A stretch of DNA of 43,798 bases from a virus. This document shows positions 1 to 43,798 of the stretch, piece by piece. The translations under genes were made by a program, and so were the position numbers. The notes under the pieces were generated by a model that made no database searches, was not told where the DNA came from, and saw nothing but the letters and a program-made list of their open reading frames with translations. The stretch lies in IMG/VR virus record IMGVR_UViG_3300034760_000021, positions 1-43,798 of that record. One strand, given 5' to 3'. Numbering within the stretch: the first letter of the stretch is position 1; each line of letters begins with the position of its first letter.

Positions 1-192
1 CGCCTTACTTGGGGCGACCGACAGCACTTCGTATGTTGCGCCGTCGATCTCGTGCTGGGTCCCAGGCCGCGGCTGCGGCCCCTTGGGGACGAAGGATAGC
101 TGTGCGGTCTCTCCGCTGATGACCAGCCCGGCCAATCCAATCGCGAATGGCACCTCGACCCGCTGGCCGTTGTTTACGGTGAACTTCGTCAT
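1..192 (-). CDS. Small morphogenesis protein, split by window end
   Basis: The ATG at 192-190 forms an ATGA overlap with the upstream gene. The frame is open to the left edge (64 codons, last codon GCG at 3-1). The visible part is rich in short beta-prone segments, with FVPKGPQPRPG near the middle, and resembles no family I can name. Bases 1-4 (cgcc) equal bases 43795-43798. If the ends are joined through that overlap, this frame continues exactly into the frame at 43797-43738 and ends ANG-stop, giving about 82 aa just ahead of the head-tail connector gene. Position suggests a head- or fibre-associated virion protein; function unknown. Confidence 0.6.
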   Translation of the reverse strand, partial: MTKFTVNNGQRVEVPFAIGLAGLVISGETAQLSFVPKGPQPRPGTQHEIDGATYEVLSVAPSKA

Positions 193-563
193 AGCTGCTG
201 CACCGTGACTGCCCAGGTCCGCTGGCGGCGCCGGGCTGGGCTGGAGTTGGTGTTGACGGTCAGCTCAATGCCGAGCTGGGTGCCGGCGCCGGAATAAGCC
301 GGATGGTCGCGGAATGCGGGATCCACCTCGAGCCATAGCTTCACTGTGTCATTCGCCCCATTGAGGGCGGGCACCCTACCAACAGCCTGGCTGATCGTGA
401 GGCCCAGAGCGACGGCTTCGGGAGAAACGGTAAGCTCAAAGCTGGAAGCTGACTCGCCCACCTCGAGCAACGCCGTCGAGCCCCGCAGGTACATCTGGTA
501 ATCGACGAGATCGGTCGGATCCATTGGAGGGACCCAAACCGCGGGGTTCAGTGGTAGAGCCAT
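189..563 (-). CDS. Fiber-tail adaptor-like protein (putative)
   Basis: 124 aa from an ATG at 563. The pattern DPTDLVDYQMYL ... LLEVGES ... VKLWLEVDPAF ... ELTV ... RTWAVTV recalls the short Ig-like 'phage fiber-tail adaptor' proteins of proteobacterial phages, which have D-x-x-DY, GE, VWL and a closing R-x-x-x-V. This is a pattern match by eye, not a search result. It follows the repeat protein (gap 564-574) and overlaps the next gene by ATGA. Together with the repeat-rich neighbours it suggests a fibre-attachment role, but its place among head genes is unusual for a tail adaptor. Confidence 0.42.
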   Translation of the reverse strand: MALPLNPAVWVPPMDPTDLVDYQMYLRGSTALLEVGESASSFELTVSPEAVALGLTISQAVGRVPALNGANDTVKLWLEVDPAFRDHPAYSGAGTQLGIELTVNTNSSPARRRQRTWAVTVQQL

Positions 564-574
564 TTAACCCCCGC

Positions 575-1327
575 TTATGCTGTCCGCTGAAGGAGCGTGC
601 TTCCAACCGCTGTCGCAGTCCTGGCTGCAAGTGTGGAACCGATCGCTGTGGCCGTCCGACTTGCTGGTGTGGCCGTCACGATGCGAGGCAAGACCGTCGG
701 CGATGCCGCCAAATGCGCGTGCAAAGAGTTGAACGGCGATATGAAGCTCTTAGAAGCAATGGAAGGCGCCGTGGCTGCATGAGCATGAACAGCGGCGCTG
801 ACAACAATAGAAGATTTGGGAACAACCGTCGGTGAAGTCGACGAGTGCCCCTGAGTGGCAGCGTTTACGACGATGGAGCTTTTCGCCGCAATCGTGGCGC
901 TGGTAGCCGTATGCCCCTGGGTGGCTCCCACGGGTGTGAAACTGCTCTTCGCCGCTACCGTCGGCGCTGTAGCTGAATGTCCGTGAGTGCTGCTATTCGC
1001 GGTGACCGCTGACTTCGCACCGACCGTGGGGCTGGTTGAAGTTAGAGAGTGAACCCCTGCCGAAGGCGTTATGCTGGCCGACAGAACTGTTGGCGAAGAT
1101 GCGCTGTGACCTTGTAGGCTTCCATCAGGCGCAATGGTCGACTTAGGAGCAACAGTTGGGCTCGTCGCGACCTGCGCCTGGGTCGCGCTCGCGGGAGCAA
1201 CCGCCGACTTGGCGGTAATCGCTGGGCTTGTCGCAGCGTGGCCGTGACCGGCGTTCGCTGGGATGACGCTAGGCGTGCTACTCGCAGATGCGAGCGGCGA
1301 TGAGGCTATAGGCCCGAAGCCGAGCAT
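575..1327 (-). CDS. Nine-repeat Ser/Thr/Ala/His-rich virion protein
   Basis: 250 aa, almost entirely tandem repeats. About nine units of roughly 22 residues span residues 25-225 with consensus xTQGHxATSPTVxxKSxxxx; the HGH/QGH/HAH and TSPTV cores are easy to align. A short tail repeats RTATAxGSTL twice. Composition is Ser/Thr/Ala/Val with recurring His and almost no acidic residues. Such GHxA-x-SPTV repeats are seen in uncharacterised phage surface proteins and probably form beta-solenoid or fibre modules. It starts right after the 77-aa gene (TAA-C-ATG junction) and precedes the adaptor-like gene. The many Ser/Thr residues make it the obvious local candidate substrate for the neighbouring glycosyltransferase (inference). 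Confidence 0.6.
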   Translation of the reverse strand: MLGFGPIASSPLASASSTPSVIPANAGHGHAATSPAITAKSAVAPASATQAQVATSPTVAPKSTIAPDGSLQGHSASSPTVLSASITPSAGVHSLTSTSPTVGAKSAVTANSSTHGHSATAPTVAAKSSFTPVGATQGHTATSATIAAKSSIVVNAATQGHSSTSPTVVPKSSIVVSAAVHAHAATAPSIASKSFISPFNSLHAHLAASPTVLPRIVTATPASRTATAIGSTLAARTATAVGSTLLQRTA

Positions 1328-1328
1328 G

Positions 1329-1562
1329 TTACCGCTTCAGGGCTTCGCGGGTCCGCACTGCTATGGCTTGTGCCTTGGCTGCGTTCGGCAACACCCCTTC
1401 TTGCACTAAGGCAGTGAGGAATGCTGACAGGAACTCGCGCGGTGTGAAGTTGAAGCCGTCCGGCTCCGTAGGAACATAGGATCCACGCGCAGCAGCTATG
1501 GCAGCTTCCTCTTCCGAGGTGAAAGGGCGGACTTGCCCTGTTGCGCAGTCAACAGCAGGCAT
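1329..1562 (-). CDS. Small fibre-cassette protein, 77 aa
   Basis: Starts at the ATG at 1562, only 15 bp from the divergent glycosyltransferase start. Its stop is one base from the next ATG (1327), so it is coupled to the repeat protein. The N-terminus (PAVDCATGQVRPFTSEEE) resembles the 'ETGEERPFTPEEEA' opening of many small phage proteins encoded beside fibre genes. The rest is an amphipathic helix-rich segment. A chaperone or assembly role for the adjacent repeat protein is a guess from context. Confidence 0.5.
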   Translation of the reverse strand: MPAVDCATGQVRPFTSEEEAAIAAARGSYVPTEPDGFNFTPREFLSAFLTALVQEGVLPNAAKAQAIAVRTREALKR

Positions 1563-1577
1563 CTAGCATACCCCATC

Positions 1578-2270
1578 ATGAAAATTGCTATCTGCACCCC
1601 GTGTCATGGTGACACTCGGGCTGCCTTCACTCTGTCCCTCGCGAAAATGCTCATGCGGACCATGTCGGAGTGGCAGCATCGCTTTCCGAGCGAGCCCCTG
1701 ACCTTGGACACCTTCATGGGATCGGGCGGAATCGTGGCTCTCGTGCGGGAGAGGCTGGTTGAAACCGCAGAAAAGTGGGGCGCAGACTGGATACTCTGGC
1801 TCGACAGCGATCAGACCTTCCCGGGCGACACCCTCCTGCGACTGATTGAAAGCCGAGAGCCAGTGATCGGCGCCAATATCCCCCACCGTAGCCCTGACGC
1901 CCGCCCTACGGCAGAGATCCTGGGCGGCAACGGCGAGAGGGTGCCGCTCTACACCACGCGCGAGAAAGCCGCTGCCGATGAGATCGAAGCGGCCCACCTC
2001 ATGGGTCTTGGGGTCTGCCTCACCTCTATGACGGCATTGAAGGCTCTGCCGAGACCGATCTTCAACGAGCTTCGCGAGGACCATGGGCTGATGCGAAAGC
2101 TCGCCGCTTCCGGCTTTACTCCGAAGGTTCACCACGGCCTTTCCGCTCAGGTCGGCCATGTCGGCGTGTTCACTTGGACGAACGAGCACTCTCTGGCCCG
2201 GCAGCCGCGGAAAGTCAGCGTGGAGATTGGTGCGGCCGGTCAAGCGCTCCAAAAACTATCTCCCGAATAG
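1578..2270 (+). CDS. GT-A-fold glycosyltransferase (moron)
   Basis: 230 aa from the ATG at 1578 ([14 protein letters not shown]). A Rossmann-like first strand is followed at residues 73-82 by [10 protein letters not shown], a DxD nucleotide-sugar/metal motif typical of GT2/Anp1-like transferases. Later [10 protein letters not shown] and [11 protein letters not shown] resemble acceptor-side motifs of phage and bacterial GT-A proteins. It is read opposite to the surrounding structural operon. Its 5' end lies 15 bp from the start of the minus gene at 1562, and its 3' end overlaps the end of the gene at 2256 by 15 bp. No strong ribosome site is seen; a TTG at 1533 is an alternative start that would overlap the divergent gene. 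The sugar and acceptor are unknown; the adjacent Ser/Thr-rich repeat protein, capsid, DNA or host glycan are all possible. Confidence 0.7.
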
Positions 2271-2960
2271 CGTGATTGAGCCGGCATCGAACAGTCCGGC
2301 GTTTATAGAACAGCGCAAGGCGCGGATACCGCCGGTTGAGTTCCATTTTATTGGAGAGTGCTGAGCGTTTACCATGCCTGGCGATGTCAGGGCAGACTGG
2401 TAGCCAATCCACTGCGTGAGCCCATGATCTCCATTGTACTTGGGAAACCAGAGCGCACCTTGGATCGCCGAACTCGCCGTAACGGACCCTTGGAAGACCA
2501 ATGCGGCAGAAAACGTGGCCCCGTCCGGCGAGATGGCTATTGCCGGATTCCCCGTGCTGCTGCCGCTGACTCCGTTCCACAGAAGCAATAAGTCATCGTA
2601 TGTGGAGGGGATCGACAAGAAGTCTACGGTCGTGCCGCTAGTGGTCGGCGTGGTCGCGATCTCCGTCCACTGAAGCTTCTCCGCAGGCGCATCAATAAAC
2701 ACCTTCGCGGCCCCGCCAAGGCTCAGCAGCGCCCCCGTTGAAGACGAGATCAGCGTCCGTGTGAGCGTCGTCCCCGTGGCCGTATACGTGCCCCGGCCGA
2801 CCTCCCAGGCCGTCCCGTCCTCGATCGTGTAGAAAAGCTGTTCGCCGTTCACGACGCCGGACGCGGCAAAGGTCTGAAACCCACTATCCGCCGAGCCGAG
2901 CGTGATCGTGCCCGTGCCCGTCGTCGCGGTTGTCATCTTGGCGCGGTTGTGGAGAGCCAT
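2256..2960 (-). CDS. Virion/fibre protein with conserved N-terminal domain
   Basis: 234 aa from the ATG at 2960. The first ~95 residues ([20 protein letters not shown]..., [35 protein letters not shown]) match a domain often seen at the N-terminus of phage tail or fibre proteins in alphaproteobacteria. The C-terminal half is beta-rich, with [23 protein letters not shown]-like sequence at the end, reminiscent of receptor-binding tips. It sits downstream of the capsid gene rather than with the tail genes. The last 15 bp overlap the convergent glycosyltransferase gene. Confidence 0.55.
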
Positions 2961-2971
2961 CTAAGCAGGTC

Positions 2972-3349
2972 CTATGCCGGCGCCGCGATCTCGGCTTTCC
3001 AGCTACCGATGTCGGCCGTGCCGCCGCCGGATACCGCCTGCGTGGTCGTGGTGGTGACATAGAGCAGCCGGGTAGCGTCGCAGATCGCGACATGCTGACC
3101 CGAGCCCGTGTTCGTAACCGCCACCGCCGTCTTGGCTGAAATGGTCATCTTCCGACCCGATGTGTCGCCGTTCGCAAGCGTGACCTCGGTCGCCTTGTTC
3201 AGCGTGGTCGACGCCAGCATGTAGGTCGTCACCGCCTCGGTGCGGGTCGTCGGCTGGGTCGAGCAGAGCGTGTAGGTGATGGTGTCGGCGCTGGTCTTCA
3301 CCATGTTGAACGCGCCGTCGATGAAGTCGGGGTGAGCATATTTCGCCAT
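2972..3349 (-). CDS. Small virion-associated protein, 125 aa
   Basis: Starts MAKYAHPDFIDGAFNMVK. Thr-rich and beta-prone (TTTTTQAV, TVT-like strands), with the segment LCSTQPTTRTEAVTTYMLA. Proteins of this type often stand directly before the MALHNR-type protein in sphingomonad and rhizobial phage genomes, as here. No enzyme motif is visible. It lies 4 bp from the upstream gene's stop. A decoration or fibre-associated role is inferred from position and composition only. Confidence 0.5.
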   Translation of the reverse strand: MAKYAHPDFIDGAFNMVKTSADTITYTLCSTQPTTRTEAVTTYMLASTTLNKATEVTLANGDTSGRKMTISAKTAVAVTNTGSGQHVAICDATRLLYVTTTTTQAVSGGGTADIGSWKAEIAAPA

Positions 3350-3352
3350 CGG

Positions 3353-3616
3353 TTAGCCCTCCAGGACTTGCCGGCCGGCATTGTCACCGGATCCGAAAAC
3401 GGTTGCGGGGTCGATGCCAGGCACTTCCTCGCCCGCTTCGTTGAAGTAGGTCAGGCTCCCCACTGGGTAGGTGTGGACCGCCTTGTCCTTGGTCTTCTCG
3501 GCCCAGCCGCAGGCGACGAAATAGTCTTCAGCCCGCTCGTCTTTGAACGCGAGGGCGACGCCGGGGATGAGCTGCAGCCGCCCCTGCTTTACAGGTTGGT
3601 TGAAGATCACTGCCAT
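3353..3616 (-). CDS. Hypothetical head-region protein, 87 aa
   Basis: ATG at 3616 (MAVIFNQPVKQGRLQ). It has a compact beta-rich N-terminal half, an Asp/Glu-rich middle and an ending FGSGDNAGRQVLEG. Located between the capsid gene and the fibre cassette. No recognisable family. The gap to the upstream gene (3617-3696) holds no obvious terminator. Confidence 0.5.
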   Translation of the reverse strand: MAVIFNQPVKQGRLQLIPGVALAFKDERAEDYFVACGWAEKTKDKAVHTYPVGSLTYFNEAGEEVPGIDPATVFGSGDNAGRQVLEG

Positions 3617-3696
3617 GTGTTGCCCTCTCGTGTGGTGTGCGGGCCGCCCGCAGATATGCAGCGAGCGGCCCTAAGCTGGCCGCAAGGGGTGTCGGC

Positions 3697-3957
3697 TCAG
3701 CCGTTCTTGAGGTTCTTCGCGACAGCCTCTTCGACCGGCGTGATCGCTGAAGGCTCGTTGAAGTCGATGCGGTTCATGTCCGCGGTCGACCGTTCGCGCG
3801 GGTTGGAGTCGACAGAGTCGCTGGACATGTCGACGCGCTCGATGATGGTCGGCTCGATGATTGCGCCGGAAGCGGCAAATTCGGTCGCAGGGGCGAGCTT
3901 GTCTGCCTTCTGCTCGGCAGGCGCGTTCGCTTTCGTGTCGTTCTTGGTGACAGCCAT
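3697..3957 (-). CDS. Acidic hypothetical protein downstream of capsid
   Basis: The start is set at the ATG at 3957 because AGGAGG lies 6 bases before it; a longer reading from 3993 would bury that site. 86 aa, low complexity, charged, probably disordered (VTKNDTKANAPAEQKADK... then SDSVDSNPRERS). It is the first gene after the major capsid protein. A capsid-decoration or scaffold-related role is possible, but nothing in the sequence proves it. Confidence 0.55.
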   Translation of the reverse strand: MAVTKNDTKANAPAEQKADKLAPATEFAASGAIIEPTIIERVDMSSDSVDSNPRERSTADMNRIDFNEPSAITPVEEAVAKNLKNG

Positions 3958-4014
3958 TTCGGCCTCCTTCGAAGAAAGGTTGAGGCCGGGCACCGCGCCC
4001 GGCCTCGATCAGGG

Positions 4015-5259
4015 CTAGGCCTGCTTGATGAAGCGCATGTATTCCGGGTTCTTCACACCGCCGCCGACGCGCTTGGTGGTGTAGAAGCCGACATAAGGCT
4101 TGTTGGTGAAGGGGTCGCGCAGGACCCGAATGCCGATCCGGTCGATCACCAGGTAGGTCGCTTCCATGTCGCCGAAGAGGATGGAAACCAGCCCAGTGGT
4201 CATGTTCGGCATGCCGGGAACCTCGACCACCGGATAACCCTGGAGGGTCGAGGGCTGGCCGGCGACATAGGTCGGCTGCCAGATGTAATTGCCCTGGCCG
4301 TCCTTCAGCTTCCGGATTTTGCCCATGCTCGTGCGGTTCATGTAGAACTTGGCGTTGGCGTTCCGCTCGCTTGGCAGCGAGTAGACCAGATCAATCACCT
4401 CATCCGTCGTGACCGCTGCGGCGCCGGCTGCAGTCGCTCCGGTGATGGCTCCGAACGGGTGTGTCGCGGCATTCGCCCCGCCAGTCACATAGTTCAGAAT
4501 GCCGGTCGGCTTGTTGGTGCCGTTGCCGCTCAGGAAAGCCGTGTTCTCCTGGATGGCGAACTCGCCGTCGACCTCGTCGGCAAGCCATTGCTCGAGATCG
4601 ATCGCGACGTCGTCCAGCGCCTGCTGGGTGATCTGCGGATTGGCGTAGATTTCACCGATGCTCCACGCGAGGCTGGTCAGCCCCGGAGTGGTTGTCGCCG
4701 GCCGCGCTGCGGTCTCTCCGACCCAGCCGCTGCCGATCACGCCATCGTTGTAGACCTTGCTGAAACCCGGCCCGCTGATCGTGATCACCTGCGCGTTTTC
4801 GCGGATCGGCGAACGCTGCTTCAGCTTGTTGGTGATGGTACGGTCCCACTCGACAGGAGCGAGATAGCCGCCTTCAGCAGCCGTGCCGACGCTCATGGCC
4901 GCCTGGACCTCACCGCGGCGCATGTGGGCCTTGAACGCCGACACATATTCCGGGTTCGTCGGCTGCATGTCGCCTGGCGTCGCGGTCAGAGCCGCGGCAG
5001 CGATCTTCTCGTTCAGGGCGGCCTCGATGTCCGCGATCGTCGCATTGATCGCATCGATCTTGTTGTTCAGGACGACATCGTCGACCTTGGACGACAGAGC
5101 CTGGTTGTTCGCAGTCTTGAACTCTTCGAACGCGCCATTGAGCTGCGTGATCAGAGCTTTCGGATCGGTGGCGTCCGCGCGAGGGAGCCCGATCAGGGCA
5201 CGCGGACGAGCGGAAACGAGCGCGGCCAAGCCGACGCCCGCAAGAGCAGTCTTTTTCAT
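4015..5259 (-). CDS. Major capsid protein, HK97 fold
   Basis: 414 aa from the ATG at 5259, preceded by AAGGA. Residues ~25-95 form a helical, coiled-coil-like delta (scaffolding) domain (NGAFEEFKTANNQALSSKVD... ADIEAALNEKIAA). The mature part begins near GDMQPTNPEYVSAFKAHM. HK97-family landmarks include AEGGYLAPVEWDRTI, the SPIRENAQVI E-loop region, AFLSGNGTNKPTGIL, NRTSMGKIRKLKD, LQGYPVVEVPGMP and the closing YVGFYTTKRVGGGVKNPEYMRF. It lies directly downstream of the protease and portal in the canonical order. The N-terminal domain is presumably cut off by the neighbouring protease during maturation. Confidence 0.93.
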   Translation of the reverse strand: MKKTALAGVGLAALVSARPRALIGLPRADATDPKALITQLNGAFEEFKTANNQALSSKVDDVVLNNKIDAINATIADIEAALNEKIAAAALTATPGDMQPTNPEYVSAFKAHMRRGEVQAAMSVGTAAEGGYLAPVEWDRTITNKLKQRSPIRENAQVITISGPGFSKVYNDGVIGSGWVGETAARPATTTPGLTSLAWSIGEIYANPQITQQALDDVAIDLEQWLADEVDGEFAIQENTAFLSGNGTNKPTGILNYVTGGANAATHPFGAITGATAAGAAAVTTDEVIDLVYSLPSERNANAKFYMNRTSMGKIRKLKDGQGNYIWQPTYVAGQPSTLQGYPVVEVPGMPNMTTGLVSILFGDMEATYLVIDRIGIRVLRDPFTNKPYVGFYTTKRVGGGVKNPEYMRFIKQA

Positions 5260-5286
5260 GTTAGCAATCCTTGAAAAGAAGGCTGG

Positions 5287-6129
5287 CTAGGCCCGAAGTG
5301 TAGCCAAGAGGGAGGCCGTCAAAGCAGCCAGTTCAGGATCGCCAGCGTCCGGCTTGGCGGGCTCAGAGGCAGCGTCCGGCTTACCTCGGATTTTATTCAA
5401 CAGGTCACGCGCGGCAGAGCGTGGCATCTCCGCGCAAAGCGAAAGTTCGGCGCGTCTCAGCGCCTTTACAGAGTCTTCTTCTGCGGCAGGCTCTTCGACC
5501 TGGGCGATCTCGTCCGCGGCCAGGAGAGCGTCCGCATAGCCCGTCTCGACGGCCTCACTGCCGTTCAGCCAGGTCTCTTTGTCCATCGCAGCTTGCACTG
5601 CGGCGAGATCCTGCCCCGTTCGCGAGACATAAACATCCGCCAGAGCGCGATCGAATGGCTCTAGGAAGTCCGCAACTTCGCGCATGTCGTGTCGATTACC
5701 GATCGCCATCACCCAGGCGTTGTGGATCATCAGGAACGACGACGCACCAATCTGGATGTTGTCTCCAGCCATCGCGATGATCGATGCGGCCGAAGCAGCG
5801 ACGCCCAGTACCTTGACCGTGATCGTCCCCTGATGCTCGCGAAGGCGGTTGTAGATGGCGATGCCTTCGAAAACATCGCCGCCGGGGCTGTTGATGTTGA
5901 CAGTGACGTTCTTGGTGCTGCCGATGGCACGCAGAGCGCCGTCGATGCGCTTCACTGTTACGCCCTCACCGCCCCACGGATCCTCGCCGATGACGCTGTA
6001 GATGCTGATCGAGGCGTCATCGGCCTTGGCCGCCTTCACGCGCGGATCGAACCGATCAAGTGCGCCCTCTGTGGAGAGCGCCGTGATCTTCCGATTGGCG
6101 TTAAGCCGGATCTTGCCCGGTCGTGCCAT
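5287..6129 (-). CDS. ClpP-like prohead maturation protease
   Basis: 280 aa. The ATG at 6129 is chosen because AGGAGGT lies just upstream (6140-6134); a GTG at 6135 would sit inside that site. S14 family landmarks are NINSPGGDVFEGIAIYN (residues ~78-94), the nucleophile region GVAASAASIIAMAGD with Ser113, and LMIHNAWV with His136. The C-terminal ~70 residues are charged and may act as a scaffold-like tail. It overlaps the portal gene by 29 bp and precedes the capsid gene. It is expected to process the capsid delta domain in the prohead. Confidence 0.9.
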   Translation of the reverse strand: MARPGKIRLNANRKITALSTEGALDRFDPRVKAAKADDASISIYSVIGEDPWGGEGVTVKRIDGALRAIGSTKNVTVNINSPGGDVFEGIAIYNRLREHQGTITVKVLGVAASAASIIAMAGDNIQIGASSFLMIHNAWVMAIGNRHDMREVADFLEPFDRALADVYVSRTGQDLAAVQAAMDKETWLNGSEAVETGYADALLAADEIAQVEEPAAEEDSVKALRRAELSLCAEMPRSAARDLLNKIRGKPDAASEPAKPDAGDPELAALTASLLATLRA

Positions 6130-7372
6130 TGGCACCTCCTTGTGAGCCCTTCGACAGGCCGACGCCTTCCGGGTGGTCCGGAAGGTCGAGCAGCCCGCGC
6201 GCTTCGTTCTGTTCCATGATCTGCGGGCCGCCGCCGGCGCCCATCATCTTTGAGAAGAACTCCGCCTGGTCCTTCATCGAACCGCGGAGCAAAGCCCGCT
6301 CATTGAACTTTGTGTAATATCCCGCGCGGCGTTCCGCATCCGTCAGCAGCGAACGCTCAACAGCCTGCTCCCAAGCGACGAACCAAGGCGCCAGGCCATA
6401 CTGGACGAAAAAGATACCGAGCTGCTCGATGCCACTACCCCAGCTCGTGTCGTCCATCATCAGGAAGGGCCGAGGGACGCCGAAGACGCGGGCGATTTCC
6501 TCGATCTGATGTTGGCGGGTCTCTAGGTGCTGCGAGTCCTTGGCATTGGTCTGAACGCTTTTGTATTCGAGCCCCTCTTCCGTGACGAGAGTCTTGTTCG
6601 CGTTCTCCGAACCTGAAAATTCCTCGTCGAATTGGGCTTTAAGACGCTCCACCGCCTCTTTCGAGAGCTTGCCGTCCTTCTTGCTCAAGACATCGCGGAT
6701 CAGTGAGCCGTAGCGGAACAACCTGGCCGCTGCCTTGTCGGCCTGAAGGCTGAGCCCGATTGCGTCGGCCGCCTCGTCAACAAGAGAAACACCGTTCAAT
6801 CCGTCGTCGGAGTCGCCGTAGATGTGCAGCATGTCGACGGGCTGGATCGTGCGCGTCCCCCGGCCAGTATCGACGACGTAGGGGTCATCCCAATTTTGGC
6901 GCCGCCTGACCTTTGTCGGGTGGATTGGCAGAAGCCCCGTGACCCGGCCACGAGAGCGAATGATCTCGGAGTAAGCGTTCCCATCAACCAGCGCCCACCG
7001 CTGCATCAGCTTACGGTATTGGAATGCGCTCTGTTTTGTGTTTGGCTTAGTAGACAGCAGAGCGTGAAGATCATGCGCCTCGGCCTTGTCCCGCGTCCCG
7101 TCTGCGCCCTTCTTCATCAGATGGAAGGGAAGCATCCCCGCCACATTCGAGATCAGGTTCACGCACCGCTTTACCGACGGGTTGCGCATCACGGTCTGGC
7201 GGTTGACTGTCGCGCCCGAGAAGTTGGTTCCGCCGCGCAGAAAGTCAGGAAGCCCGACGTCGTTCAGAAGATCGATGGTCGCGTATGCCTGCACCGGATA
7301 AGCGGGCGGACCAGAGACTGTCGGCGCTAAATCAGCGCCTACCCGCTCAATGAGGCGGCTGAAGATACCCAT
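6101..7372 (-). CDS. Portal protein, HK97 family
   Basis: 423 aa, ATG at 7372 with AGGAGGG upstream. Typical HK97-type portal features are VMRNPSVKRCVNLISNVAGMLPFHLM, ALVDGNAYSEIIR, DMLHIYGDSDDGLNGVS, the Q-rich wing/stem region QTNAKDSQHLETRQHQIEEIARVFGVP, and GSGIEQLGIFFVQYGLAPW. It forms the dodecameric ring at the packaging vertex. The C-terminus is Gly-rich and overlaps the protease start. Confidence 0.92.
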   Translation of the reverse strand: MGIFSRLIERVGADLAPTVSGPPAYPVQAYATIDLLNDVGLPDFLRGGTNFSGATVNRQTVMRNPSVKRCVNLISNVAGMLPFHLMKKGADGTRDKAEAHDLHALLSTKPNTKQSAFQYRKLMQRWALVDGNAYSEIIRSRGRVTGLLPIHPTKVRRRQNWDDPYVVDTGRGTRTIQPVDMLHIYGDSDDGLNGVSLVDEAADAIGLSLQADKAAARLFRYGSLIRDVLSKKDGKLSKEAVERLKAQFDEEFSGSENANKTLVTEEGLEYKSVQTNAKDSQHLETRQHQIEEIARVFGVPRPFLMMDDTSWGSGIEQLGIFFVQYGLAPWFVAWEQAVERSLLTDAERRAGYYTKFNERALLRGSMKDQAEFFSKMMGAGGGPQIMEQNEARGLLDLPDHPEGVGLSKGSQGGANGTTGQDPA

Positions 7373-7381
7373 CCGCCCTCC

Positions 7382-8902
7382 TTAAAAGATCAGCAAGCCG
7401 CGCTCTTCGTAGACCGAGCTGTCCTCGACTTCGCTTGAAGCGGCGACGCCCATCGCCATTGCGAGGCTCACCATGCCGTCGATGCGGCCGGTAGACTTCG
7501 ACTTGTCCAGCTTGCGATTGCCTGCCGGGTCCTTCACCACCACCGCCGTCGCGGCGCACATCGTGAGTACCGGGTGCCCTCCGTGGCGAACCCGCTCGTG
7601 CATGAATTCAATCTCGGTCGCGTCGATCGCCGGCGCCATGCTCACATAGCCTTGGCCGAACGGAGCAAGCGGCAATGCGATGTCAGCACGGTCGAGCTCC
7701 TTCTGGAGCGTCGCCATGCGGTAGCGGTCAAAAGCGATCTGCTCGATCTGCATTCCGGCCGTCAGCTCGGCTATGTCCCGAGCAACGAAGTCATATTCTA
7801 CTGCAGGGCCGGGCGTAGCCTTCATGAAGCCGTCTCGGACCCACTGATCGTAGGGCGCTCGGTCCCGTTGAGAACGAGCTTTAAGCGTGGCCTCAGGCGT
7901 CCAGAAGGTCGGCAGGACATGCCAGGCGCCGGCCTTTTTCGTAACAAGCACCAAGCAGGTAAGGTCGGTCGTGACCGAGAGATCCAGCCCGCCCCAGACC
8001 GGCCCTTCTGAAAATGCCTCGAGATCGATCGGCCCGTTACCGGACTTCCAAATCGAGGGTGACACGAAAGGCGTGAACCTTGTCACCCGCTGGTTGAGCG
8101 TCAGATTCCGAAACCCGTTCTCCGCAGACGGGAGACGCTTCGCCTTCTCGGCCTGGGCCTCCACATCCTCCAGAGAGCGGAAGGTGCCCAACGCCGGGTT
8201 GGCCGCCTTCCAGGCCTTCCGATCGTCAAGCGCGCAATCCTTTGGCGCCGCGTAAACATGGCTGACGATCGTTGGATCCTGAGACCGCTCGGCATCGTCC
8301 AGCCAGATTGAAAACAAGTCGGCGTCCGAAGGCGCCTGTGTTGAAATGGCAATCAGAAGCGGTCGCTCGTGAGCGCCCTGCCCTGTCTCTATCGCCTCTA
8401 CGAAATCATCTTGTGGGCCGCGAATCTGACCCACCTCATCAAGGATCGCCAGAAGCGGTGAAAGTCCGTGAGCCGTGCCCGCCTCGGCACTGATCGCTCG
8501 GTACTCAACATTGGCAACCAGGCCGATGATGGTCTTGGCCGACGGAATGATCCGAACCAGCTTCACGAGCGCCGGGTTGAGGTAGATCATCTTGGTGGCG
8601 AGCTTGAAGACCAGCGCCGCCTGCTCGCGTGACCTTGCCCCTGAAATTACTTGCGCGTTGGTTTGCTTCTCAGGACCGATGACGAACGCCAGGGCGATCG
8701 CTGCGATAAGGGCCGACTTCCCATTCTTCCGGCTGATCGCCAGATAAGCCCTTCTCGTATGGCGGCTGTTGTCGAACACATCCCGGATGAACTTCTTCTG
8801 GAACGCTGCCAGCTTGATCGGCTGTCCGACCAGCTTGCCTTCGGGGACCCTGCAATATTCTTCGATGAAGCGGATCACCCGACCCGCGCGGGTTTCCTTC
8901 AC
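7382..8902 (-). CDS. Terminase large subunit
   Basis: 506 aa with a GTG start at 8902 in an overlap with the small subunit; no strong ribosome site, so translation is probably coupled. ATPase: Walker A SRKNGKS at residues 57-63 and Walker B LLAILDE at 150-156. Nuclease domain: GGLDLSVTTDLT with Asp307 near residue 304, IAFDRYRM in the middle, and the closing RIDGMVSLAMAMGVA with its conserved Asp. Layout and motifs fit the Terminase_1 family of HK97-like phages. It packages DNA into proheads together with the small subunit and portal. Confidence 0.93.
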   Translation of the reverse strand: MKETRAGRVIRFIEEYCRVPEGKLVGQPIKLAAFQKKFIRDVFDNSRHTRRAYLAISRKNGKSALIAAIALAFVIGPEKQTNAQVISGARSREQAALVFKLATKMIYLNPALVKLVRIIPSAKTIIGLVANVEYRAISAEAGTAHGLSPLLAILDEVGQIRGPQDDFVEAIETGQGAHERPLLIAISTQAPSDADLFSIWLDDAERSQDPTIVSHVYAAPKDCALDDRKAWKAANPALGTFRSLEDVEAQAEKAKRLPSAENGFRNLTLNQRVTRFTPFVSPSIWKSGNGPIDLEAFSEGPVWGGLDLSVTTDLTCLVLVTKKAGAWHVLPTFWTPEATLKARSQRDRAPYDQWVRDGFMKATPGPAVEYDFVARDIAELTAGMQIEQIAFDRYRMATLQKELDRADIALPLAPFGQGYVSMAPAIDATEIEFMHERVRHGGHPVLTMCAATAVVVKDPAGNRKLDKSKSTGRIDGMVSLAMAMGVAASSEVEDSSVYEERGLLIF

Positions 8903-9369
8903 TGGACCGTCGGCATACCCAGCAGGTCGTCTGCAAGGGGATTATCCGCCTCAATGGCCTTCGTAGACTGACGGCGCTTTCCGACGTCTCGAGCTTCCCC
9001 CGCTTGCGCGCGTGCGTGAAGCGCCAGGCTGCGTCGCATAGACAGGATCGTTCCCGCCAGCATTTGCACGACCTGCTTGCGCGGGTTGACGACCGGCGTT
9101 CCCTTGTCCGATTTCGCGACTGACCCTTCGGTCCGAAGATCCCACTGCTCGCGTTCCAGGTCAGCCATCGCACGAGCCAACATTGCAGCGAGCTCCAGCT
9201 GATGGTCGCTCCATTCGCTCCGTGCGAACTCGGCAATGACCGAATGCCAAAATGGCCAGTCTTCATCACCCATCCGGACATGGCCTGGAGGGGCTATTTC
9301 CTTGACCGCACCCTGCATCACGCGGACCGCGGCCGACGCGCTGTCGATGCGCTGCTTCCGGTCAGCCAT
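8899..9369 (-). CDS. Terminase small subunit (putative, P27-like)
   Basis: 156 aa from the ATG at 9369 (MADRKQRIDS), with acagga ~9 bases upstream; a TTG at 9390 is a weaker alternative. Residues ~35-75 contain an HTH-like helical segment (DWPFWHSVIAEFARSEWSD), then VNPRKQVVQMLAGTILSMRRSLAL, resembling the NP-x-x-x helix of P27-type small terminases. Assignment relies on position directly before and overlapping the large subunit plus this helical pattern. Confidence 0.7.
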   Translation of the reverse strand: MADRKQRIDSASAAVRVMQGAVKEIAPPGHVRMGDEDWPFWHSVIAEFARSEWSDHQLELAAMLARAMADLEREQWDLRTEGSVAKSDKGTPVVNPRKQVVQMLAGTILSMRRSLALHARAQAGEARDVGKRRQSTKAIEADNPLADDLLGMPTVQ

Positions 9370-9456
9370 GTCGAAATCCTGTATTAGCAAACGAATTCGA
9401 GGTGGGCGGCGGTGTCCAATATGTCGATCCCAGACTTTTTGTGGCCCGCCCCTGGC

Positions 9457-9597
9457 CTAGCCGTGGCGACCTCGCGCCTTGGGCCGGCCCGACAGGCTCT
9501 TGATCACCCTGACTAACGCTTTCACCTCGGTCAGAGCGAAGCGGCGTGAGTCTGTGCCTTCGCAGAGGTGGGGAGGAATGCCTATACAATCGGCCAT
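9457..9597 (-). CDS. Small basic protein, 46 aa
   Basis: The ATG at 9597 has AGGAG seven bases upstream and overlaps the end of the HNH gene by 16 bp. It begins MADCIGIPPHLCEG and ends with a basic RPKARGRHG tail; a helical stretch FALTEVKALVRVIKSLS lies between. The spacing and overlap fit a translated gene in the terminase leader region. Function unknown. The 87 bp between its stop and the small terminase start show nothing recognisable, although a cos site could lie there. Confidence 0.5.
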   Translation of the reverse strand: MADCIGIPPHLCEGTDSRRFALTEVKALVRVIKSLSGRPKARGRHG

Positions 9598-9860
9598 CCG
9601 TCAGCTCCTATCTCTGGTCTATGTCGCTGCCCGAACTGCTCCGCCGTGACCTGGGCATTGTGGATGCCGCATAGGTTGCGAGTGTTCTCATCCTCATCCG
9701 TGCCGCCCAATGAGAGCGGCTGGATGTGGTCGACCACAGTGGCGATGCGCGTTACACCTTGGGCTAAGCACATCTCACATAGGCCATTGGTGCGGGCTAG
9801 GCGCCTCCGCCTCTGCTCTACACCTGCCCTGCCCCTGAGGCGTTCAGCCTGCTTGGGCAT
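9582..9860 (-). CDS. HNH endonuclease beside terminase
   Basis: 92 aa. Zinc/HNH layout is CEMC at residues 28-31, DHI at 44-46 with QPLSLGG following, an Asn in TRNLC and C-x-x-HN at 64-68. This is the compact HNH type found next to the terminase in HK97 and many long-tailed phages, where it takes part in cos cleavage and packaging (established for HK97 gp74). Here it lies just upstream of the small terminase and overlaps the GIY-YIG gene, suggesting cos-type packaging. Confidence 0.85.
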   Translation of the reverse strand: MPKQAERLRGRAGVEQRRRRLARTNGLCEMCLAQGVTRIATVVDHIQPLSLGGTDEDENTRNLCGIHNAQVTAEQFGQRHRPEIGADGWPIV

Positions 9861-10389
9861 TGCGCACTGCTATGATGCGTGAGGCGTGTTGAGCGGTGAA
9901 CTGATGCAATGCCTGAATGGAGTAGATGGCCCTGCGTGCATTCTTCCGAGGGATGCGGACCTTCTTGTGTGGCAGGCCAGCGCGGTGAAGATGCGGTAAC
10001 AGATCTTCCGTCACCCCTAGAACCTCAGCCGCGACCTTCGGTGTAACCATCCTGTCGGGCTGCGGGCGTTTGTCCATGTGACCTTCCCAGGTCTTTCTCA
10101 CGCTATTAGCGACACCACATCGGTTGTGGATCGGCAGGAGGGCCCTGATGAAGAACCGCTCTTTGTTCAGAAGGGCGCTGGGCCCGCATGGTATGAACGA
10201 GATGCCGTCGAACGACTTGGTGCGATCGTGAATGTGCTGCAGGATGCGCTCAGTCACATTCTTCGACTGCCCGACATAGACGACCGTATCGCCCTTCCAG
10301 AGGAAGTAGACTCCCGGCTGCGAGGACCTGCTGTCCATCTGTGAAATCTGGACGGGAGACGGGAGATCGGGCAAGGGGTTGAAAGCCAT
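9844..10389 (-). CDS. GIY-YIG nuclease with C-terminal DNA-binding region
   Basis: 181 aa, ATG at 10389 with GAGGTG upstream. Residues 26-40 read GVYFLWKGDTVVYVG (the two GIY-YIG strands), followed by Arg48 in TERILQH, Glu in LNKERFFI and an Asn in PIHNRC, so all catalytic positions appear present. The C-terminal ~65 residues (MVTPKVAAEVLGVTEDLL..., then KKVRIPRKNARRA) look like an HTH/basic DNA-binding segment. It could be a homing-type endonuclease or take part in DNA processing. The basic motif recurs in the NusG-like protein upstream. Confidence 0.75.
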   Translation of the reverse strand: MAFNPLPDLPSPVQISQMDSRSSQPGVYFLWKGDTVVYVGQSKNVTERILQHIHDRTKSFDGISFIPCGPSALLNKERFFIRALLPIHNRCGVANSVRKTWEGHMDKRPQPDRMVTPKVAAEVLGVTEDLLPHLHRAGLPHKKVRIPRKNARRAIYSIQALHQFTAQHASRIIAVRNAQAG

Positions 10390-10602
10390 AGCGCACCTCG
10401 AATGCGTTGGTGGTTAGGGCCGGGGTTGAGATTGGCGTCTCACCTCGGTCCGCTTTTAGACAACCTTCTAGAGTCCGGTCGCCTCCACATTTTTGCGGGC
10501 ATTACCGTCAATCGGGCGCGGTCTGCAGAGATCAGAACCAAGCACGCCCAAGCCGCCATATGGTCGGCCTTTCGCACAACTTACTTCATAGATTCCCAAC
10601 AG
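10390..10602. other. Intergenic region, nothing firm
   Basis: About 210 bp between the GIY-YIG gene and the 90-aa gene, the longest gap in the early minus unit. I see no intrinsic terminator with a T-run and no tRNA. A weak minus-strand reading frame of about 45 codons is present without a convincing ribosome site. It could hold a promoter for the packaging genes. Confidence 0.3.
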
Positions 10603-10875
10603 TCAAGCGCGACCTACAGGTAAGGATGCCATATCCGCTGCGGTGAGATGGATCACTGAGCCAAGCTCAAGATCCTCACCGACCGGGTAAGAGAATGCGT
10701 GCACACCGCCTCTATAAAATTCGATTGCCGCGATCGTCCCGCCAGCATTGAGCAGCATGTTCATATCCCTGCCGTCGAGGAAGGTGGCTTTCCCAAGACT
10801 CGCAGCTGCGGCTGCGTCTTCATCCTCGAACACCTGAGGCACGGCGTATGCGTTCCATTCTACCTTTTTGCTCAT
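10603..10875 (-). CDS. Hypothetical protein, 90 aa
   Basis: The ATG at 10875 overlaps the stop of the NusG-like gene (ATGA), indicating translational coupling. Begins MSKKVEWNAYAVPQVFEDED and contains ATFLDGRDMNMLLNAGG and IEFYRGGVHAFSYPVG, suggesting a small alpha/beta fold. No known family recognised. Coupling to the NusG-like gene hints that it may act with it. Confidence 0.55.
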   Translation of the reverse strand: MSKKVEWNAYAVPQVFEDEDAAAAASLGKATFLDGRDMNMLLNAGGTIAAIEFYRGGVHAFSYPVGEDLELGSVIHLTAADMASLPVGRA

Positions 10876-11426
10876 GCTGCCAACCTCACCACTACCTCGT
10901 CTAACTCCAGCATAGTCGTCGGTATCTCGACAGGAAAGCCGCCGTTGAAGCGGAGCACCGTCGCCGCGGGCGTGCTGCGTACAACAACACCTGTCATGCC
11001 ACCGAAGATGCCTTCCTTCACCCTGGTCGATGCGTCGAGAGGGAAGCTGTAAGCTGCGCGCTTGATGGGCGTGCGCTTGGCCTCGATCCGTCGCAGGTCG
11101 GTCAGGTGACGATCGGCAACTAATGGTATGCGGCCGAAGGCATGCAGAACCGAGAAGTTGGCGTGCGCAGGATCCATCAAGCCCGCGCCGCGGCGAGGCT
11201 TGACCGGCATGGCAGCGAGCTGGAGCATGTCGACCAAATGCGCCACTCGTGCGAAGATGTAGGTGGGCATGATCGGCAGCCTCACCTCTCTCCTTGCATT
11301 GGCGCGTGGGATGCGAACACGCTTGGTCTCCACGGGCGTCCACACATCGTAGCCGTCCTTGGCCAAGGATTCCGCCAAGCCGAGCGTGCTGCGGCCGGAG
11401 GTCCTGAGAATGCACCAGTCGCTCAT
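10872..11426 (-). CDS. NusG/RfaH-like transcription factor
   Basis: 184 aa from the ATG at 11426. The N-terminal part has the NGN-domain pattern: WCILRTSGRSTLGLAESL (like the NusG 'WYvv.t..g.e..' strand and helix), DVWTPVETKRVRIPR, then LPIMPTYIFARV (the conserved 'P..PgYvfv' strand). The C-terminal ~50 residues carry a KOW-like start, TRVKEGIFGGMTGVVV (about 135-149). It lies early in the leftward lytic unit, between replication and packaging genes. Known relatives (NusG, RfaH) bind RNA polymerase and change pausing and termination, so an antitermination role for the long lytic transcript is likely but inferred. Confidence 0.78.
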   Translation of the reverse strand: MSDWCILRTSGRSTLGLAESLAKDGYDVWTPVETKRVRIPRANARREVRLPIMPTYIFARVAHLVDMLQLAAMPVKPRRGAGLMDPAHANFSVLHAFGRIPLVADRHLTDLRRIEAKRTPIKRAAYSFPLDASTRVKEGIFGGMTGVVVRSTPAATVLRFNGGFPVEIPTTMLELDEVVVRLAA

Positions 11427-12817
11427 CAGACCACCTCGCGGAATTGAGAAGAACGGAAGTCGTAGGTGACTTTCACGGTACCGCGCTTGCCTGGGTAGCC
11501 CATGCGGACCTTAGTCACGCAGAGCTGCGCCTCGTTCACCTCGGGATCTGGGCGATGGTAGGACAGGCCGAAGTCTGCCTTGTTCGCCCAGTTTGCCGAG
11601 CCTGAGATGTCGAGCAGCTTGGGCATCCGCACCCTGCCCTCGAACGGCTTCGTCGGGTGCGCGATAATCCAGAAGGCAACATCGTTCTGCTTGGCGAACT
11701 TCTTGATCGCCCTAAGTGCGCGGCCGATGTAGGTCGTCTCTTCCTCGCCAGGACGGCGCTTGTGTTCGAGCTCGTTCCAAGGGTCGAGGATGATGACCTT
11801 CGTGCCGTCGCGGGTCACAGTTGCGCGGCAGAGGCTGAGGAAGAACTCGAGATCCATCTCGTCGTCCTCGTCGACCAGCTGGGTGATGATCCGCAGATTG
11901 TCCTGCATCAGCTCGTCAGCATGGCTGGTGTCGACGCCGCGGAGATCGTTGACGCCGCAGCCTAGGATAGAGGCACGCAGGTAGTCGCGAAGGATCGGCT
12001 TCACCTCGGTTTCGAACGAGGCCACGCAGGTAGGGATGTTCAGCCGCAGGAGGTTGGCAATGATCGCGTTCATCACTGTCGACTTGCCGGCGTTCGCGTA
12101 GCCAGTGAACACCGTCAGCGTGCCGGGGACGATGCGGAGGTAATCAGCCAAGGGCTCGATGCCGATGGGGTATTCCGTCAGGCTCCCGCGCTCGGGGAAG
12201 TCATCGATGCCGTAAAGGCCCTTGACCGGTATCGGCTTGGCGCTGTTCAGCACCTCCGAAACCCATTCGATGCCGTACAGCACGAGAGCCTCGTTCAGAT
12301 CCTTGCAGTCGGCGCCATAGTCGACGAACGAGCAGCGATCGGCACCGAGATAGGCCACGAGGTCCGTACGAAGCGCGATGCCAGCCTCGTCGTCGTCAGT
12401 GGCCAGGATGAAGTGCTTGACCGCGTTCAGAGCGTCTTGGGCATCCCAGAGGTATTCGTAGGCGCCTGTACCCTTCCCCGCGCCCGATGCGCCGTTAGGG
12501 ACGGAAACTGCTCGCCAGCCTAGGCTGATCGCCACCAGGGCGTCCCATTCCCCTTCGCAGATGACCACCGGCTTGTCCGTCTTGTCGAGCAAGCAATCGT
12601 GGTTCCAGAGGACGAGACGGCCGCCCTTGTCCATCTGGTGCCGCTTTTCGGAGATCATGCGGTATTTGTGGTTCACCACCTTGCCGCGCTCGACGTAGGG
12701 AACCGCCAGCCAAGCCGCGCCATCCTTCGTCACCGTATCGAGGCCGAACTTCTCTGCCAGCTCGGCGGAAATCCCGCGGGCCTCGATCCATTTCCGGTGC
12801 CGTTCGTGGAGTGCCAT
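11426..12817 (-). CDS. TOPRIM primase-helicase (Twinkle/T7 gp4-like)
   Basis: 463 aa from the internal ATG at 12817, which has AAGGGA upstream. Order: TOPRIM (PVVICEGEWDALVAI at residues 83-97, with ILATDDDEAG near 137-146), then a RecA-like DnaB-type helicase with Walker A GYANAGKST (239-247), the FETEVKP motif, Walker B VIILDPWNE (341-349) and the H3-like FWIIAHPTKP. It unwinds and primes phage DNA. The expected N-terminal zinc ribbon is encoded immediately upstream but in another frame (see 12826-12962). The frame is open back to 12874 without needing a start, so a frameshifted fusion is plausible. Confidence 0.9.
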   Translation of the reverse strand: MALHERHRKWIEARGISAELAEKFGLDTVTKDGAAWLAVPYVERGKVVNHKYRMISEKRHQMDKGGRLVLWNHDCLLDKTDKPVVICEGEWDALVAISLGWRAVSVPNGASGAGKGTGAYEYLWDAQDALNAVKHFILATDDDEAGIALRTDLVAYLGADRCSFVDYGADCKDLNEALVLYGIEWVSEVLNSAKPIPVKGLYGIDDFPERGSLTEYPIGIEPLADYLRIVPGTLTVFTGYANAGKSTVMNAIIANLLRLNIPTCVASFETEVKPILRDYLRASILGCGVNDLRGVDTSHADELMQDNLRIITQLVDEDDEMDLEFFLSLCRATVTRDGTKVIILDPWNELEHKRRPGEEETTYIGRALRAIKKFAKQNDVAFWIIAHPTKPFEGRVRMPKLLDISGSANWANKADFGLSYHRPDPEVNEAQLCVTKVRMGYPGKRGTVKVTYDFRSSQFREVV

Positions 12818-12825
12818 CGGTTTCA

Positions 12826-12962
12826 ATCCCTTGGTAGCCGCAGCCGTTGTGACAGAAGTAGACGAGGCCCCCATCGACCTCGGAGACGGAGAGGCAGCGA
12901 TCCCGTTTGTTCTTCCGGGTGTGGCTGCACTGGGGGCAGAGGTGCTTGCCAGGCCTCAGCAT
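12826..12962 (-). CDS. Out-of-frame CHC2-like zinc domain of the primase
   Basis: From the ATG at 12962 the frame reads MLRPGKHLCPQCSHTRKN..., then LVYFCHNGCGYQG: two CxxC/CxxxC knuckles in the arrangement of primase zinc ribbons. In this frame the reading continues to 12495 but has no family resemblance after GYQG. The TOPRIM-helicase frame is +1 relative to it and opens at the same place. Removing one base in the run caagggattg (12833-12824) gives a continuous GYQG-LKPMALHERH. This could be a sequencing or assembly indel, a genuine mutation, or a programmed +1 shift making long and short forms. Confidence 0.7.
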
Positions 12963-13708
12963 GGCATTTCCTGCGATGCCGAGACCCGCGCTCCTTGGCG
13001 CCGGAAGTACCCCTCGATGTACTGAATTGGGTCCATCGCATGCTCGATCTGAGCCGCGGTTATCGCCCTCGCCGTCTCGGTTTTGCCGTGGTCACGCAGC
13101 CACTTGCCAATGAGTGAGCTAGGGTCTCGCTTGTGCTTGCCGAGATAGGACTTTGCCGTGTCCCAGAACGCCTTCGATTCATCGTTTCGGCCGTTATCGT
13201 CAGATAACGGAACCTTCTCTTCTGAAGATGGAGATGAAGAAGAAGAAGAAGGGGGGGGTTTTCGTACCCCCCTTTGTTCATCTGCAAGGGGGGTTTTAAG
13301 GGGGGTTTCTTCGTTGCGGGGCCTACCCCCCTTTGCGCCGTGTTTGGCACCCTTTTGCCCGTGCGCTGCACCTTCTTTCCCGCCGGCAGCACGAGCCTCC
13401 CGAACCTGTTCGTCGCGAACCATCCGGCGCGAGAAGATCACGCCTGCCTCAGTGCGCGAGAACACATCGTTCAACTCAAGCTCTGCCAACCACCGAGTGA
13501 TCGCAGCCTTGGGCTCCCCCACCAATCTGGCGAGGGACTCAGGCGTCATTGCCCTGCCTTGCGCCGTCAGGTGCCCGTAAGGCTCCCCCTCGTGCATCAG
13601 GCACATCATCTCAATCCAAAGGCCGCGCGCTGCGATCGAGCAAAGCCGCAGGCCGGGATCGATCCGCCAGTCGCCAGGGTAGAACTGAAATGCCGGACGC
13701 TTGCTCAT
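12956..13708 (-). CDS. O-like/DUF1376-type replication protein
   Basis: 250 aa. N-terminal winged-helix-like region PAFQFYPGDWRIDPGLRLCSIAARGLW... PYGHL, common in phage replication initiators and helicase-loader proteins. Then a low-complexity linker (GGRPRNEETPLKTP..., KPPPSSSSSSPSSEEK) and a helical C-terminus (AKSYLGKHKRDPSSLIGKWL... PIQYIEGYFRRQG). It is placed between RusA (ATGA overlap) and the primase-helicase, like lambda O before P. The linker DNA contains a cluster of G-runs that may be the origin. Confidence 0.7.
   Translation of the reverse strand: MSKRPAFQFYPGDWRIDPGLRLCSIAARGLWIEMMCLMHEGEPYGHLTAQGRAMTPESLARLVGEPKAAITRWLAELELNDVFSRTEAGVIFSRRMVRDEQVREARAAGGKEGAAHGQKGAKHGAKGGRPRNEETPLKTPLADEQRGVRKPPPSSSSSSPSSEEKVPLSDDNGRNDESKAFWDTAKSYLGKHKRDPSSLIGKWLRDHGKTETARAITAAQIEHAMDPIQYIEGYFRRQGARVSASQEMPC
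13249..13334. repeat. G-run iteron-like cluster, candidate origin
   Basis: Five runs of six or more G/C in 81 bp inside the O-like gene: aa-G8-tttt (13249), ta-C6-tttg (13265), caa-G6-tttt (13285), aa-G6-ttt (13298) and ta-C6-tttg (13324). Three are in plus and two in inverted orientation, and the shared core is (a)AAGGGGGG. Lambda-type origins lie inside the initiator gene as iterons, so this is a candidate ori. The alternative is a slippage-prone low-complexity linker. Confidence 0.4.
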
Positions 13709-14133
13709 GCGAAATCAGCCCCCGCCTCAATGGTGATCGTGAGCCGCGGGCGCTCTGAGTAGCGCTTGCGGACGATGAGATCAGTGACGAGGCTGTCATC
13801 ACGGAAGATGATGGCGTTACAGCCGTCCAAGGCGGCCTTGGCGTAGTTGTCTGCGTCAGGTCGCGTCGTGGGCTTCACAATGCCCTCCAGCGCGTCTAGG
13901 CGCCTCTGCTTGGGCATGGACTTCGGCGGAACCACATACGCAGTCACAACCATCGCGATCGGCTCATCGAGCGGCGGTTTATCGCCCATCATGTTGGCCG
14001 CTTCGCAGCGGATCATGTCTTCGTAGTGGCGAGTTTTGGCCGGCGTATAGGCGCGCGCAAAGCCACCCCGAGAAGTGATCTTCGGGCGACCTTTGGCGAC
14101 AGGAACGCCGGGTATGATGAGAGTTAGGAGCAT
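13705..14133 (-). CDS. rusA: RusA-type Holliday junction resolvase
   Basis: 142 aa, ATG at 14133. RusA landmarks: IPGVPVAKGRPKIT near the start, AYTPAKTRHYED, the catalytic block RPDADNYAKAALD (residues 91-103) and FRDDSLV at 110-116, then KRYSERPRLTI at the end. The Asp positions match the metal-binding acids of E. coli RusA. It resolves recombination or replication junctions before packaging. Coupled to the O-like gene by ATGA. Confidence 0.93.
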   Translation of the reverse strand: MLLTLIIPGVPVAKGRPKITSRGGFARAYTPAKTRHYEDMIRCEAANMMGDKPPLDEPIAMVVTAYVVPPKSMPKQRRLDALEGIVKPTTRPDADNYAKAALDGCNAIIFRDDSLVTDLIVRKRYSERPRLTITIEAGADFA

Positions 14134-14141
14134 CTACGATT

Positions 14142-14459
14142 CTATGCTCCAACACCTTGTGTTTCACCAAGGGACTTGGCGGACTTATCCACCATATTCA
14201 CATCTAGCCATTGAGCAGTGGGGTGATATTTCTCGGCATAGTCACGCAGAGCTCGAAGAAGAGCGGCGCTACTTTCGGCCGCGTCGAAGTAGGGTATTTG
14301 GTCCAGCCCATCAGCCGCGGTCGCGGGCGCACTTGCCCGAGCGCCAGACAGATACCCACCTCGCCCGTAGCAGCACTCGCGGCACCGACCAGAGGCACTG
14401 GTGCGGCTGATTGGACCACCGCAGGACAAGCAGGATCTCTTGATAGCGGGACGGCTCAT
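14142..14459 (-). CDS. Zinc-ribbon protein, 105 aa
   Basis: Starts in an ATGA overlap with the 36-aa gene. Residues ~10-29 read CLSCGGPIS...GRCRECC, a short two-knuckle zinc ribbon. The remainder is helical (AALLRALRDYAEKYHP). Such proteins accompany RusA and regulators in early phage regions. DNA or RNA binding is possible. Nine bases separate it from rusA. Confidence 0.5.
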   Translation of the reverse strand: MSRPAIKRSCLSCGGPISRTSASGRCRECCYGRGGYLSGARASAPATAADGLDQIPYFDAAESSAALLRALRDYAEKYHPTAQWLDVNMVDKSAKSLGETQGVGA

Positions 14460-14566
14460 GCCCCTGCCCTCCTATGGGGCCGCACATAACCGTACTGCGT
14501 GCGCAGTATTTTGCGCCGATACAGGTCCCGTGACAGCCGCCAGCGAAGGATGAGCGAGCGGATCAT
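14456..14566 (-). CDS. 36-aa basic protein
   Basis: Fits between two genes with ATGA overlaps at both ends (14566 and 14459), the same coupling used throughout this region, which argues that it is translated. Starts MIRSLILRWRLSRDLY and is about one-third Arg/Lys. Function unknown; possibly nucleic-acid binding or simply a coupling peptide. Confidence 0.5.
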   Translation of the reverse strand: MIRSLILRWRLSRDLYRRKILRTQYGYVRPHRRAGA

Positions 14567-15024
14567 GCTGCCTTGGGCCCCAGCCGAGCGCGCATTGCAT
14601 CGATAGCTCTGCCGGCTTCATCCAGCGCGCCGCGCATGGCTGCCAACTCGCGATCGTCGACAGTCCCATCCTCCAGCGCGACCGACAGCTGCAGCAGCAG
14701 TTTGGTGATGCAGGAGGCGGTGGTCTGACCAACCTCTTCATCGCCCTCGAGCGGCGACAGCTTCATGCCGATCATCGCCAAGACGCGGTCAGAGAAGCGA
14801 CCATTCCAGGCACGACAGCCAAGCAGGAAAGCTGACAGCGGCATCTCGCTGATGCCCTTGGAGTAGTCCTGCGCGCGGTCTTTGCCTTTGCCGAGCTCGC
14901 GGCCGACATCCTCCCAGGTCAGTCCGTCGTCGTGACGGATCTTCGAGATGTCCTCGCCCAAGGTGTCGAGCGCGTCAGAAACGCAGAAGCTGGAATTGAC
15001 GCGGTGGATGTGCCGTTCGGTCAC
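14563..15024 (-). CDS. CII/CP76-like phage regulator (putative)
   Basis: 153 aa with a GTG start at 15024 in a GTGA overlap. An HTH-like segment is DGLTWEDVGRELGKGKDRAQ (residues ~33-52). The C-terminal part ITKLLLQLSVALEDGTVDDRE... AIDAMRARLG matches the helical tail of the phage regulatory CII (CP76) family. It stands two genes downstream of cro, where cII sits in lambdoid phages. It may activate the repressor or integrase promoters; targets not identified. Confidence 0.55.
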   Translation of the reverse strand: MTERHIHRVNSSFCVSDALDTLGEDISKIRHDDGLTWEDVGRELGKGKDRAQDYSKGISEMPLSAFLLGCRAWNGRFSDRVLAMIGMKLSPLEGDEEVGQTTASCITKLLLQLSVALEDGTVDDRELAAMRGALDEAGRAIDAMRARLGPKAA

Positions 15025-15266
15025 AATCTATCTCCCGGCATATGAAGAGTGGAAACAACAGCGGGGGAGCCGAGACTTCCATCGGCTCCCCCAGTTTGGT
15101 CCAGCGGGAGTCGGCCGTGGTTTGCCGAGCTGGACGGTCCGGTGGAAAAGTCGAAGCTGATGAAGGGCCAGTCGCCATATGGCTGGTCGTGCGCGCGATC
15201 CTGGAGCGCCTTCACGCGAGCGCGGGCTTGCCAGTAGAAGCGGTCTGCGATCAGCCGGAGACGCAT
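15021..15266 (-). CDS. Hypothetical early protein, 81 aa
   Basis: The ATG at 15266 shares a base with the cro stop (TGATG). Begins MRLRLIADRFYWQARARVKAL, a basic amphipathic helix, followed by a Gly/Ser-rich region. Sandwiched between cro and the CII-like gene with overlaps at both ends. No family recognised. Confidence 0.55.
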   Translation of the reverse strand: MRLRLIADRFYWQARARVKALQDRAHDQPYGDWPFISFDFSTGPSSSANHGRLPLDQTGGADGSLGSPAVVSTLHMPGDRL

Positions 15267-15472
15267 CAGGCGGCCTTGGCAGCCGGTTCGATCGCATCCC
15301 AATCAACCCGCTTGCCCGCGGCGTGAGCAGCCAGCTTCAGATGCGCGAGACGGGAACGAGGTATCCCGTTCTTTCTCCAGCTATGAACCGTAGACGCGGG
15401 CGCAGCGAGCATCTTGGCCACGGCGGTTGTCCCCCCGAGCCCATCGATGATTTTGTCGGCATAGGTTTCCAT
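15266..15472 (-). CDS. Cro-like HTH repressor
   Basis: 68 aa, ATG at 15472 (METYADKIIDGLGG). HTH pattern TTAVAKMLAAPASTVHSWRKNGIPRSR (residues ~15-41) as in Cro/YdaS-type proteins. It is transcribed away from the cI-like gene across the operator at 15484-15496. The -10-like TATTGT (15483-15478) ends five bases before the ATG, so the mRNA is probably leaderless. First gene of the lytic programme. Confidence 0.8.
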   Translation of the reverse strand: METYADKIIDGLGGTTAVAKMLAAPASTVHSWRKNGIPRSRLAHLKLAAHAAGKRVDWDAIEPAAKAA

Positions 15473-15483
15473 AAGCCACAATA

Positions 15484-15496
15484 TGCGACAGTCGCA
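15484..15496. promoter_or_regulatory. Operator O1 and cro promoter
   Basis: Perfect palindrome TGCGACAGTCGCA, identical to the site at 16431-16443. On the minus strand it fills the space just upstream of TATTGT, the likely -10 of cro, so a bound repressor would block the promoter. TTGCGT (minus, ~15507-15502) is a possible -35 with a 19-bp spacer. Likely bound by CI and/or Cro. Confidence 0.75.
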
Positions 15497-15507
15497 AGTT
15501 TAACGCA

Positions 15508-15523
15508 ACCGCTTTTTAGCGGT
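15508..15523. repeat. Short hairpin between cro and cI
   Basis: ACCGCT-TTTT-AGCGGT, a perfect 6-bp stem with a 4-base loop, 12 bp from operator O1 toward cI. A second palindrome CGCAATTGCG follows at 15527-15536 and contains half-site-like TGCG/CGCA sequence. They could be extra regulatory sites or structure in the cI leader. Confidence 0.4.
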
Positions 15524-15565
15524 ACTCGCAATTGCGGCCCCGCGCCGTTCGCGGTTGATGGGCGC

Positions 15566-16135
15566 ATGACGCGAGACGAGATCAGGGAATGGGCAGATGA
15601 AGCTCGTGGCCGGCGAAAAGTGCTGGCTGATGCGCTGGGGATTACCCAAGACAAGGTAACTAAGTCGATCACTCCAAATGGTCAGCGCAGTTTTAGCGAT
15701 CGGGAAATGGCGATCGTCGAGCGCGTCATAGGAGAGTCCACAGGACGCCCTTATAACGGCGTGAGCGTGGTGCCACTTCTGGGATCTGTACCAGCGGGAA
15801 ATTGGCGAGAAGCCATTCGGGACGCCCGTGGCACAATCTCCGTGCCTGACCCTCGCGTCCCGCCCTCCGCATACGCTCTCGAGCCCAAGGGCGACTCCAT
15901 GGATCTTGTCGTAATGGAGGGATCGCGGATCGTGATCGACCCTCAAGACACGGATTTATTCCCCGGGCGCTACTACGTCGTTCGCAATGCCGAGGGCGAG
16001 ACGACGTTCAAGCAATACAAAGAAGGCCCGCCACGCTTGGTGCCCTGCTCCTCGAACCCAGAGCATCGCGACATCCCGATGGGCGAGGCGTTTGAGGTTC
16101 TAGGCCGCGTGATTGGCAGCTACTCGCGAATGTAG
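15566..16135 (+). CDS. CI-type repressor, S24/LexA autoprotease
   Basis: 189 aa from the ATG at 15566. N-terminal HTH (KVLADALGITQDKVTKSI, residues ~18-35). The S24 domain starts near 69: self-cleavage site SVPAGNW with Ala77-Gly78, catalytic Ser111 in KGDSMDLV, catalytic Lys149 in TFKQYK, and GRYYVV between. Known relatives bind operators as dimers and self-cleave on RecA filaments, so SOS induction is expected. It faces cro across O1 and converges with the gene at 16370. No strong ribosome site is visible. Confidence 0.9.
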   Translation: MTRDEIREWADEARGRRKVLADALGITQDKVTKSITPNGQRSFSDREMAIVERVIGESTGRPYNGVSVVPLLGSVPAGNWREAIRDARGTISVPDPRVPPSAYALEPKGDSMDLVVMEGSRIVIDPQDTDLFPGRYYVVRNAEGETTFKQYKEGPPRLVPCSSNPEHRDIPMGEAFEVLGRVIGSYSRM

Positions 16136-16136
16136 C

Positions 16137-16370
16137 TTACGCTGCCCGCCTGTCCGGCGCCCGCTGAGCTAGAGCTGCTTCGATCAATCGCATGGGCAGC
16201 ACCATGACCTCGATGTCGCCTGGGACGGTGATCCAGAACTGACCATACTCGTCGAAGGAGCCTAGCCCTTCGTCGACGGCGTCGTTCTGCGCCTGAACGC
16301 GCTCCAAGCGCCACGGGCCCTTGGCCTGGCCAAAGCTCACAACCCGGTACAACGGCACTGACTGGTACAT
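16137..16370 (-). CDS. Hypothetical protein convergent with CI
   Basis: 77 aa; the ATG at 16370 has GGAG seven bases upstream. Begins MYQSVPLYRVVSFGQAKGPW and contains DEYGQFWITVPGDIEVMVLP, a compact beta-rich fold. It ends one base from the CI stop. Its promoter region holds the second and third operators and a separate inverted repeat, so it is probably under CI control. Function unknown; a place for an immunity or antirepressor factor. Confidence 0.6.
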   Translation of the reverse strand: MYQSVPLYRVVSFGQAKGPWRLERVQAQNDAVDEGLGSFDEYGQFWITVPGDIEVMVLPMRLIEAALAQRAPDRRAA

Positions 16371-16398
16371 TGTCGACTCCAAACTCAGCAGAACATAT

Positions 16399-16415
16399 GT
16401 AGAACACACTTCTAC
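16399..16415. promoter_or_regulatory. Inverted repeat, second operator type
   Basis: GTAGAA-CACAC-TTCTAC, perfect 6-bp arms. It lies ~29 bp upstream of the minus gene at 16370, in the position of its core promoter. The sequence differs from the TGCGAC operators, so a different regulator is likely. Confidence 0.45.
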
Positions 16416-16430
16416 CGATTCGCCAAGACC

Positions 16431-16443
16431 TGCGACAGTCGCA
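16431..16443. promoter_or_regulatory. Operator O2
   Basis: TGCGACAGTCGCA, identical to O1. It lies in the divergent region between the minus gene at 16370 and the plus operon starting at 16517. Centre-to-centre distance to O3 is 35 bp. Probable CI/Cro binding site. Confidence 0.75.
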
Positions 16444-16453
16444 AATTTAGTGC

Positions 16454-16482
16454 TTGACCCTTCTTTGCGATTGTCGCATACA
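16454..16482 (+). promoter_or_regulatory. Promoter of the rightward operon
   Basis: -35 TTGACC at 16454-16459, a 17-bp spacer, and a weak -10 CATACA at 16477-16482. Operator O3 (16466-16478) covers the spacer and -10, so repressor binding would close it. It drives the coupled gene train beginning at 16517. Confidence 0.6.
16466..16478. promoter_or_regulatory. Operator O3
   Basis: TGCGATTGTCGCA, 11 of 13 bases as in O1 and O2, with one imperfect arm position. It overlaps the promoter of the rightward operon. Probably a lower-affinity site of the same repressor. Confidence 0.7.
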
Positions 16483-16516
16483 GGCTCCAACGGCAGCAAG
16501 CCAGGAGCCAGCGCAA

Positions 16517-16804
16517 GTGACCCCCTCCGAACTCCTTCTCCACGCACACCGCTCTGCGCTCGCGGCGATGATAGCAGCCAACAAAGCGGCTGATGTTGAT
16601 GTGCCCGGCAGGTTCATGCTGGACGGACATACAGCCCGTGCAGAGCGGCTGATTGCCCAGATCGATCGCGAGCTTTCCGCGCCTGCGTTCATCCCTGTCG
16701 GCATGTGGAATGAGAACGGCCGTGGTCCCCTCATCCAGTCCATCATCCGTGAGTCCAAGAAGATCAGGGAAACCGCCTCTGTGGTCAGAAAGGCTGCGGC
16801 ATGA
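16517..16804 (+). CDS. First gene of rightward operon, 95 aa
   Basis: GTG start at 16517 with AGGAG nine bases upstream. Helical protein (SELLLHAHRSALAAMIAANKAAD... RAERLIAQIDRELS), ending IIRESKKIRETASVVRKAAA. No family recognised. The longer reading from 16454 would overlap the promoter and is rejected. Overlaps the next gene by ATGA. Confidence 0.6.
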   Translation: MTPSELLLHAHRSALAAMIAANKAADVDVPGRFMLDGHTARAERLIAQIDRELSAPAFIPVGMWNENGRGPLIQSIIRESKKIRETASVVRKAAA

Positions 16805-17001
16805 GCGCGCCCGGCACCTGGAACGAGTTCCTTGAAGGCGTCCTCGCTGGTCAGCCGGCGACCGTCGAAGGTTTCGCTCGGTCCGCTCTTGGCGAGCTCG
16901 AACCAGTCAACACCCCTGTCAACCTTCCTACTGGAGGACCTTCTGTGTGGGGGGATGAGATGTGGGCAACCATGAAGCAAATCATGGAGGGGAAGGACTG
17001 A
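16801..17001 (+). CDS. Hypothetical protein, 66 aa
   Basis: ATGA overlap with the previous gene and TGATG with the next. Begins MSAPGTWNEFLEGVLAGQ; Pro/Gly-rich middle, then WGDEMWATMKQIMEGKD. Small acidic protein of unknown role, in the position where early phages keep small host-takeover genes. Confidence 0.55.
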   Translation: MSAPGTWNEFLEGVLAGQPATVEGFARSALGELEPVNTPVNLPTGGPSVWGDEMWATMKQIMEGKD

Positions 17002-17834
17002 TGCCCGATGCCATCCCCCTGCCTCCGATCGAGAAGATCAGGGAGGCGCTGAATTATGACCCTGAGACAGGTTGCTTCACTCGGGTGCCAAGGCGCGGTC
17101 ACCGGTCAGGCCCGGTCGATAACCGCCCCCACAACGGCTATATCCGCATTAGGATCGCAAGGCAGCACTATGGGGCCCATCGCTTGGCGTGGGCTCTGGC
17201 CACCGGCAACGACCCAGTGGGACCGGTCGACCACATCAACGGGGACAAGAGTGACAACAGGTTTTGCAACCTGCGAGTGGCTGAGGGCTGCGAGAACCAG
17301 CAAAACCTGCCGAGGACGAGCAGCAATAAGACTGGGCTCGCCGGCGTGCACTACCTCAAGGGCAAGCGCAGGTATGCTGCCCGGATCCAATCTCGTGGAG
17401 TGCGCCACGAACTTGGCACATTCACCTGCCCGCACGAAGCCTATGCGGCTTACTTGGCCGCAAAGCGGGATTTGCACCCATCCTCTCCAGTGCCGAGAGA
17501 GCCCGTGTCGGAAGAGGCTGCCAAGGCTGATCGCTTCTGGCTGATAGTCCATGAGCCAGGCCGCGTCCCAGAGCGCAAGGGTCCGTGGAAGTCGCACCAA
17601 ACTAAGGTGGTGCTACGGGAGTTTATCTCCGCAAGGCCGACTGCCTACCTGCATGTTCTGACGCTGGACGCCAATGGCGAGCCGTATGTCGAACACGGGC
17701 CGGAGGTTCTCCAGATCCTCGACGGCCGCTCCATGAGCGTCGGCCGCAAGCACAACGCACGCACTTTGAGCGCCCACCAACAGGCGCTCGCCCAACCCCT
17801 TCCCTCTACTCCTCAAGAGGACTCCTCCCAATGA
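17001..17834 (+). CDS. HNH-AP2 endonuclease fused to a C-terminal domain
   Basis: 277 aa. Residues ~1-160: HNH_3-type nuclease, GCFTRVPRRG near 24, HRLAWALATG, VDHINGDKSDNRFCNLR (the DH...N...N core), ENQQNLP, then an AP2-like DNA-binding module GLAGVHYLKGKRRYAARI... LGTFTCPHEAYAAYLAAKRDLH. Residues ~178-277 form an unrelated domain beginning FWLIVHEPGRVPERKGPW. HNH-AP2 proteins are usually free-standing homing endonucleases, so the extra domain suggests fusion with a resident phage gene. TGATG start overlap, ATGA exit overlap. Confidence 0.8.
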   Translation: MPDAIPLPPIEKIREALNYDPETGCFTRVPRRGHRSGPVDNRPHNGYIRIRIARQHYGAHRLAWALATGNDPVGPVDHINGDKSDNRFCNLRVAEGCENQQNLPRTSSNKTGLAGVHYLKGKRRYAARIQSRGVRHELGTFTCPHEAYAAYLAAKRDLHPSSPVPREPVSEEAAKADRFWLIVHEPGRVPERKGPWKSHQTKVVLREFISARPTAYLHVLTLDANGEPYVEHGPEVLQILDGRSMSVGRKHNARTLSAHQQALAQPLPSTPQEDSSQ

Positions 17835-18103
17835 CCCATGAAGGAAAGCATACTCCCGGCCCATGGTCTTTCGAGACTGGAACTGGGCGCGGGGCATGGA
17901 TCGGGCGTGACGGCTCTTGGTCGGCATTAGCCTGCGGCGATGACGATGAGACGGCTGTCGCCAATGCTCACCTGATCGCGGCTGCCCCCGATCTCCTAAA
18001 CGCGTGCGAAGAGTTCGTTCGCAAGGTTGAAGCCGGCGAGGCTCGCAGCACGCATAGCTACACGCAGATGAAAGCAGCTATCGCTAAGGCCACTGGGCAA
18101 TGA
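17831..18103 (+). CDS. Conserved small phage protein, 90 aa
   Basis: HTPGPWSFETGTG at the N-terminus, VANAHLIAAAPDLLNACEEF in the middle and SYTQMKAAIAKATGQ at the end. This is a widespread, functionally unassigned phage family with the signature HTPGPW ... NA-x-LIAAAP-x-LL ... A-x-AKA. ATGA overlaps on both sides. Confidence 0.7.
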   Translation: MTHEGKHTPGPWSFETGTGRGAWIGRDGSWSALACGDDDETAVANAHLIAAAPDLLNACEEFVRKVEAGEARSTHSYTQMKAAIAKATGQ

Positions 18104-18561
18104 GCGCGGTCTGCAAAGACTGTGGGGCGGACTTCCCCATCACTGAGGCGTCGCGAGCCAAGGGGATGTACCTCTGCGCTCCGTGTCGAAAGGTCCGCAG
18201 CCGGGCTAGGTATGAGCGGCGCAAGGCTGCCGGCCTTCCGGTGTCTGGGTGCGCGATGCCGACTGAGTATCATCGCGCGTATGGCACCGTTTATTCGCAG
18301 CGGCCAGATGTCCGCCAGCGGCGAGCTGCCTACTCCCGAGATCGCCGGCGCAATCCCGTAGAGCGACCTAAGGTCGAAGCGCGTTGGCTTACTCGGCGCG
18401 CAATCAACTCAGGAAAGATCGTCCGGGGTCCGTGCGAGGTGTGCGGAGCGACAAAGGTGGACGCGCATCACGACGACTACGGCCAGCCTCTCGCTGTGCG
18501 GTGGCTTTGCCGAGCGCACCACAACGAACATCACGCCAAAGCTCGTGGAGGCCAGTCATGA
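18100..18561 (+). CDS. Double zinc-motif HNH-like protein
   Basis: 153 aa. N-terminal zinc ribbon CKDCGADF...CAPC (residues 5-29), a very basic middle (RSRARYERRKAAG; RQRRAAYSRDRRR), and a C-terminal CEVCGATKVDAHHDDY...LCRAHHNEHH block. This resembles HNH nucleases in its Cys/His layout but lacks a clear third catalytic residue. Probably a nucleic-acid-binding phage protein. Confidence 0.65.
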   Translation: MSAVCKDCGADFPITEASRAKGMYLCAPCRKVRSRARYERRKAAGLPVSGCAMPTEYHRAYGTVYSQRPDVRQRRAAYSRDRRRNPVERPKVEARWLTRRAINSGKIVRGPCEVCGATKVDAHHDDYGQPLAVRWLCRAHHNEHHAKARGGQS

Positions 18562-18761
18562 CCCCCACCGACATCAACCGAGAAGCCGACTTGGCTCGCC
18601 GCTTTCCGATCGAGCGCCACACCATCGCTGTGCCTCCAGTGATCTACTTCCCTCTCCAGGCCTTGCGTGGGGGTGACAGCTTCTTGGGTGCTGCTCTTGT
18701 GTTTGTATCTGTGGGGGCTGTGATTGGCTTGCTGGTGCTTGGACTGGGGGTGTTCGGATGA
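18558..18761 (+). CDS. Single-pass membrane protein, 67 aa
   Basis: ATGA start overlap. Charged N-terminal ~40 residues, then a hydrophobic span ~42-66 (FLGAALVFVSVGAVIGLLVL). No lipobox. Function unknown; early phage membrane proteins often modify the host envelope or exclude rivals. Confidence 0.55.
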   Translation: MTPTDINREADLARRFPIERHTIAVPPVIYFPLQALRGGDSFLGAALVFVSVGAVIGLLVLGLGVFG

Positions 18762-18940
18762 ACAGCTTCGTCATCATAGCGCACGGCTTCTGCTTCGGCA
18801 CAGTAGCATCGCAGGCCTTCCGTGCAATCGACCGGGGCGACGTGCAATCCGCGACCAGTTTAGCGCTCGCCTCAGTCCTGCTCTTGGCAGTGTTGGTAAT
18901 CCGCGTCGTTTCAAACGCTCGCATGGGGAAATCGGGATGA
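18758..18940 (+). CDS. Small two-span membrane protein, 60 aa
   Basis: Hydrophobic stretches at residues ~2-20 (NSFVIIAHGFCFGTVASQ) and ~32-51 (ATSLALASVLLLAVLVIRVV), basic tail. Coupled by ATGA to both neighbours, so co-made with the 67-aa membrane protein. Function unknown. Confidence 0.5.
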   Translation: MNSFVIIAHGFCFGTVASQAFRAIDRGDVQSATSLALASVLLLAVLVIRVVSNARMGKSG

Positions 18941-19110
18941 GACTCACCGAACACACCTTCGTCCGCGAATACCAGCCCAGTCCATTCGACCTACTCGAAT
19001 GCACCCGCTGCAAATGGCCTGCGTACTTCTGCTCCTGTGATCCAGGGGAGGACGACCTTCCTGCCTATCGCGGATGCGATCCATCCCAATACACGAAGGG
19101 AGAGCACTGA
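18937..19110 (+). CDS. Cys-rich small protein, 57 aa
   Basis: Contains ECTRCKWPAYFCSCDPGED, a CxxC...CxC pattern consistent with one zinc site. ATGA entry, TGATG exit. No family recognised. Confidence 0.5.
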   Translation: MRLTEHTFVREYQPSPFDLLECTRCKWPAYFCSCDPGEDDLPAYRGCDPSQYTKGEH

Positions 19111-19292
19111 TGCGGCCCATCCTCGCAGCCAGGCATCGTCGTGACGCGGCAATCCAGGCAGCTCGCAACGAATACGAACGCGAACGCCGCAAGCTTCTCA
19201 TGGCCATGCAGGAGAAGATCGACGCTGCCGAGCGCCAGTTCATCGACGACGCGTTCCAGGGCCTTCGTGAGCCAGTTCGGAGGGCGGCATGA
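19110..19292 (+). CDS. Coiled-coil small protein, 60 aa
   Basis: Start ATG shares its A with the previous stop. Highly charged helix throughout (RRDAAIQAARNEYERERRKLL... EKIDAAERQFIDD). It lies just ahead of the Gp157-like gene and may be a partner; function unknown. Confidence 0.5.
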   Translation: MRPILAARHRRDAAIQAARNEYERERRKLLMAMQEKIDAAERQFIDDAFQGLREPVRRAA

Positions 19293-19777
19293 ACCGGATG
19301 GCGCTCACCCAAAGCCAGGTCGCCGCGGTCGCGCTCATGCTGGCCGACAGCGACGACGAGCAACTCAAGCTCGACACGCTGGAAGGTCAGACCGACCTGT
19401 TCGAGATCACCCGTTATTTGCTCGGCAAGGTAGAGGAAGACGAAGGCGTCATCTCCGCGCTTGCCGAACAGATCTCCGACCGACAGGCGCGCAAGCAGTC
19501 TGCGGAGAACCGTATCAAGCGCCGGCGCGAAGCGATGATGGCGCTCATCCAGGCCGCGAAGCTCGAGAAGCTGACGCTGCCCGAAGCAACCCTTTCAGTC
19601 CGTGCCGTGGCCCCAAAGCCTCTCGTCACGGACGAAGCCGCCGTTCCGGATGAATACTGCAAGGTCATTCGGAAGCCGGATCTTACCGCAATTAAGGCCG
19701 GGATGGAATCCGGCGCGGTGATCTCCGGCGTGTCCACCGACAACGGCGGTTACTCTTTGACCGTGAGGCGCAAATGA
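19289..19777 (+). CDS. Siphovirus Gp157-family protein
   Basis: 162 aa. N-terminal acidic helical region, a long helix EDEGVISALAEQISDRQARK..RIKRRREAMMALIQAAKLEKLTLPEATLSV, then the family signature of short strands PLVTDEAAVPDEYCKV and KPDLTAIKAGMESG, ending GVSTDNGGYSLTVRRK. Gp157 was first linked to phage resistance in Streptococcus thermophilus phage Sfi studies; in operons like this it accompanies annealing proteins. Immediately upstream of, and coupled to, the Rad52-like gene. Confidence 0.75.
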   Translation: MNRMALTQSQVAAVALMLADSDDEQLKLDTLEGQTDLFEITRYLLGKVEEDEGVISALAEQISDRQARKQSAENRIKRRREAMMALIQAAKLEKLTLPEATLSVRAVAPKPLVTDEAAVPDEYCKVIRKPDLTAIKAGMESGAVISGVSTDNGGYSLTVRRK

Positions 19778-20433
19778 CCAACCACACCGCAATTTGGGAC
19801 GCTCTGGCCAAGACCGATCCCGCGCACACCAAGCCTTTCAACCGCGCTGGCGGCTTCAAGGGCACCGCAATCAAGCCCATCTGGATCGTCAAGAAGCTGA
19901 CCGAGCAGTTCGGCCCGTGCGGCGTTGGTTGGGGTCTGTTCGAGCCAACCTTCCAAGTCGTGCCGTGCGACGGCGAGATCCTCGTCTTTTGCACCGCCTC
20001 AGGTTGGCATGGCGACCGCGCCAATGTGCTGTGGGGCGTTGGCGGCGATAAGGTCATGGCCAAGCGCAGCAGCGGCGCCTTCTGCGACGACGAGGCTTTC
20101 AAGAAGGCTTTCACCGACGCGGTCGGCAATGCCTTTAAGTTCCTAGGCGTGTCGGCCGATGTCCACATGGGCCTGTTCGACGATGACAAGTATGTCACCG
20201 CGGCACGCGAGGAGTTCCGAGAGCAGCCGGCGCAGGCAGCCAAGCCGAAAGGCCCGATCACCGACGACCAGCGCGACACGATCGCGACGATGGCACAGGG
20301 TGTTGGCGTCGACCTTCAGGTCATCTGCGACCACTACGGTATCAATAACCTGAAACAGCTAACCGCCGACAAGTACGAAGATGTCATCGGCAACCTGCGA
20401 GCGACACAGCCGCGCCAGAAGGTGGCGGCATGA
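19774..20433 (+). CDS. Rad52/ERF-like single-strand annealing protein
   Basis: 219 aa. The core IKPIWIVKKLTEQFGPCGVGWG, then VLWGVGGDKVMAKR and DDEAFKKAFTDAVGNAFKFLGVSADVHMGLFDD resembles the Rad52-superfamily (ERF/DUF1071) fold, where a final helix 'K-x-x-TDA-x-x-KA-x-x-x-LG' is typical. The C-terminal ~70 residues are a linker plus a helical tail. Likely anneals phage ssDNA for recombination and circularisation, with RusA and Ref-like nuclease as partners. Confidence 0.68.
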   Translation: MTNHTAIWDALAKTDPAHTKPFNRAGGFKGTAIKPIWIVKKLTEQFGPCGVGWGLFEPTFQVVPCDGEILVFCTASGWHGDRANVLWGVGGDKVMAKRSSGAFCDDEAFKKAFTDAVGNAFKFLGVSADVHMGLFDDDKYVTAAREEFREQPAQAAKPKGPITDDQRDTIATMAQGVGVDLQVICDHYGINNLKQLTADKYEDVIGNLRATQPRQKVAA

Positions 20434-20645
20434 CCCTGCCCCTTCGCCGCCTTGCCGAGCTGGAGGCTATCGGCCGCACCCGCTCCCTCACGGATGAGGA
20501 ACAGCGGGAAGCCATGTTGCGTGCCAAGCAGGATCGCAGGAACCGCACTCGCAAGCGCACTTACTTCCTCGACGCTGATTATCGCCGGCAGTGCATTGAG
20601 CGCTCCAGAGCGAACAGGCGCCGCTATTCTGAGGCTGCTGAGTGA
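20430..20645 (+). CDS. Small basic protein, 71 aa
   Basis: ATGA from the annealing gene, TGATG into the next. Arg-rich (AKQDRRNRTRKRTYF... IERSRANRRRYSE). Probably nucleic-acid binding; no family recognised. Confidence 0.5.
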   Translation: MTLPLRRLAELEAIGRTRSLTDEEQREAMLRAKQDRRNRTRKRTYFLDADYRRQCIERSRANRRRYSEAAE

Positions 20646-21058
20646 TGGAGCGCCGCACGCCCCTCCAGCGCAAAGCGTTCCCCAAGCAGCGTTCACCGCT
20701 GCCGAAAGCGCGCGAGCAGCGCAGGCGGGACGAGGGGCGCGTCCAGCACGGCAGAATGAAAGAGCGTCGGGTGAAACCGAACGCCGAGGCTGAACGCTTT
20801 TGGGACAATCTCCCGAACGAATGCCAGGGCTGCGGCGGCATTGGCGAGGTGATCCACCACATTCTCGCCAATGTCCCCGGCAAGGTCAGCCGACGCGATC
20901 ACTTCCTGGTCGTGAAGCTCTGCGCGCGTTGCCACAACATGGGCGACAACAGCGTCCACAGGCTCGGCAGCGAGGCGAAGTTCCTCGAAGTGACTGGCGT
21001 CGATCTGGTCTCCCGCGCCCTCATCAATTTCGAAAACTGGAGGCTTGTCTATGTCTGA
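20645..21058 (+). CDS. Ref-like HNH/recombination nuclease (putative)
   Basis: 137 aa. Basic N-terminus, then CQGCGGIGEVIHHILA (residues ~60-75), LVVKLCARCHN and SVHRLGSEAKFLEVTGVDL. The CxxC..HH..CxxCHN..SVHxLG-F order matches Ref (recombination enhancement function) and related DUF968-like phage nucleases. Ref of phage P1 cuts DNA in a RecA-dependent way (known for that family); the same role here is inferred. Confidence 0.6.
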   Translation: MERRTPLQRKAFPKQRSPLPKAREQRRRDEGRVQHGRMKERRVKPNAEAERFWDNLPNECQGCGGIGEVIHHILANVPGKVSRRDHFLVVKLCARCHNMGDNSVHRLGSEAKFLEVTGVDLVSRALINFENWRLVYV

Positions 21059-21380
21059 GTCCATAGAACGCGCGATCGATGAAACCGAGCGGCTGTTCGT
21101 CGCCGCGGGCAAAGCGAAGATCGAAGCTGAAGCGATGGACCTGCGTCGCAAGCGCGTCCGCGCGACCCTGTTCGTCAAGTACAAGGGGGCTGGCCACGCA
21201 GCTGGCGCCAGCGAGCAGATGGCCGAAGCCGATCCGGTTTACGAGTTGGCCTGCAATGACTGGCAGGGAGCGGCGCTGGAGGCGGAAACGCTCCGCGCCC
21301 AAGCCGAGGCCAAGCGGATGCGCTTTGAAGCCTGGCGCACGGCGAACGCGACCGAGCGCGCCAAGATGAACCTTCGTTGA
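21051..21380 (+). CDS. Helical hypothetical protein, 109 aa
   Basis: ATG at 21051, eight bases inside the previous gene, with GGAGG upstream. Almost all helix with coiled-coil character (RAIDETERLFVAAGKAKIEAEAM; LEAETLRAQAEAKRMRFEAW). Unknown; may be an accessory to recombination proteins. Confidence 0.5.
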   Translation: MSESIERAIDETERLFVAAGKAKIEAEAMDLRRKRVRATLFVKYKGAGHAAGASEQMAEADPVYELACNDWQGAALEAETLRAQAEAKRMRFEAWRTANATERAKMNLR

Positions 21381-21391
21381 GGAGCGGCAGC

Positions 21392-21541
21392 GTGATCGAC
21401 CATGTCAGATCCGAGGACTTCGACCGCCGCCATGTTGGCAGGTTCGTCCATCGCACAAACCTTCGACTGTTCCAGATGCTGGCTGCTGTGAAGCAGAGGC
21501 AGGCGAACGAATGCACCTATGAAGTGAGGAGGGTAGCTTGA
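21392..21541 (+). CDS. 49-aa basic protein
   Basis: GTG start at 21392 with GGAG seven bases upstream. Contains VRSEDFDRRHVGRFVHRTNL and ends CTYEVRRVA. Its TGA shares a base with the ATG at 21541. Function unknown. Confidence 0.45.
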   Translation: MIDHVRSEDFDRRHVGRFVHRTNLRLFQMLAAVKQRQANECTYEVRRVA

Positions 21542-21597
21542 TGGCAGAGCTTTGCGAAACTGCTCTCCTTACCCTTGGGGGTGGTTATGAGAAGTGA
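21541..21597 (+). CDS. 18-codon leader-like peptide
   Basis: ATG at 21541 overlaps the previous stop, and the AGGAGG-like gaggag before it gives a good ribosome site. Reads MAELCETALLTLGGGYEK then stop, 11 bp inside the next gene. Could be a coupling or leader peptide, or an accident. Confidence 0.3.
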   Translation: MAELCETALLTLGGGYEK

Positions 21598-22231
21598 GGC
21601 TGGGCGCGTGCCTTTGGCACCGGGCTCTCGTGAACCGAGCCCTTCGGTCTCGGCCGCAAGCGGCTTCGATCCCTCGCGCAGCAAGCTGCAGGCCGCCGTC
21701 GAAGCTGGGAGGGAACAGGGCAAGCTGGCACTGTTCTTCGGCGCTGATCCGATCGGACATTATCTGCACCATCCGAACCACGGGACACTATGGGACGCGC
21801 AGAGAGCCATACCGGGATTTCCGTGGTCGACCGCTCTGCTAGACACAGGACTCCTGAAAAACGGCAAACGCGCCGACGTCTATGACGGCAAGGTGTTTTG
21901 GACCTGCGGGGGCCGCGTGTTTTGGTACGCGTTTTTCTGGTGGGACCGTTCCGGCGACAGTCGCGGTGCTTCCAACTCTGGGTTTTACGTGCGCGGTTTT
22001 GGCTGGCCGGAGACCTCAGCAGCCTTTGAGTATGCCTGCGCGCAGTTCCCGCGCATTGTCGCGCGTCAGAAAAATCCACTGATCCTGCAACACCCGCGCG
22101 ATAGGGATGGCAGCGCCGAAGGCGGCGAGACGGGTACCGGCTCGACCGAAGGCAACAGCCCGGGCCGTAAGGCATCGCCCGAACCTTCTCTCAACCCCTC
22201 TCCTAACAACACTACTAAGGGGGGAGATTAG
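21587..22231 (+). CDS. Hypothetical protein, 214 aa
   Basis: ATG at 21587; TTG at 21575 is an alternative. The centre looks like a folded domain: LALFFGADPIGHYLHHPNHG, FPWSTALLDTGLLKNGKR, VFWYAFFWWDRSGDSRG. The C-terminus (GSAEGGETGTGSTEG...) is disordered. Codons ~13-29 coincide with a copy of the dispersed hairpin element, so the true N-terminus is uncertain. No family recognised. Confidence 0.55.
   Translation: MRSEAGRVPLAPGSREPSPSVSAASGFDPSRSKLQAAVEAGREQGKLALFFGADPIGHYLHHPNHGTLWDAQRAIPGFPWSTALLDTGLLKNGKRADVYDGKVFWTCGGRVFWYAFFWWDRSGDSRGASNSGFYVRGFGWPETSAAFEYACAQFPRIVARQKNPLILQHPRDRDGSAEGGETGTGSTEGNSPGRKASPEPSLNPSPNNTTKGGD
21624..21671 (+). repeat. Dispersed hairpin element, copy A
   Basis: GCTCTCG ... 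GAGCC ... GGTCTCGGC ... GGCTTCGATC. Hairpins GGGCTC/GAGCCC (from 21622) and GCCGC-AA-GCGGC. Related copies at 22265 and 25090 keep the same blocks and pairing but different stem bases. Confidence 0.55.
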
Positions 22232-22233
22232 AG

Positions 22234-22344
22234 ATGAAGGTATGGACGACCCTTCGGGCAACCTGCTCTCGCCTACGGTCGAGCCCCTACGGGTCTCGCC
22301 GGCCTTCGGCCGCTTCGATCAGGCGTATGGGAGAACGGCAATGA
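22234..22344 (+). CDS. 36-aa Arg/Ser-rich peptide before xis
   Basis: ATG at 22234 with GGGGGAG upstream; ends in an ATGA overlap with xis. Sequence is low complexity (RSSPYGSRRPSAASIRRMG) and mostly encoded by hairpin element copy B. Its value may be only to couple translation to xis. Confidence 0.35.
   Translation: MKVWTTLRATCSRLRSSPYGSRRPSAASIRRMGERQ
22265..22320 (+). repeat. Dispersed hairpin element, copy B
   Basis: GCTCTCG ... TCGAGCC ... GGGTCTCGCC ... CGCTTCGATC. Three stem-loops: CTCG-CC-TAC-GG-TCGAG, CGAGCCC-CTAC-GGG-TCTCG and CGGCC-TTC-GGCCG. Immediately upstream of xis. Confidence 0.6.
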
Positions 22345-22667
22345 ACGCCCCTCGCCCCTTCAGCCCCGAGACCCTGGCAGAGCGCTGGGATTGCTCGGCT
22401 GAAAAGGTTCGGCGTATGTACCACGACGGCGAAATTGCCGGCTTCAGACTTGGCAAACTCATCCGCATCCCTGCGGCCGAAGTGGAACGCTACGAATGTC
22501 AGACGAATACCGCCTTGGAAAGCACCGAGGAAAATACAGCCTCGTCTACACAGACCCGGAGCGAGGCCGCGTTCGAGTCGCGCTTGGAACGCCTGACCTT
22601 GGCGAAGCCGAGTCCCGAGCGCGAGCCATTTGGGCGCGTCGCACAGCCGCACCGACAGACCGCGTAG
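22341..22667 (+). CDS. xis: Excisionase-like MerR/HTH_17 protein
   Basis: 108 aa, ATG at 22341 with GGGAG seven bases before it. Residues 7-55 are a winged-helix excisionase domain: FSPETLAERWDCSAEKVRRMYHDGEIAGFRL, then KLIRIPAAEVERYE. The C-terminal half (Ser/Thr/Glu-rich) is translated from DNA that overlaps the integrase start by 172 bp in another frame. Directs excision with the integrase. Confidence 0.8.
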   Translation: MNAPRPFSPETLAERWDCSAEKVRRMYHDGEIAGFRLGKLIRIPAAEVERYECQTNTALESTEENTASSTQTRSEAAFESRLERLTLAKPSPEREPFGRVAQPHRQTA

Positions 22668-23473
22668 ACGACCTGTGGGCAGCCTATGTCACGAACCGCA
22701 AGAAGCACGCAGTCCGCAAGGATCGCTTCGATCCGCTATGGAAGGCGCTCGGGCCTTTCTTCGGCCACAAGCTGGGACCGGCGATCACCGCGGAGGACTG
22801 CGAAGCCTATTACAAGGTTCGGAACCGCGAGGGCATGTCCGACAGCACGATCAAGACGGAACTGGAATTCCTGCGCGCCTGCCTCGTTCACAAGTACGGC
22901 AAGGGCAAGACGCCGAAGCTCTGGCTTCCCCCGGCGTCGAAGCCGCGCGATCGGTACCTGACCAAGGAAGAAGCGCGCGAGCTGGTCGACGCTATCGAGA
23001 CGCCGCATGTGAAGCTGTTCGTGGAACTGGCGCTCGCGACTGGGGCGCGCATGTCGGCAATCCTGGACCTGACATGGGACCGCGTGGATCTAAAGCGGCG
23101 CACGGCCGACTTCCGCCCCGCTGGTCGACATCAGACGAACAAGCGCCGCACCATCGTGCCACTGAACGACCGCGCCTTCCGAGCCATCGAGGTGGCGCAC
23201 AAGGGCGCGCTGACGGACTATGTGATCGAGTATGCCGGCCAGCCTGTAAAGAGCGTCAAGAAGGCCATCAGGGCCGCGGCGGCGCGTTCGGGCATTCCGG
23301 TGAGCCCGCATGTCTTTCGGCACACAGCGGGCGTCTGGATGGCGGAAGCGGATCTGCCGATGGCGAAGGTCGCGCAGTACCTGGGGCACACTTCCAGTCG
23401 AATCACGGAGCAGGTGTACGCCCGGTACAGCCCCTCGTTTCAGCGCGATTCGGCAAGCGCTTTGGAATTCTGA
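22496..23473 (+). CDS. int: Tyrosine recombinase integrase
   Basis: 325 aa from the ATG at 22496. Short N-terminal arm-binding part, core-binding SAM-like domain ~55-150, catalytic domain from ~155. Active-site residues: Arg185 in GARMSAILDLTW, a Lys near 215-217 (TNKRRTIVPL), His272-x-x-Arg275 in HVFRHTAG, His298 in LGHTS, Tyr308 in EQVYARY. The attP core follows 70 bp downstream. Expressed from the CI-controlled rightward operon together with xis. Confidence 0.95.
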   Translation: MSDEYRLGKHRGKYSLVYTDPERGRVRVALGTPDLGEAESRARAIWARRTAAPTDRVDDLWAAYVTNRKKHAVRKDRFDPLWKALGPFFGHKLGPAITAEDCEAYYKVRNREGMSDSTIKTELEFLRACLVHKYGKGKTPKLWLPPASKPRDRYLTKEEARELVDAIETPHVKLFVELALATGARMSAILDLTWDRVDLKRRTADFRPAGRHQTNKRRTIVPLNDRAFRAIEVAHKGALTDYVIEYAGQPVKSVKKAIRAAAARSGIPVSPHVFRHTAGVWMAEADLPMAKVAQYLGHTSSRITEQVYARYSPSFQRDSASALEF

Positions 23474-23543
23474 TGGTTCCTTGTTGCCAACCGAACCCCT
23501 CGGAAGTAAGGTTCGATATGGCACAAATTCCGCAGTTTTCCGG

Positions 23544-23590
23544 TGGTGGGCGCTACAGGACTCGAACCTGTGACCCTCTCGGTGTAAACG
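23544..23590 (-). other. attP core: 3' half of tRNA-Val(UAC)
   Basis: Read on the minus strand this is CGTTTACACCGAGAGGGTC, then the T-arm ACAGG-TTCGAGT-CCTGT, then AGCGCCCACCA: anticodon loop TTTACAC with UAC, variable loop, T-arm, 3' acceptor arm and CCA. The 5' half of a tRNA is absent beyond 23590, as expected for a phage core that restores the host gene's 3' end on integration. A GGAGG-ccccgt-CCTCC hairpin follows at once (23590-23605). Confidence 0.8.
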
Positions 23591-23683
23591 GAGGCCCCGT
23601 CCTCCAAACTGCCATTTTCTATCCAACCACTAAGGCGATTTCCCCGCTCTGCGCCGGTTATGTTCTGGTTGCGTTCAATGGGG

Positions 23684-23700
23684 TGGTACAGACTGGTACA
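23684..23700 (+). repeat. Direct repeats near attP
   Basis: TGGTACA at 23684-23690 and again at 23694-23700, exactly 10 bp apart, about 100 bp from the core. Same-face spacing suggests integrase arm-type or excisionase sites; this is inference from position. Confidence 0.4.
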
Positions 23701-23726
23701 CCCGAACCTCTCGGGAGACCAGCCCT

Positions 23727-23915
23727 GTGTCTTTAGAAAACGAGCGTGGCCTGCTCGGCCCTATCGGAGGCTGGTTTAGCAGCCTCTGGAATCTACGCAT
23801 CTTCGGGGCTCTTCAGATCGCGGCGATGCTGGTCTTTTGGAACATGGACCGCGCAGCTGCCGCGTGGCTGGCATTTTACCTTGTGCTTTGCGCCGACTGG
23901 AGACCGCGCCAATGA
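23727..23915 (+). CDS. Small membrane protein, 62 aa
   Basis: GTG start at 23727 with GGGAG upstream. Hydrophobic spans ~24-38 and ~43-56 (WLAFYLVLCADW). First gene beyond attP, so it lies at the edge of an integrated prophage. ATGA overlap with the next gene. Function unknown. Confidence 0.5.
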   Translation: MSLENERGLLGPIGGWFSSLWNLRIFGALQIAAMLVFWNMDRAAAAWLAFYLVLCADWRPRQ

Positions 23916-24118
23916 CCCAAGCAAGCATTCCGCTCAAAACGGAACTCGTCAGCTACCGGTACGATCGCGGCTGTATGTGCGGCCCGGAAGGCCGGATGCG
24001 CCCAACGGGCTTAACGCTCCTTACCGACCCGCCTAGATACCCGCACAAGTGCACCGCCTGCGGCCGCGAGGAAACCTTTCTCGTCTCCTACCCCTACTTG
24101 GGACACGAGCCGGCATGA
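23912..24118 (+). CDS. Zinc-binding small protein, 68 aa
   Basis: Contains CMCGPEGRM and, later, YPHKCTACGREETFLVSYP: two Cys pairs forming a probable zinc ribbon. ATGA at both ends. Widespread type in small phage operons; function unknown. Confidence 0.55.
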   Translation: MTQASIPLKTELVSYRYDRGCMCGPEGRMRPTGLTLLTDPPRYPHKCTACGREETFLVSYPYLGHEPA

Positions 24119-24501
24119 TTGCGCTTCTGAAGCGGCTGACCTGCCGTCACCCCAACTGGCGCATCTTCTACTGCCTGGATGCGGGGTCGTTCCGGTTGGA
24201 TCCGAAGAGAGTGGACGTTCTTGCGGTGCGCTATTGCCTCCGCTGCGGAGCTATGCGCGCCGACAGCCGGTCGAGCAGCACCCCGCGGAACGAAGAACCC
24301 GCTGCTGGAGATAGCTGGATAACGGTCCCACCCGGCGTCACGGGCTTTGCTGCTGGTGACGCTATCGGGAAGCTGGAGCGCTACGAGGCTGCGCTGCGCA
24401 ATGTAGAGGCACTCGGTCACGGCAGCGGACCCGGCTTCGGCTTCTCGTGCGCAGAGATAGCCGCGGAAGCTTTGGGGCTACCCTTAAGGAGGAAGGAATG
24501 A
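24115..24501 (+). CDS. Hypothetical protein, 128 aa
   Basis: Begins MIALLKRLTCRHPNWRIFYC; YCLRCGAMRAD gives a partial zinc knuckle. The C-terminal half (AIGKLERYEAALRNVEALGHG... FSCAEIAAEALGLPL) is a helical module seen in other phage proteins. No assigned function. Confidence 0.5.
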   Translation: MIALLKRLTCRHPNWRIFYCLDAGSFRLDPKRVDVLAVRYCLRCGAMRADSRSSSTPRNEEPAAGDSWITVPPGVTGFAAGDAIGKLERYEAALRNVEALGHGSGPGFGFSCAEIAAEALGLPLRRKE

Positions 24502-24710
24502 GACGCGCACTTATAGCGGTCGGTCTACTCGTGGCGTTTTTCGCAGTGGTTGCTCTCTACATGGCGATCTGCGTCGGAGCGATGTTGCTGACCGGCTCAC
24601 CCGCCGTCATCATGATCCCCGCTGGGTGCTTAGTGCTCTGGGGTGCCTGGGGTGCGGCGGGTGACTTCATCAAGCACCCACCCGCTTGGCCATGGAGGGC
24701 TCGGCGGTGA
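24498..24710 (+). CDS. Two-span membrane protein, 70 aa
   Basis: ATG at 24498 with AAGGAGGAAGGA upstream, the strongest ribosome site in this stretch. Transmembrane spans ~4-32 and ~34-54, Trp/Arg-rich tail. Overlaps neighbours by ATGA and GTGA. Possible superinfection or envelope function; unproven. Confidence 0.55.
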   Translation: MRRALIAVGLLVAFFAVVALYMAICVGAMLLTGSPAVIMIPAGCLVLWGAWGAAGDFIKHPPAWPWRARR

Positions 24711-25015
24711 CCGGCACCGTGTTGCAGCGCATCCGTGAACGGCCGAACGACAGCCCATTGCACGCCGAGTTCCTAATGGATGACGCTGGCGATTTGATCG
24801 AGCAACTCCAATCCGCCTTGGTTGGGATGCTTCGGGTCGCCGACTGGGGCGCTGAGGACAGCGCAGAGGCTACGACAGCTCGCGCTTTGCTGGAAAGATG
24901 TGGTGTTAATCCGTGGGGCGCCGCAGCCGCGCCAGTCGATACCCACCCGCAGGGCGGAGACGCCGTAGCGGCTCCGTTCATGGGTAGCGCGGTCGACGAA
25001 GTCGAGGCGCCCTAA
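24707..25015 (+). CDS. Hypothetical protein, 102 aa
   Basis: GTG at 24707 chosen for the GTGA overlap and GGAGGG six to ten bases upstream; an ATG at 24692 is possible. Helical (VLQRIRERPNDSP... DDAGDLIEQLQSALVGML), Ala/Gly/Pro-rich end. No family recognised. Confidence 0.5.
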   Translation: MTGTVLQRIRERPNDSPLHAEFLMDDAGDLIEQLQSALVGMLRVADWGAEDSAEATTARALLERCGVNPWGAAAAPVDTHPQGGDAVAAPFMGSAVDEVEAP

Positions 25016-25168
25016 ATGTCTGTGATCCTTCTCACCCTAGCCGCCATAATCCAGAAAGAGGTTGGGCGATTGCGCTTACGCGCACCGTCGCTCTCGCCCT
25101 TCGGGTCGAGCCAGTCTGCGCTGTCTCGCCGCTACGCGCTTCGATCAACTATCGCTAGGAGGTTCTGA
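25016..25168 (+). CDS. 50-aa peptide spanning repeat copy C
   Basis: ATG at 25016, one base after the previous stop; ends TGATG into the next gene. N-terminus MSVILLTLAAIIQKE is hydrophobic; the rest (SLSPFGSSQSALSRRY) is encoded by the hairpin element. Likely a remnant or coupling ORF created by insertion of the element. Confidence 0.35.
   Translation: MSVILLTLAAIIQKEVGRLRLRAPSLSPFGSSQSALSRRYALRSTIARRF
25090..25146 (+). repeat. Dispersed hairpin element, copy C
   Basis: GCTCTCG-CCCTTCGGG-TCGAGCC ... GTCTCGCC-GCTACGC-GCTTCGATCA. The first stem is CTCG-CCC-TTC-GGG-TCGAG; the last is CGC-TAC-GCG. Same block order as copies A and B. Confidence 0.6.
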
Positions 25169-25533
25169 TGGGCTACAATACGGCATTGATGATCTGCAAC
25201 GACGGACTTGAGCAGCTTCGTCGCGACCCGAACGCAGCAGAGAAGATCTACCAGGGCGTGCTCGCTGCCGGAAGCCGAGCCGAAAACTGGGTCTCCATCG
25301 GCAATCACTGCAACCTTGTCAGCATCCTGCCAAGCCAGCACGCCGACGTGTCACAGGTGGTGCTGGTCGGCGGCAATAGTATCGAAGCCGTCCATAGCCT
25401 CTACGGCGTCATAGACTGGCACGAGACGGACGAGCCCTTTGCAGAGCAGGTTCTCCGCGCGCTCGCCCACGACCTTGGGTACAATCTGACCAAGACGGCG
25501 TGGCGCAAGAGGCGGGATGCCAAAGCGGCATGA
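25168..25533 (+). CDS. Hypothetical protein, 121 aa
   Basis: ATG at 25168 preceded by AGGAGG. Begins MGYNTALMICNDGLEQLRRD; contains NWVSIGNHCNLVSILPSQHAD and VLVGGNSIEAVHSLYGVID, and ends with the basic KTAWRKRRDAKAA. Small alpha/beta protein found sporadically in phages; no activity known. ATGA overlap with the nuclease gene. Confidence 0.6.
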   Translation: MGYNTALMICNDGLEQLRRDPNAAEKIYQGVLAAGSRAENWVSIGNHCNLVSILPSQHADVSQVVLVGGNSIEAVHSLYGVIDWHETDEPFAEQVLRALAHDLGYNLTKTAWRKRRDAKAA

Positions 25534-25961
25534 TCCTTCTCGCCCTCGCTGCCGCCATAGCCAACGGTCAGAGCTTCGACTGTACGCCGATCGCTGTTTA
25601 CGATGGTGACGGACCTGTCTGGTGTGCCGAGGGCCCCAAGATCCGCTTGGCTGGCATTGCTGCAAGGGAGATGGACGGCACCTGTCGCACTAACCAGCCC
25701 TGCCCTAATGCATCAGCAGAGCAATCCAGGGACACTCTGGCAAGGCTTCTGGGCACTTCAGCGGGTAGAACTGGGACAGGTCACATCCGTTTGAGGAACG
25801 CTCCTAAGCTTCGCTGTGTGTCTACAGGGTCAGCAGGGGGGAATAGAACAGGGGCTTGGTGCTGGTCGCCTACGATTGGCGATGTCAGCTGTGCGATGGT
25901 GAAATCAGGCACGGTGCTTCGGTGGACGCGATATTGGAGGAACCATCAATGTCGGAATTAA
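25530..25961 (+). CDS. Exported thermonuclease-like (SNase) protein
   Basis: 143 aa. Signal-peptide-like start MILLALAAAIANGQS. SNase pattern: YDGDGPVW (residues 24-31, with the two calcium-site Asp), IRLAGIAAREMDG (Arg39, Glu47), and further LRCVSTGSAGGNRTGAWCWSP, VSCAMVKSGTVLRW and a terminal Cys pair. Cys-rich, so probably folded in the periplasm. An exported nuclease could degrade incoming or released DNA. The GTC TGG CAA region around residue 75 is less conserved. Overlaps the next gene by 13 bp. Confidence 0.7.
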   Translation: MILLALAAAIANGQSFDCTPIAVYDGDGPVWCAEGPKIRLAGIAAREMDGTCRTNQPCPNASAEQSRDTLARLLGTSAGRTGTGHIRLRNAPKLRCVSTGSAGGNRTGAWCWSPTIGDVSCAMVKSGTVLRWTRYWRNHQCRN

Positions 25962-26167
25962 GCATGGTTGAGAGGGTCGCTCTTGCCCTCGGAACTGCCG
26001 ACAGCGACAGGAGGAGCGGTTATCACGATCTCGCCCGTGCTGCTATCGCTGCCATGCGAGAGCCGACCCAGACGATGGTCTACACCGCAAACCGCCTGAA
26101 CCATCCCCGCGACGACGAAGTTTGGCGAACGATGATAGACACCGCTCTGGAGCAACCCAATGGCTGA
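25949..26167 (+). CDS. Small helical protein, 72 aa
   Basis: ATG at 25949 with GGAGG eight bases before. Typical small phage family: MVERVALALGTADSD... YHDLARAAIAAMREPTQTMV, ending WRTMIDTALEQ. Function unknown. Confidence 0.6.
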   Translation: MSELSMVERVALALGTADSDRRSGYHDLARAAIAAMREPTQTMVYTANRLNHPRDDEVWRTMIDTALEQPNG

Positions 26168-26351
26168 ACCCTTTAGAACCGGCGATGTGGTCGAGATCCT
26201 CGCGGGCGGCATGGCAGGCAACATCGGCATTGCCGCAGTGACGCCGGGCTGGGAGACGATCGGCGTCGATGTTCGCTGTGTCCACATCCGCAAGCCTGCC
26301 GGCGAGCTGCGACTTCTGCGTAGGCCACAACCGGAGGCGTGCAATGGCTGA
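26160..26351 (+). CDS. KOW/SH3-like small protein, 63 aa
   Basis: EPFRTGDVVEILAGGMAGNIGIAAV (residues 3-27) resembles a KOW/SH3-like barrel strand-turn. Ends with HIRKPAGELRLLRRPQ. Overlaps both neighbours. May bind RNA or protein; uncertain. Confidence 0.5.
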   Translation: MAEPFRTGDVVEILAGGMAGNIGIAAVTPGWETIGVDVRCVHIRKPAGELRLLRRPQPEACNG

Positions 26352-26505
26352 ACCTGCAAACGATCAACTAGACTGGGACATAGAGGTCAAGGACGGTGAT
26401 GTATGGATCATCGGTGATGAGATGCTGAACCTTGGTCCGAAGGATCTGGTGTTCAGCAAGCTTGCCGACGCGATGGCGGCCGACGACTTCGGGGAGCGCG
26501 CATGA
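26344..26505 (+). CDS. Acidic small protein, 53 aa
   Basis: Starts MAEPANDQLDWDIEVKDGD; many Asp/Glu. Eight-base overlap with the previous gene, ATGA with the next. Acidic mini-proteins in early phage operons are sometimes DNA mimics, but nothing here proves it. Confidence 0.5.
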   Translation: MAEPANDQLDWDIEVKDGDVWIIGDEMLNLGPKDLVFSKLADAMAADDFGERA

Positions 26506-26615
26506 GCTGGATCGACGGCCTCGTTGGCTTCGGCATTGGCATAGCCGTATTCTGCATCGGGTTTGCGCTGGCCTTCGCCCTGATTGCGCGGGCTAAGCCC
26601 CGGCTCCCCTCGTAG
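26502..26615 (+). CDS. 37-aa single-span membrane peptide
   Basis: ATGA coupling supports translation. A hydrophobic span covers residues ~7-30 (VGFGIGIAVFCIGFALAFAL) with a basic, Pro-containing tail. Unknown role. Confidence 0.5.
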   Translation: MSWIDGLVGFGIGIAVFCIGFALAFALIARAKPRLPS

Positions 26616-26654
26616 ATCTTGCCTTCCTGTTCCACATCTGTTCCATCTACCCCG

Positions 26655-26900
26655 ATGGATAACCGAGTCGAAGTTTCAAACACCGAATACGAGACCCACC
26701 TAGCCGTGGCTCTCCGCACCCTCCCCTCTCATGTCTGGGCAAGGTATGTCGCATTCGAGAAGAAGCGTCTTGAAAAGCGCGACACCGAAGCCGACCACAT
26801 CGACCCTAGGGACGAGTTAGCCAGGCACCTTGCCGGCAAGCTGGATCAAGCCAAATGGACGATAACCAGGGAGAAGAAACAGGGCGGTCTGTTCGGATGA
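26655..26900 (+). CDS. Hypothetical protein, 81 aa
   Basis: ATG at 26655 after a 39-bp gap, the first real break in this part of the train. Helical and charged (HVWARYVAFEKKRLEKRDTEAD), ending REKKQGGLFG. Function unknown. Confidence 0.5.
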   Translation: MDNRVEVSNTEYETHLAVALRTLPSHVWARYVAFEKKRLEKRDTEADHIDPRDELARHLAGKLDQAKWTITREKKQGGLFG

Positions 26901-27058
26901 TCCAGCTCAAGTCAGTGGATGACTGGCTTATCGTACTGGCGATCGGACGCCCCTGCCCTGTGTGCCATGTTCTGCCACCCGAGTTCTGCGATGAAGAGCG
27001 GGGGGAAATCCATTCAGAGCGCTGCGCAGATAACGACCTCGCCGCCCCTACGCGCTAA
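26897..27058 (+). CDS. Cys-rich small protein, 53 aa
   Basis: ATGA start. Contains CPVCHVLPPEFCDEER...C, a probable zinc site. Last gene of the rightward train before the hairpin at 27064. Confidence 0.5.
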   Translation: MIQLKSVDDWLIVLAIGRPCPVCHVLPPEFCDEERGEIHSERCADNDLAAPTR

Positions 27059-27063
27059 ACCCA

Positions 27064-27113
27064 TAAAAAATAGGCTGGAGCCCACTTTTGTGCTTGCACA
27101 TGTAGGCTCCAGC
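27064..27113 (-). terminator. Intrinsic terminator reading minus strand
   Basis: Perfect 10-bp arms GGCTGGAGCC (27073-27082) and GGCTCCAGCC (27104-27113), with an inner TGTGC-TT-GCACA stem. On the minus strand the stem is followed by TATTTTTTATG, a good U-tract. On the plus strand there is no T-run. It would stop leftward transcripts from the membrane-protein pair before they enter the rightward gene train. Confidence 0.65.
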
Positions 27114-27170
27114 CCATATAAGGGACTGGTCAGCAGGGAATGAGCCCTGCTGATGAACGGAGAAAAAGCG

Positions 27171-27239
27171 ATGTTCTTTCGCTTCATCCTCCGGTTCAAA
27201 TGGAAGCGGATAAGGGTCGCAATCTCGATCCGCTTCTAA
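27171..27239 (+). CDS. Possible 22-aa basic peptide
   Basis: ATG at 27171 with GGAG upstream; reads MFFRFILRFKWKRIRVAI then a short end. Strongly cationic and hydrophobic. An ATG at 27153 is in frame. Too short to support strongly; the 255-bp gap 27059-27313 otherwise shows only the terminator. Confidence 0.2.
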   Translation: MFFRFILRFKWKRIRVAISIRF

Positions 27240-27313
27240 ACTGACCGGGCCTCGGAACCGCCAAGAGAAGCGGGACGGGGTCCGGGCATTGGAATAGCGA
27301 CAAGGAGCCGAAA

Positions 27314-27628
27314 ATGCAAGGTGACGAGTTAAAAGCGCTCCGCAAGCGGGCCGGGCTCACCCAAGCAGAGCTGGGCGACGCCTTGGACCTTACCGGTGCA
27401 TATGTTGGCGAGATGGAACGCGGCGAAAAGAAGATCGAGCGGCGCACTGAAATGGCCGTCAAATATCTCGCGCTCCTGGAGGGCTATCGGTCCGGGCGGA
27501 TCCAGTGCTTTGACGAAGATGACCGCGGCGAGTTGAACCGAAACACCTCGGACGAAGCGATGGAAAGACTGGAAAACCGGCTTCTCGAAATGGCGCTGAA
27601 ACCACCCCGGCCTCACCCCTCCTCGTAG
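27314..27628 (+). CDS. XRE-family HTH regulator
   Basis: 104 aa, ATG at 27314 with AAGGAG before it. Classic HTH: ELKALRKRAGLTQAELGDALDLTGAYVGEMERGEKKI (residues 5-41). The C-terminal helix-rich part may dimerise. It converges with the membrane-protein gene ending at 27670 and may control that module. Its targets could include the GTAGAA-N5-TTCTAC repeat, but that is a guess. Confidence 0.8.
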   Translation: MQGDELKALRKRAGLTQAELGDALDLTGAYVGEMERGEKKIERRTEMAVKYLALLEGYRSGRIQCFDEDDRGELNRNTSDEAMERLENRLLEMALKPPRPHPSS

Positions 27629-27669
27629 GCGAGGTTACCCGCCAAGGCCCGTACCGAGCTGCGCACCGT

Positions 27670-28044
27670 TTATTGGTGCGGGTGGCTTGCGCTCTTGGCC
27701 TTGACGTGGGCGTCAGAGGCAGTGCTGCGGATGTCTTTCAACGTCTCAACCAGTCCGTATAGGCCGGCGATGGCCAGCACGACCTGATCCTCCATCAGCG
27801 CCTTCACCAGATCGAGATCAAGCGGCGCCAGCATCATCAGACAATATACAGGGATGGGAGCAGCGCCTGCCGCGGTTCGAACTAGCCAACGATCGGGAAG
27901 TGAGGCTCGAGACTTAGTGTACCAGCAGCGGGTGTAAACCAACATTACCGCCAAGAAGGCGCAAAGCCCCGCCGCGGTATAAAGAGCTACTCGGGAGTGT
28001 GGGGCATTCGCGTGGATCAGCGCCCCGAGGAATGCTAAATCCAC
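27670..28044 (-). CDS. Membrane protein with three predicted spans, 124 aa
   Basis: GTG start at 28044. Hydrophobic spans ~19-38 (VALYTAAGLCAFLAVMLVYT), ~56-73 and ~87-100; the C-terminus is cytosolic-looking and basic (DAHVKAKSASHPHQ). It lies downstream of the lysis terminator, so it belongs to a separate minus-strand unit with the 57-aa gene. Exclusion, immunity or host modification are possible. Confidence 0.55.
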   Translation of the reverse strand: MDLAFLGALIHANAPHSRVALYTAAGLCAFLAVMLVYTRCWYTKSRASLPDRWLVRTAAGAAPIPVYCLMMLAPLDLDLVKALMEDQVVLAIAGLYGLVETLKDIRSTASDAHVKAKSASHPHQ

Positions 28045-28052
28045 GCTTAGCG

Positions 28053-28226
28053 TTAAGCGTAGCGGCTAGCTACGACCATGCCCGCGGCGGCGGACAGCCC
28101 TTGACCAATCAGAGTAAGTGACACACCAGCCAATCCGAGGGGAAGACCGACGGCCACAATGCCAAGAATGCCGCCGCCCAGGATCGTAGGAAGCCTATCG
28201 GCGCCCATTTTTACGATATGCGACAT
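28053..28226 (-). CDS. Gly-rich hydrophobic protein, 57 aa
   Basis: The ATG at 28226 is favoured by GGAGGG five bases upstream; 28295 is a longer option. Nearly all of residues 14-54 is hydrophobic and glycine-rich (ILGGGILGIVAVGLPLGLAG), one or two membrane helices, resembling small toxin or bacteriocin-like proteins. Pairs with the 124-aa membrane protein. Confidence 0.5.
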   Translation of the reverse strand: MSHIVKMGADRLPTILGGGILGIVAVGLPLGLAGVSLTLIGQGLSAAAGMVVASRYA

Positions 28227-28493
28227 TAAGCCCTCCATGGCTTTGACAACGATAGCAACGGTTCCAATGGGCATGCAATGAAGCCAATTAACCATTGCGG
28301 TATTGCTCGCGCCATCAATGCGCCAAATGTGTGACTGGTTCTACAAAAATTGAAGTTAGCGCTCTTGATTTTTTCCGAAAAATATGGCACGCGTTCCGCT
28401 ACGCGAGCGGGCGGCGCTAGCAGCCCGCGTGAACGCCCCGAGATTTTTTTCCGGAAAGTGGAAAAAGGGCGAGGCAGTCCGTGGCTATAGCCC
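28227..28493. promoter_or_regulatory. Intergenic leader of the membrane-protein unit
   Basis: About 270 bp without a supported gene, locally AT-rich with A/T tracts (gattttttccgaaaaa near 28368 and agatttttttccgg near 28441) around a GC-rich stretch with ctacgcgagcgggcggcgct. The flanking tttttccg motifs occur twice about 75 bp apart. It must hold the promoter of the unit at 28226, because a terminator lies just upstream; a precise -35/-10 pair is not convincing. Confidence 0.4.
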
Positions 28494-28531
28494 GAAAACA
28501 AAAATGGCGCCGGGACCGAAGCCCCAGCGCC
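28494..28531 (-). terminator. Intrinsic terminator of late operon
   Basis: On the minus strand GGCGC-T-GGG-GCTTCGG-TCCC-G-GCGCC (28531-28506) forms a stem, directly followed by ATTTTTGTTTTC. It is placed 69 bp after the o-spanin gene. Strong candidate end of the lytic transcript. Confidence 0.75.
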
Positions 28532-28599
28532 TTAGAATGTAGTTGTCATGCGCGAAGATAAGTCGGGGGTCGCGCATCAGGTGAACGGATCCACCGCGG

Positions 28600-28956
28600 T
28601 CAGGTTCCTCCAATGAGGCGTGCGAACCACCCTCGTTGAGATCGCGCCAGTGCCTCACGGTGGAGGTTCAGGCACTCCCGATAGATGTGGTCGACAGCAG
28701 GCGGCTTCTCGTTCGCGATCATGAGTTGCCCACTCTGGCCGACAAACCCAACCTGCCAGGGCTTGGCGTTGTCGTGACCGTCTGGAAGCTTGTCAGGAAC
28801 CGGCATGTCGACGCCGGGGGTCTCAGCGAGCAGGCTTGGCGGTATCAGCCTCTCGCAGCGCGGCACACCGTTGGCTATTGTAGTAGAGACGCAGCCGGCA
28901 AGTGGCACGCTCAGCAGCGTCATTGCTATTGCCATCGGGCGCTTGTTCGATCTCAC
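28600..28956 (-). CDS. Rz1-like outer-membrane spanin lipoprotein
   Basis: GTG at 28956 (or ATG at 28935). Lipoprotein signal ending LSVPLAGC with Cys22. Proline-containing mature part (RLIPPSLLAETPGVDMPVPDKLP). It starts inside the i-spanin gene in another frame (134-bp overlap), the arrangement known for lambda Rz/Rz1. At 118 aa it is longer than lambda Rz1. Fuses outer and inner membranes at lysis with its partner. Confidence 0.7.
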   Translation of the reverse strand: MRSNKRPMAIAMTLLSVPLAGCVSTTIANGVPRCERLIPPSLLAETPGVDMPVPDKLPDGHDNAKPWQVGFVGQSGQLMIANEKPPAVDHIYRECLNLHREALARSQRGWFARLIGGT

Positions 28957-29200
28957 GGGTAGCCTCCTTCACGGTGTCTCGGGTTTCGGCCGCGTTCGCT
29001 TCGACTGCGGCAACGGTGTTCATGGCCTCCTGCCCGGAAGCTGCTGCCGCCTCGGCTTGACCGCGATCCAGTCGGCCCTGCGTTTCCGCTGCCTGCCTCT
29101 TCTGCCATTGGGAGAACAACAGGCCGATGACGACCAGCAGGACAACGACAAGGGCGATGATGGCGAGCAGCTTCGTGCCCAGCTCAGGCAGCTTGAACAT
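28823..29200 (-). CDS. Rz-like inner-membrane spanin
   Basis: 125 aa, ATG at 29200. N-terminal membrane anchor at residues ~9-29 (KLLAIIALVVVLLVVIGLLF), then a long periplasmic coiled coil (KRQAAETQGRLDRGQAEAAA... AAETRDTVKEATREIEQ) and a C-terminal TCRLRLYYNSQRCAALREAD. Typical type II i-spanin topology. The Rz1-like gene overlaps it. Confidence 0.75.
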   Translation of the reverse strand: MFKLPELGTKLLAIIALVVVLLVVIGLLFSQWQKRQAAETQGRLDRGQAEAAAASGQEAMNTVAAVEANAAETRDTVKEATREIEQAPDGNSNDAAERATCRLRLYYNSQRCAALREADTAKPAR

Positions 29201-29591
29201 GAGCGTTCTCCAGCTTGGAAAGGGCGAAGTCGCGGATCTCGTCCCAAGGCACGCCGCCGACGATTGGCCGCTCTCGAGCGCGGATAAAGCGCTGGAGGGT
29301 CATCGCAGCGAACTCTTCATAAGCAGAGTCTGCGGGGCTAATTTCCTCGCCGTGAGCCAATGCCCACAGGACGCGGCTTGGCCGGTCGTGCAGCATCTGC
29401 TCGATTACGAGATGAGCGACCTCATGCTCGCGGCAGTAGCCGAGGATGTCGTCACCATAGCCGGTGCGATGCGCAACCACATGATAATGGTGAGTGTCGT
29501 GGGGATAGGAGCCCCACCTCGTACCGTCATTGAATATCGTCAGGCAGCCAGTCGCGTTGTAGATCACGCGAGCATGGTCCAGGTAGATCAC
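29184..29591 (-). CDS. HExxH-containing lysis-cassette protein
   Basis: 135 aa, GTG start in a GTGA overlap with the holin-like gene. Residues 53-62 read CREHEVAHLV with HEVAH, a zinc-metallopeptidase-like HExxH in a helix, preceded by a His-rich strand (HDTHHYHVVAHR). The rest is helical (ALAHGEEISPADSAYEEF). No signal peptide is seen. Similar sequences occur in alphaproteobacterial phages without known function. Peptidase activity is a hypothesis. Confidence 0.6.
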   Translation of the reverse strand: MIYLDHARVIYNATGCLTIFNDGTRWGSYPHDTHHYHVVAHRTGYGDDILGYCREHEVAHLVIEQMLHDRPSRVLWALAHGEEISPADSAYEEFAAMTLQRFIRARERPIVGGVPWDEIRDFALSKLENAHVQAA

Positions 29592-29953
29592 CCCTTTGCC
29601 TCGCCCGCGATCGCGTCTGCTTCGCGAGCTGCGGCGCCAGCCACCTGATCGGCTGCATCTTGCGCTTCCTGCGGTGTCGGAGCAGCATCCACAGGCGTGG
29701 ATCCTGCCAGCTGGTTGCCCAGGCGCTCCACCTGTCGGCCAGAGGCCAACTGAACGAGCGTGGCGAGGCAGTCACCCAGCTTCAGCACGGCAGCGGTCGC
29801 GATGGAGACGAGGACATTCTCAGCCCAATTCGGCAGCGCGCGCGGCGTCAGGAAGAGACCTAGCAAGATGCCGAGCAAGATGGCGATGAGGCCCCCGGAA
29901 ATAAGAGCGAGGACCCAGCGATCGGCGTTGCGTTCGGAGGTGGTGACGCTCAC
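29588..29953 (-). CDS. Holin-like membrane protein
   Basis: 121 aa, GTG start in a GTGA overlap with the endolysin gene. Transmembrane span ~13-36 (WVLALISGGLIAILLGILLG), a second amphipathic/hydrophobic span ~46-70, and a long Ala/Gln/Asp-rich soluble tail. Position next to the endolysin supports a holin role. Confidence 0.6.
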   Translation of the reverse strand: MSVTTSERNADRWVLALISGGLIAILLGILLGLFLTPRALPNWAENVLVSIATAAVLKLGDCLATLVQLASGRQVERLGNQLAGSTPVDAAPTPQEAQDAADQVAGAAAREADAIAGEAKG

Positions 29954-30615
29954 CGCATCGCCCTCGCCATCTTCGTGTGATAGTCGAAACGCTCGTAAGC
30001 CGGTCCATTGTACGCCTTCGCGAAGGCGCGGCAGTCCTCCGGGTCACTCGACAGAGCGCGCAGCTCATCCTTGAGACCGTTCCGCTCGATGAAGCGGGCC
30101 AGCATCTCATAGTGCGCCGCCTCACCTGTCACGGTCGAATAGGCGAGCTCGATAGCCGACGGGTATTCCAGAGCAGCCCAGTGCATGCCGAGCACCTGGA
30201 ACTTGCCCCAGCTCGCGGACGAGAACGCCGCCCGCGGGTTCTTGCACGCCGCGAGGGCCAGCTTCTGCCAGCTATCCTCCGCGTAGCCACCGCCCTTCGC
30301 ATTGCTAAAGGTAGCCGGGCTGAACTCGCCGTTCGTCAGGCGGTGGAAAAGATGGCGCTCGAACAGGATCTTCGGCCGCCCCTGCTTGTCGAACGCAGCA
30401 CCGCCGCTTTCGACCTGGGCGACAGCCCGGATCTGCTTTTCCTCGCAGCCAAGGCGCGCCGCCAGCGCCTTGATCTCGTCGTCCGTGACTGCGGGTGCGC
30501 AGGTGTTGGAGAAGACGGCAAGGATCGCGGCGCGGGTCTGCGGGCCGAGCTGCCCGTCGACGACCACGGGATGACCGTGTGCGCCCAGCCATTGCTGGAA
30601 TTCGATGGGGGTCAT
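29950..30615 (-). CDS. Endolysin, DUF3380 N-acetylmuramidase
   Basis: 221 aa, ATG at 30615. Short peptidoglycan-binding-like N-terminus (FQQWLGAHGHPVVVDGQLGPQTRAAI), then the muramidase domain with the catalytic Glu69 in VAQVESGGAAFD, ILFERHLFHR, SASWGKFQVLGMHW and FAKAYNGPAY. No signal sequence, so it relies on a holin. Overlaps neighbours by ATGA/GTGA. Confidence 0.88.
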   Translation of the reverse strand: MTPIEFQQWLGAHGHPVVVDGQLGPQTRAAILAVFSNTCAPAVTDDEIKALAARLGCEEKQIRAVAQVESGGAAFDKQGRPKILFERHLFHRLTNGEFSPATFSNAKGGGYAEDSWQKLALAACKNPRAAFSSASWGKFQVLGMHWAALEYPSAIELAYSTVTGEAAHYEMLARFIERNGLKDELRALSSDPEDCRAFAKAYNGPAYERFDYHTKMARAMR

Positions 30616-31055
30616 CGTGGTTTCTCCTCAGGTCGGGCGGCAAAGATCGGCCCAAGCGCTTCCATCATTCGGTCGATTTCAGGCGACCGCATCTCGGGCG
30701 GGAGTGCGCGGCCAGACGCGAGCTGGAACATGATGAGCGAGCGCTGGAGGCCATCGATCAGCTTGTCCTGCTCTCTGATCCGCTGGTTCAGCTTCTCGGT
30801 CTCTTGCTGGCAGTCCCGACGGTCCTTTTCACGCTCCAAAGCGTGCGCCTTCCGGTCTTCGACTTGCTGCAGCTCCAGCGCACTGATCCGCTTAAGGAGA
30901 TCGCCGCGCAGGCTGCCGTCGGCCTCGTTGCGAAGGCGGGCCATCAGGGGCTTGAACTTGAACCAGGCAGTGATGAGGCCGCCGATGATGATCCAGATTC
31001 CAGCACCCGCGGGAGTCACCGCGCCCAGGTACGGCACCGCGATGCTGCTGTTCAT
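30612..31055 (-). CDS. Membrane-anchored coiled-coil protein, 147 aa
   Basis: ATG at 31055 in a TGATG overlap. One transmembrane span ~12-32 (AVTPAGAGIWIIIGGLITAW) then a long charged coiled coil ~50-110 (LLKRISALELQQVEDRKAHALEREKDRR). Topology resembles accessory lysis or spanin-like proteins. Immediately upstream of the endolysin. Function inferred from context. Confidence 0.55.
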   Translation of the reverse strand: MNSSIAVPYLGAVTPAGAGIWIIIGGLITAWFKFKPLMARLRNEADGSLRGDLLKRISALELQQVEDRKAHALEREKDRRDCQQETEKLNQRIREQDKLIDGLQRSLIMFQLASGRALPPEMRSPEIDRMMEALGPIFAARPEEKPR

Positions 31056-31363
31056 CACTTCTTCGCCTTGGCGCGGGCGTGCAGCACATAAACAAAGCAG
31101 AGGGAGCAGAGGCTGCTGAAGACGTACAGCCCGGACCAAACGCCGAGCTCACCAGGAACCATGACGTGGGTAGCGTCGGGCCAGGCGATCCATCGTCCGA
31201 CAAAGCAGAGTTGGTTCAGCCCCATGAACCAGACGACCACACGCGGTGCGTCGATGCCGAGCCAACGTCTCGTGAACAAGACGCGGAATAGCGCCGGCAG
31301 GTAGATCAGAACGGGGACGAGCCAGCAGAGCCCGCAGAGGATCTGGAAATGCTGGATCGTCAT
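31055..31363 (-). CDS. Three-span holin-like membrane protein
   Basis: 102 aa from the ATG at 31363; a GTG at 31390 is possible. Spans ~8-30, ~41-60 and ~73-95, short basic C-terminus HARAKAKK: the layout of class I holins. First gene of the lysis cassette after the tailspike. Which of the two candidates is the true holin cannot be told from sequence. Confidence 0.55.
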   Translation of the reverse strand: MTIQHFQILCGLCWLVPVLIYLPALFRVLFTRRWLGIDAPRVVVWFMGLNQLCFVGRWIAWPDATHVMVPGELGVWSGLYVFSSLCSLCFVYVLHARAKAKK

Positions 31364-31441
31364 TTCAGACGACCCCGCACAGCGTACCACGGCTGACGCA
31401 TCGGCATGTCTTTCTGCTGGAGGGTTCGCCCAGTCTGGCGG

Positions 31442-34030
31442 TCAGTTCGGGTTTCCGGAGATCAGATAAACGAAGTTGCCCGTGACCGCGGCGGAGCAGG
31501 TGACCGTGACCGTAGTGGTGGTCGCGCTCACCCAATAGCGAACGCCGGCGCCCAGATCGAAGTCGGGAGTAGCAAGCACGAGCGGTACTGTGTTGAATGC
31601 CCGGGTCAGTGTCTTCGTCACGCTTGTTTGGTTGGTGAGGTGGATGATCCCCATCAGGTCGCTGTTGGCACTGGCCTGCGTTAAATGCGGCGAAGCCGCC
31701 CGCGGACCGAAATTGCCATAGCTATCGATCACGAATTTACTCGAGACGGTCCCGTCGCCGTTCGCCGTTTCGAAGCTGAAAAGGCCGCGGTTTAAAGCGC
31801 CGTCGCAGGAGGCGACAATCTGAGCGACCCGATATTCGGAGTTTGGCAGGCTTGTCGGGGCGGACGCGTTGGCAGCCGACCAGACGGCGACGACCCCCGT
31901 ATTGCTGCTTACGCTGCCGACCAGAGAATTCCAGGGCACCTTGCCAACCTGCCGAGGATAGATCTGCCGGATCGAGTTGCCGTCCACGAGCGAGGGGAAA
32001 TTCGAGAAAAGCGGGAAGAAGCTTCTTCCGTTTAGGCGTCGGACTTCCCGGATATCCGCATTCCCGGCTCCGTTGATTTTGAGCGGGATATTGAAATCGT
32101 GCATGTGGATCGTGATCTCGCCATGCAGATAATTATTCGGATCGATGATGTCGTAGCCGAAGGGCTCCACCCAGCTCGGCCCAGAGCCGTTCAGGACCGT
32201 GTCATGCTCAATGCTGATGAGCATGTAGACCTCGGAAGGGCCTCCCACCACATCGATATAATTCGGGCAGTTGCCGGCGACGATGTATCCGAAGCGGCTT
32301 ATGTGGGCCATCTCCGGGATCTGCATGGCGCAATGGCACGGGCCGAAGCTCATGTGCGAGGCGGTCGTCAGCTCGCCGACACGGAGCCCGAAATAGTATC
32401 CAGCGATGCCGACATTATCATAGACATTGTAGGTGGGCACATTGTTGAGGCTGCCCTTGATGCCGTAAGCGGCGTTCGCTGGCCCATAGGTGGGCTCGAT
32501 GCCGACCTGGTAGCCGGCGCCGTTGACCGTCCCCTGAGTGTCCACCCGCACGTTCTCGAATTTGAACATCGGGATGTTGGACATGTCGATGCAGCTGTTG
32601 CTGGGGTTCGCCACCATCCGGCAGTGGATGTTCTCCATGTAGAAGCCGAGGCGGGAGATCCCTCTATCGCCGGTCGTCTTCACGCCGATCATCTGGCCGC
32701 TGCCCGATGTGATCGTGCTCAACAGGATTGGCCCGGCATTGTTTGACATCGTGATGCCAGGCGGGGTTTGGCCCTTGAAGCTCACGCTCATACCGGTCGT
32801 CGGATCGACAACCTTGGGCAGCACGATCTGAGCGTTGGAAAGGCCGGTGTCCTGCAGGGCACCGCCGATGATGTAGATGCCGTCAGGAAAGTAGAGCGTG
32901 CCCCCGTTCCTTGAGGCCAGGAAGTCGATGCCGCGCTGAATGGCTACGGTGTCGTCAGTGCCGATACCGGCCATCGTGCCGTCGGCCTTGGCGCCAAACC
33001 ATTTGACGTTGAACACGCCGTCTTGCTGCGTCACCCGCACCCAGGCGCCGCTAGAACCGGTCGAAGCAGAGCTGGGCGGAATATACACGCCCTGGTTAGG
33101 ATCGGCGCTCACTTGAGTTGCCAAGTTGCCGCTCGTGAACTTGAACCAGCCCTCGCGCCCGGCCTCGTTCAGGTAGCGGAGGTCGTTTGCTGTAGGTCCC
33201 GAAATGGCGGCAAGAGCCGTCCTGGTGGCAACCGAGCTGAGGTTGCCCGTACCGCCGCCCCCGCCACCGCTGGCGGAAAGTACGCCGCCAACGAGTGTGA
33301 GGCCTGAGCCGATGCCGACATGTTGGTAGTCACCCGACCCGCTCGCGCCGACCAGTCCCGCAGACGGGGCCTGTACGAACTTGGCGAAGGTGACGGAATG
33401 GCCTTCGACCGTGAAAACTGTGCCGCCGCCGGAGACAATTATGTCTCCCCTATCGCCGTCGGACAGGGTGACCGAACCGGTCGCCACAAGTGCCCCGCCA
33501 GAGATCGCCAAGCCCGCGCCAAGCGGAATGTGCCCATAGTTCCCGGAACCACCGGCCCCGATGATCCCCGCAGAAGGCGCCTGGATGAGTTTCGGAAAGG
33601 AGACAGTGTGCGTGCCGATCGTGAGGACTGCACCACTAGAGGACGCTACGATATCGCCGTAGCTGCCATCGGAAATCGTTGCGCCGCCGCCAGAGAACCG
33701 AAGCTCCCCGCCGACCACACTGAAGCCAGGGCCGAACGTCAGATGTTGATAATTTCCAGCAGCGCCCGCGCCAACGACTCCTGCCGAGCCGGCTTGCACC
33801 AACTTCCCAAAGGTGACCTTGTTCGCACCGATCGTGACTGAGATCGTGCCGGTGCCCGTTCCCGCGATATCACCCGTCAGGGTTAGGCTGTTTCCAGAAC
33901 CCCCGCCGATGTAAGCCAGGAACTGCGCTGTGGTGGCCCCGCGCGGCTGTCCCCCTTGGAGGACTGGTACCTTTTCACTGCCCGTGAGGGGTGAGGCGAG
34001 CGTGCCGGTGCTGAGCTCCCAATCGGGCAT
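31442..34030 (-). CDS. Tailspike with pectate-lyase-like beta-helix
   Basis: 862 aa. N-terminal PVLQGGQPRGATTAQFLAYI, a virion-attachment-like start. Residues ~48-236 are three tandem ~62-aa repeats with core (F)xKLxQAPSAGxxGAxGSGxYxH...GxGLxxxGGxL. From ~300 a beta-helix: VKWFGAKADGTMAGIGTDD, AIQRGIDFLASRNGGTLYFPDGIY, then a long parallel-beta region to ~790. C-terminal ~80 residues (FNTVPLVLATPDFDLG... VYLISGNPN) look like a trimerisation or binding tip. Likely a receptor-binding protein with polysaccharide depolymerase potential. Confidence 0.8.
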   Translation of the reverse strand: MPDWELSTGTLASPLTGSEKVPVLQGGQPRGATTAQFLAYIGGGSGNSLTLTGDIAGTGTGTISVTIGANKVTFGKLVQAGSAGVVGAGAAGNYQHLTFGPGFSVVGGELRFSGGGATISDGSYGDIVASSSGAVLTIGTHTVSFPKLIQAPSAGIIGAGGSGNYGHIPLGAGLAISGGALVATGSVTLSDGDRGDIIVSGGGTVFTVEGHSVTFAKFVQAPSAGLVGASGSGDYQHVGIGSGLTLVGGVLSASGGGGGGTGNLSSVATRTALAAISGPTANDLRYLNEAGREGWFKFTSGNLATQVSADPNQGVYIPPSSASTGSSGAWVRVTQQDGVFNVKWFGAKADGTMAGIGTDDTVAIQRGIDFLASRNGGTLYFPDGIYIIGGALQDTGLSNAQIVLPKVVDPTTGMSVSFKGQTPPGITMSNNAGPILLSTITSGSGQMIGVKTTGDRGISRLGFYMENIHCRMVANPSNSCIDMSNIPMFKFENVRVDTQGTVNGAGYQVGIEPTYGPANAAYGIKGSLNNVPTYNVYDNVGIAGYYFGLRVGELTTASHMSFGPCHCAMQIPEMAHISRFGYIVAGNCPNYIDVVGGPSEVYMLISIEHDTVLNGSGPSWVEPFGYDIIDPNNYLHGEITIHMHDFNIPLKINGAGNADIREVRRLNGRSFFPLFSNFPSLVDGNSIRQIYPRQVGKVPWNSLVGSVSSNTGVVAVWSAANASAPTSLPNSEYRVAQIVASCDGALNRGLFSFETANGDGTVSSKFVIDSYGNFGPRAASPHLTQASANSDLMGIIHLTNQTSVTKTLTRAFNTVPLVLATPDFDLGAGVRYWVSATTTTVTVTCSAAVTGNFVYLISGNPN

Positions 34031-34732
34031 CTATGCCATCTCCACGGTGTCGCCTGCGACAAGGACGGTGTAGCCGCCGATCATCAGTGTCTGATTGGGA
34101 ATGAAGATCAGGGGCGCGTTCAGAGGGTCCTCGAGCAGGTCGAGATCGTAGGAGACCCCCTCACCCACCTGAACCGGGTTGGCCCCGGTATCCTCCGACT
34201 GAAGGCGAAACCAACCTACCGGATTGCCGAAGACCGCAGCGTTTGCGCCTACTGCGGCTCGCAGCGCCGGTTCAAAGAAGACAGTGGCCTGGCCGCTGCC
34301 GTCTGCGACCGCGTCTGCCACGAGGATATGCGGTCGGCCGTCGCCACCGATGTAGTCGCCTGCCAGGAGGCTGGCCCCCGGATCCAGCCCGGTGATGGTC
34401 ATTGAGAACGAGCCTGCGGAGGCGGCGAGATTGCCGGCTGCGCTCGTATTGGCGTCGCGCATGGTTGGACGGCGGAAGTCGTAGACGCCTATCCTGTTGG
34501 CGCGTCCGCGCAGCCTGGCGAACAGCGCATCAAGAACGGCGCCGAACGCCTGGACACCCGACTTGCCGTTGTACCCGCCGAAGAACGACATCCTGCAGAC
34601 CCATAGAGGCGCTGACAGTTCATAGGTCTTCGTGACGCGGCTGAACGGGCTTGCTGTGCCTCCCGTGTGCGGCTGCAGGTAATAGGAGACCGCACGCGGG
34701 GCGAGCCCCGACGGCCACAGATAGTCAGCCAT
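34031..34732 (-). CDS. Minor tail protein, 233 aa
   Basis: ATG at 34732 with GGGGG upstream; an extended start at 34831 would overlap the previous gene and lacks a site. Contains LWPSGLAPRAVSYYLQPHTGG, APLWVCRMSFFGGYNG and RANRIGVYDFRRPTMRD, ending VLVAGDTVEMA. Lies between the tip protein and the tailspike, so probably an adaptor linking them. Family not named with confidence. Confidence 0.6.
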   Translation of the reverse strand: MADYLWPSGLAPRAVSYYLQPHTGGTASPFSRVTKTYELSAPLWVCRMSFFGGYNGKSGVQAFGAVLDALFARLRGRANRIGVYDFRRPTMRDANTSAAGNLAASAGSFSMTITGLDPGASLLAGDYIGGDGRPHILVADAVADGSGQATVFFEPALRAAVGANAAVFGNPVGWFRLQSEDTGANPVQVGEGVSYDLDLLEDPLNAPLIFIPNQTLMIGGYTVLVAGDTVEMA

Positions 34733-34745
34733 TAGGCCCCCTATT

Positions 34746-36644
34746 CTACAGGTAAATATCGGCTTCCCGTGCGCCCGGATCGGTCCAGCCGCCGCTACCG
34801 CCAGGGCCGCTACCGCCCGTACCGCCACCATTGCCGCTTGCGTTCATCGTGACGAGGAACCCAATGTCGTGACGGTAAGGATTGGTCGCAGAATAATAGC
34901 CGTCAGCGAGAACCGGTGTCGCCGTGTACGTCACTTGGCCGCCGTCGAGCTCGGGATCATCGTAATAGATGATGTAGGTGGTGCTGTATGCGAGGCCGGT
35001 GAGAGTGCCGCCTGCGACGGTCACCTCGGGATAAGGGGCTGGATAGACCCTCGTGTGGCTCGGAATAGTGACGGTGACACTGGACCCTGCGTTCGTTTGG
35101 ACCAAGCTGCCCGCAACGCCCCGGGTGTAGCTGCCGGCGATAGCCGTGCCGATTGCACTGGTCGGGGTGACCACTTCTCCAGGAGAGATAGTAGGCACGG
35201 ATGGTGCAACGACCACTGGAGGCGCTCCGTAAATATCGGGGCTCTCCTCTCGCAGGCTCAGCACCACTCCGAAATCGGATGAAAGGTTCCACGCGGTGAC
35301 GGTGAAGGCATAGTTGCTTAACCCATACCTCGCCGTGTCGAGCTGAACCGTGTCGAGCGCCTTGACCTTCAAACCAGCTATATTCATCGGCCACACGACC
35401 GTTTTTTCCGCTTGGGCGCGGTTCAACATGATCTTGGCGATGCGCTCAGCGCGCCGCTTGCTCGTGATGAAGGCAAGATCCAGATCCATCTGGCGGACGT
35501 CTGCAGGCGCAGGTGTGATGGCCTGGGTCCCGAAAGGCTGTCCTTGGTACCCATATCCGGGATCGATGTATGTCCCCTGGACCTCGTTTACGGCTTGGTC
35601 ACCGGACAGAAAGGGCGACACTTGGATCGGCCCCGCTAGGTCATCTTCAGAGAGGCTCGTGGTCGGCGGGACATAGTAGCCCGGGCGCATCAGATGCTTG
35701 CCACCCGAGTAGGTATAGCTACCCGCGCAATTGACTGTAAGCACGTCGCGGATCTCGCTTGGTGCCGACCCGGCGGTAATTACAGCGTCAATCGCGTATC
35801 GTGCCTCGCCGTCGACGGTCTCATCGCAAACATTTGCTTGGGCGCTGACCCAGCTTGCCGGGGGGATTTCATCAGCGTAGGCGCCGAACCCGCCCTCCTC
35901 ACGAGGAAGGCTCATCCAATCATAGAACACCAAGGCTGCATTCCCCGTGTGACCGGTAGTGCCGGTGCGGGGGTCAAAGATCTCGTCGCGTCCGTCGATA
36001 ACCGCGGTTATGTTCGGCATGCCAGCCTGTACGACGTCGTCGGTCAGCTTGAATTTCGCATAGATTGCAGCAACACCATTGCCCTTATGCGCCGAGGTCC
36101 ACCTACCGTCGCATTCCGCCACGAATGTCGAATTAGCTGTCTCATTTGCAAGGCCGCGTTGGAACCAGAGCCAGGCAGAACCGGCATAGGTCCCAGATTG
36201 GACCAACCCCGTGCCTGCGTTCACGAGGACTGCTTCGTCGTTCAGCAGCCATTGCGCCACCCCCTTGCAGCGGTGCCCTGCGCACGCGATGACGAAATAT
36301 CGATAGTGCTGCTTCCCAATTTTCTTGCCATGGAAGAACGTTAGCAGCCCGCCCATGCGCCGTCGGCCGTAGATAATGAAACTGTCGGTGATCGACTGGC
36401 GGAACACCGATGGCGTGCCGCCCCGAGCTGATGGAGCCCCGCGAACGAGACCAGTCGCCTTCATGGCGAAATGCGCGCCGACGGCCAGCACGGTCGCTGC
36501 CAGAGCCGTAGCCGCTGCCGTTGCTAGGGCAGTCGCCGTGGTCGTGCCGATCGCCGTCAGAAACGCCGCGCCCAGCTGCGGAGCAAAGACGGTGATAGCA
36601 ACCGCTACAGCGATCATCGCGATGGCGCCGACAACCTTCCCCAC
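34746..36644 (-). CDS. Tail tip / central hub protein (gpJ-like)
   Basis: 632 aa, GTG start at 36644 with GGAGGGGG upstream. Hydrophobic N-terminal ~70 residues (AIMAVAVAITVFAPQLGAAFL-like), common in the alphaproteobacterial gpJ/'Phage-tail_3' proteins. Then ITDSFIIYGRRRMGGLLTFFHG, AVIDGRDEIFDPRTG, ARYAIDAVITAGSAPSEIRDVL, RRAERIAKIMLNRAQAEKTV and ALDTVQLDTARYGLSN. The C-terminal part is fibronectin-like and ends Gly-rich. Builds the tail tip. Confidence 0.75.
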   Translation of the reverse strand: MGKVVGAIAMIAVAVAITVFAPQLGAAFLTAIGTTTATALATAAATALAATVLAVGAHFAMKATGLVRGAPSARGGTPSVFRQSITDSFIIYGRRRMGGLLTFFHGKKIGKQHYRYFVIACAGHRCKGVAQWLLNDEAVLVNAGTGLVQSGTYAGSAWLWFQRGLANETANSTFVAECDGRWTSAHKGNGVAAIYAKFKLTDDVVQAGMPNITAVIDGRDEIFDPRTGTTGHTGNAALVFYDWMSLPREEGGFGAYADEIPPASWVSAQANVCDETVDGEARYAIDAVITAGSAPSEIRDVLTVNCAGSYTYSGGKHLMRPGYYVPPTTSLSEDDLAGPIQVSPFLSGDQAVNEVQGTYIDPGYGYQGQPFGTQAITPAPADVRQMDLDLAFITSKRRAERIAKIMLNRAQAEKTVVWPMNIAGLKVKALDTVQLDTARYGLSNYAFTVTAWNLSSDFGVVLSLREESPDIYGAPPVVVAPSVPTISPGEVVTPTSAIGTAIAGSYTRGVAGSLVQTNAGSSVTVTIPSHTRVYPAPYPEVTVAGGTLTGLAYSTTYIIYYDDPELDGGQVTYTATPVLADGYYSATNPYRHDIGFLVTMNASGNGGGTGGSGPGGSGGWTDPGAREADIYL

Positions 36645-36671
36645 GCCCCCTCCAGATGCTAAGTGCGATAT

Positions 36672-36983
36672 ATGCGAATGATTATAGTTGCCGCTCTGGC
36701 ACTCTCGGGATGTGCGACGGTCGGCGCGCTGCGGGAACGCCCAGCGATTTTAGATCAGACCAGCGCAAAGCCGCTCGGTGAATTCCAAGCGTGCTTTGCG
36801 AAGCAGTTTGATCGTCAGATCGCACCGCGTTTCCTGCCCGCCGGCACCGGCGGGACTTACACCTACGAAATCAGCAACACCGTCTTCTGGGTTCTTGACG
36901 TCGAGGTTGCCGAAACGGGCACAAGGGCCATCCTCCACGGTGGAGATGCCGGGCTCGTGCAGCAGATCAAGGCCTGCCTTTAG
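36672..36983 (+). CDS. Lipoprotein moron
   Basis: 103 aa on the plus strand inside the minus tail operon; ATG at 36672 (36663 GTG and 36678 ATG also in frame). Signal MRMIIVAALALSGC gives a lipobox with Cys14. Mature part is mixed (EFQACFAKQFDRQIAPRF, TYTYEISNTVFWVLDVEVAE), with Cys pairs. The 3' end overlaps the DUF6950-like gene by 17 bp. Phage lipoprotein morons often block superinfection or alter the envelope; that is inference here. Confidence 0.65.
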   Translation: MRMIIVAALALSGCATVGALRERPAILDQTSAKPLGEFQACFAKQFDRQIAPRFLPAGTGGTYTYEISNTVFWVLDVEVAETGTRAILHGGDAGLVQQIKACL

Positions 36984-37362
36984 CAGGCCAAGCGCTTTGC
37001 ACGTTGTCCATAGTGACCGTCGCTCCCATGCAAACAGCCACTTCTCCCGCACAGATTCCCAAAGATCCTTGAACCATAACGATGTCCCCGCGCATGGCTT
37101 GCATGGGTGGAATCGGCTCGCCGAGCACTTTGGTCACCAACGCATCGAGTGAGCGGCAACCGTGGCGCCTGTATAGATCCGCGGCTTCACGCCACGACCT
37201 TGGACAACCTCCAAGCTCGGCCCAGATGTCGCGACCGGCGGCGGCGTTCGCAGCCTCAACCGCTGGCTCCGCACAATGCCGCGTTCTCCAGTCAGGGTCA
37301 GAGCTGGCGATTTGCCCAGGTTCCAAAGCCACCTCCACCACCTCCTCCGCCACCTCCGCCAC
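36967..37362 (-). CDS. DUF6950/NlpC-P60-like tail protein
   Basis: Up to 131 aa from a GTG at 37362, but the first residues (VAEVAEEVVEVALEP) come from the poly-glycine DNA of the gene before it, read in another frame; a later GTG/TTG start is possible. Domain landmarks: DWRTRHCAEPAVEAANAAAGRDIW, GCPRSWREAADLYRRHG, MQAMRGDIVMVQ and GICAGEVAVCMG. The Cys in RHC is where the catalytic Cys of NlpC-like proteins lies. Tail assembly or cell-wall contact role. Confidence 0.65.
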   Translation of the reverse strand: MAEVAEEVVEVALEPGQIASSDPDWRTRHCAEPAVEAANAAAGRDIWAELGGCPRSWREAADLYRRHGCRSLDALVTKVLGEPIPPMQAMRGDIVMVQGSLGICAGEVAVCMGATVTMDNVQSAWPAKGRP

Positions 37363-37957
37363 CGCTGAAAATGGCGCTTTTCTGCTCGGCTTGCGCCCAG
37401 AGGATGGACACTTCGGACATTTGCGGAACGTATTGGAAAAATAGATCGCCCGGGTTTTTGCGCTGCTGGTACTCGTCAGTAAAGCGTTTCACCGAAGGTC
37501 TGCGCTGGTCGATCCCGCGGCTCTCTCCGCGTATGTCGACGCTGATCGTTTCCCCCGCGTCCGTAATGTCGTATGTGTCGAGGCGTCCCTTCCAGATAAG
37601 CTTGCTAGCCGTGACCCCTTGAAACGCGGTATCGAAGGCGCCCGCGTAAACTTCGAAGTTGGCCCCTTGCACTGCTTGGTCCGCGATATCCTGACGGAAG
37701 TCGGCGGGCGCAGAGAACAAAGTCACCCTCACGCCTGCGGCTGAACCATCGGTCGGCTCTGAGATGCCGTCTATCGCGCCCATCTCGCCAGCACCGATCC
37801 AATCGCGGCTGACACCCTCCGCATCGTTGAACGGTATCGTTCCTATGCCTGTAAATGCGTAGACGGGATCGGGAAGCTCGATACGGACGGCAAGAAAGGG
37901 CCTTAATGCCGGCTCATCAATTTCGGCGATAAGTTCCGGGGGAAGATCACGGCTCAT
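37298..37957 (-). CDS. DUF2163-like tail/hub protein with Gly12 tract
   Basis: 219 aa, ATG at 37957. MSRDLPPELIAEIDEPALRPFLAVRIEL..., VYAFTGIGTIPFND, ISEPTDGSAAGVRVTLFSAP and IWKGRLDTYDITD fit the phage hub/baseplate family near DUF2163. Near the end a run of 12 glycines (37363-37328) is followed by FGTWANRQL. Coupled to the tape measure by ATGA. Confidence 0.7.
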   Translation of the reverse strand: MSRDLPPELIAEIDEPALRPFLAVRIELPDPVYAFTGIGTIPFNDAEGVSRDWIGAGEMGAIDGISEPTDGSAAGVRVTLFSAPADFRQDIADQAVQGANFEVYAGAFDTAFQGVTASKLIWKGRLDTYDITDAGETISVDIRGESRGIDQRRPSVKRFTDEYQQRKNPGDLFFQYVPQMSEVSILWAQAEQKSAIFSGGGGGGGGGGGGFGTWANRQL

Positions 37958-40170
37958 CTGGACCTTCGCCTGTCAAGATCCCTGATGGATGCCATCGTAT
38001 CGTGCTTTGCCATAGCCATCCAACGCACAAGCTCGACCCTATCAACTGCATTGCCGGCCAAGTTGGGGGCAAAAGTTTGATTGATGACGATCCCGCCACC
38101 TCCGCCTGAACCTGGAGAAGCTGCGGCAACTGGCGAGCCGCGCCGGATCGCTTCCAAGGTTGGCACACCGAGCCTCCGCGTAGCAGCGGAGTCGAACACA
38201 TATTCTCCGCCGTGAACAACACCAGCCACAGCTTTCGGCGACCCGGATCCTGTGTAACCCCCAGCAGCAAAACCTGTGACGTTGAATCCGCCACCTGCTC
38301 CAAACGCTCCACCAAGAGCGTTCGCCAAGGGCCCAATAATCGCCTTCTGAATTTGGATTTTTATCAGTTCGGCGATGATCTGCTTGGCCACATTCGCGAA
38401 CACTTTGCCGAGGCTTTGCGCGCCCATGATGGCTTCGGTGAGCCCGTCGGTGATGCTCTGCAGACCCTCTGCGGCTACCGCCTGCAGGGCTTCGTTCGCC
38501 TTGGCTGCGGTGTCTGGCAGGCTCGCGAGAAAGCTCTCCATCGGGCCGCGTGTGCCGGCCATCACGCCGGCTTGGGCCGTTTGCTCTAGGCCAGGCAGTG
38601 CATCGATCTGAAGCTGGAGGCGGGACTTCTCGTTCGCGTCTGTGGTTGCCGCTTGCGCGCGCTCAAGTGCCGCTTTCCTCTCTCGATACGCGAAGGCGAG
38701 GATCTCAAGTTCGATCGCTCGGCGCTCCGATTCTGTTTCTGCTAGCGAGGCAAGCCCATCGTTGCGTTCGCGCTCAATATCCGCGCGGACGTCAGCCGTC
38801 TTGTTCGCATCCTCGACAACCTGCCGCTGATACTCCTCGTCAAGACGCTGCCTCTTGAGCCGGTCAACCCTGACGTGCTGGATCTTTAGCTGATCGGCTT
38901 GCGCTCGGGTTAGGTCGCCCAGCCCCACCGCAAGGTTGAGGGCCGCGATCTCCTGCTCACCTTCGGCCAGCAGAATCTCCTTGTCGATCGACAGTCGGTC
39001 CTCGGCCGTCTTCGCCAATTCACGCTGAGCCTGCAGAACCTCCGTCTGTACTCGTCTCTGATCGCTTTCGAACTGATACGCATCCCGCAGCGCTTCCTTG
39101 CGCCTACGTTCGCCATCATCACTGCCGCTCTTGCGAGGTGTCCTAGACCGGCCGGGTGAGGATCCGCCACCAGCACCACCTGACAGCCTGGGGGGCGGTC
39201 GGCGGACCTTGGTCGCGCCCGGCTGTGCCTCGCCGGCGTAAGCCCGAGAGATCTTTAGGCGCTCATCGGCAATCTCAGAAACGCCTTCGAGTAGCCTGAG
39301 GCGCTCCTGCGGCGTCCTGGCCCGATCAGCGGCGTTCTGCGTGTTCTTCATCTGTTGGGCCAGATAGAAGTCGCGCCAGGCCAGCGAAGCCTTCCCTGCC
39401 CAGGTCACCAGTGTGGCGAGGGCATCTACCAGAGAATAGATGGCAGCGGCATTGTCGGCCACAGCGCCGGCAATCCTCGCTTCGAGGATCATCTTGAGCT
39501 CGGCGAGCTTGTCAGCAGTCTTGTCAGCGTTCTGGATCTGGTCTTCCGAAAGAACGATGCCAAGGTCGTGTGCTGCGTTGCGCAGATTGTTGATTGCGTC
39601 GGCCCCGCCGGCGAGCATTGTGTCAAGCTGCTGACCGGATTTTCCGAATAGCTCCACCTCAAGCCGCGCCCGTCGGGTCGGATCCTCGACCTTCGCCAAC
39701 GCATCAGAGATGAGGGGGATAGCCTCCCCTGCATCGCGTGCTGCTTTTAGGATATCCCGGCCAAGGAGAGTTGAAAGCTCCTTGAAGGTCGCAACAGGCC
39801 CCTTCGCGCCGTCTCGCGCCTTGCCCATGCTGACCGTGAGCTTGCCGAGCGCCTTGTCCATAGTCTCAGTGTCGACACCAGTCTGGGTGGCGATGTACCG
39901 ATATTCCTGGAGCGCGTCGGTCGTGACGCCGAGCTGCTGGGCGACCTCCTGCAGAGATGAGGCGTAATCGAGAGATTTCTTGACGATCGCGACCGTGGCA
40001 CCGAGCGAGATCCCGGCAGCAAAGCCACGCGCGGCGTTAGCGACGCTATCGAGCGATTTCCTGATCGCCGTGGTGTCGTCAGCAGCCTGGCGCCGCGCCC
40101 GCTTGAGGCCCGTCGAAAACGACGAGCTTTCCAGCCCCAGACGTGTGACCAGGCTTGCGAGAAGCGCCAT
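37954..40170 (-). CDS. Tail tape measure protein
   Basis: 738 aa, the second largest gene. N-terminal helical region (SSSFSTGLKRARRQAADDT), a hydrophobic patch ~47-65, the conserved block SLDYASSLQEVAQQLGVTTDALQEY, and a long coiled coil (~340-560, many E/R/A). C-terminal FNVTGFAAGGYTGSGSPK, VVHGGEYVFDSAATRRLG and a Gly-rich segment are typical. Predicts a tail of about 110 nm if the usual ~0.15 nm per residue holds. Confidence 0.9.
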   Translation of the reverse strand: MALLASLVTRLGLESSSFSTGLKRARRQAADDTTAIRKSLDSVANAARGFAAGISLGATVAIVKKSLDYASSLQEVAQQLGVTTDALQEYRYIATQTGVDTETMDKALGKLTVSMGKARDGAKGPVATFKELSTLLGRDILKAARDAGEAIPLISDALAKVEDPTRRARLEVELFGKSGQQLDTMLAGGADAINNLRNAAHDLGIVLSEDQIQNADKTADKLAELKMILEARIAGAVADNAAAIYSLVDALATLVTWAGKASLAWRDFYLAQQMKNTQNAADRARTPQERLRLLEGVSEIADERLKISRAYAGEAQPGATKVRRPPPRLSGGAGGGSSPGRSRTPRKSGSDDGERRRKEALRDAYQFESDQRRVQTEVLQAQRELAKTAEDRLSIDKEILLAEGEQEIAALNLAVGLGDLTRAQADQLKIQHVRVDRLKRQRLDEEYQRQVVEDANKTADVRADIERERNDGLASLAETESERRAIELEILAFAYRERKAALERAQAATTDANEKSRLQLQIDALPGLEQTAQAGVMAGTRGPMESFLASLPDTAAKANEALQAVAAEGLQSITDGLTEAIMGAQSLGKVFANVAKQIIAELIKIQIQKAIIGPLANALGGAFGAGGGFNVTGFAAGGYTGSGSPKAVAGVVHGGEYVFDSAATRRLGVPTLEAIRRGSPVAAASPGSGGGGGIVINQTFAPNLAGNAVDRVELVRWMAMAKHDTMASIRDLDRRRSR

Positions 40171-40181
40171 TCAGATACCTC

Positions 40182-40646
40182 TCAAGCCCGCCGCCCGCTC
40201 GGCAGCATGGTTCCCTTGGCGACGCCTTTGGCGATGCGATCGACGCCCTTTTGCAGAACATCGATCTGGATCGACACCAGCTCATCTTTCGCAGCTTCGA
40301 CCGCAGGGCGCGCCCAAGGCTGGGCCGCCATGTGAATCGTGCCGAACTCGAGGAAGTACCCCCAGAAGGCGTCCTTCGTCGTGACGTCGAAAACCACGTA
40401 GTTGGTGTTTCGAGAACGCCCTTTGCGAACTCCGATATTGTCCCGAAGGTGTCCGTAATCTTTCCCGCGGCGCTCGCGCGTGCCCGGTCGGTAAGGGGCC
40501 ACCGCCTTCAGCTTGACCTGAAGGGAGGCCGCCGAAGCCCTTGTAGCTCGAACGCCGAGCCGGGTGGAGACCTCAGTATCGAGTGCCGCCAAAGCTGCGT
40601 CTAGCTCCTTTGCCCCTTCAAGGCTGGACCGCTGAAAATTTGCCAT
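40182..40646 (-). CDS. HK97 gp10-type tail completion protein
   Basis: 154 aa, ATG at 40646. LEGAKELDAALAALDTEVS, APYRPGTRERRGKDYGHLRDNIG, YYVF-like strand NTNYVVFDV, and YFLEFGTIHMAAQPWARPAVEAA (the 'G-T-...-M-x-A-x-P-W-x-R-PA' signature) identify the HK97-gp10 family. This gene normally lies between adaptor and tail terminator; here it sits after the chaperones, before the tape measure. Confidence 0.85.
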   Translation of the reverse strand: MANFQRSSLEGAKELDAALAALDTEVSTRLGVRATRASAASLQVKLKAVAPYRPGTRERRGKDYGHLRDNIGVRKGRSRNTNYVVFDVTTKDAFWGYFLEFGTIHMAAQPWARPAVEAAKDELVSIQIDVLQKGVDRIAKGVAKGTMLPSGRRA

Positions 40647-40697
40647 GCACAGGTCCTCTGACTAGCAGGCAATTATCGTCTTGCTGGAGACTCGCCC

Positions 40698-41195
40698 TTG
40701 AAGAACTGTCCGCAGTGCGCCGAGCAAGTCCAAGACGATGCGAAAGTCTGTCGCTATTGCGGGCACAAGTTCGGCTTCCAGAGGCCGAAAATTGGCTGCT
40801 TCGGCGGCGTTATCGTCGTGGTACTGGTTCTGTATCTCGCCGGAGCATTCTCGAAACCGTCAGATAAAACGCCCGTGAGTGGGCCGGCCCTGGAACTTTC
40901 TGCTGTAGAATTCGCGCAGGCGTTCGAAGACAATGAAGCCGCGGCGCAAGCGCACTACGACGGTCGAGTGCTGGCGGTCACAGGCGAGGTTGACAGCGTG
41001 AAACTGAACCTGACGAATGATCCGGTCATTCGTCTTGTGGGTACACGCGCTAGCCATGTCACAGCGCACCTGACAGATTTGAGCAAACCACGGGCAAGCA
41101 GCCTATCAGCGGGTGAAAAGGTGACGCTGAGATGTACGAGAGCCCAAGAGCTTATGGGCCTTCCCGTCCTACTCGACTGTCAACTCGGCGAATAG
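40698..41195 (+). CDS. Zinc-ribbon, membrane, OB-fold moron
   Basis: 165 aa with a TTG start at 40698 (GGAG nine bases upstream). Residues 4-21 hold CPQC...CRYC zinc knuckles, a transmembrane span ~35-51 (GGVIVVVLVLYLAGAF), then a tRNA_anti-like OB domain (YDGRVLAVTGEVDSVKLNL... LSAGEKVTLRC). Plus strand within the minus tail operon; its end overlaps the chaperone frame by 44 bp. Related bacterial proteins are uncharacterised inner-membrane proteins. Possible lysogenic conversion gene. Confidence 0.65.
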   Translation: MKNCPQCAEQVQDDAKVCRYCGHKFGFQRPKIGCFGGVIVVVLVLYLAGAFSKPSDKTPVSGPALELSAVEFAQAFEDNEAAAQAHYDGRVLAVTGEVDSVKLNLTNDPVIRLVGTRASHVTAHLTDLSKPRASSLSAGEKVTLRCTRAQELMGLPVLLDCQLGE

Positions 41196-41505
41196 TCATC
41201 TTGTCGCCAGCAATGGCTTTAAGAGCTGCCAGCATTTCGGTGGGGCTCTGTTGTGTGCGGGGCTTCAGAGCGTCCAGATAGTGCTTCAGCGGCTTGAGTT
41301 TGGCCTGGCCGGAGAATGCGGCAACATGCCACGCCTCAGCTATCCGGTCCTCGAAGGCCATTTGAGCGGCGCGGGCGCGGCCTTCCATGATGACCATGAA
41401 TGTGCGGGGTGTCTGCCTCCAGAACTGATCTGGTGACAGGCCCTGCTCAACCCATGCCGTCAGGAAGCTTTCGACGCTCCACGCCGCCTCTGAGGGCGCG
41501 GCTTG
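41152..41505 (-). CDS. Second tail chaperone frame, probably -1 frameshifted
   Basis: The frame is open from 41505 with no ATG/GTG/TTG until ATG 41397, yet the family-like part lies before it: AWSVESFLTAWVEQGLSPDQFWRQTPRTF, then MVIMEGRARAAQMAFED, AWHVAAFSG and KLKPLKHYL. It is -1 relative to the first chaperone gene, exactly the G/GT arrangement of lambda. The shift must occur at 41505-41463, with candidate slip near TCG-AAA-GCT. Starting at 41397 alone would delete the WVEQGLSPDQFW motif. Confidence 0.65.
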   Translation of the reverse strand, partial: QAAPSEAAWSVESFLTAWVEQGLSPDQFWRQTPRTFMVIMEGRARAAQMAFEDRIAEAWHVAAFSGQAKLKPLKHYLDALKPRTQQSPTEMLAALKAIAGDKMTIRRVDSRVGREGP

Positions 41506-41831
41506 TCATCCTTTGGCGCCTCGGCGACCGGAAAAGCAGCTTCCATCAGCTTCTGGACGGCAATCCCGACCTTCACTCCGCTCTCGCCCCACATCATCGC
41601 CATGGCGTGATCTGGAGTCATCTGAGGGTGATGCTTGCGCAGCAGTCCCCAGACCACCTTGGCCGTAAAGCCAAGCGGCGGGTCGTCATTCTGCCCAAGG
41701 GCTTGCAGCACGCTCGGATAGGTGATGCCGAGCAATGTCTCCGTGGCATCGATGGCCTCGAAGTCGATGACGAGGCGGAGGGTCTCGCCCTCCACCTCGA
41801 CGGCCTGCTCAGCGTAGAAGGGTTTCACCAT
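41460..41831 (-). CDS. Tail assembly chaperone (G/GTA gp10-like)
   Basis: 123 aa, ATG at 41831 sharing bases with the tail-tube stop. LVIDFEAIDATETLLGIT, LGFTAKVVWGLLRKHHPQMT, MWGESGVKVGIAVQKLMEAAF fit the GTA/phage tail-chaperone family. Ends with a basic RRRGASKAS tail that overlaps the second frame. Confidence 0.75.
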   Translation of the reverse strand: MVKPFYAEQAVEVEGETLRLVIDFEAIDATETLLGITYPSVLQALGQNDDPPLGFTAKVVWGLLRKHHPQMTPDHAMAMMWGESGVKVGIAVQKLMEAAFPVAEAPKDDKPRPQRRRGASKAS

Positions 41832-42274
41832 TAGACGCCGGCTGCTTCGGTCGAGGCCCCGGTGAAGCGGATGCTAACCGTCGCGGTCATCTTGTCGTCC
41901 ATCGGGACACCACGCTCGTAACCTTTGACGATAAGATCGCCCGTGATCTCCCAAGTGCCGCCCTCCATGTCCGCCGGGATGACGATCTTGTAACCCTTCG
42001 TGGCACCGGAGGACTGAGCCCCCCTCAGAAGCGCGTCGGTAGCGGAGCCGGGAATGTAGTTCAGGGCGATGTCGCCTTCGCCGTCCTCAATCAGGCCAGA
42101 GATATATTCTCGGCGGCGGTTCGGAGATCCGAAGTGCGTTGCCTCAATTTCACCCGTTTGAGGGTTGGGCAACGGGATGCCGGTGATCTCGCCGAGCTTC
42201 GTCAGAACTGGCGTCCCGGCATTGTTGTCCATCCAAAACTCGGAACCCATGCCGATCAAGGCTTCAGTCGTCAT
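41831..42274 (-). CDS. Major tail tube protein
   Basis: 147 aa, ATG at 42274. IGMGSEFWMDNNAGTPVLTKLGEITGIPLPN, EATHFGSPNRREYISGLIEDGEGDIALNY and VPMDDKMTATVSIRFTG are typical of the siphovirus tail tube family. Directly upstream of the chaperones. Confidence 0.88.
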   Translation of the reverse strand: MTTEALIGMGSEFWMDNNAGTPVLTKLGEITGIPLPNPQTGEIEATHFGSPNRRREYISGLIEDGEGDIALNYIPGSATDALLRGAQSSGATKGYKIVIPADMEGGTWEITGDLIVKGYERGVPMDDKMTATVSIRFTGASTEAAGV

Positions 42275-42283
42275 ATTGCCCTC

Positions 42284-42667
42284 CTACTCAGTGGCTTGCC
42301 AGACGGTGAAATCGACGCTGGCGCGGTGAATGAATTTTGTATCGCCCTGCTCTCCGAGGTCCCGCACGGCTGTGAAGAAGCCCCGGGAGAACTTGATACC
42401 GTTGGAAACTTCCGCAGGTGCGAGCGTGGCGATCACGCTTTCCGTGATCCCCTTCACCTCCGCGTAGGTATTCCCCCATATGTCGATCTGGACGGTTGTC
42501 GGACGAGAGCCCTGAAAACCGTCCATGGTCTGGGGCCGTCCGTCAGTGACCGTCTGAAGCGTTATCGCTGGCAGAGTGCTGGCCTGCGGTCGGTCGACCC
42601 AATGGATGCGGCCGGCCGCGTGGGCTGGTTCGAGCAAGCGAGCCCGAAGGGCTTCCTGGAAATCCAT
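42284..42667 (-). CDS. Tail terminator, DUF3168
   Basis: 127 aa. FQEALRARLLEPAHAAGRIHWVDRPQ, ITLQTVTDGRPQTMDGFQGSRPTTVQIDIWGNTYAEVKGI and closing DFTVWQATE are the DUF3168 pattern (HK97 gp11-like). Caps the tail tube at the head-proximal end. Confidence 0.87.
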   Translation of the reverse strand: MDFQEALRARLLEPAHAAGRIHWVDRPQASTLPAITLQTVTDGRPQTMDGFQGSRPTTVQIDIWGNTYAEVKGITESVIATLAPAEVSNGIKFSRGFFTAVRDLGEQGDTKFIHRASVDFTVWQATE

Positions 42668-42688
42668 CCGTAGCCCTCCGGTCGCGCC

Positions 42689-42886
42689 TTATTTCGTCTC
42701 GGTCGGCTTCGTGGCGGCAGGCTTTGCAGCGGGCTTCTTCGGCTCGTCAGGCACTTCCTCGACGTACCCGTCCCGGATCAGGCGCTTGGCAGCGCGCTCA
42801 TCCTCGACGTCGTACTCGTCGTTGACGCGCTTGTGGTAATTGCGGCCATATTCGTTGTCGTGGCTGCGGACGGTCCTGAGCTTCAT
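42689..42886 (-). CDS. Small charged protein, 65 aa
   Basis: ATGA overlap with the adaptor gene. MKLRTVRSHDNEYGRNYHKR, acidic middle, and a Lys/Pro/Ala-rich disordered tail (EPKKPAAKPAATKPTETK). Possibly a virion or assembly factor. Confidence 0.55.
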   Translation of the reverse strand: MKLRTVRSHDNEYGRNYHKRVNDEYDVEDERAAKRLIRDGYVEEVPDEPKKPAAKPAATKPTETK

Positions 42887-43215
42887 GGTGCGTCACTCCT
42901 CACTGCAGTGATGTGGAATTCTTTGTTCTGGCCGATGGGGACGATGCCGATGATGTCCCAGGTGGCATTCAGCCCTAGGAGGCGATCCTTCTCGACCACC
43001 TGTGCCAGCTTCGGCGTGAAGGGGACGATGAAGGTCGCCGGCATCGTCGCCTGCTCCTGCGCGGCAGACCGCCTTTCAGCGCCGGTACCGTGCAGAACTT
43101 CGGCAAAGGCTTCCGTGTGCAGTTCCCACGTCGGCGTCTCGCCGCCGTAACTGTCGGTCGCCACTGTCGCTTTCTGGACGGCAATGCGGTGGATCCGCCT
43201 GCCCGCGGTCGTCAC
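42883..43215 (-). CDS. Head-tail adaptor protein
   Basis: 110 aa, GTG start in a GTGA overlap. RIHRIAVQKATVATDSYGGETPTWEL, QATMPATFIVPFTPKLAQ and DIIGIVPIGQNKEFHITAVRS match the phage head-tail joining (SPP1 gp16/HK97 gp9-like) family. Attaches the tail to the connector. Confidence 0.87.
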   Translation of the reverse strand: MTTAGRRIHRIAVQKATVATDSYGGETPTWELHTEAFAEVLHGTGAERRSAAQEQATMPATFIVPFTPKLAQVVEKDRLLGLNATWDIIGIVPIGQNKEFHITAVRSDAP

Positions 43216-43745
43216 AGGACTGGCGTCCGGTACTGGCCGCAGAGAGACTCAACCGCGAACGGCACCTCATTGACAGCAGCGCCGATGACGACCGTTTCCC
43301 GGTTCGTCCACCAATGCCCCACGAGAAGCAGGATGGCCTGCAGCAAAGGGCGCGGCTCCTGCCCGGGGTCATAGCCGGCAGTATAGGTGACCGTGACGCT
43401 GCCATTGCGCCCCAACGAGGGCCACCAGCCATTCAGGGCTGGGAAGATGCGCGCCGGGCTGCGATCGATGCTGTAAACCCCGTCTGCGTAGGGCTGAGAG
43501 GTCCCGTCGGCGGCCGTGTAGGTGATAGCGTCAACCAAGACGACCGGCCGCCGATGTAATTCGATGAAGCGGCCAAAGCGGTCTCGCGTATCGGTAAACT
43601 CGCGCTGCACGAGAACATGCCCCGTGTGGTTCTCCACCCACATGCGCGCTGCCGTGATGTATCCTTCGATCAGATCGTCGCGGCTCGTGTCGTCCAGCAG
43701 GCCAATATGAGCCTTCGCTTCGTCCACTGAGATCGGTTCAGCCAT
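43212..43745 (-). CDS. Head-tail connector, gp6-like
   Basis: 177 aa, ATG at 43745. PISVDEAKAHIGLLDDTSRDDLIEGYITAARMWVENHTG is the classic gp6-like connector start; VTYTAGYDPGQEPRPLLQAILLLVGHWW and ESLCGQYRTPVL complete it. First head-tail gene after the window junction. Confidence 0.92.
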   Translation of the reverse strand: MAEPISVDEAKAHIGLLDDTSRDDLIEGYITAARMWVENHTGHVLVQREFTDTRDRFGRFIELHRRPVVLVDAITYTAADGTSQPYADGVYSIDRSPARIFPALNGWWPSLGRNGSVTVTYTAGYDPGQEPRPLLQAILLLVGHWWTNRETVVIGAAVNEVPFAVESLCGQYRTPVL

Positions 43746-43797
43746 TGGCTTCCTTCCTCAGTAGATTCGCGACGACGAGGCCGAGACCCTTGACCGC
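43738..43797 (-). CDS. C-terminal part of the split small protein
   Basis: In frame with the gene at 1-192 once the 4-base end overlap is collapsed. Reads AVKGLGLVVANLLRKEANG then stop, overlapping the connector ATG (ATGGCTGA). Alone it has no start in this window. Confidence 0.55.
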   Translation of the reverse strand, partial: AVKGLGLVVANLLRKEANG

Positions 43798-43798
43798 C

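Follow-up and report, generated by a model that had tools for sequence, protein, structure and literature searches.

The window analysed here, a stretch of 43,798 nucleotides of viral DNA (IMG/VR record IMGVR_UViG_3300034760_000021), contains a dispersed set of hairpin-forming repeats between positions 21,588 and 25,161, and the question raised by this locus is what kind of element they represent. An earlier note, made from the letters alone, had listed three copies with compensating stem changes and had proposed either a structured RNA or a miniature palindromic mobile element.

Copies in the window and their common architecture

The ordered sequence blocks are found where they were first reported (21624-21671, 22265-22320 and 25090-25146), and a regular expression describing them matches the window exactly three times, with no match in 200 dinucleotide shuffles or in the reversed window. 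All three copies are real, but the count was too low. A covariance model (R2), built without the window and with its structure calculated by RNAalifold, recovers all three and adds two on the minus strand that belonged to no training set, at E 8e-15 to 1e-7 for the five. Likewise, the blocks were correctly placed but the element is longer than they indicate, as an outer stem (GCGNN/N'N'CGC) and an additional side hairpin also belong to it.

Copy A (plus strand, 21604..21679 from outer stem to outer stem; model match 21588-21685; 74.1 bits, E 7.6e-15) lies within the 5' end of a plus-strand ORF at 21575..22231, which has no match in Pfam or PHROGs. Copy B lies, inverted, within the 3' end of that ORF (minus strand, 22098..22178; match 22092-22194; 70.8 bits, E 4.3e-14), and the ORF is thus bracketed as an element-flanked gene cassette. 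Copy C (plus strand, 22246..22326; match 22230-22332; 43.1 bits, E 1.3e-7) is located between this cassette ORF and a xis-like HTH_17 gene (22341..22667, plus strand; Pfam PF12728, E 5e-7); a tyrosine integrase gene is at 22496..23473 (plus strand; Pfam PF00589, E 5e-26). Copy D (minus strand, 24929..25010; match 24923-25026; 44.1 bits, E 7.9e-8) occupies the 3' end of a small plus-strand ORF (24692..25015), and copy E (plus strand, 25066..25155; match 25050-25161; 70.1 bits, E 6.4e-14) immediately precedes an ORF whose start is at 25168. Copies A, C and E are those seen originally; B and D had been overlooked. The observation that the copies fall in differing reading frames holds more widely, many copies being open in all three frames.

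Comparison with relatives, as the earlier note had suggested, shows that the element comes and goes at gene junctions: it is at the same place in one of 11 inspected xis relatives and absent there from the other ten, and any copy at all is present in 9 of 80 relatives found via the integrase. A nucleotide search of 21.5-25.3 kb against phages returned a single distant match, in the integrase region, and a search via the flanks for an empty site of a single copy matched only contigs with the same copy.

The description of a structured, covarying and dispersed element was borne out by the model search, which identified more than 240 copies of about 80 bases in phage contigs. These share one architecture of outer stem, side hairpin and four-way junction with extensive compensating changes, and the identical architecture emerges automatically when the window sequences are left out. 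Helix positions pair in 90.8% of cases, as compared to 33-44% in an alignment control with the partners slid, and 290 cells carry double changes versus 100 in column shuffles. The arms are each a few base pairs long, and energy folding of single copies on the written strand is unimpressive by itself (z -0.1 to -1.7).

DNA or RNA

The properties of the helices and loops indicate that the element probably folds as single-stranded DNA rather than RNA, and a structure at the DNA level is well supported. G-T pairs occupy only 8 of 2841 helix cells (0.28%), whereas control tRNAs from the same contigs show 10.2%. Relative to genes, the phage copies are sense and antisense in nearly equal numbers (71 and 67, n=138). 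On the written strand the loops are mostly TNC or TNNC and never GNA, which corresponds to GNA and GNNA loops on the other strand; the main loop classes of the reverse complement are C-GNA-G and C-GNNA-G, and DNA mini-hairpins with such loops are exceptionally stable (PMC4686876). When folded as DNA, the reverse-complement strand is also favoured over the written strand in 5/5 copies, the copy of plasmid F reaching z -2.5.

These results do not support the structured RNA of the original proposal, and a cis-acting RNA of phage or plasmid operons (an attenuator, antiterminator or riboswitch-like leader) is highly improbable. Such an RNA would account for a covarying fold that, in F and in the chromosomal loci described below, precedes genes in the sense orientation, and structured sequences of unknown mechanism do precede the establishment operons of pLS20 (PMC8708921). 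However, it fits neither the near absence of G-U pairs nor the 67 antisense copies, and the loops match DNA triloops on the opposite strand and not RNA UNCG tetraloops, for which the register is wrong (308 to 4 in favour of the DNA triloop register). On the wobble, strand and loop tests, an attenuator with alternative CTCG/CGAG pairings was likewise rejected. In Rfam, the window has no match at the gathering score, with nothing related at E<=10 in 21500-25300 or at E<=1 in 16 further element loci. Identity with int-alpA or another Rfam motif was considered, the element preceding xis/int, but no match was obtained and most xis/int relatives lack the element.

Orientation in plasmids, chromosomal loci and Microviridae

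Conjugative plasmids also carry the element, in the region that is transferred first; F is among them, with one copy at 58094-58173. In six such plasmids (F, R100, R46 and others) the transferred strand, its direction inferred from the layout of relaxase, oriT and leading region, carries the reverse complement of the element in 18/18 copies, representing about four independent lineages since F, R100 and a Winslowiella plasmid are related. Of 5426 complete E. coli genomes, 2243 contain an F-type copy, which nearly always lies on a plasmid. In alphaproteobacterial chromosomes, the gene downstream of the element is an ArdC or ParB-like leading-region gene on the same strand in 68 cases and on the opposite strand in none. 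Among the Microviridae the element is rare (1/80 close relatives), and the virion strand carries its reverse complement in 4/4 cases. Thus, in plasmids and Microviridae alike, the element lies on a strand that is single-stranded in vivo. These characteristic positions and the single orientation speak for a function, and the miniature mobile element suggested at the outset can therefore be only part of the picture.

The fold, covariation, scarcity of wobble pairs, loop type, strand bias and contexts are computational results; a role in priming of DNA synthesis, binding by a host protein and any part played by the inverted pairs described below are inferences. We give about an even chance to the reading in which the folded strand acts as a single-strand initiation (ssi, priming) signal that host proteins recognise and that has been reused at the ends of phage cassettes. 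In a single-stranded region, the complement of the written element would fold into outer stem, side hairpin and four-way junction, the junction arms mostly capped by C-GNA-G or C-GNNA-G mini-hairpins. A host priming factor, for which the PriA primosome, DnaG primase and RNA polymerase are candidates, would recognise this fold and start the complementary strand there, which would extend in the element's own direction. In plasmids and integrated elements, conversion of the incoming transferred strand would then begin ahead of the early antirestriction genes, and in Microviridae the element would be the complementary-strand origin. In tailed alphaproteobacterial phages there are many copies, often forming inward-facing inverted pairs that close off small ORFs exchangeable as units. 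A ParB-like leading-region protein was considered as the binder, but the phages and Microviridae that carry the element would presumably need it as well, which makes a host factor likelier.

The closest counterparts are the ssi and primosome assembly sites and the G4-type origins (phiX174, G4, alpha3, F, R100, R6K, ColE), likewise short structured single-stranded DNA signals acting one-way on the entering strand. The annotated complementary-strand origin of G4 follows gene F, and the gokushovirus copy similarly lies directly after the capsid gene VP1. The element differs from these signals by its four-way junction with GNA/GNNA loops and by its many copies in tailed double-stranded DNA phages. 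phiX174 gave no model match at E<=1, G4 and alpha3 gave chance-level scores only, and ColIb-P9, which has known ssDNA-promoter sites, lacks the element; judged on these four replicons, the element is thus not one of the known ssi types. A further likeness, by description and not by sequence, is to EGeRS1 of the Gram-positive plasmid pLS20, which is multi-copy and structured and precedes establishment genes such as ardC; it measures 420-750 bp, and there the transferred strand is the non-template strand (PMC8708921).

It is decidedly improbable that the element is instead an ssDNA promoter of the Frpo kind, from which RNA polymerase would start early transcription of the downstream gene on the folded strand, even though leading-region genes of F and of the chromosomal loci follow it on the same strand. 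The hairpin region of Frpo measures 328 bp and includes -35/-10 boxes (PMC9849209, PMC11541004), and Frpo1 and Frpo2 of F lie just before ssb and ygeA (PMC9849209). They share with the element the leading-region genes, the transferred strand (as proposed) and a duplicated block of 548 bp, which starts at the element and extends to just before these two genes, a layout that also favours the ssi reading. However, when the transferred strand is folded, the long Frpo hairpin stands apart, about 100 nt downstream, whereas the element is an 80-nt module of its own at the opposite end of the block, with short arms and no long hairpin. Moreover, ColIb-P9 has its ssi promoters without it, in Microviridae every gene would be antisense to a transcript from the element, and many phage ORFs begin before it.

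Inverted pairs in tailed phages

In the tailed phages, neighbouring copies alternate in strand (62 opposite versus 16 same), and 25 of 33 convergent pairs hold one ORF that spans from element to element, as compared to 15% of random windows. The enclosed ORFs are mutually unrelated (0 tblastx pairs). At one junction, an ORF with both elements stands in place of an unrelated, element-free ORF, the flanks being 100% and 89% identical in relatives. Sequence comparison thus indicates that the element and the bracketed small ORF can be exchanged as a unit. These findings could also mean that the inverted elements are primarily the termini of small ORF units, their folded strands recognised by a trans-acting recombinase or transposase, with the plasmid copies as relics or landing sites. 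We regard this as unlikely: a non-systematic search found no shared recombinase, the plasmid and Microviridae copies are single and one-way, unlike cassette termini, and the single exchange described, which shows no target-site duplication, may reflect nothing more than the usual mosaicism of phages at gene borders. Integron attC sites, phage ones included (PMC9892861), are also folded single-stranded DNA sites beside single-ORF cassettes, but identity with them was rejected, as the element pairs are inverted and not direct and the R boxes that mark the two ends of an attC site are absent (GTTRRRY in 14/144, RYYYAAC in 0/144).

Quite unlikely, too, is a selfish palindromic repeat of the REP, RPE or MITE kind, tolerated at gene ends and without function for its carrier. 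The element is dispersed, palindromic and readable through in any frame, and its distribution is patchy, both among the integrase relatives and in the phylum (17 of 299 sampled genomes). Some Rickettsia palindromic elements (RPE) likewise lie within ORFs. Br-REP1 and 2 are palindromic repeats of alphaproteobacteria (PMC5082802). Conversely, long-term covariation, conserved junction bases and DNA-specific loops are not expected of such a repeat, nor is an orientation fixed to the entering single strand and, in all 68 cases, to the strand of the ArdC or ParB-like gene. The conserved multi-helix covarying architecture, the ties to mobile elements and the fixed orientation in replicons passing through single-stranded DNA set the element apart from RPE, REP and Br-REP.

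Returning to the ssi reading, a more doubtful extension is that the element serves both as the ssi signal and as the end of mobile gene cassettes of a new class (plus-strand element, ORF, minus-strand element). As both strands would have such a folded signal close to their 3' ends, each of them alone could be copied into a complete double-stranded gene, and small phage genes lacking their own transposase could move via single-stranded intermediates.

The freely available literature on ardC-upstream sequences, phage cassettes and primosome sites yielded no description of the element, and the DNA structure is apparently undescribed so far. It is common to F-type plasmids, tailed phages, single-stranded DNA phages and ardC/parB-like leading-region loci in alphaproteobacterial chromosomes. 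The start of strand conversion during conjugation has been described as unclear in place and time (PMC9849209), and both become directly testable if the element primes the incoming strand. Inverted copies paired around small, mutually unrelated phage genes would represent a new packaging of exchangeable genes.

Copies and architecture of the folded element

All three copies placed in the window by the earlier note, at 21624, 22265 and 25090, are borne out by the sequence, and the pattern of their shared blocks has three matches there and none in 200 dinucleotide shuffles. The total of three, however, did not stand. A covariance model whose training set came entirely from other phage contigs (R2; RNAalifold structure, with 0 of 5 window copies in the set, as against 3 of 5 for a further model, R1) gives five copies, at 21598-21685, 22240-22332 and 25060-25161 on the plus strand and, overlooked at first reading, at 22092-22184 and 24923-25016 on the minus strand. 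Their scores are 43 to 74 bits with E-values of 7.6e-15 to 1.3e-7, which are rough because the calibration was shortened. A pattern scan and the covariance-model search that the note had called for also yielded copies in other phage contigs: a degenerate pattern of the element matched at least 119 stretches in IMG/VR, and R1 found at least 249 copies in 96 loci, almost all out of the degenerate-pattern scan of IMG/VR.

Read 5' to 3' on the strand as first written, the element begins with an outer stem, P1 (GCGNN), and a side hairpin, P2, followed by P3 (two variable bases and GCTC), hairpin P4, P5 (CGAG, an inner hairpin, CTCG) and hairpin P6, and it ends with CTTC and the 3' sides of P3 (GATC) and P1 (N'N'CGC). 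P3 to P6 meet in a four-way junction. The compensating stem changes noted earlier were confirmed as strong covariation on a sequence-only MAFFT alignment: CG, AT, TA and GC pairs all occur at P1 positions, the innermost P3 pair is CG, TA or GC, and the CGAG/CTCG of P5 varies to GGAG/CTCC, CAAG/CTTG, TGAG/CTCA and CGCG/CGCG. Variation in P3, P5 and the joining segments is underestimated, because the first patterns fixed parts of them. The folding energy of single window copies is unremarkable, and thus the case rests on covariation.

Pairing, loops and the folded strand

The near-absence of G-T pairs, and the balance of copies sense (71) and antisense (67) to local genes in tailed phages, speak for a DNA structure and against the structured RNA that the earlier note proposed as one of two readings. 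Across P1, P3, P5, P6 and the inner P4 pair, 150 copies in an alignment fitted to the structure gave 2779 Watson-Crick, 8 G-T and 13 A-C cells; an unfitted alignment agrees (1037, 12 and 16, respectively), and G-U amounts to 10.2% in tRNAs of the same contigs. The exception to this scarcity of wobbles is the P4 closing pair (GC 89, GT 53), which may not be a true pair.

On the written strand, most hairpin loops have the form TNC or TNNC (P6 130/149, P2 110/138, P4 93/148, inner P5 78/144), usually closed by C-G, and no GNA loop was found among these four hairpins on that strand. Read as the reverse complement, they become C-GNA-G and C-GNNA-G. DNA mini-hairpins with such loops were described as exceptionally stable by Hirao and co-workers (PMC4686876). 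By sequence, the written strand could also form an RNA UNCG tetraloop, but 308 of 313 stems are in triloop register. In single-stranded DNA folding, the reverse-complement strand was better than the written one in 5/5 copies tested; the predicted fold of a copy from the F plasmid contains P1, P2, P5 and P6 (z -2.5).

Tailed phages and chromosomal loci

Tailed phages of alphaproteobacteria carry 1 to 16 copies per contig, and adjacent copies at most 3 kb apart lie on opposite strands far more often than on the same one (62 vs 16, p 1.5e-7). When a copy lies within a gene, sense orientation goes with the 5' end (19 vs 2 at the 3' end) and antisense orientation with the 3' end (38 vs 1 at the 5' end; Fisher p 2e-12), so that the 3' side of the element faces the gene. 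A single ORF spans element to element in 25 of 33 convergent pairs, compared with 14.7% of random windows, as at 21575-22231 in the window; these ORFs are mutually unrelated and include, by eye, methyltransferase-like and deaminase-like proteins. Gene calls on contigs came from a simple codon-score script, whose calls for phage VSN-002 agreed well with its deposited annotation. In one phage contig, L009, a whole element-ORF-element unit replaces an unrelated, element-less ORF of three relatives (flank identity about 90-100% and 89%). Upstream of xis the element is present in 1 of 11 inspected relatives, the others having gene-to-gene junctions too tight for it.

Several neighbouring features were recorded. 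Ahead of the elements lies a recombination module (window 19289-20433) that encodes a Mu Gam-like end-protection protein and then a protein of an exonuclease/recombinase-like PHROG. A low-scoring tRNA match at 23547-23613 on the minus strand (18.7 bits), directly after the integrase gene and resembling part of tRNA-Val(TAC), is probably the phage attachment site, and the xis-integrase region of the window has a match of 68% identity in the human faecal phage record MT836451.1. In Sphingopyxis phage VSN-002 (L231), the four copies are interspersed with genes for ERF, YqaJ, NinB and a telomere resolvase (11188-18658). A partial match to the otherwise Pseudomonadota-bound element lies at 22049-22107 of PP496355.1, titled a Microcystis phage; a bacterium associated with Microcystis may be its actual host.

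In alphaproteobacterial chromosomes 94 loci carry 97 copies. The next relevant same-strand gene (Pfam) is ArdC for 58 and ParB-like for 10, while 24 have neither and 5 more lie too close to the edge of their contig or locus; for none of the 97 is the ArdC or ParB-like gene on the other strand. These genes suggest that the loci are integrated conjugative elements. Bradyrhizobium nitroreducens TSA1 has 14 copies, several paired about 5 or 9 kb apart, which suggests several related integrated elements in one genome.

Orientation to the entering strand and a candidate function

The F plasmid has two copies (58077-58178 and 63465-63566), at the starting edge of a 548-bp duplicated block, 90% identical, whose far end lies just before ssb and ygeA. 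Frpo2 and Frpo1 are the single-stranded promoters of these operons (PMC9849209). The Frpo1/Frpo2 modules correspond to the duplication (9082-9622 and 14470-15012 of the F region L224; about 58081-58621 and 63469-64011 of F), in which the element at the left edge and the far end are conserved, in contrast to a diverged Frpo hairpin at the centre. Among complete E. coli genomes, 2243 of 5426 contain F-type copies, with 4740 of 4800 places on plasmids. R100 carries two copies, R46, Pseudomonas p918607 and a Winslowiella IncF plasmid three each, and Massilia WG5 five. Judged from where relaxase, stb and leading-region genes lie, the transferred strand would carry the reverse complement of the element in 18/18 plasmid copies; the direction in R100 and Winslowiella follows from likeness to F, and these three plasmids are not independent of each other. 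The single-stranded DNA phages KT264808, MH572438, PQ006853 and contig L320 have one intergenic copy each, opposite to the gene strand in 4/4, and the virion strand therefore carries the reverse complement. In KT264808 the element is directly 3' of VP1; the annotated complementary-strand origin of G4 likewise follows the capsid gene.

Two widely different kinds of replicon thus hold the element in one orientation relative to the single strand that enters. Together with its place in Microviridae genomes and the absence of an obvious protein shared by phages and plasmids, this points to recognition of the folded single strand by a host factor. We consider it an even chance that the element is a single-strand initiation (ssi) signal, at whose folded strand the complementary strand would be primed and which would be reused in the inverted pairs of tailed phages. 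Early transcription driven from the folded single strand is the less preferred explanation, since in Microviridae it would run antisense and be useless, whereas priming suits both kinds of replicon. If the element is an ssi signal, synthesis from it in F would traverse Frpo as well as the early genes, shutting Frpo off.

As to known kinds, the element is by test not a member of the phiX174-type or G4-type origins, and none of Frpo, attC or any Rfam family fits as its identity; it is proposed to work in the manner of ssi signals. Should it coincide with a plasmid ssi site reported in Nomura 1991, the site itself would be known, and what is new would be the family, with its structure and its distribution in phages.
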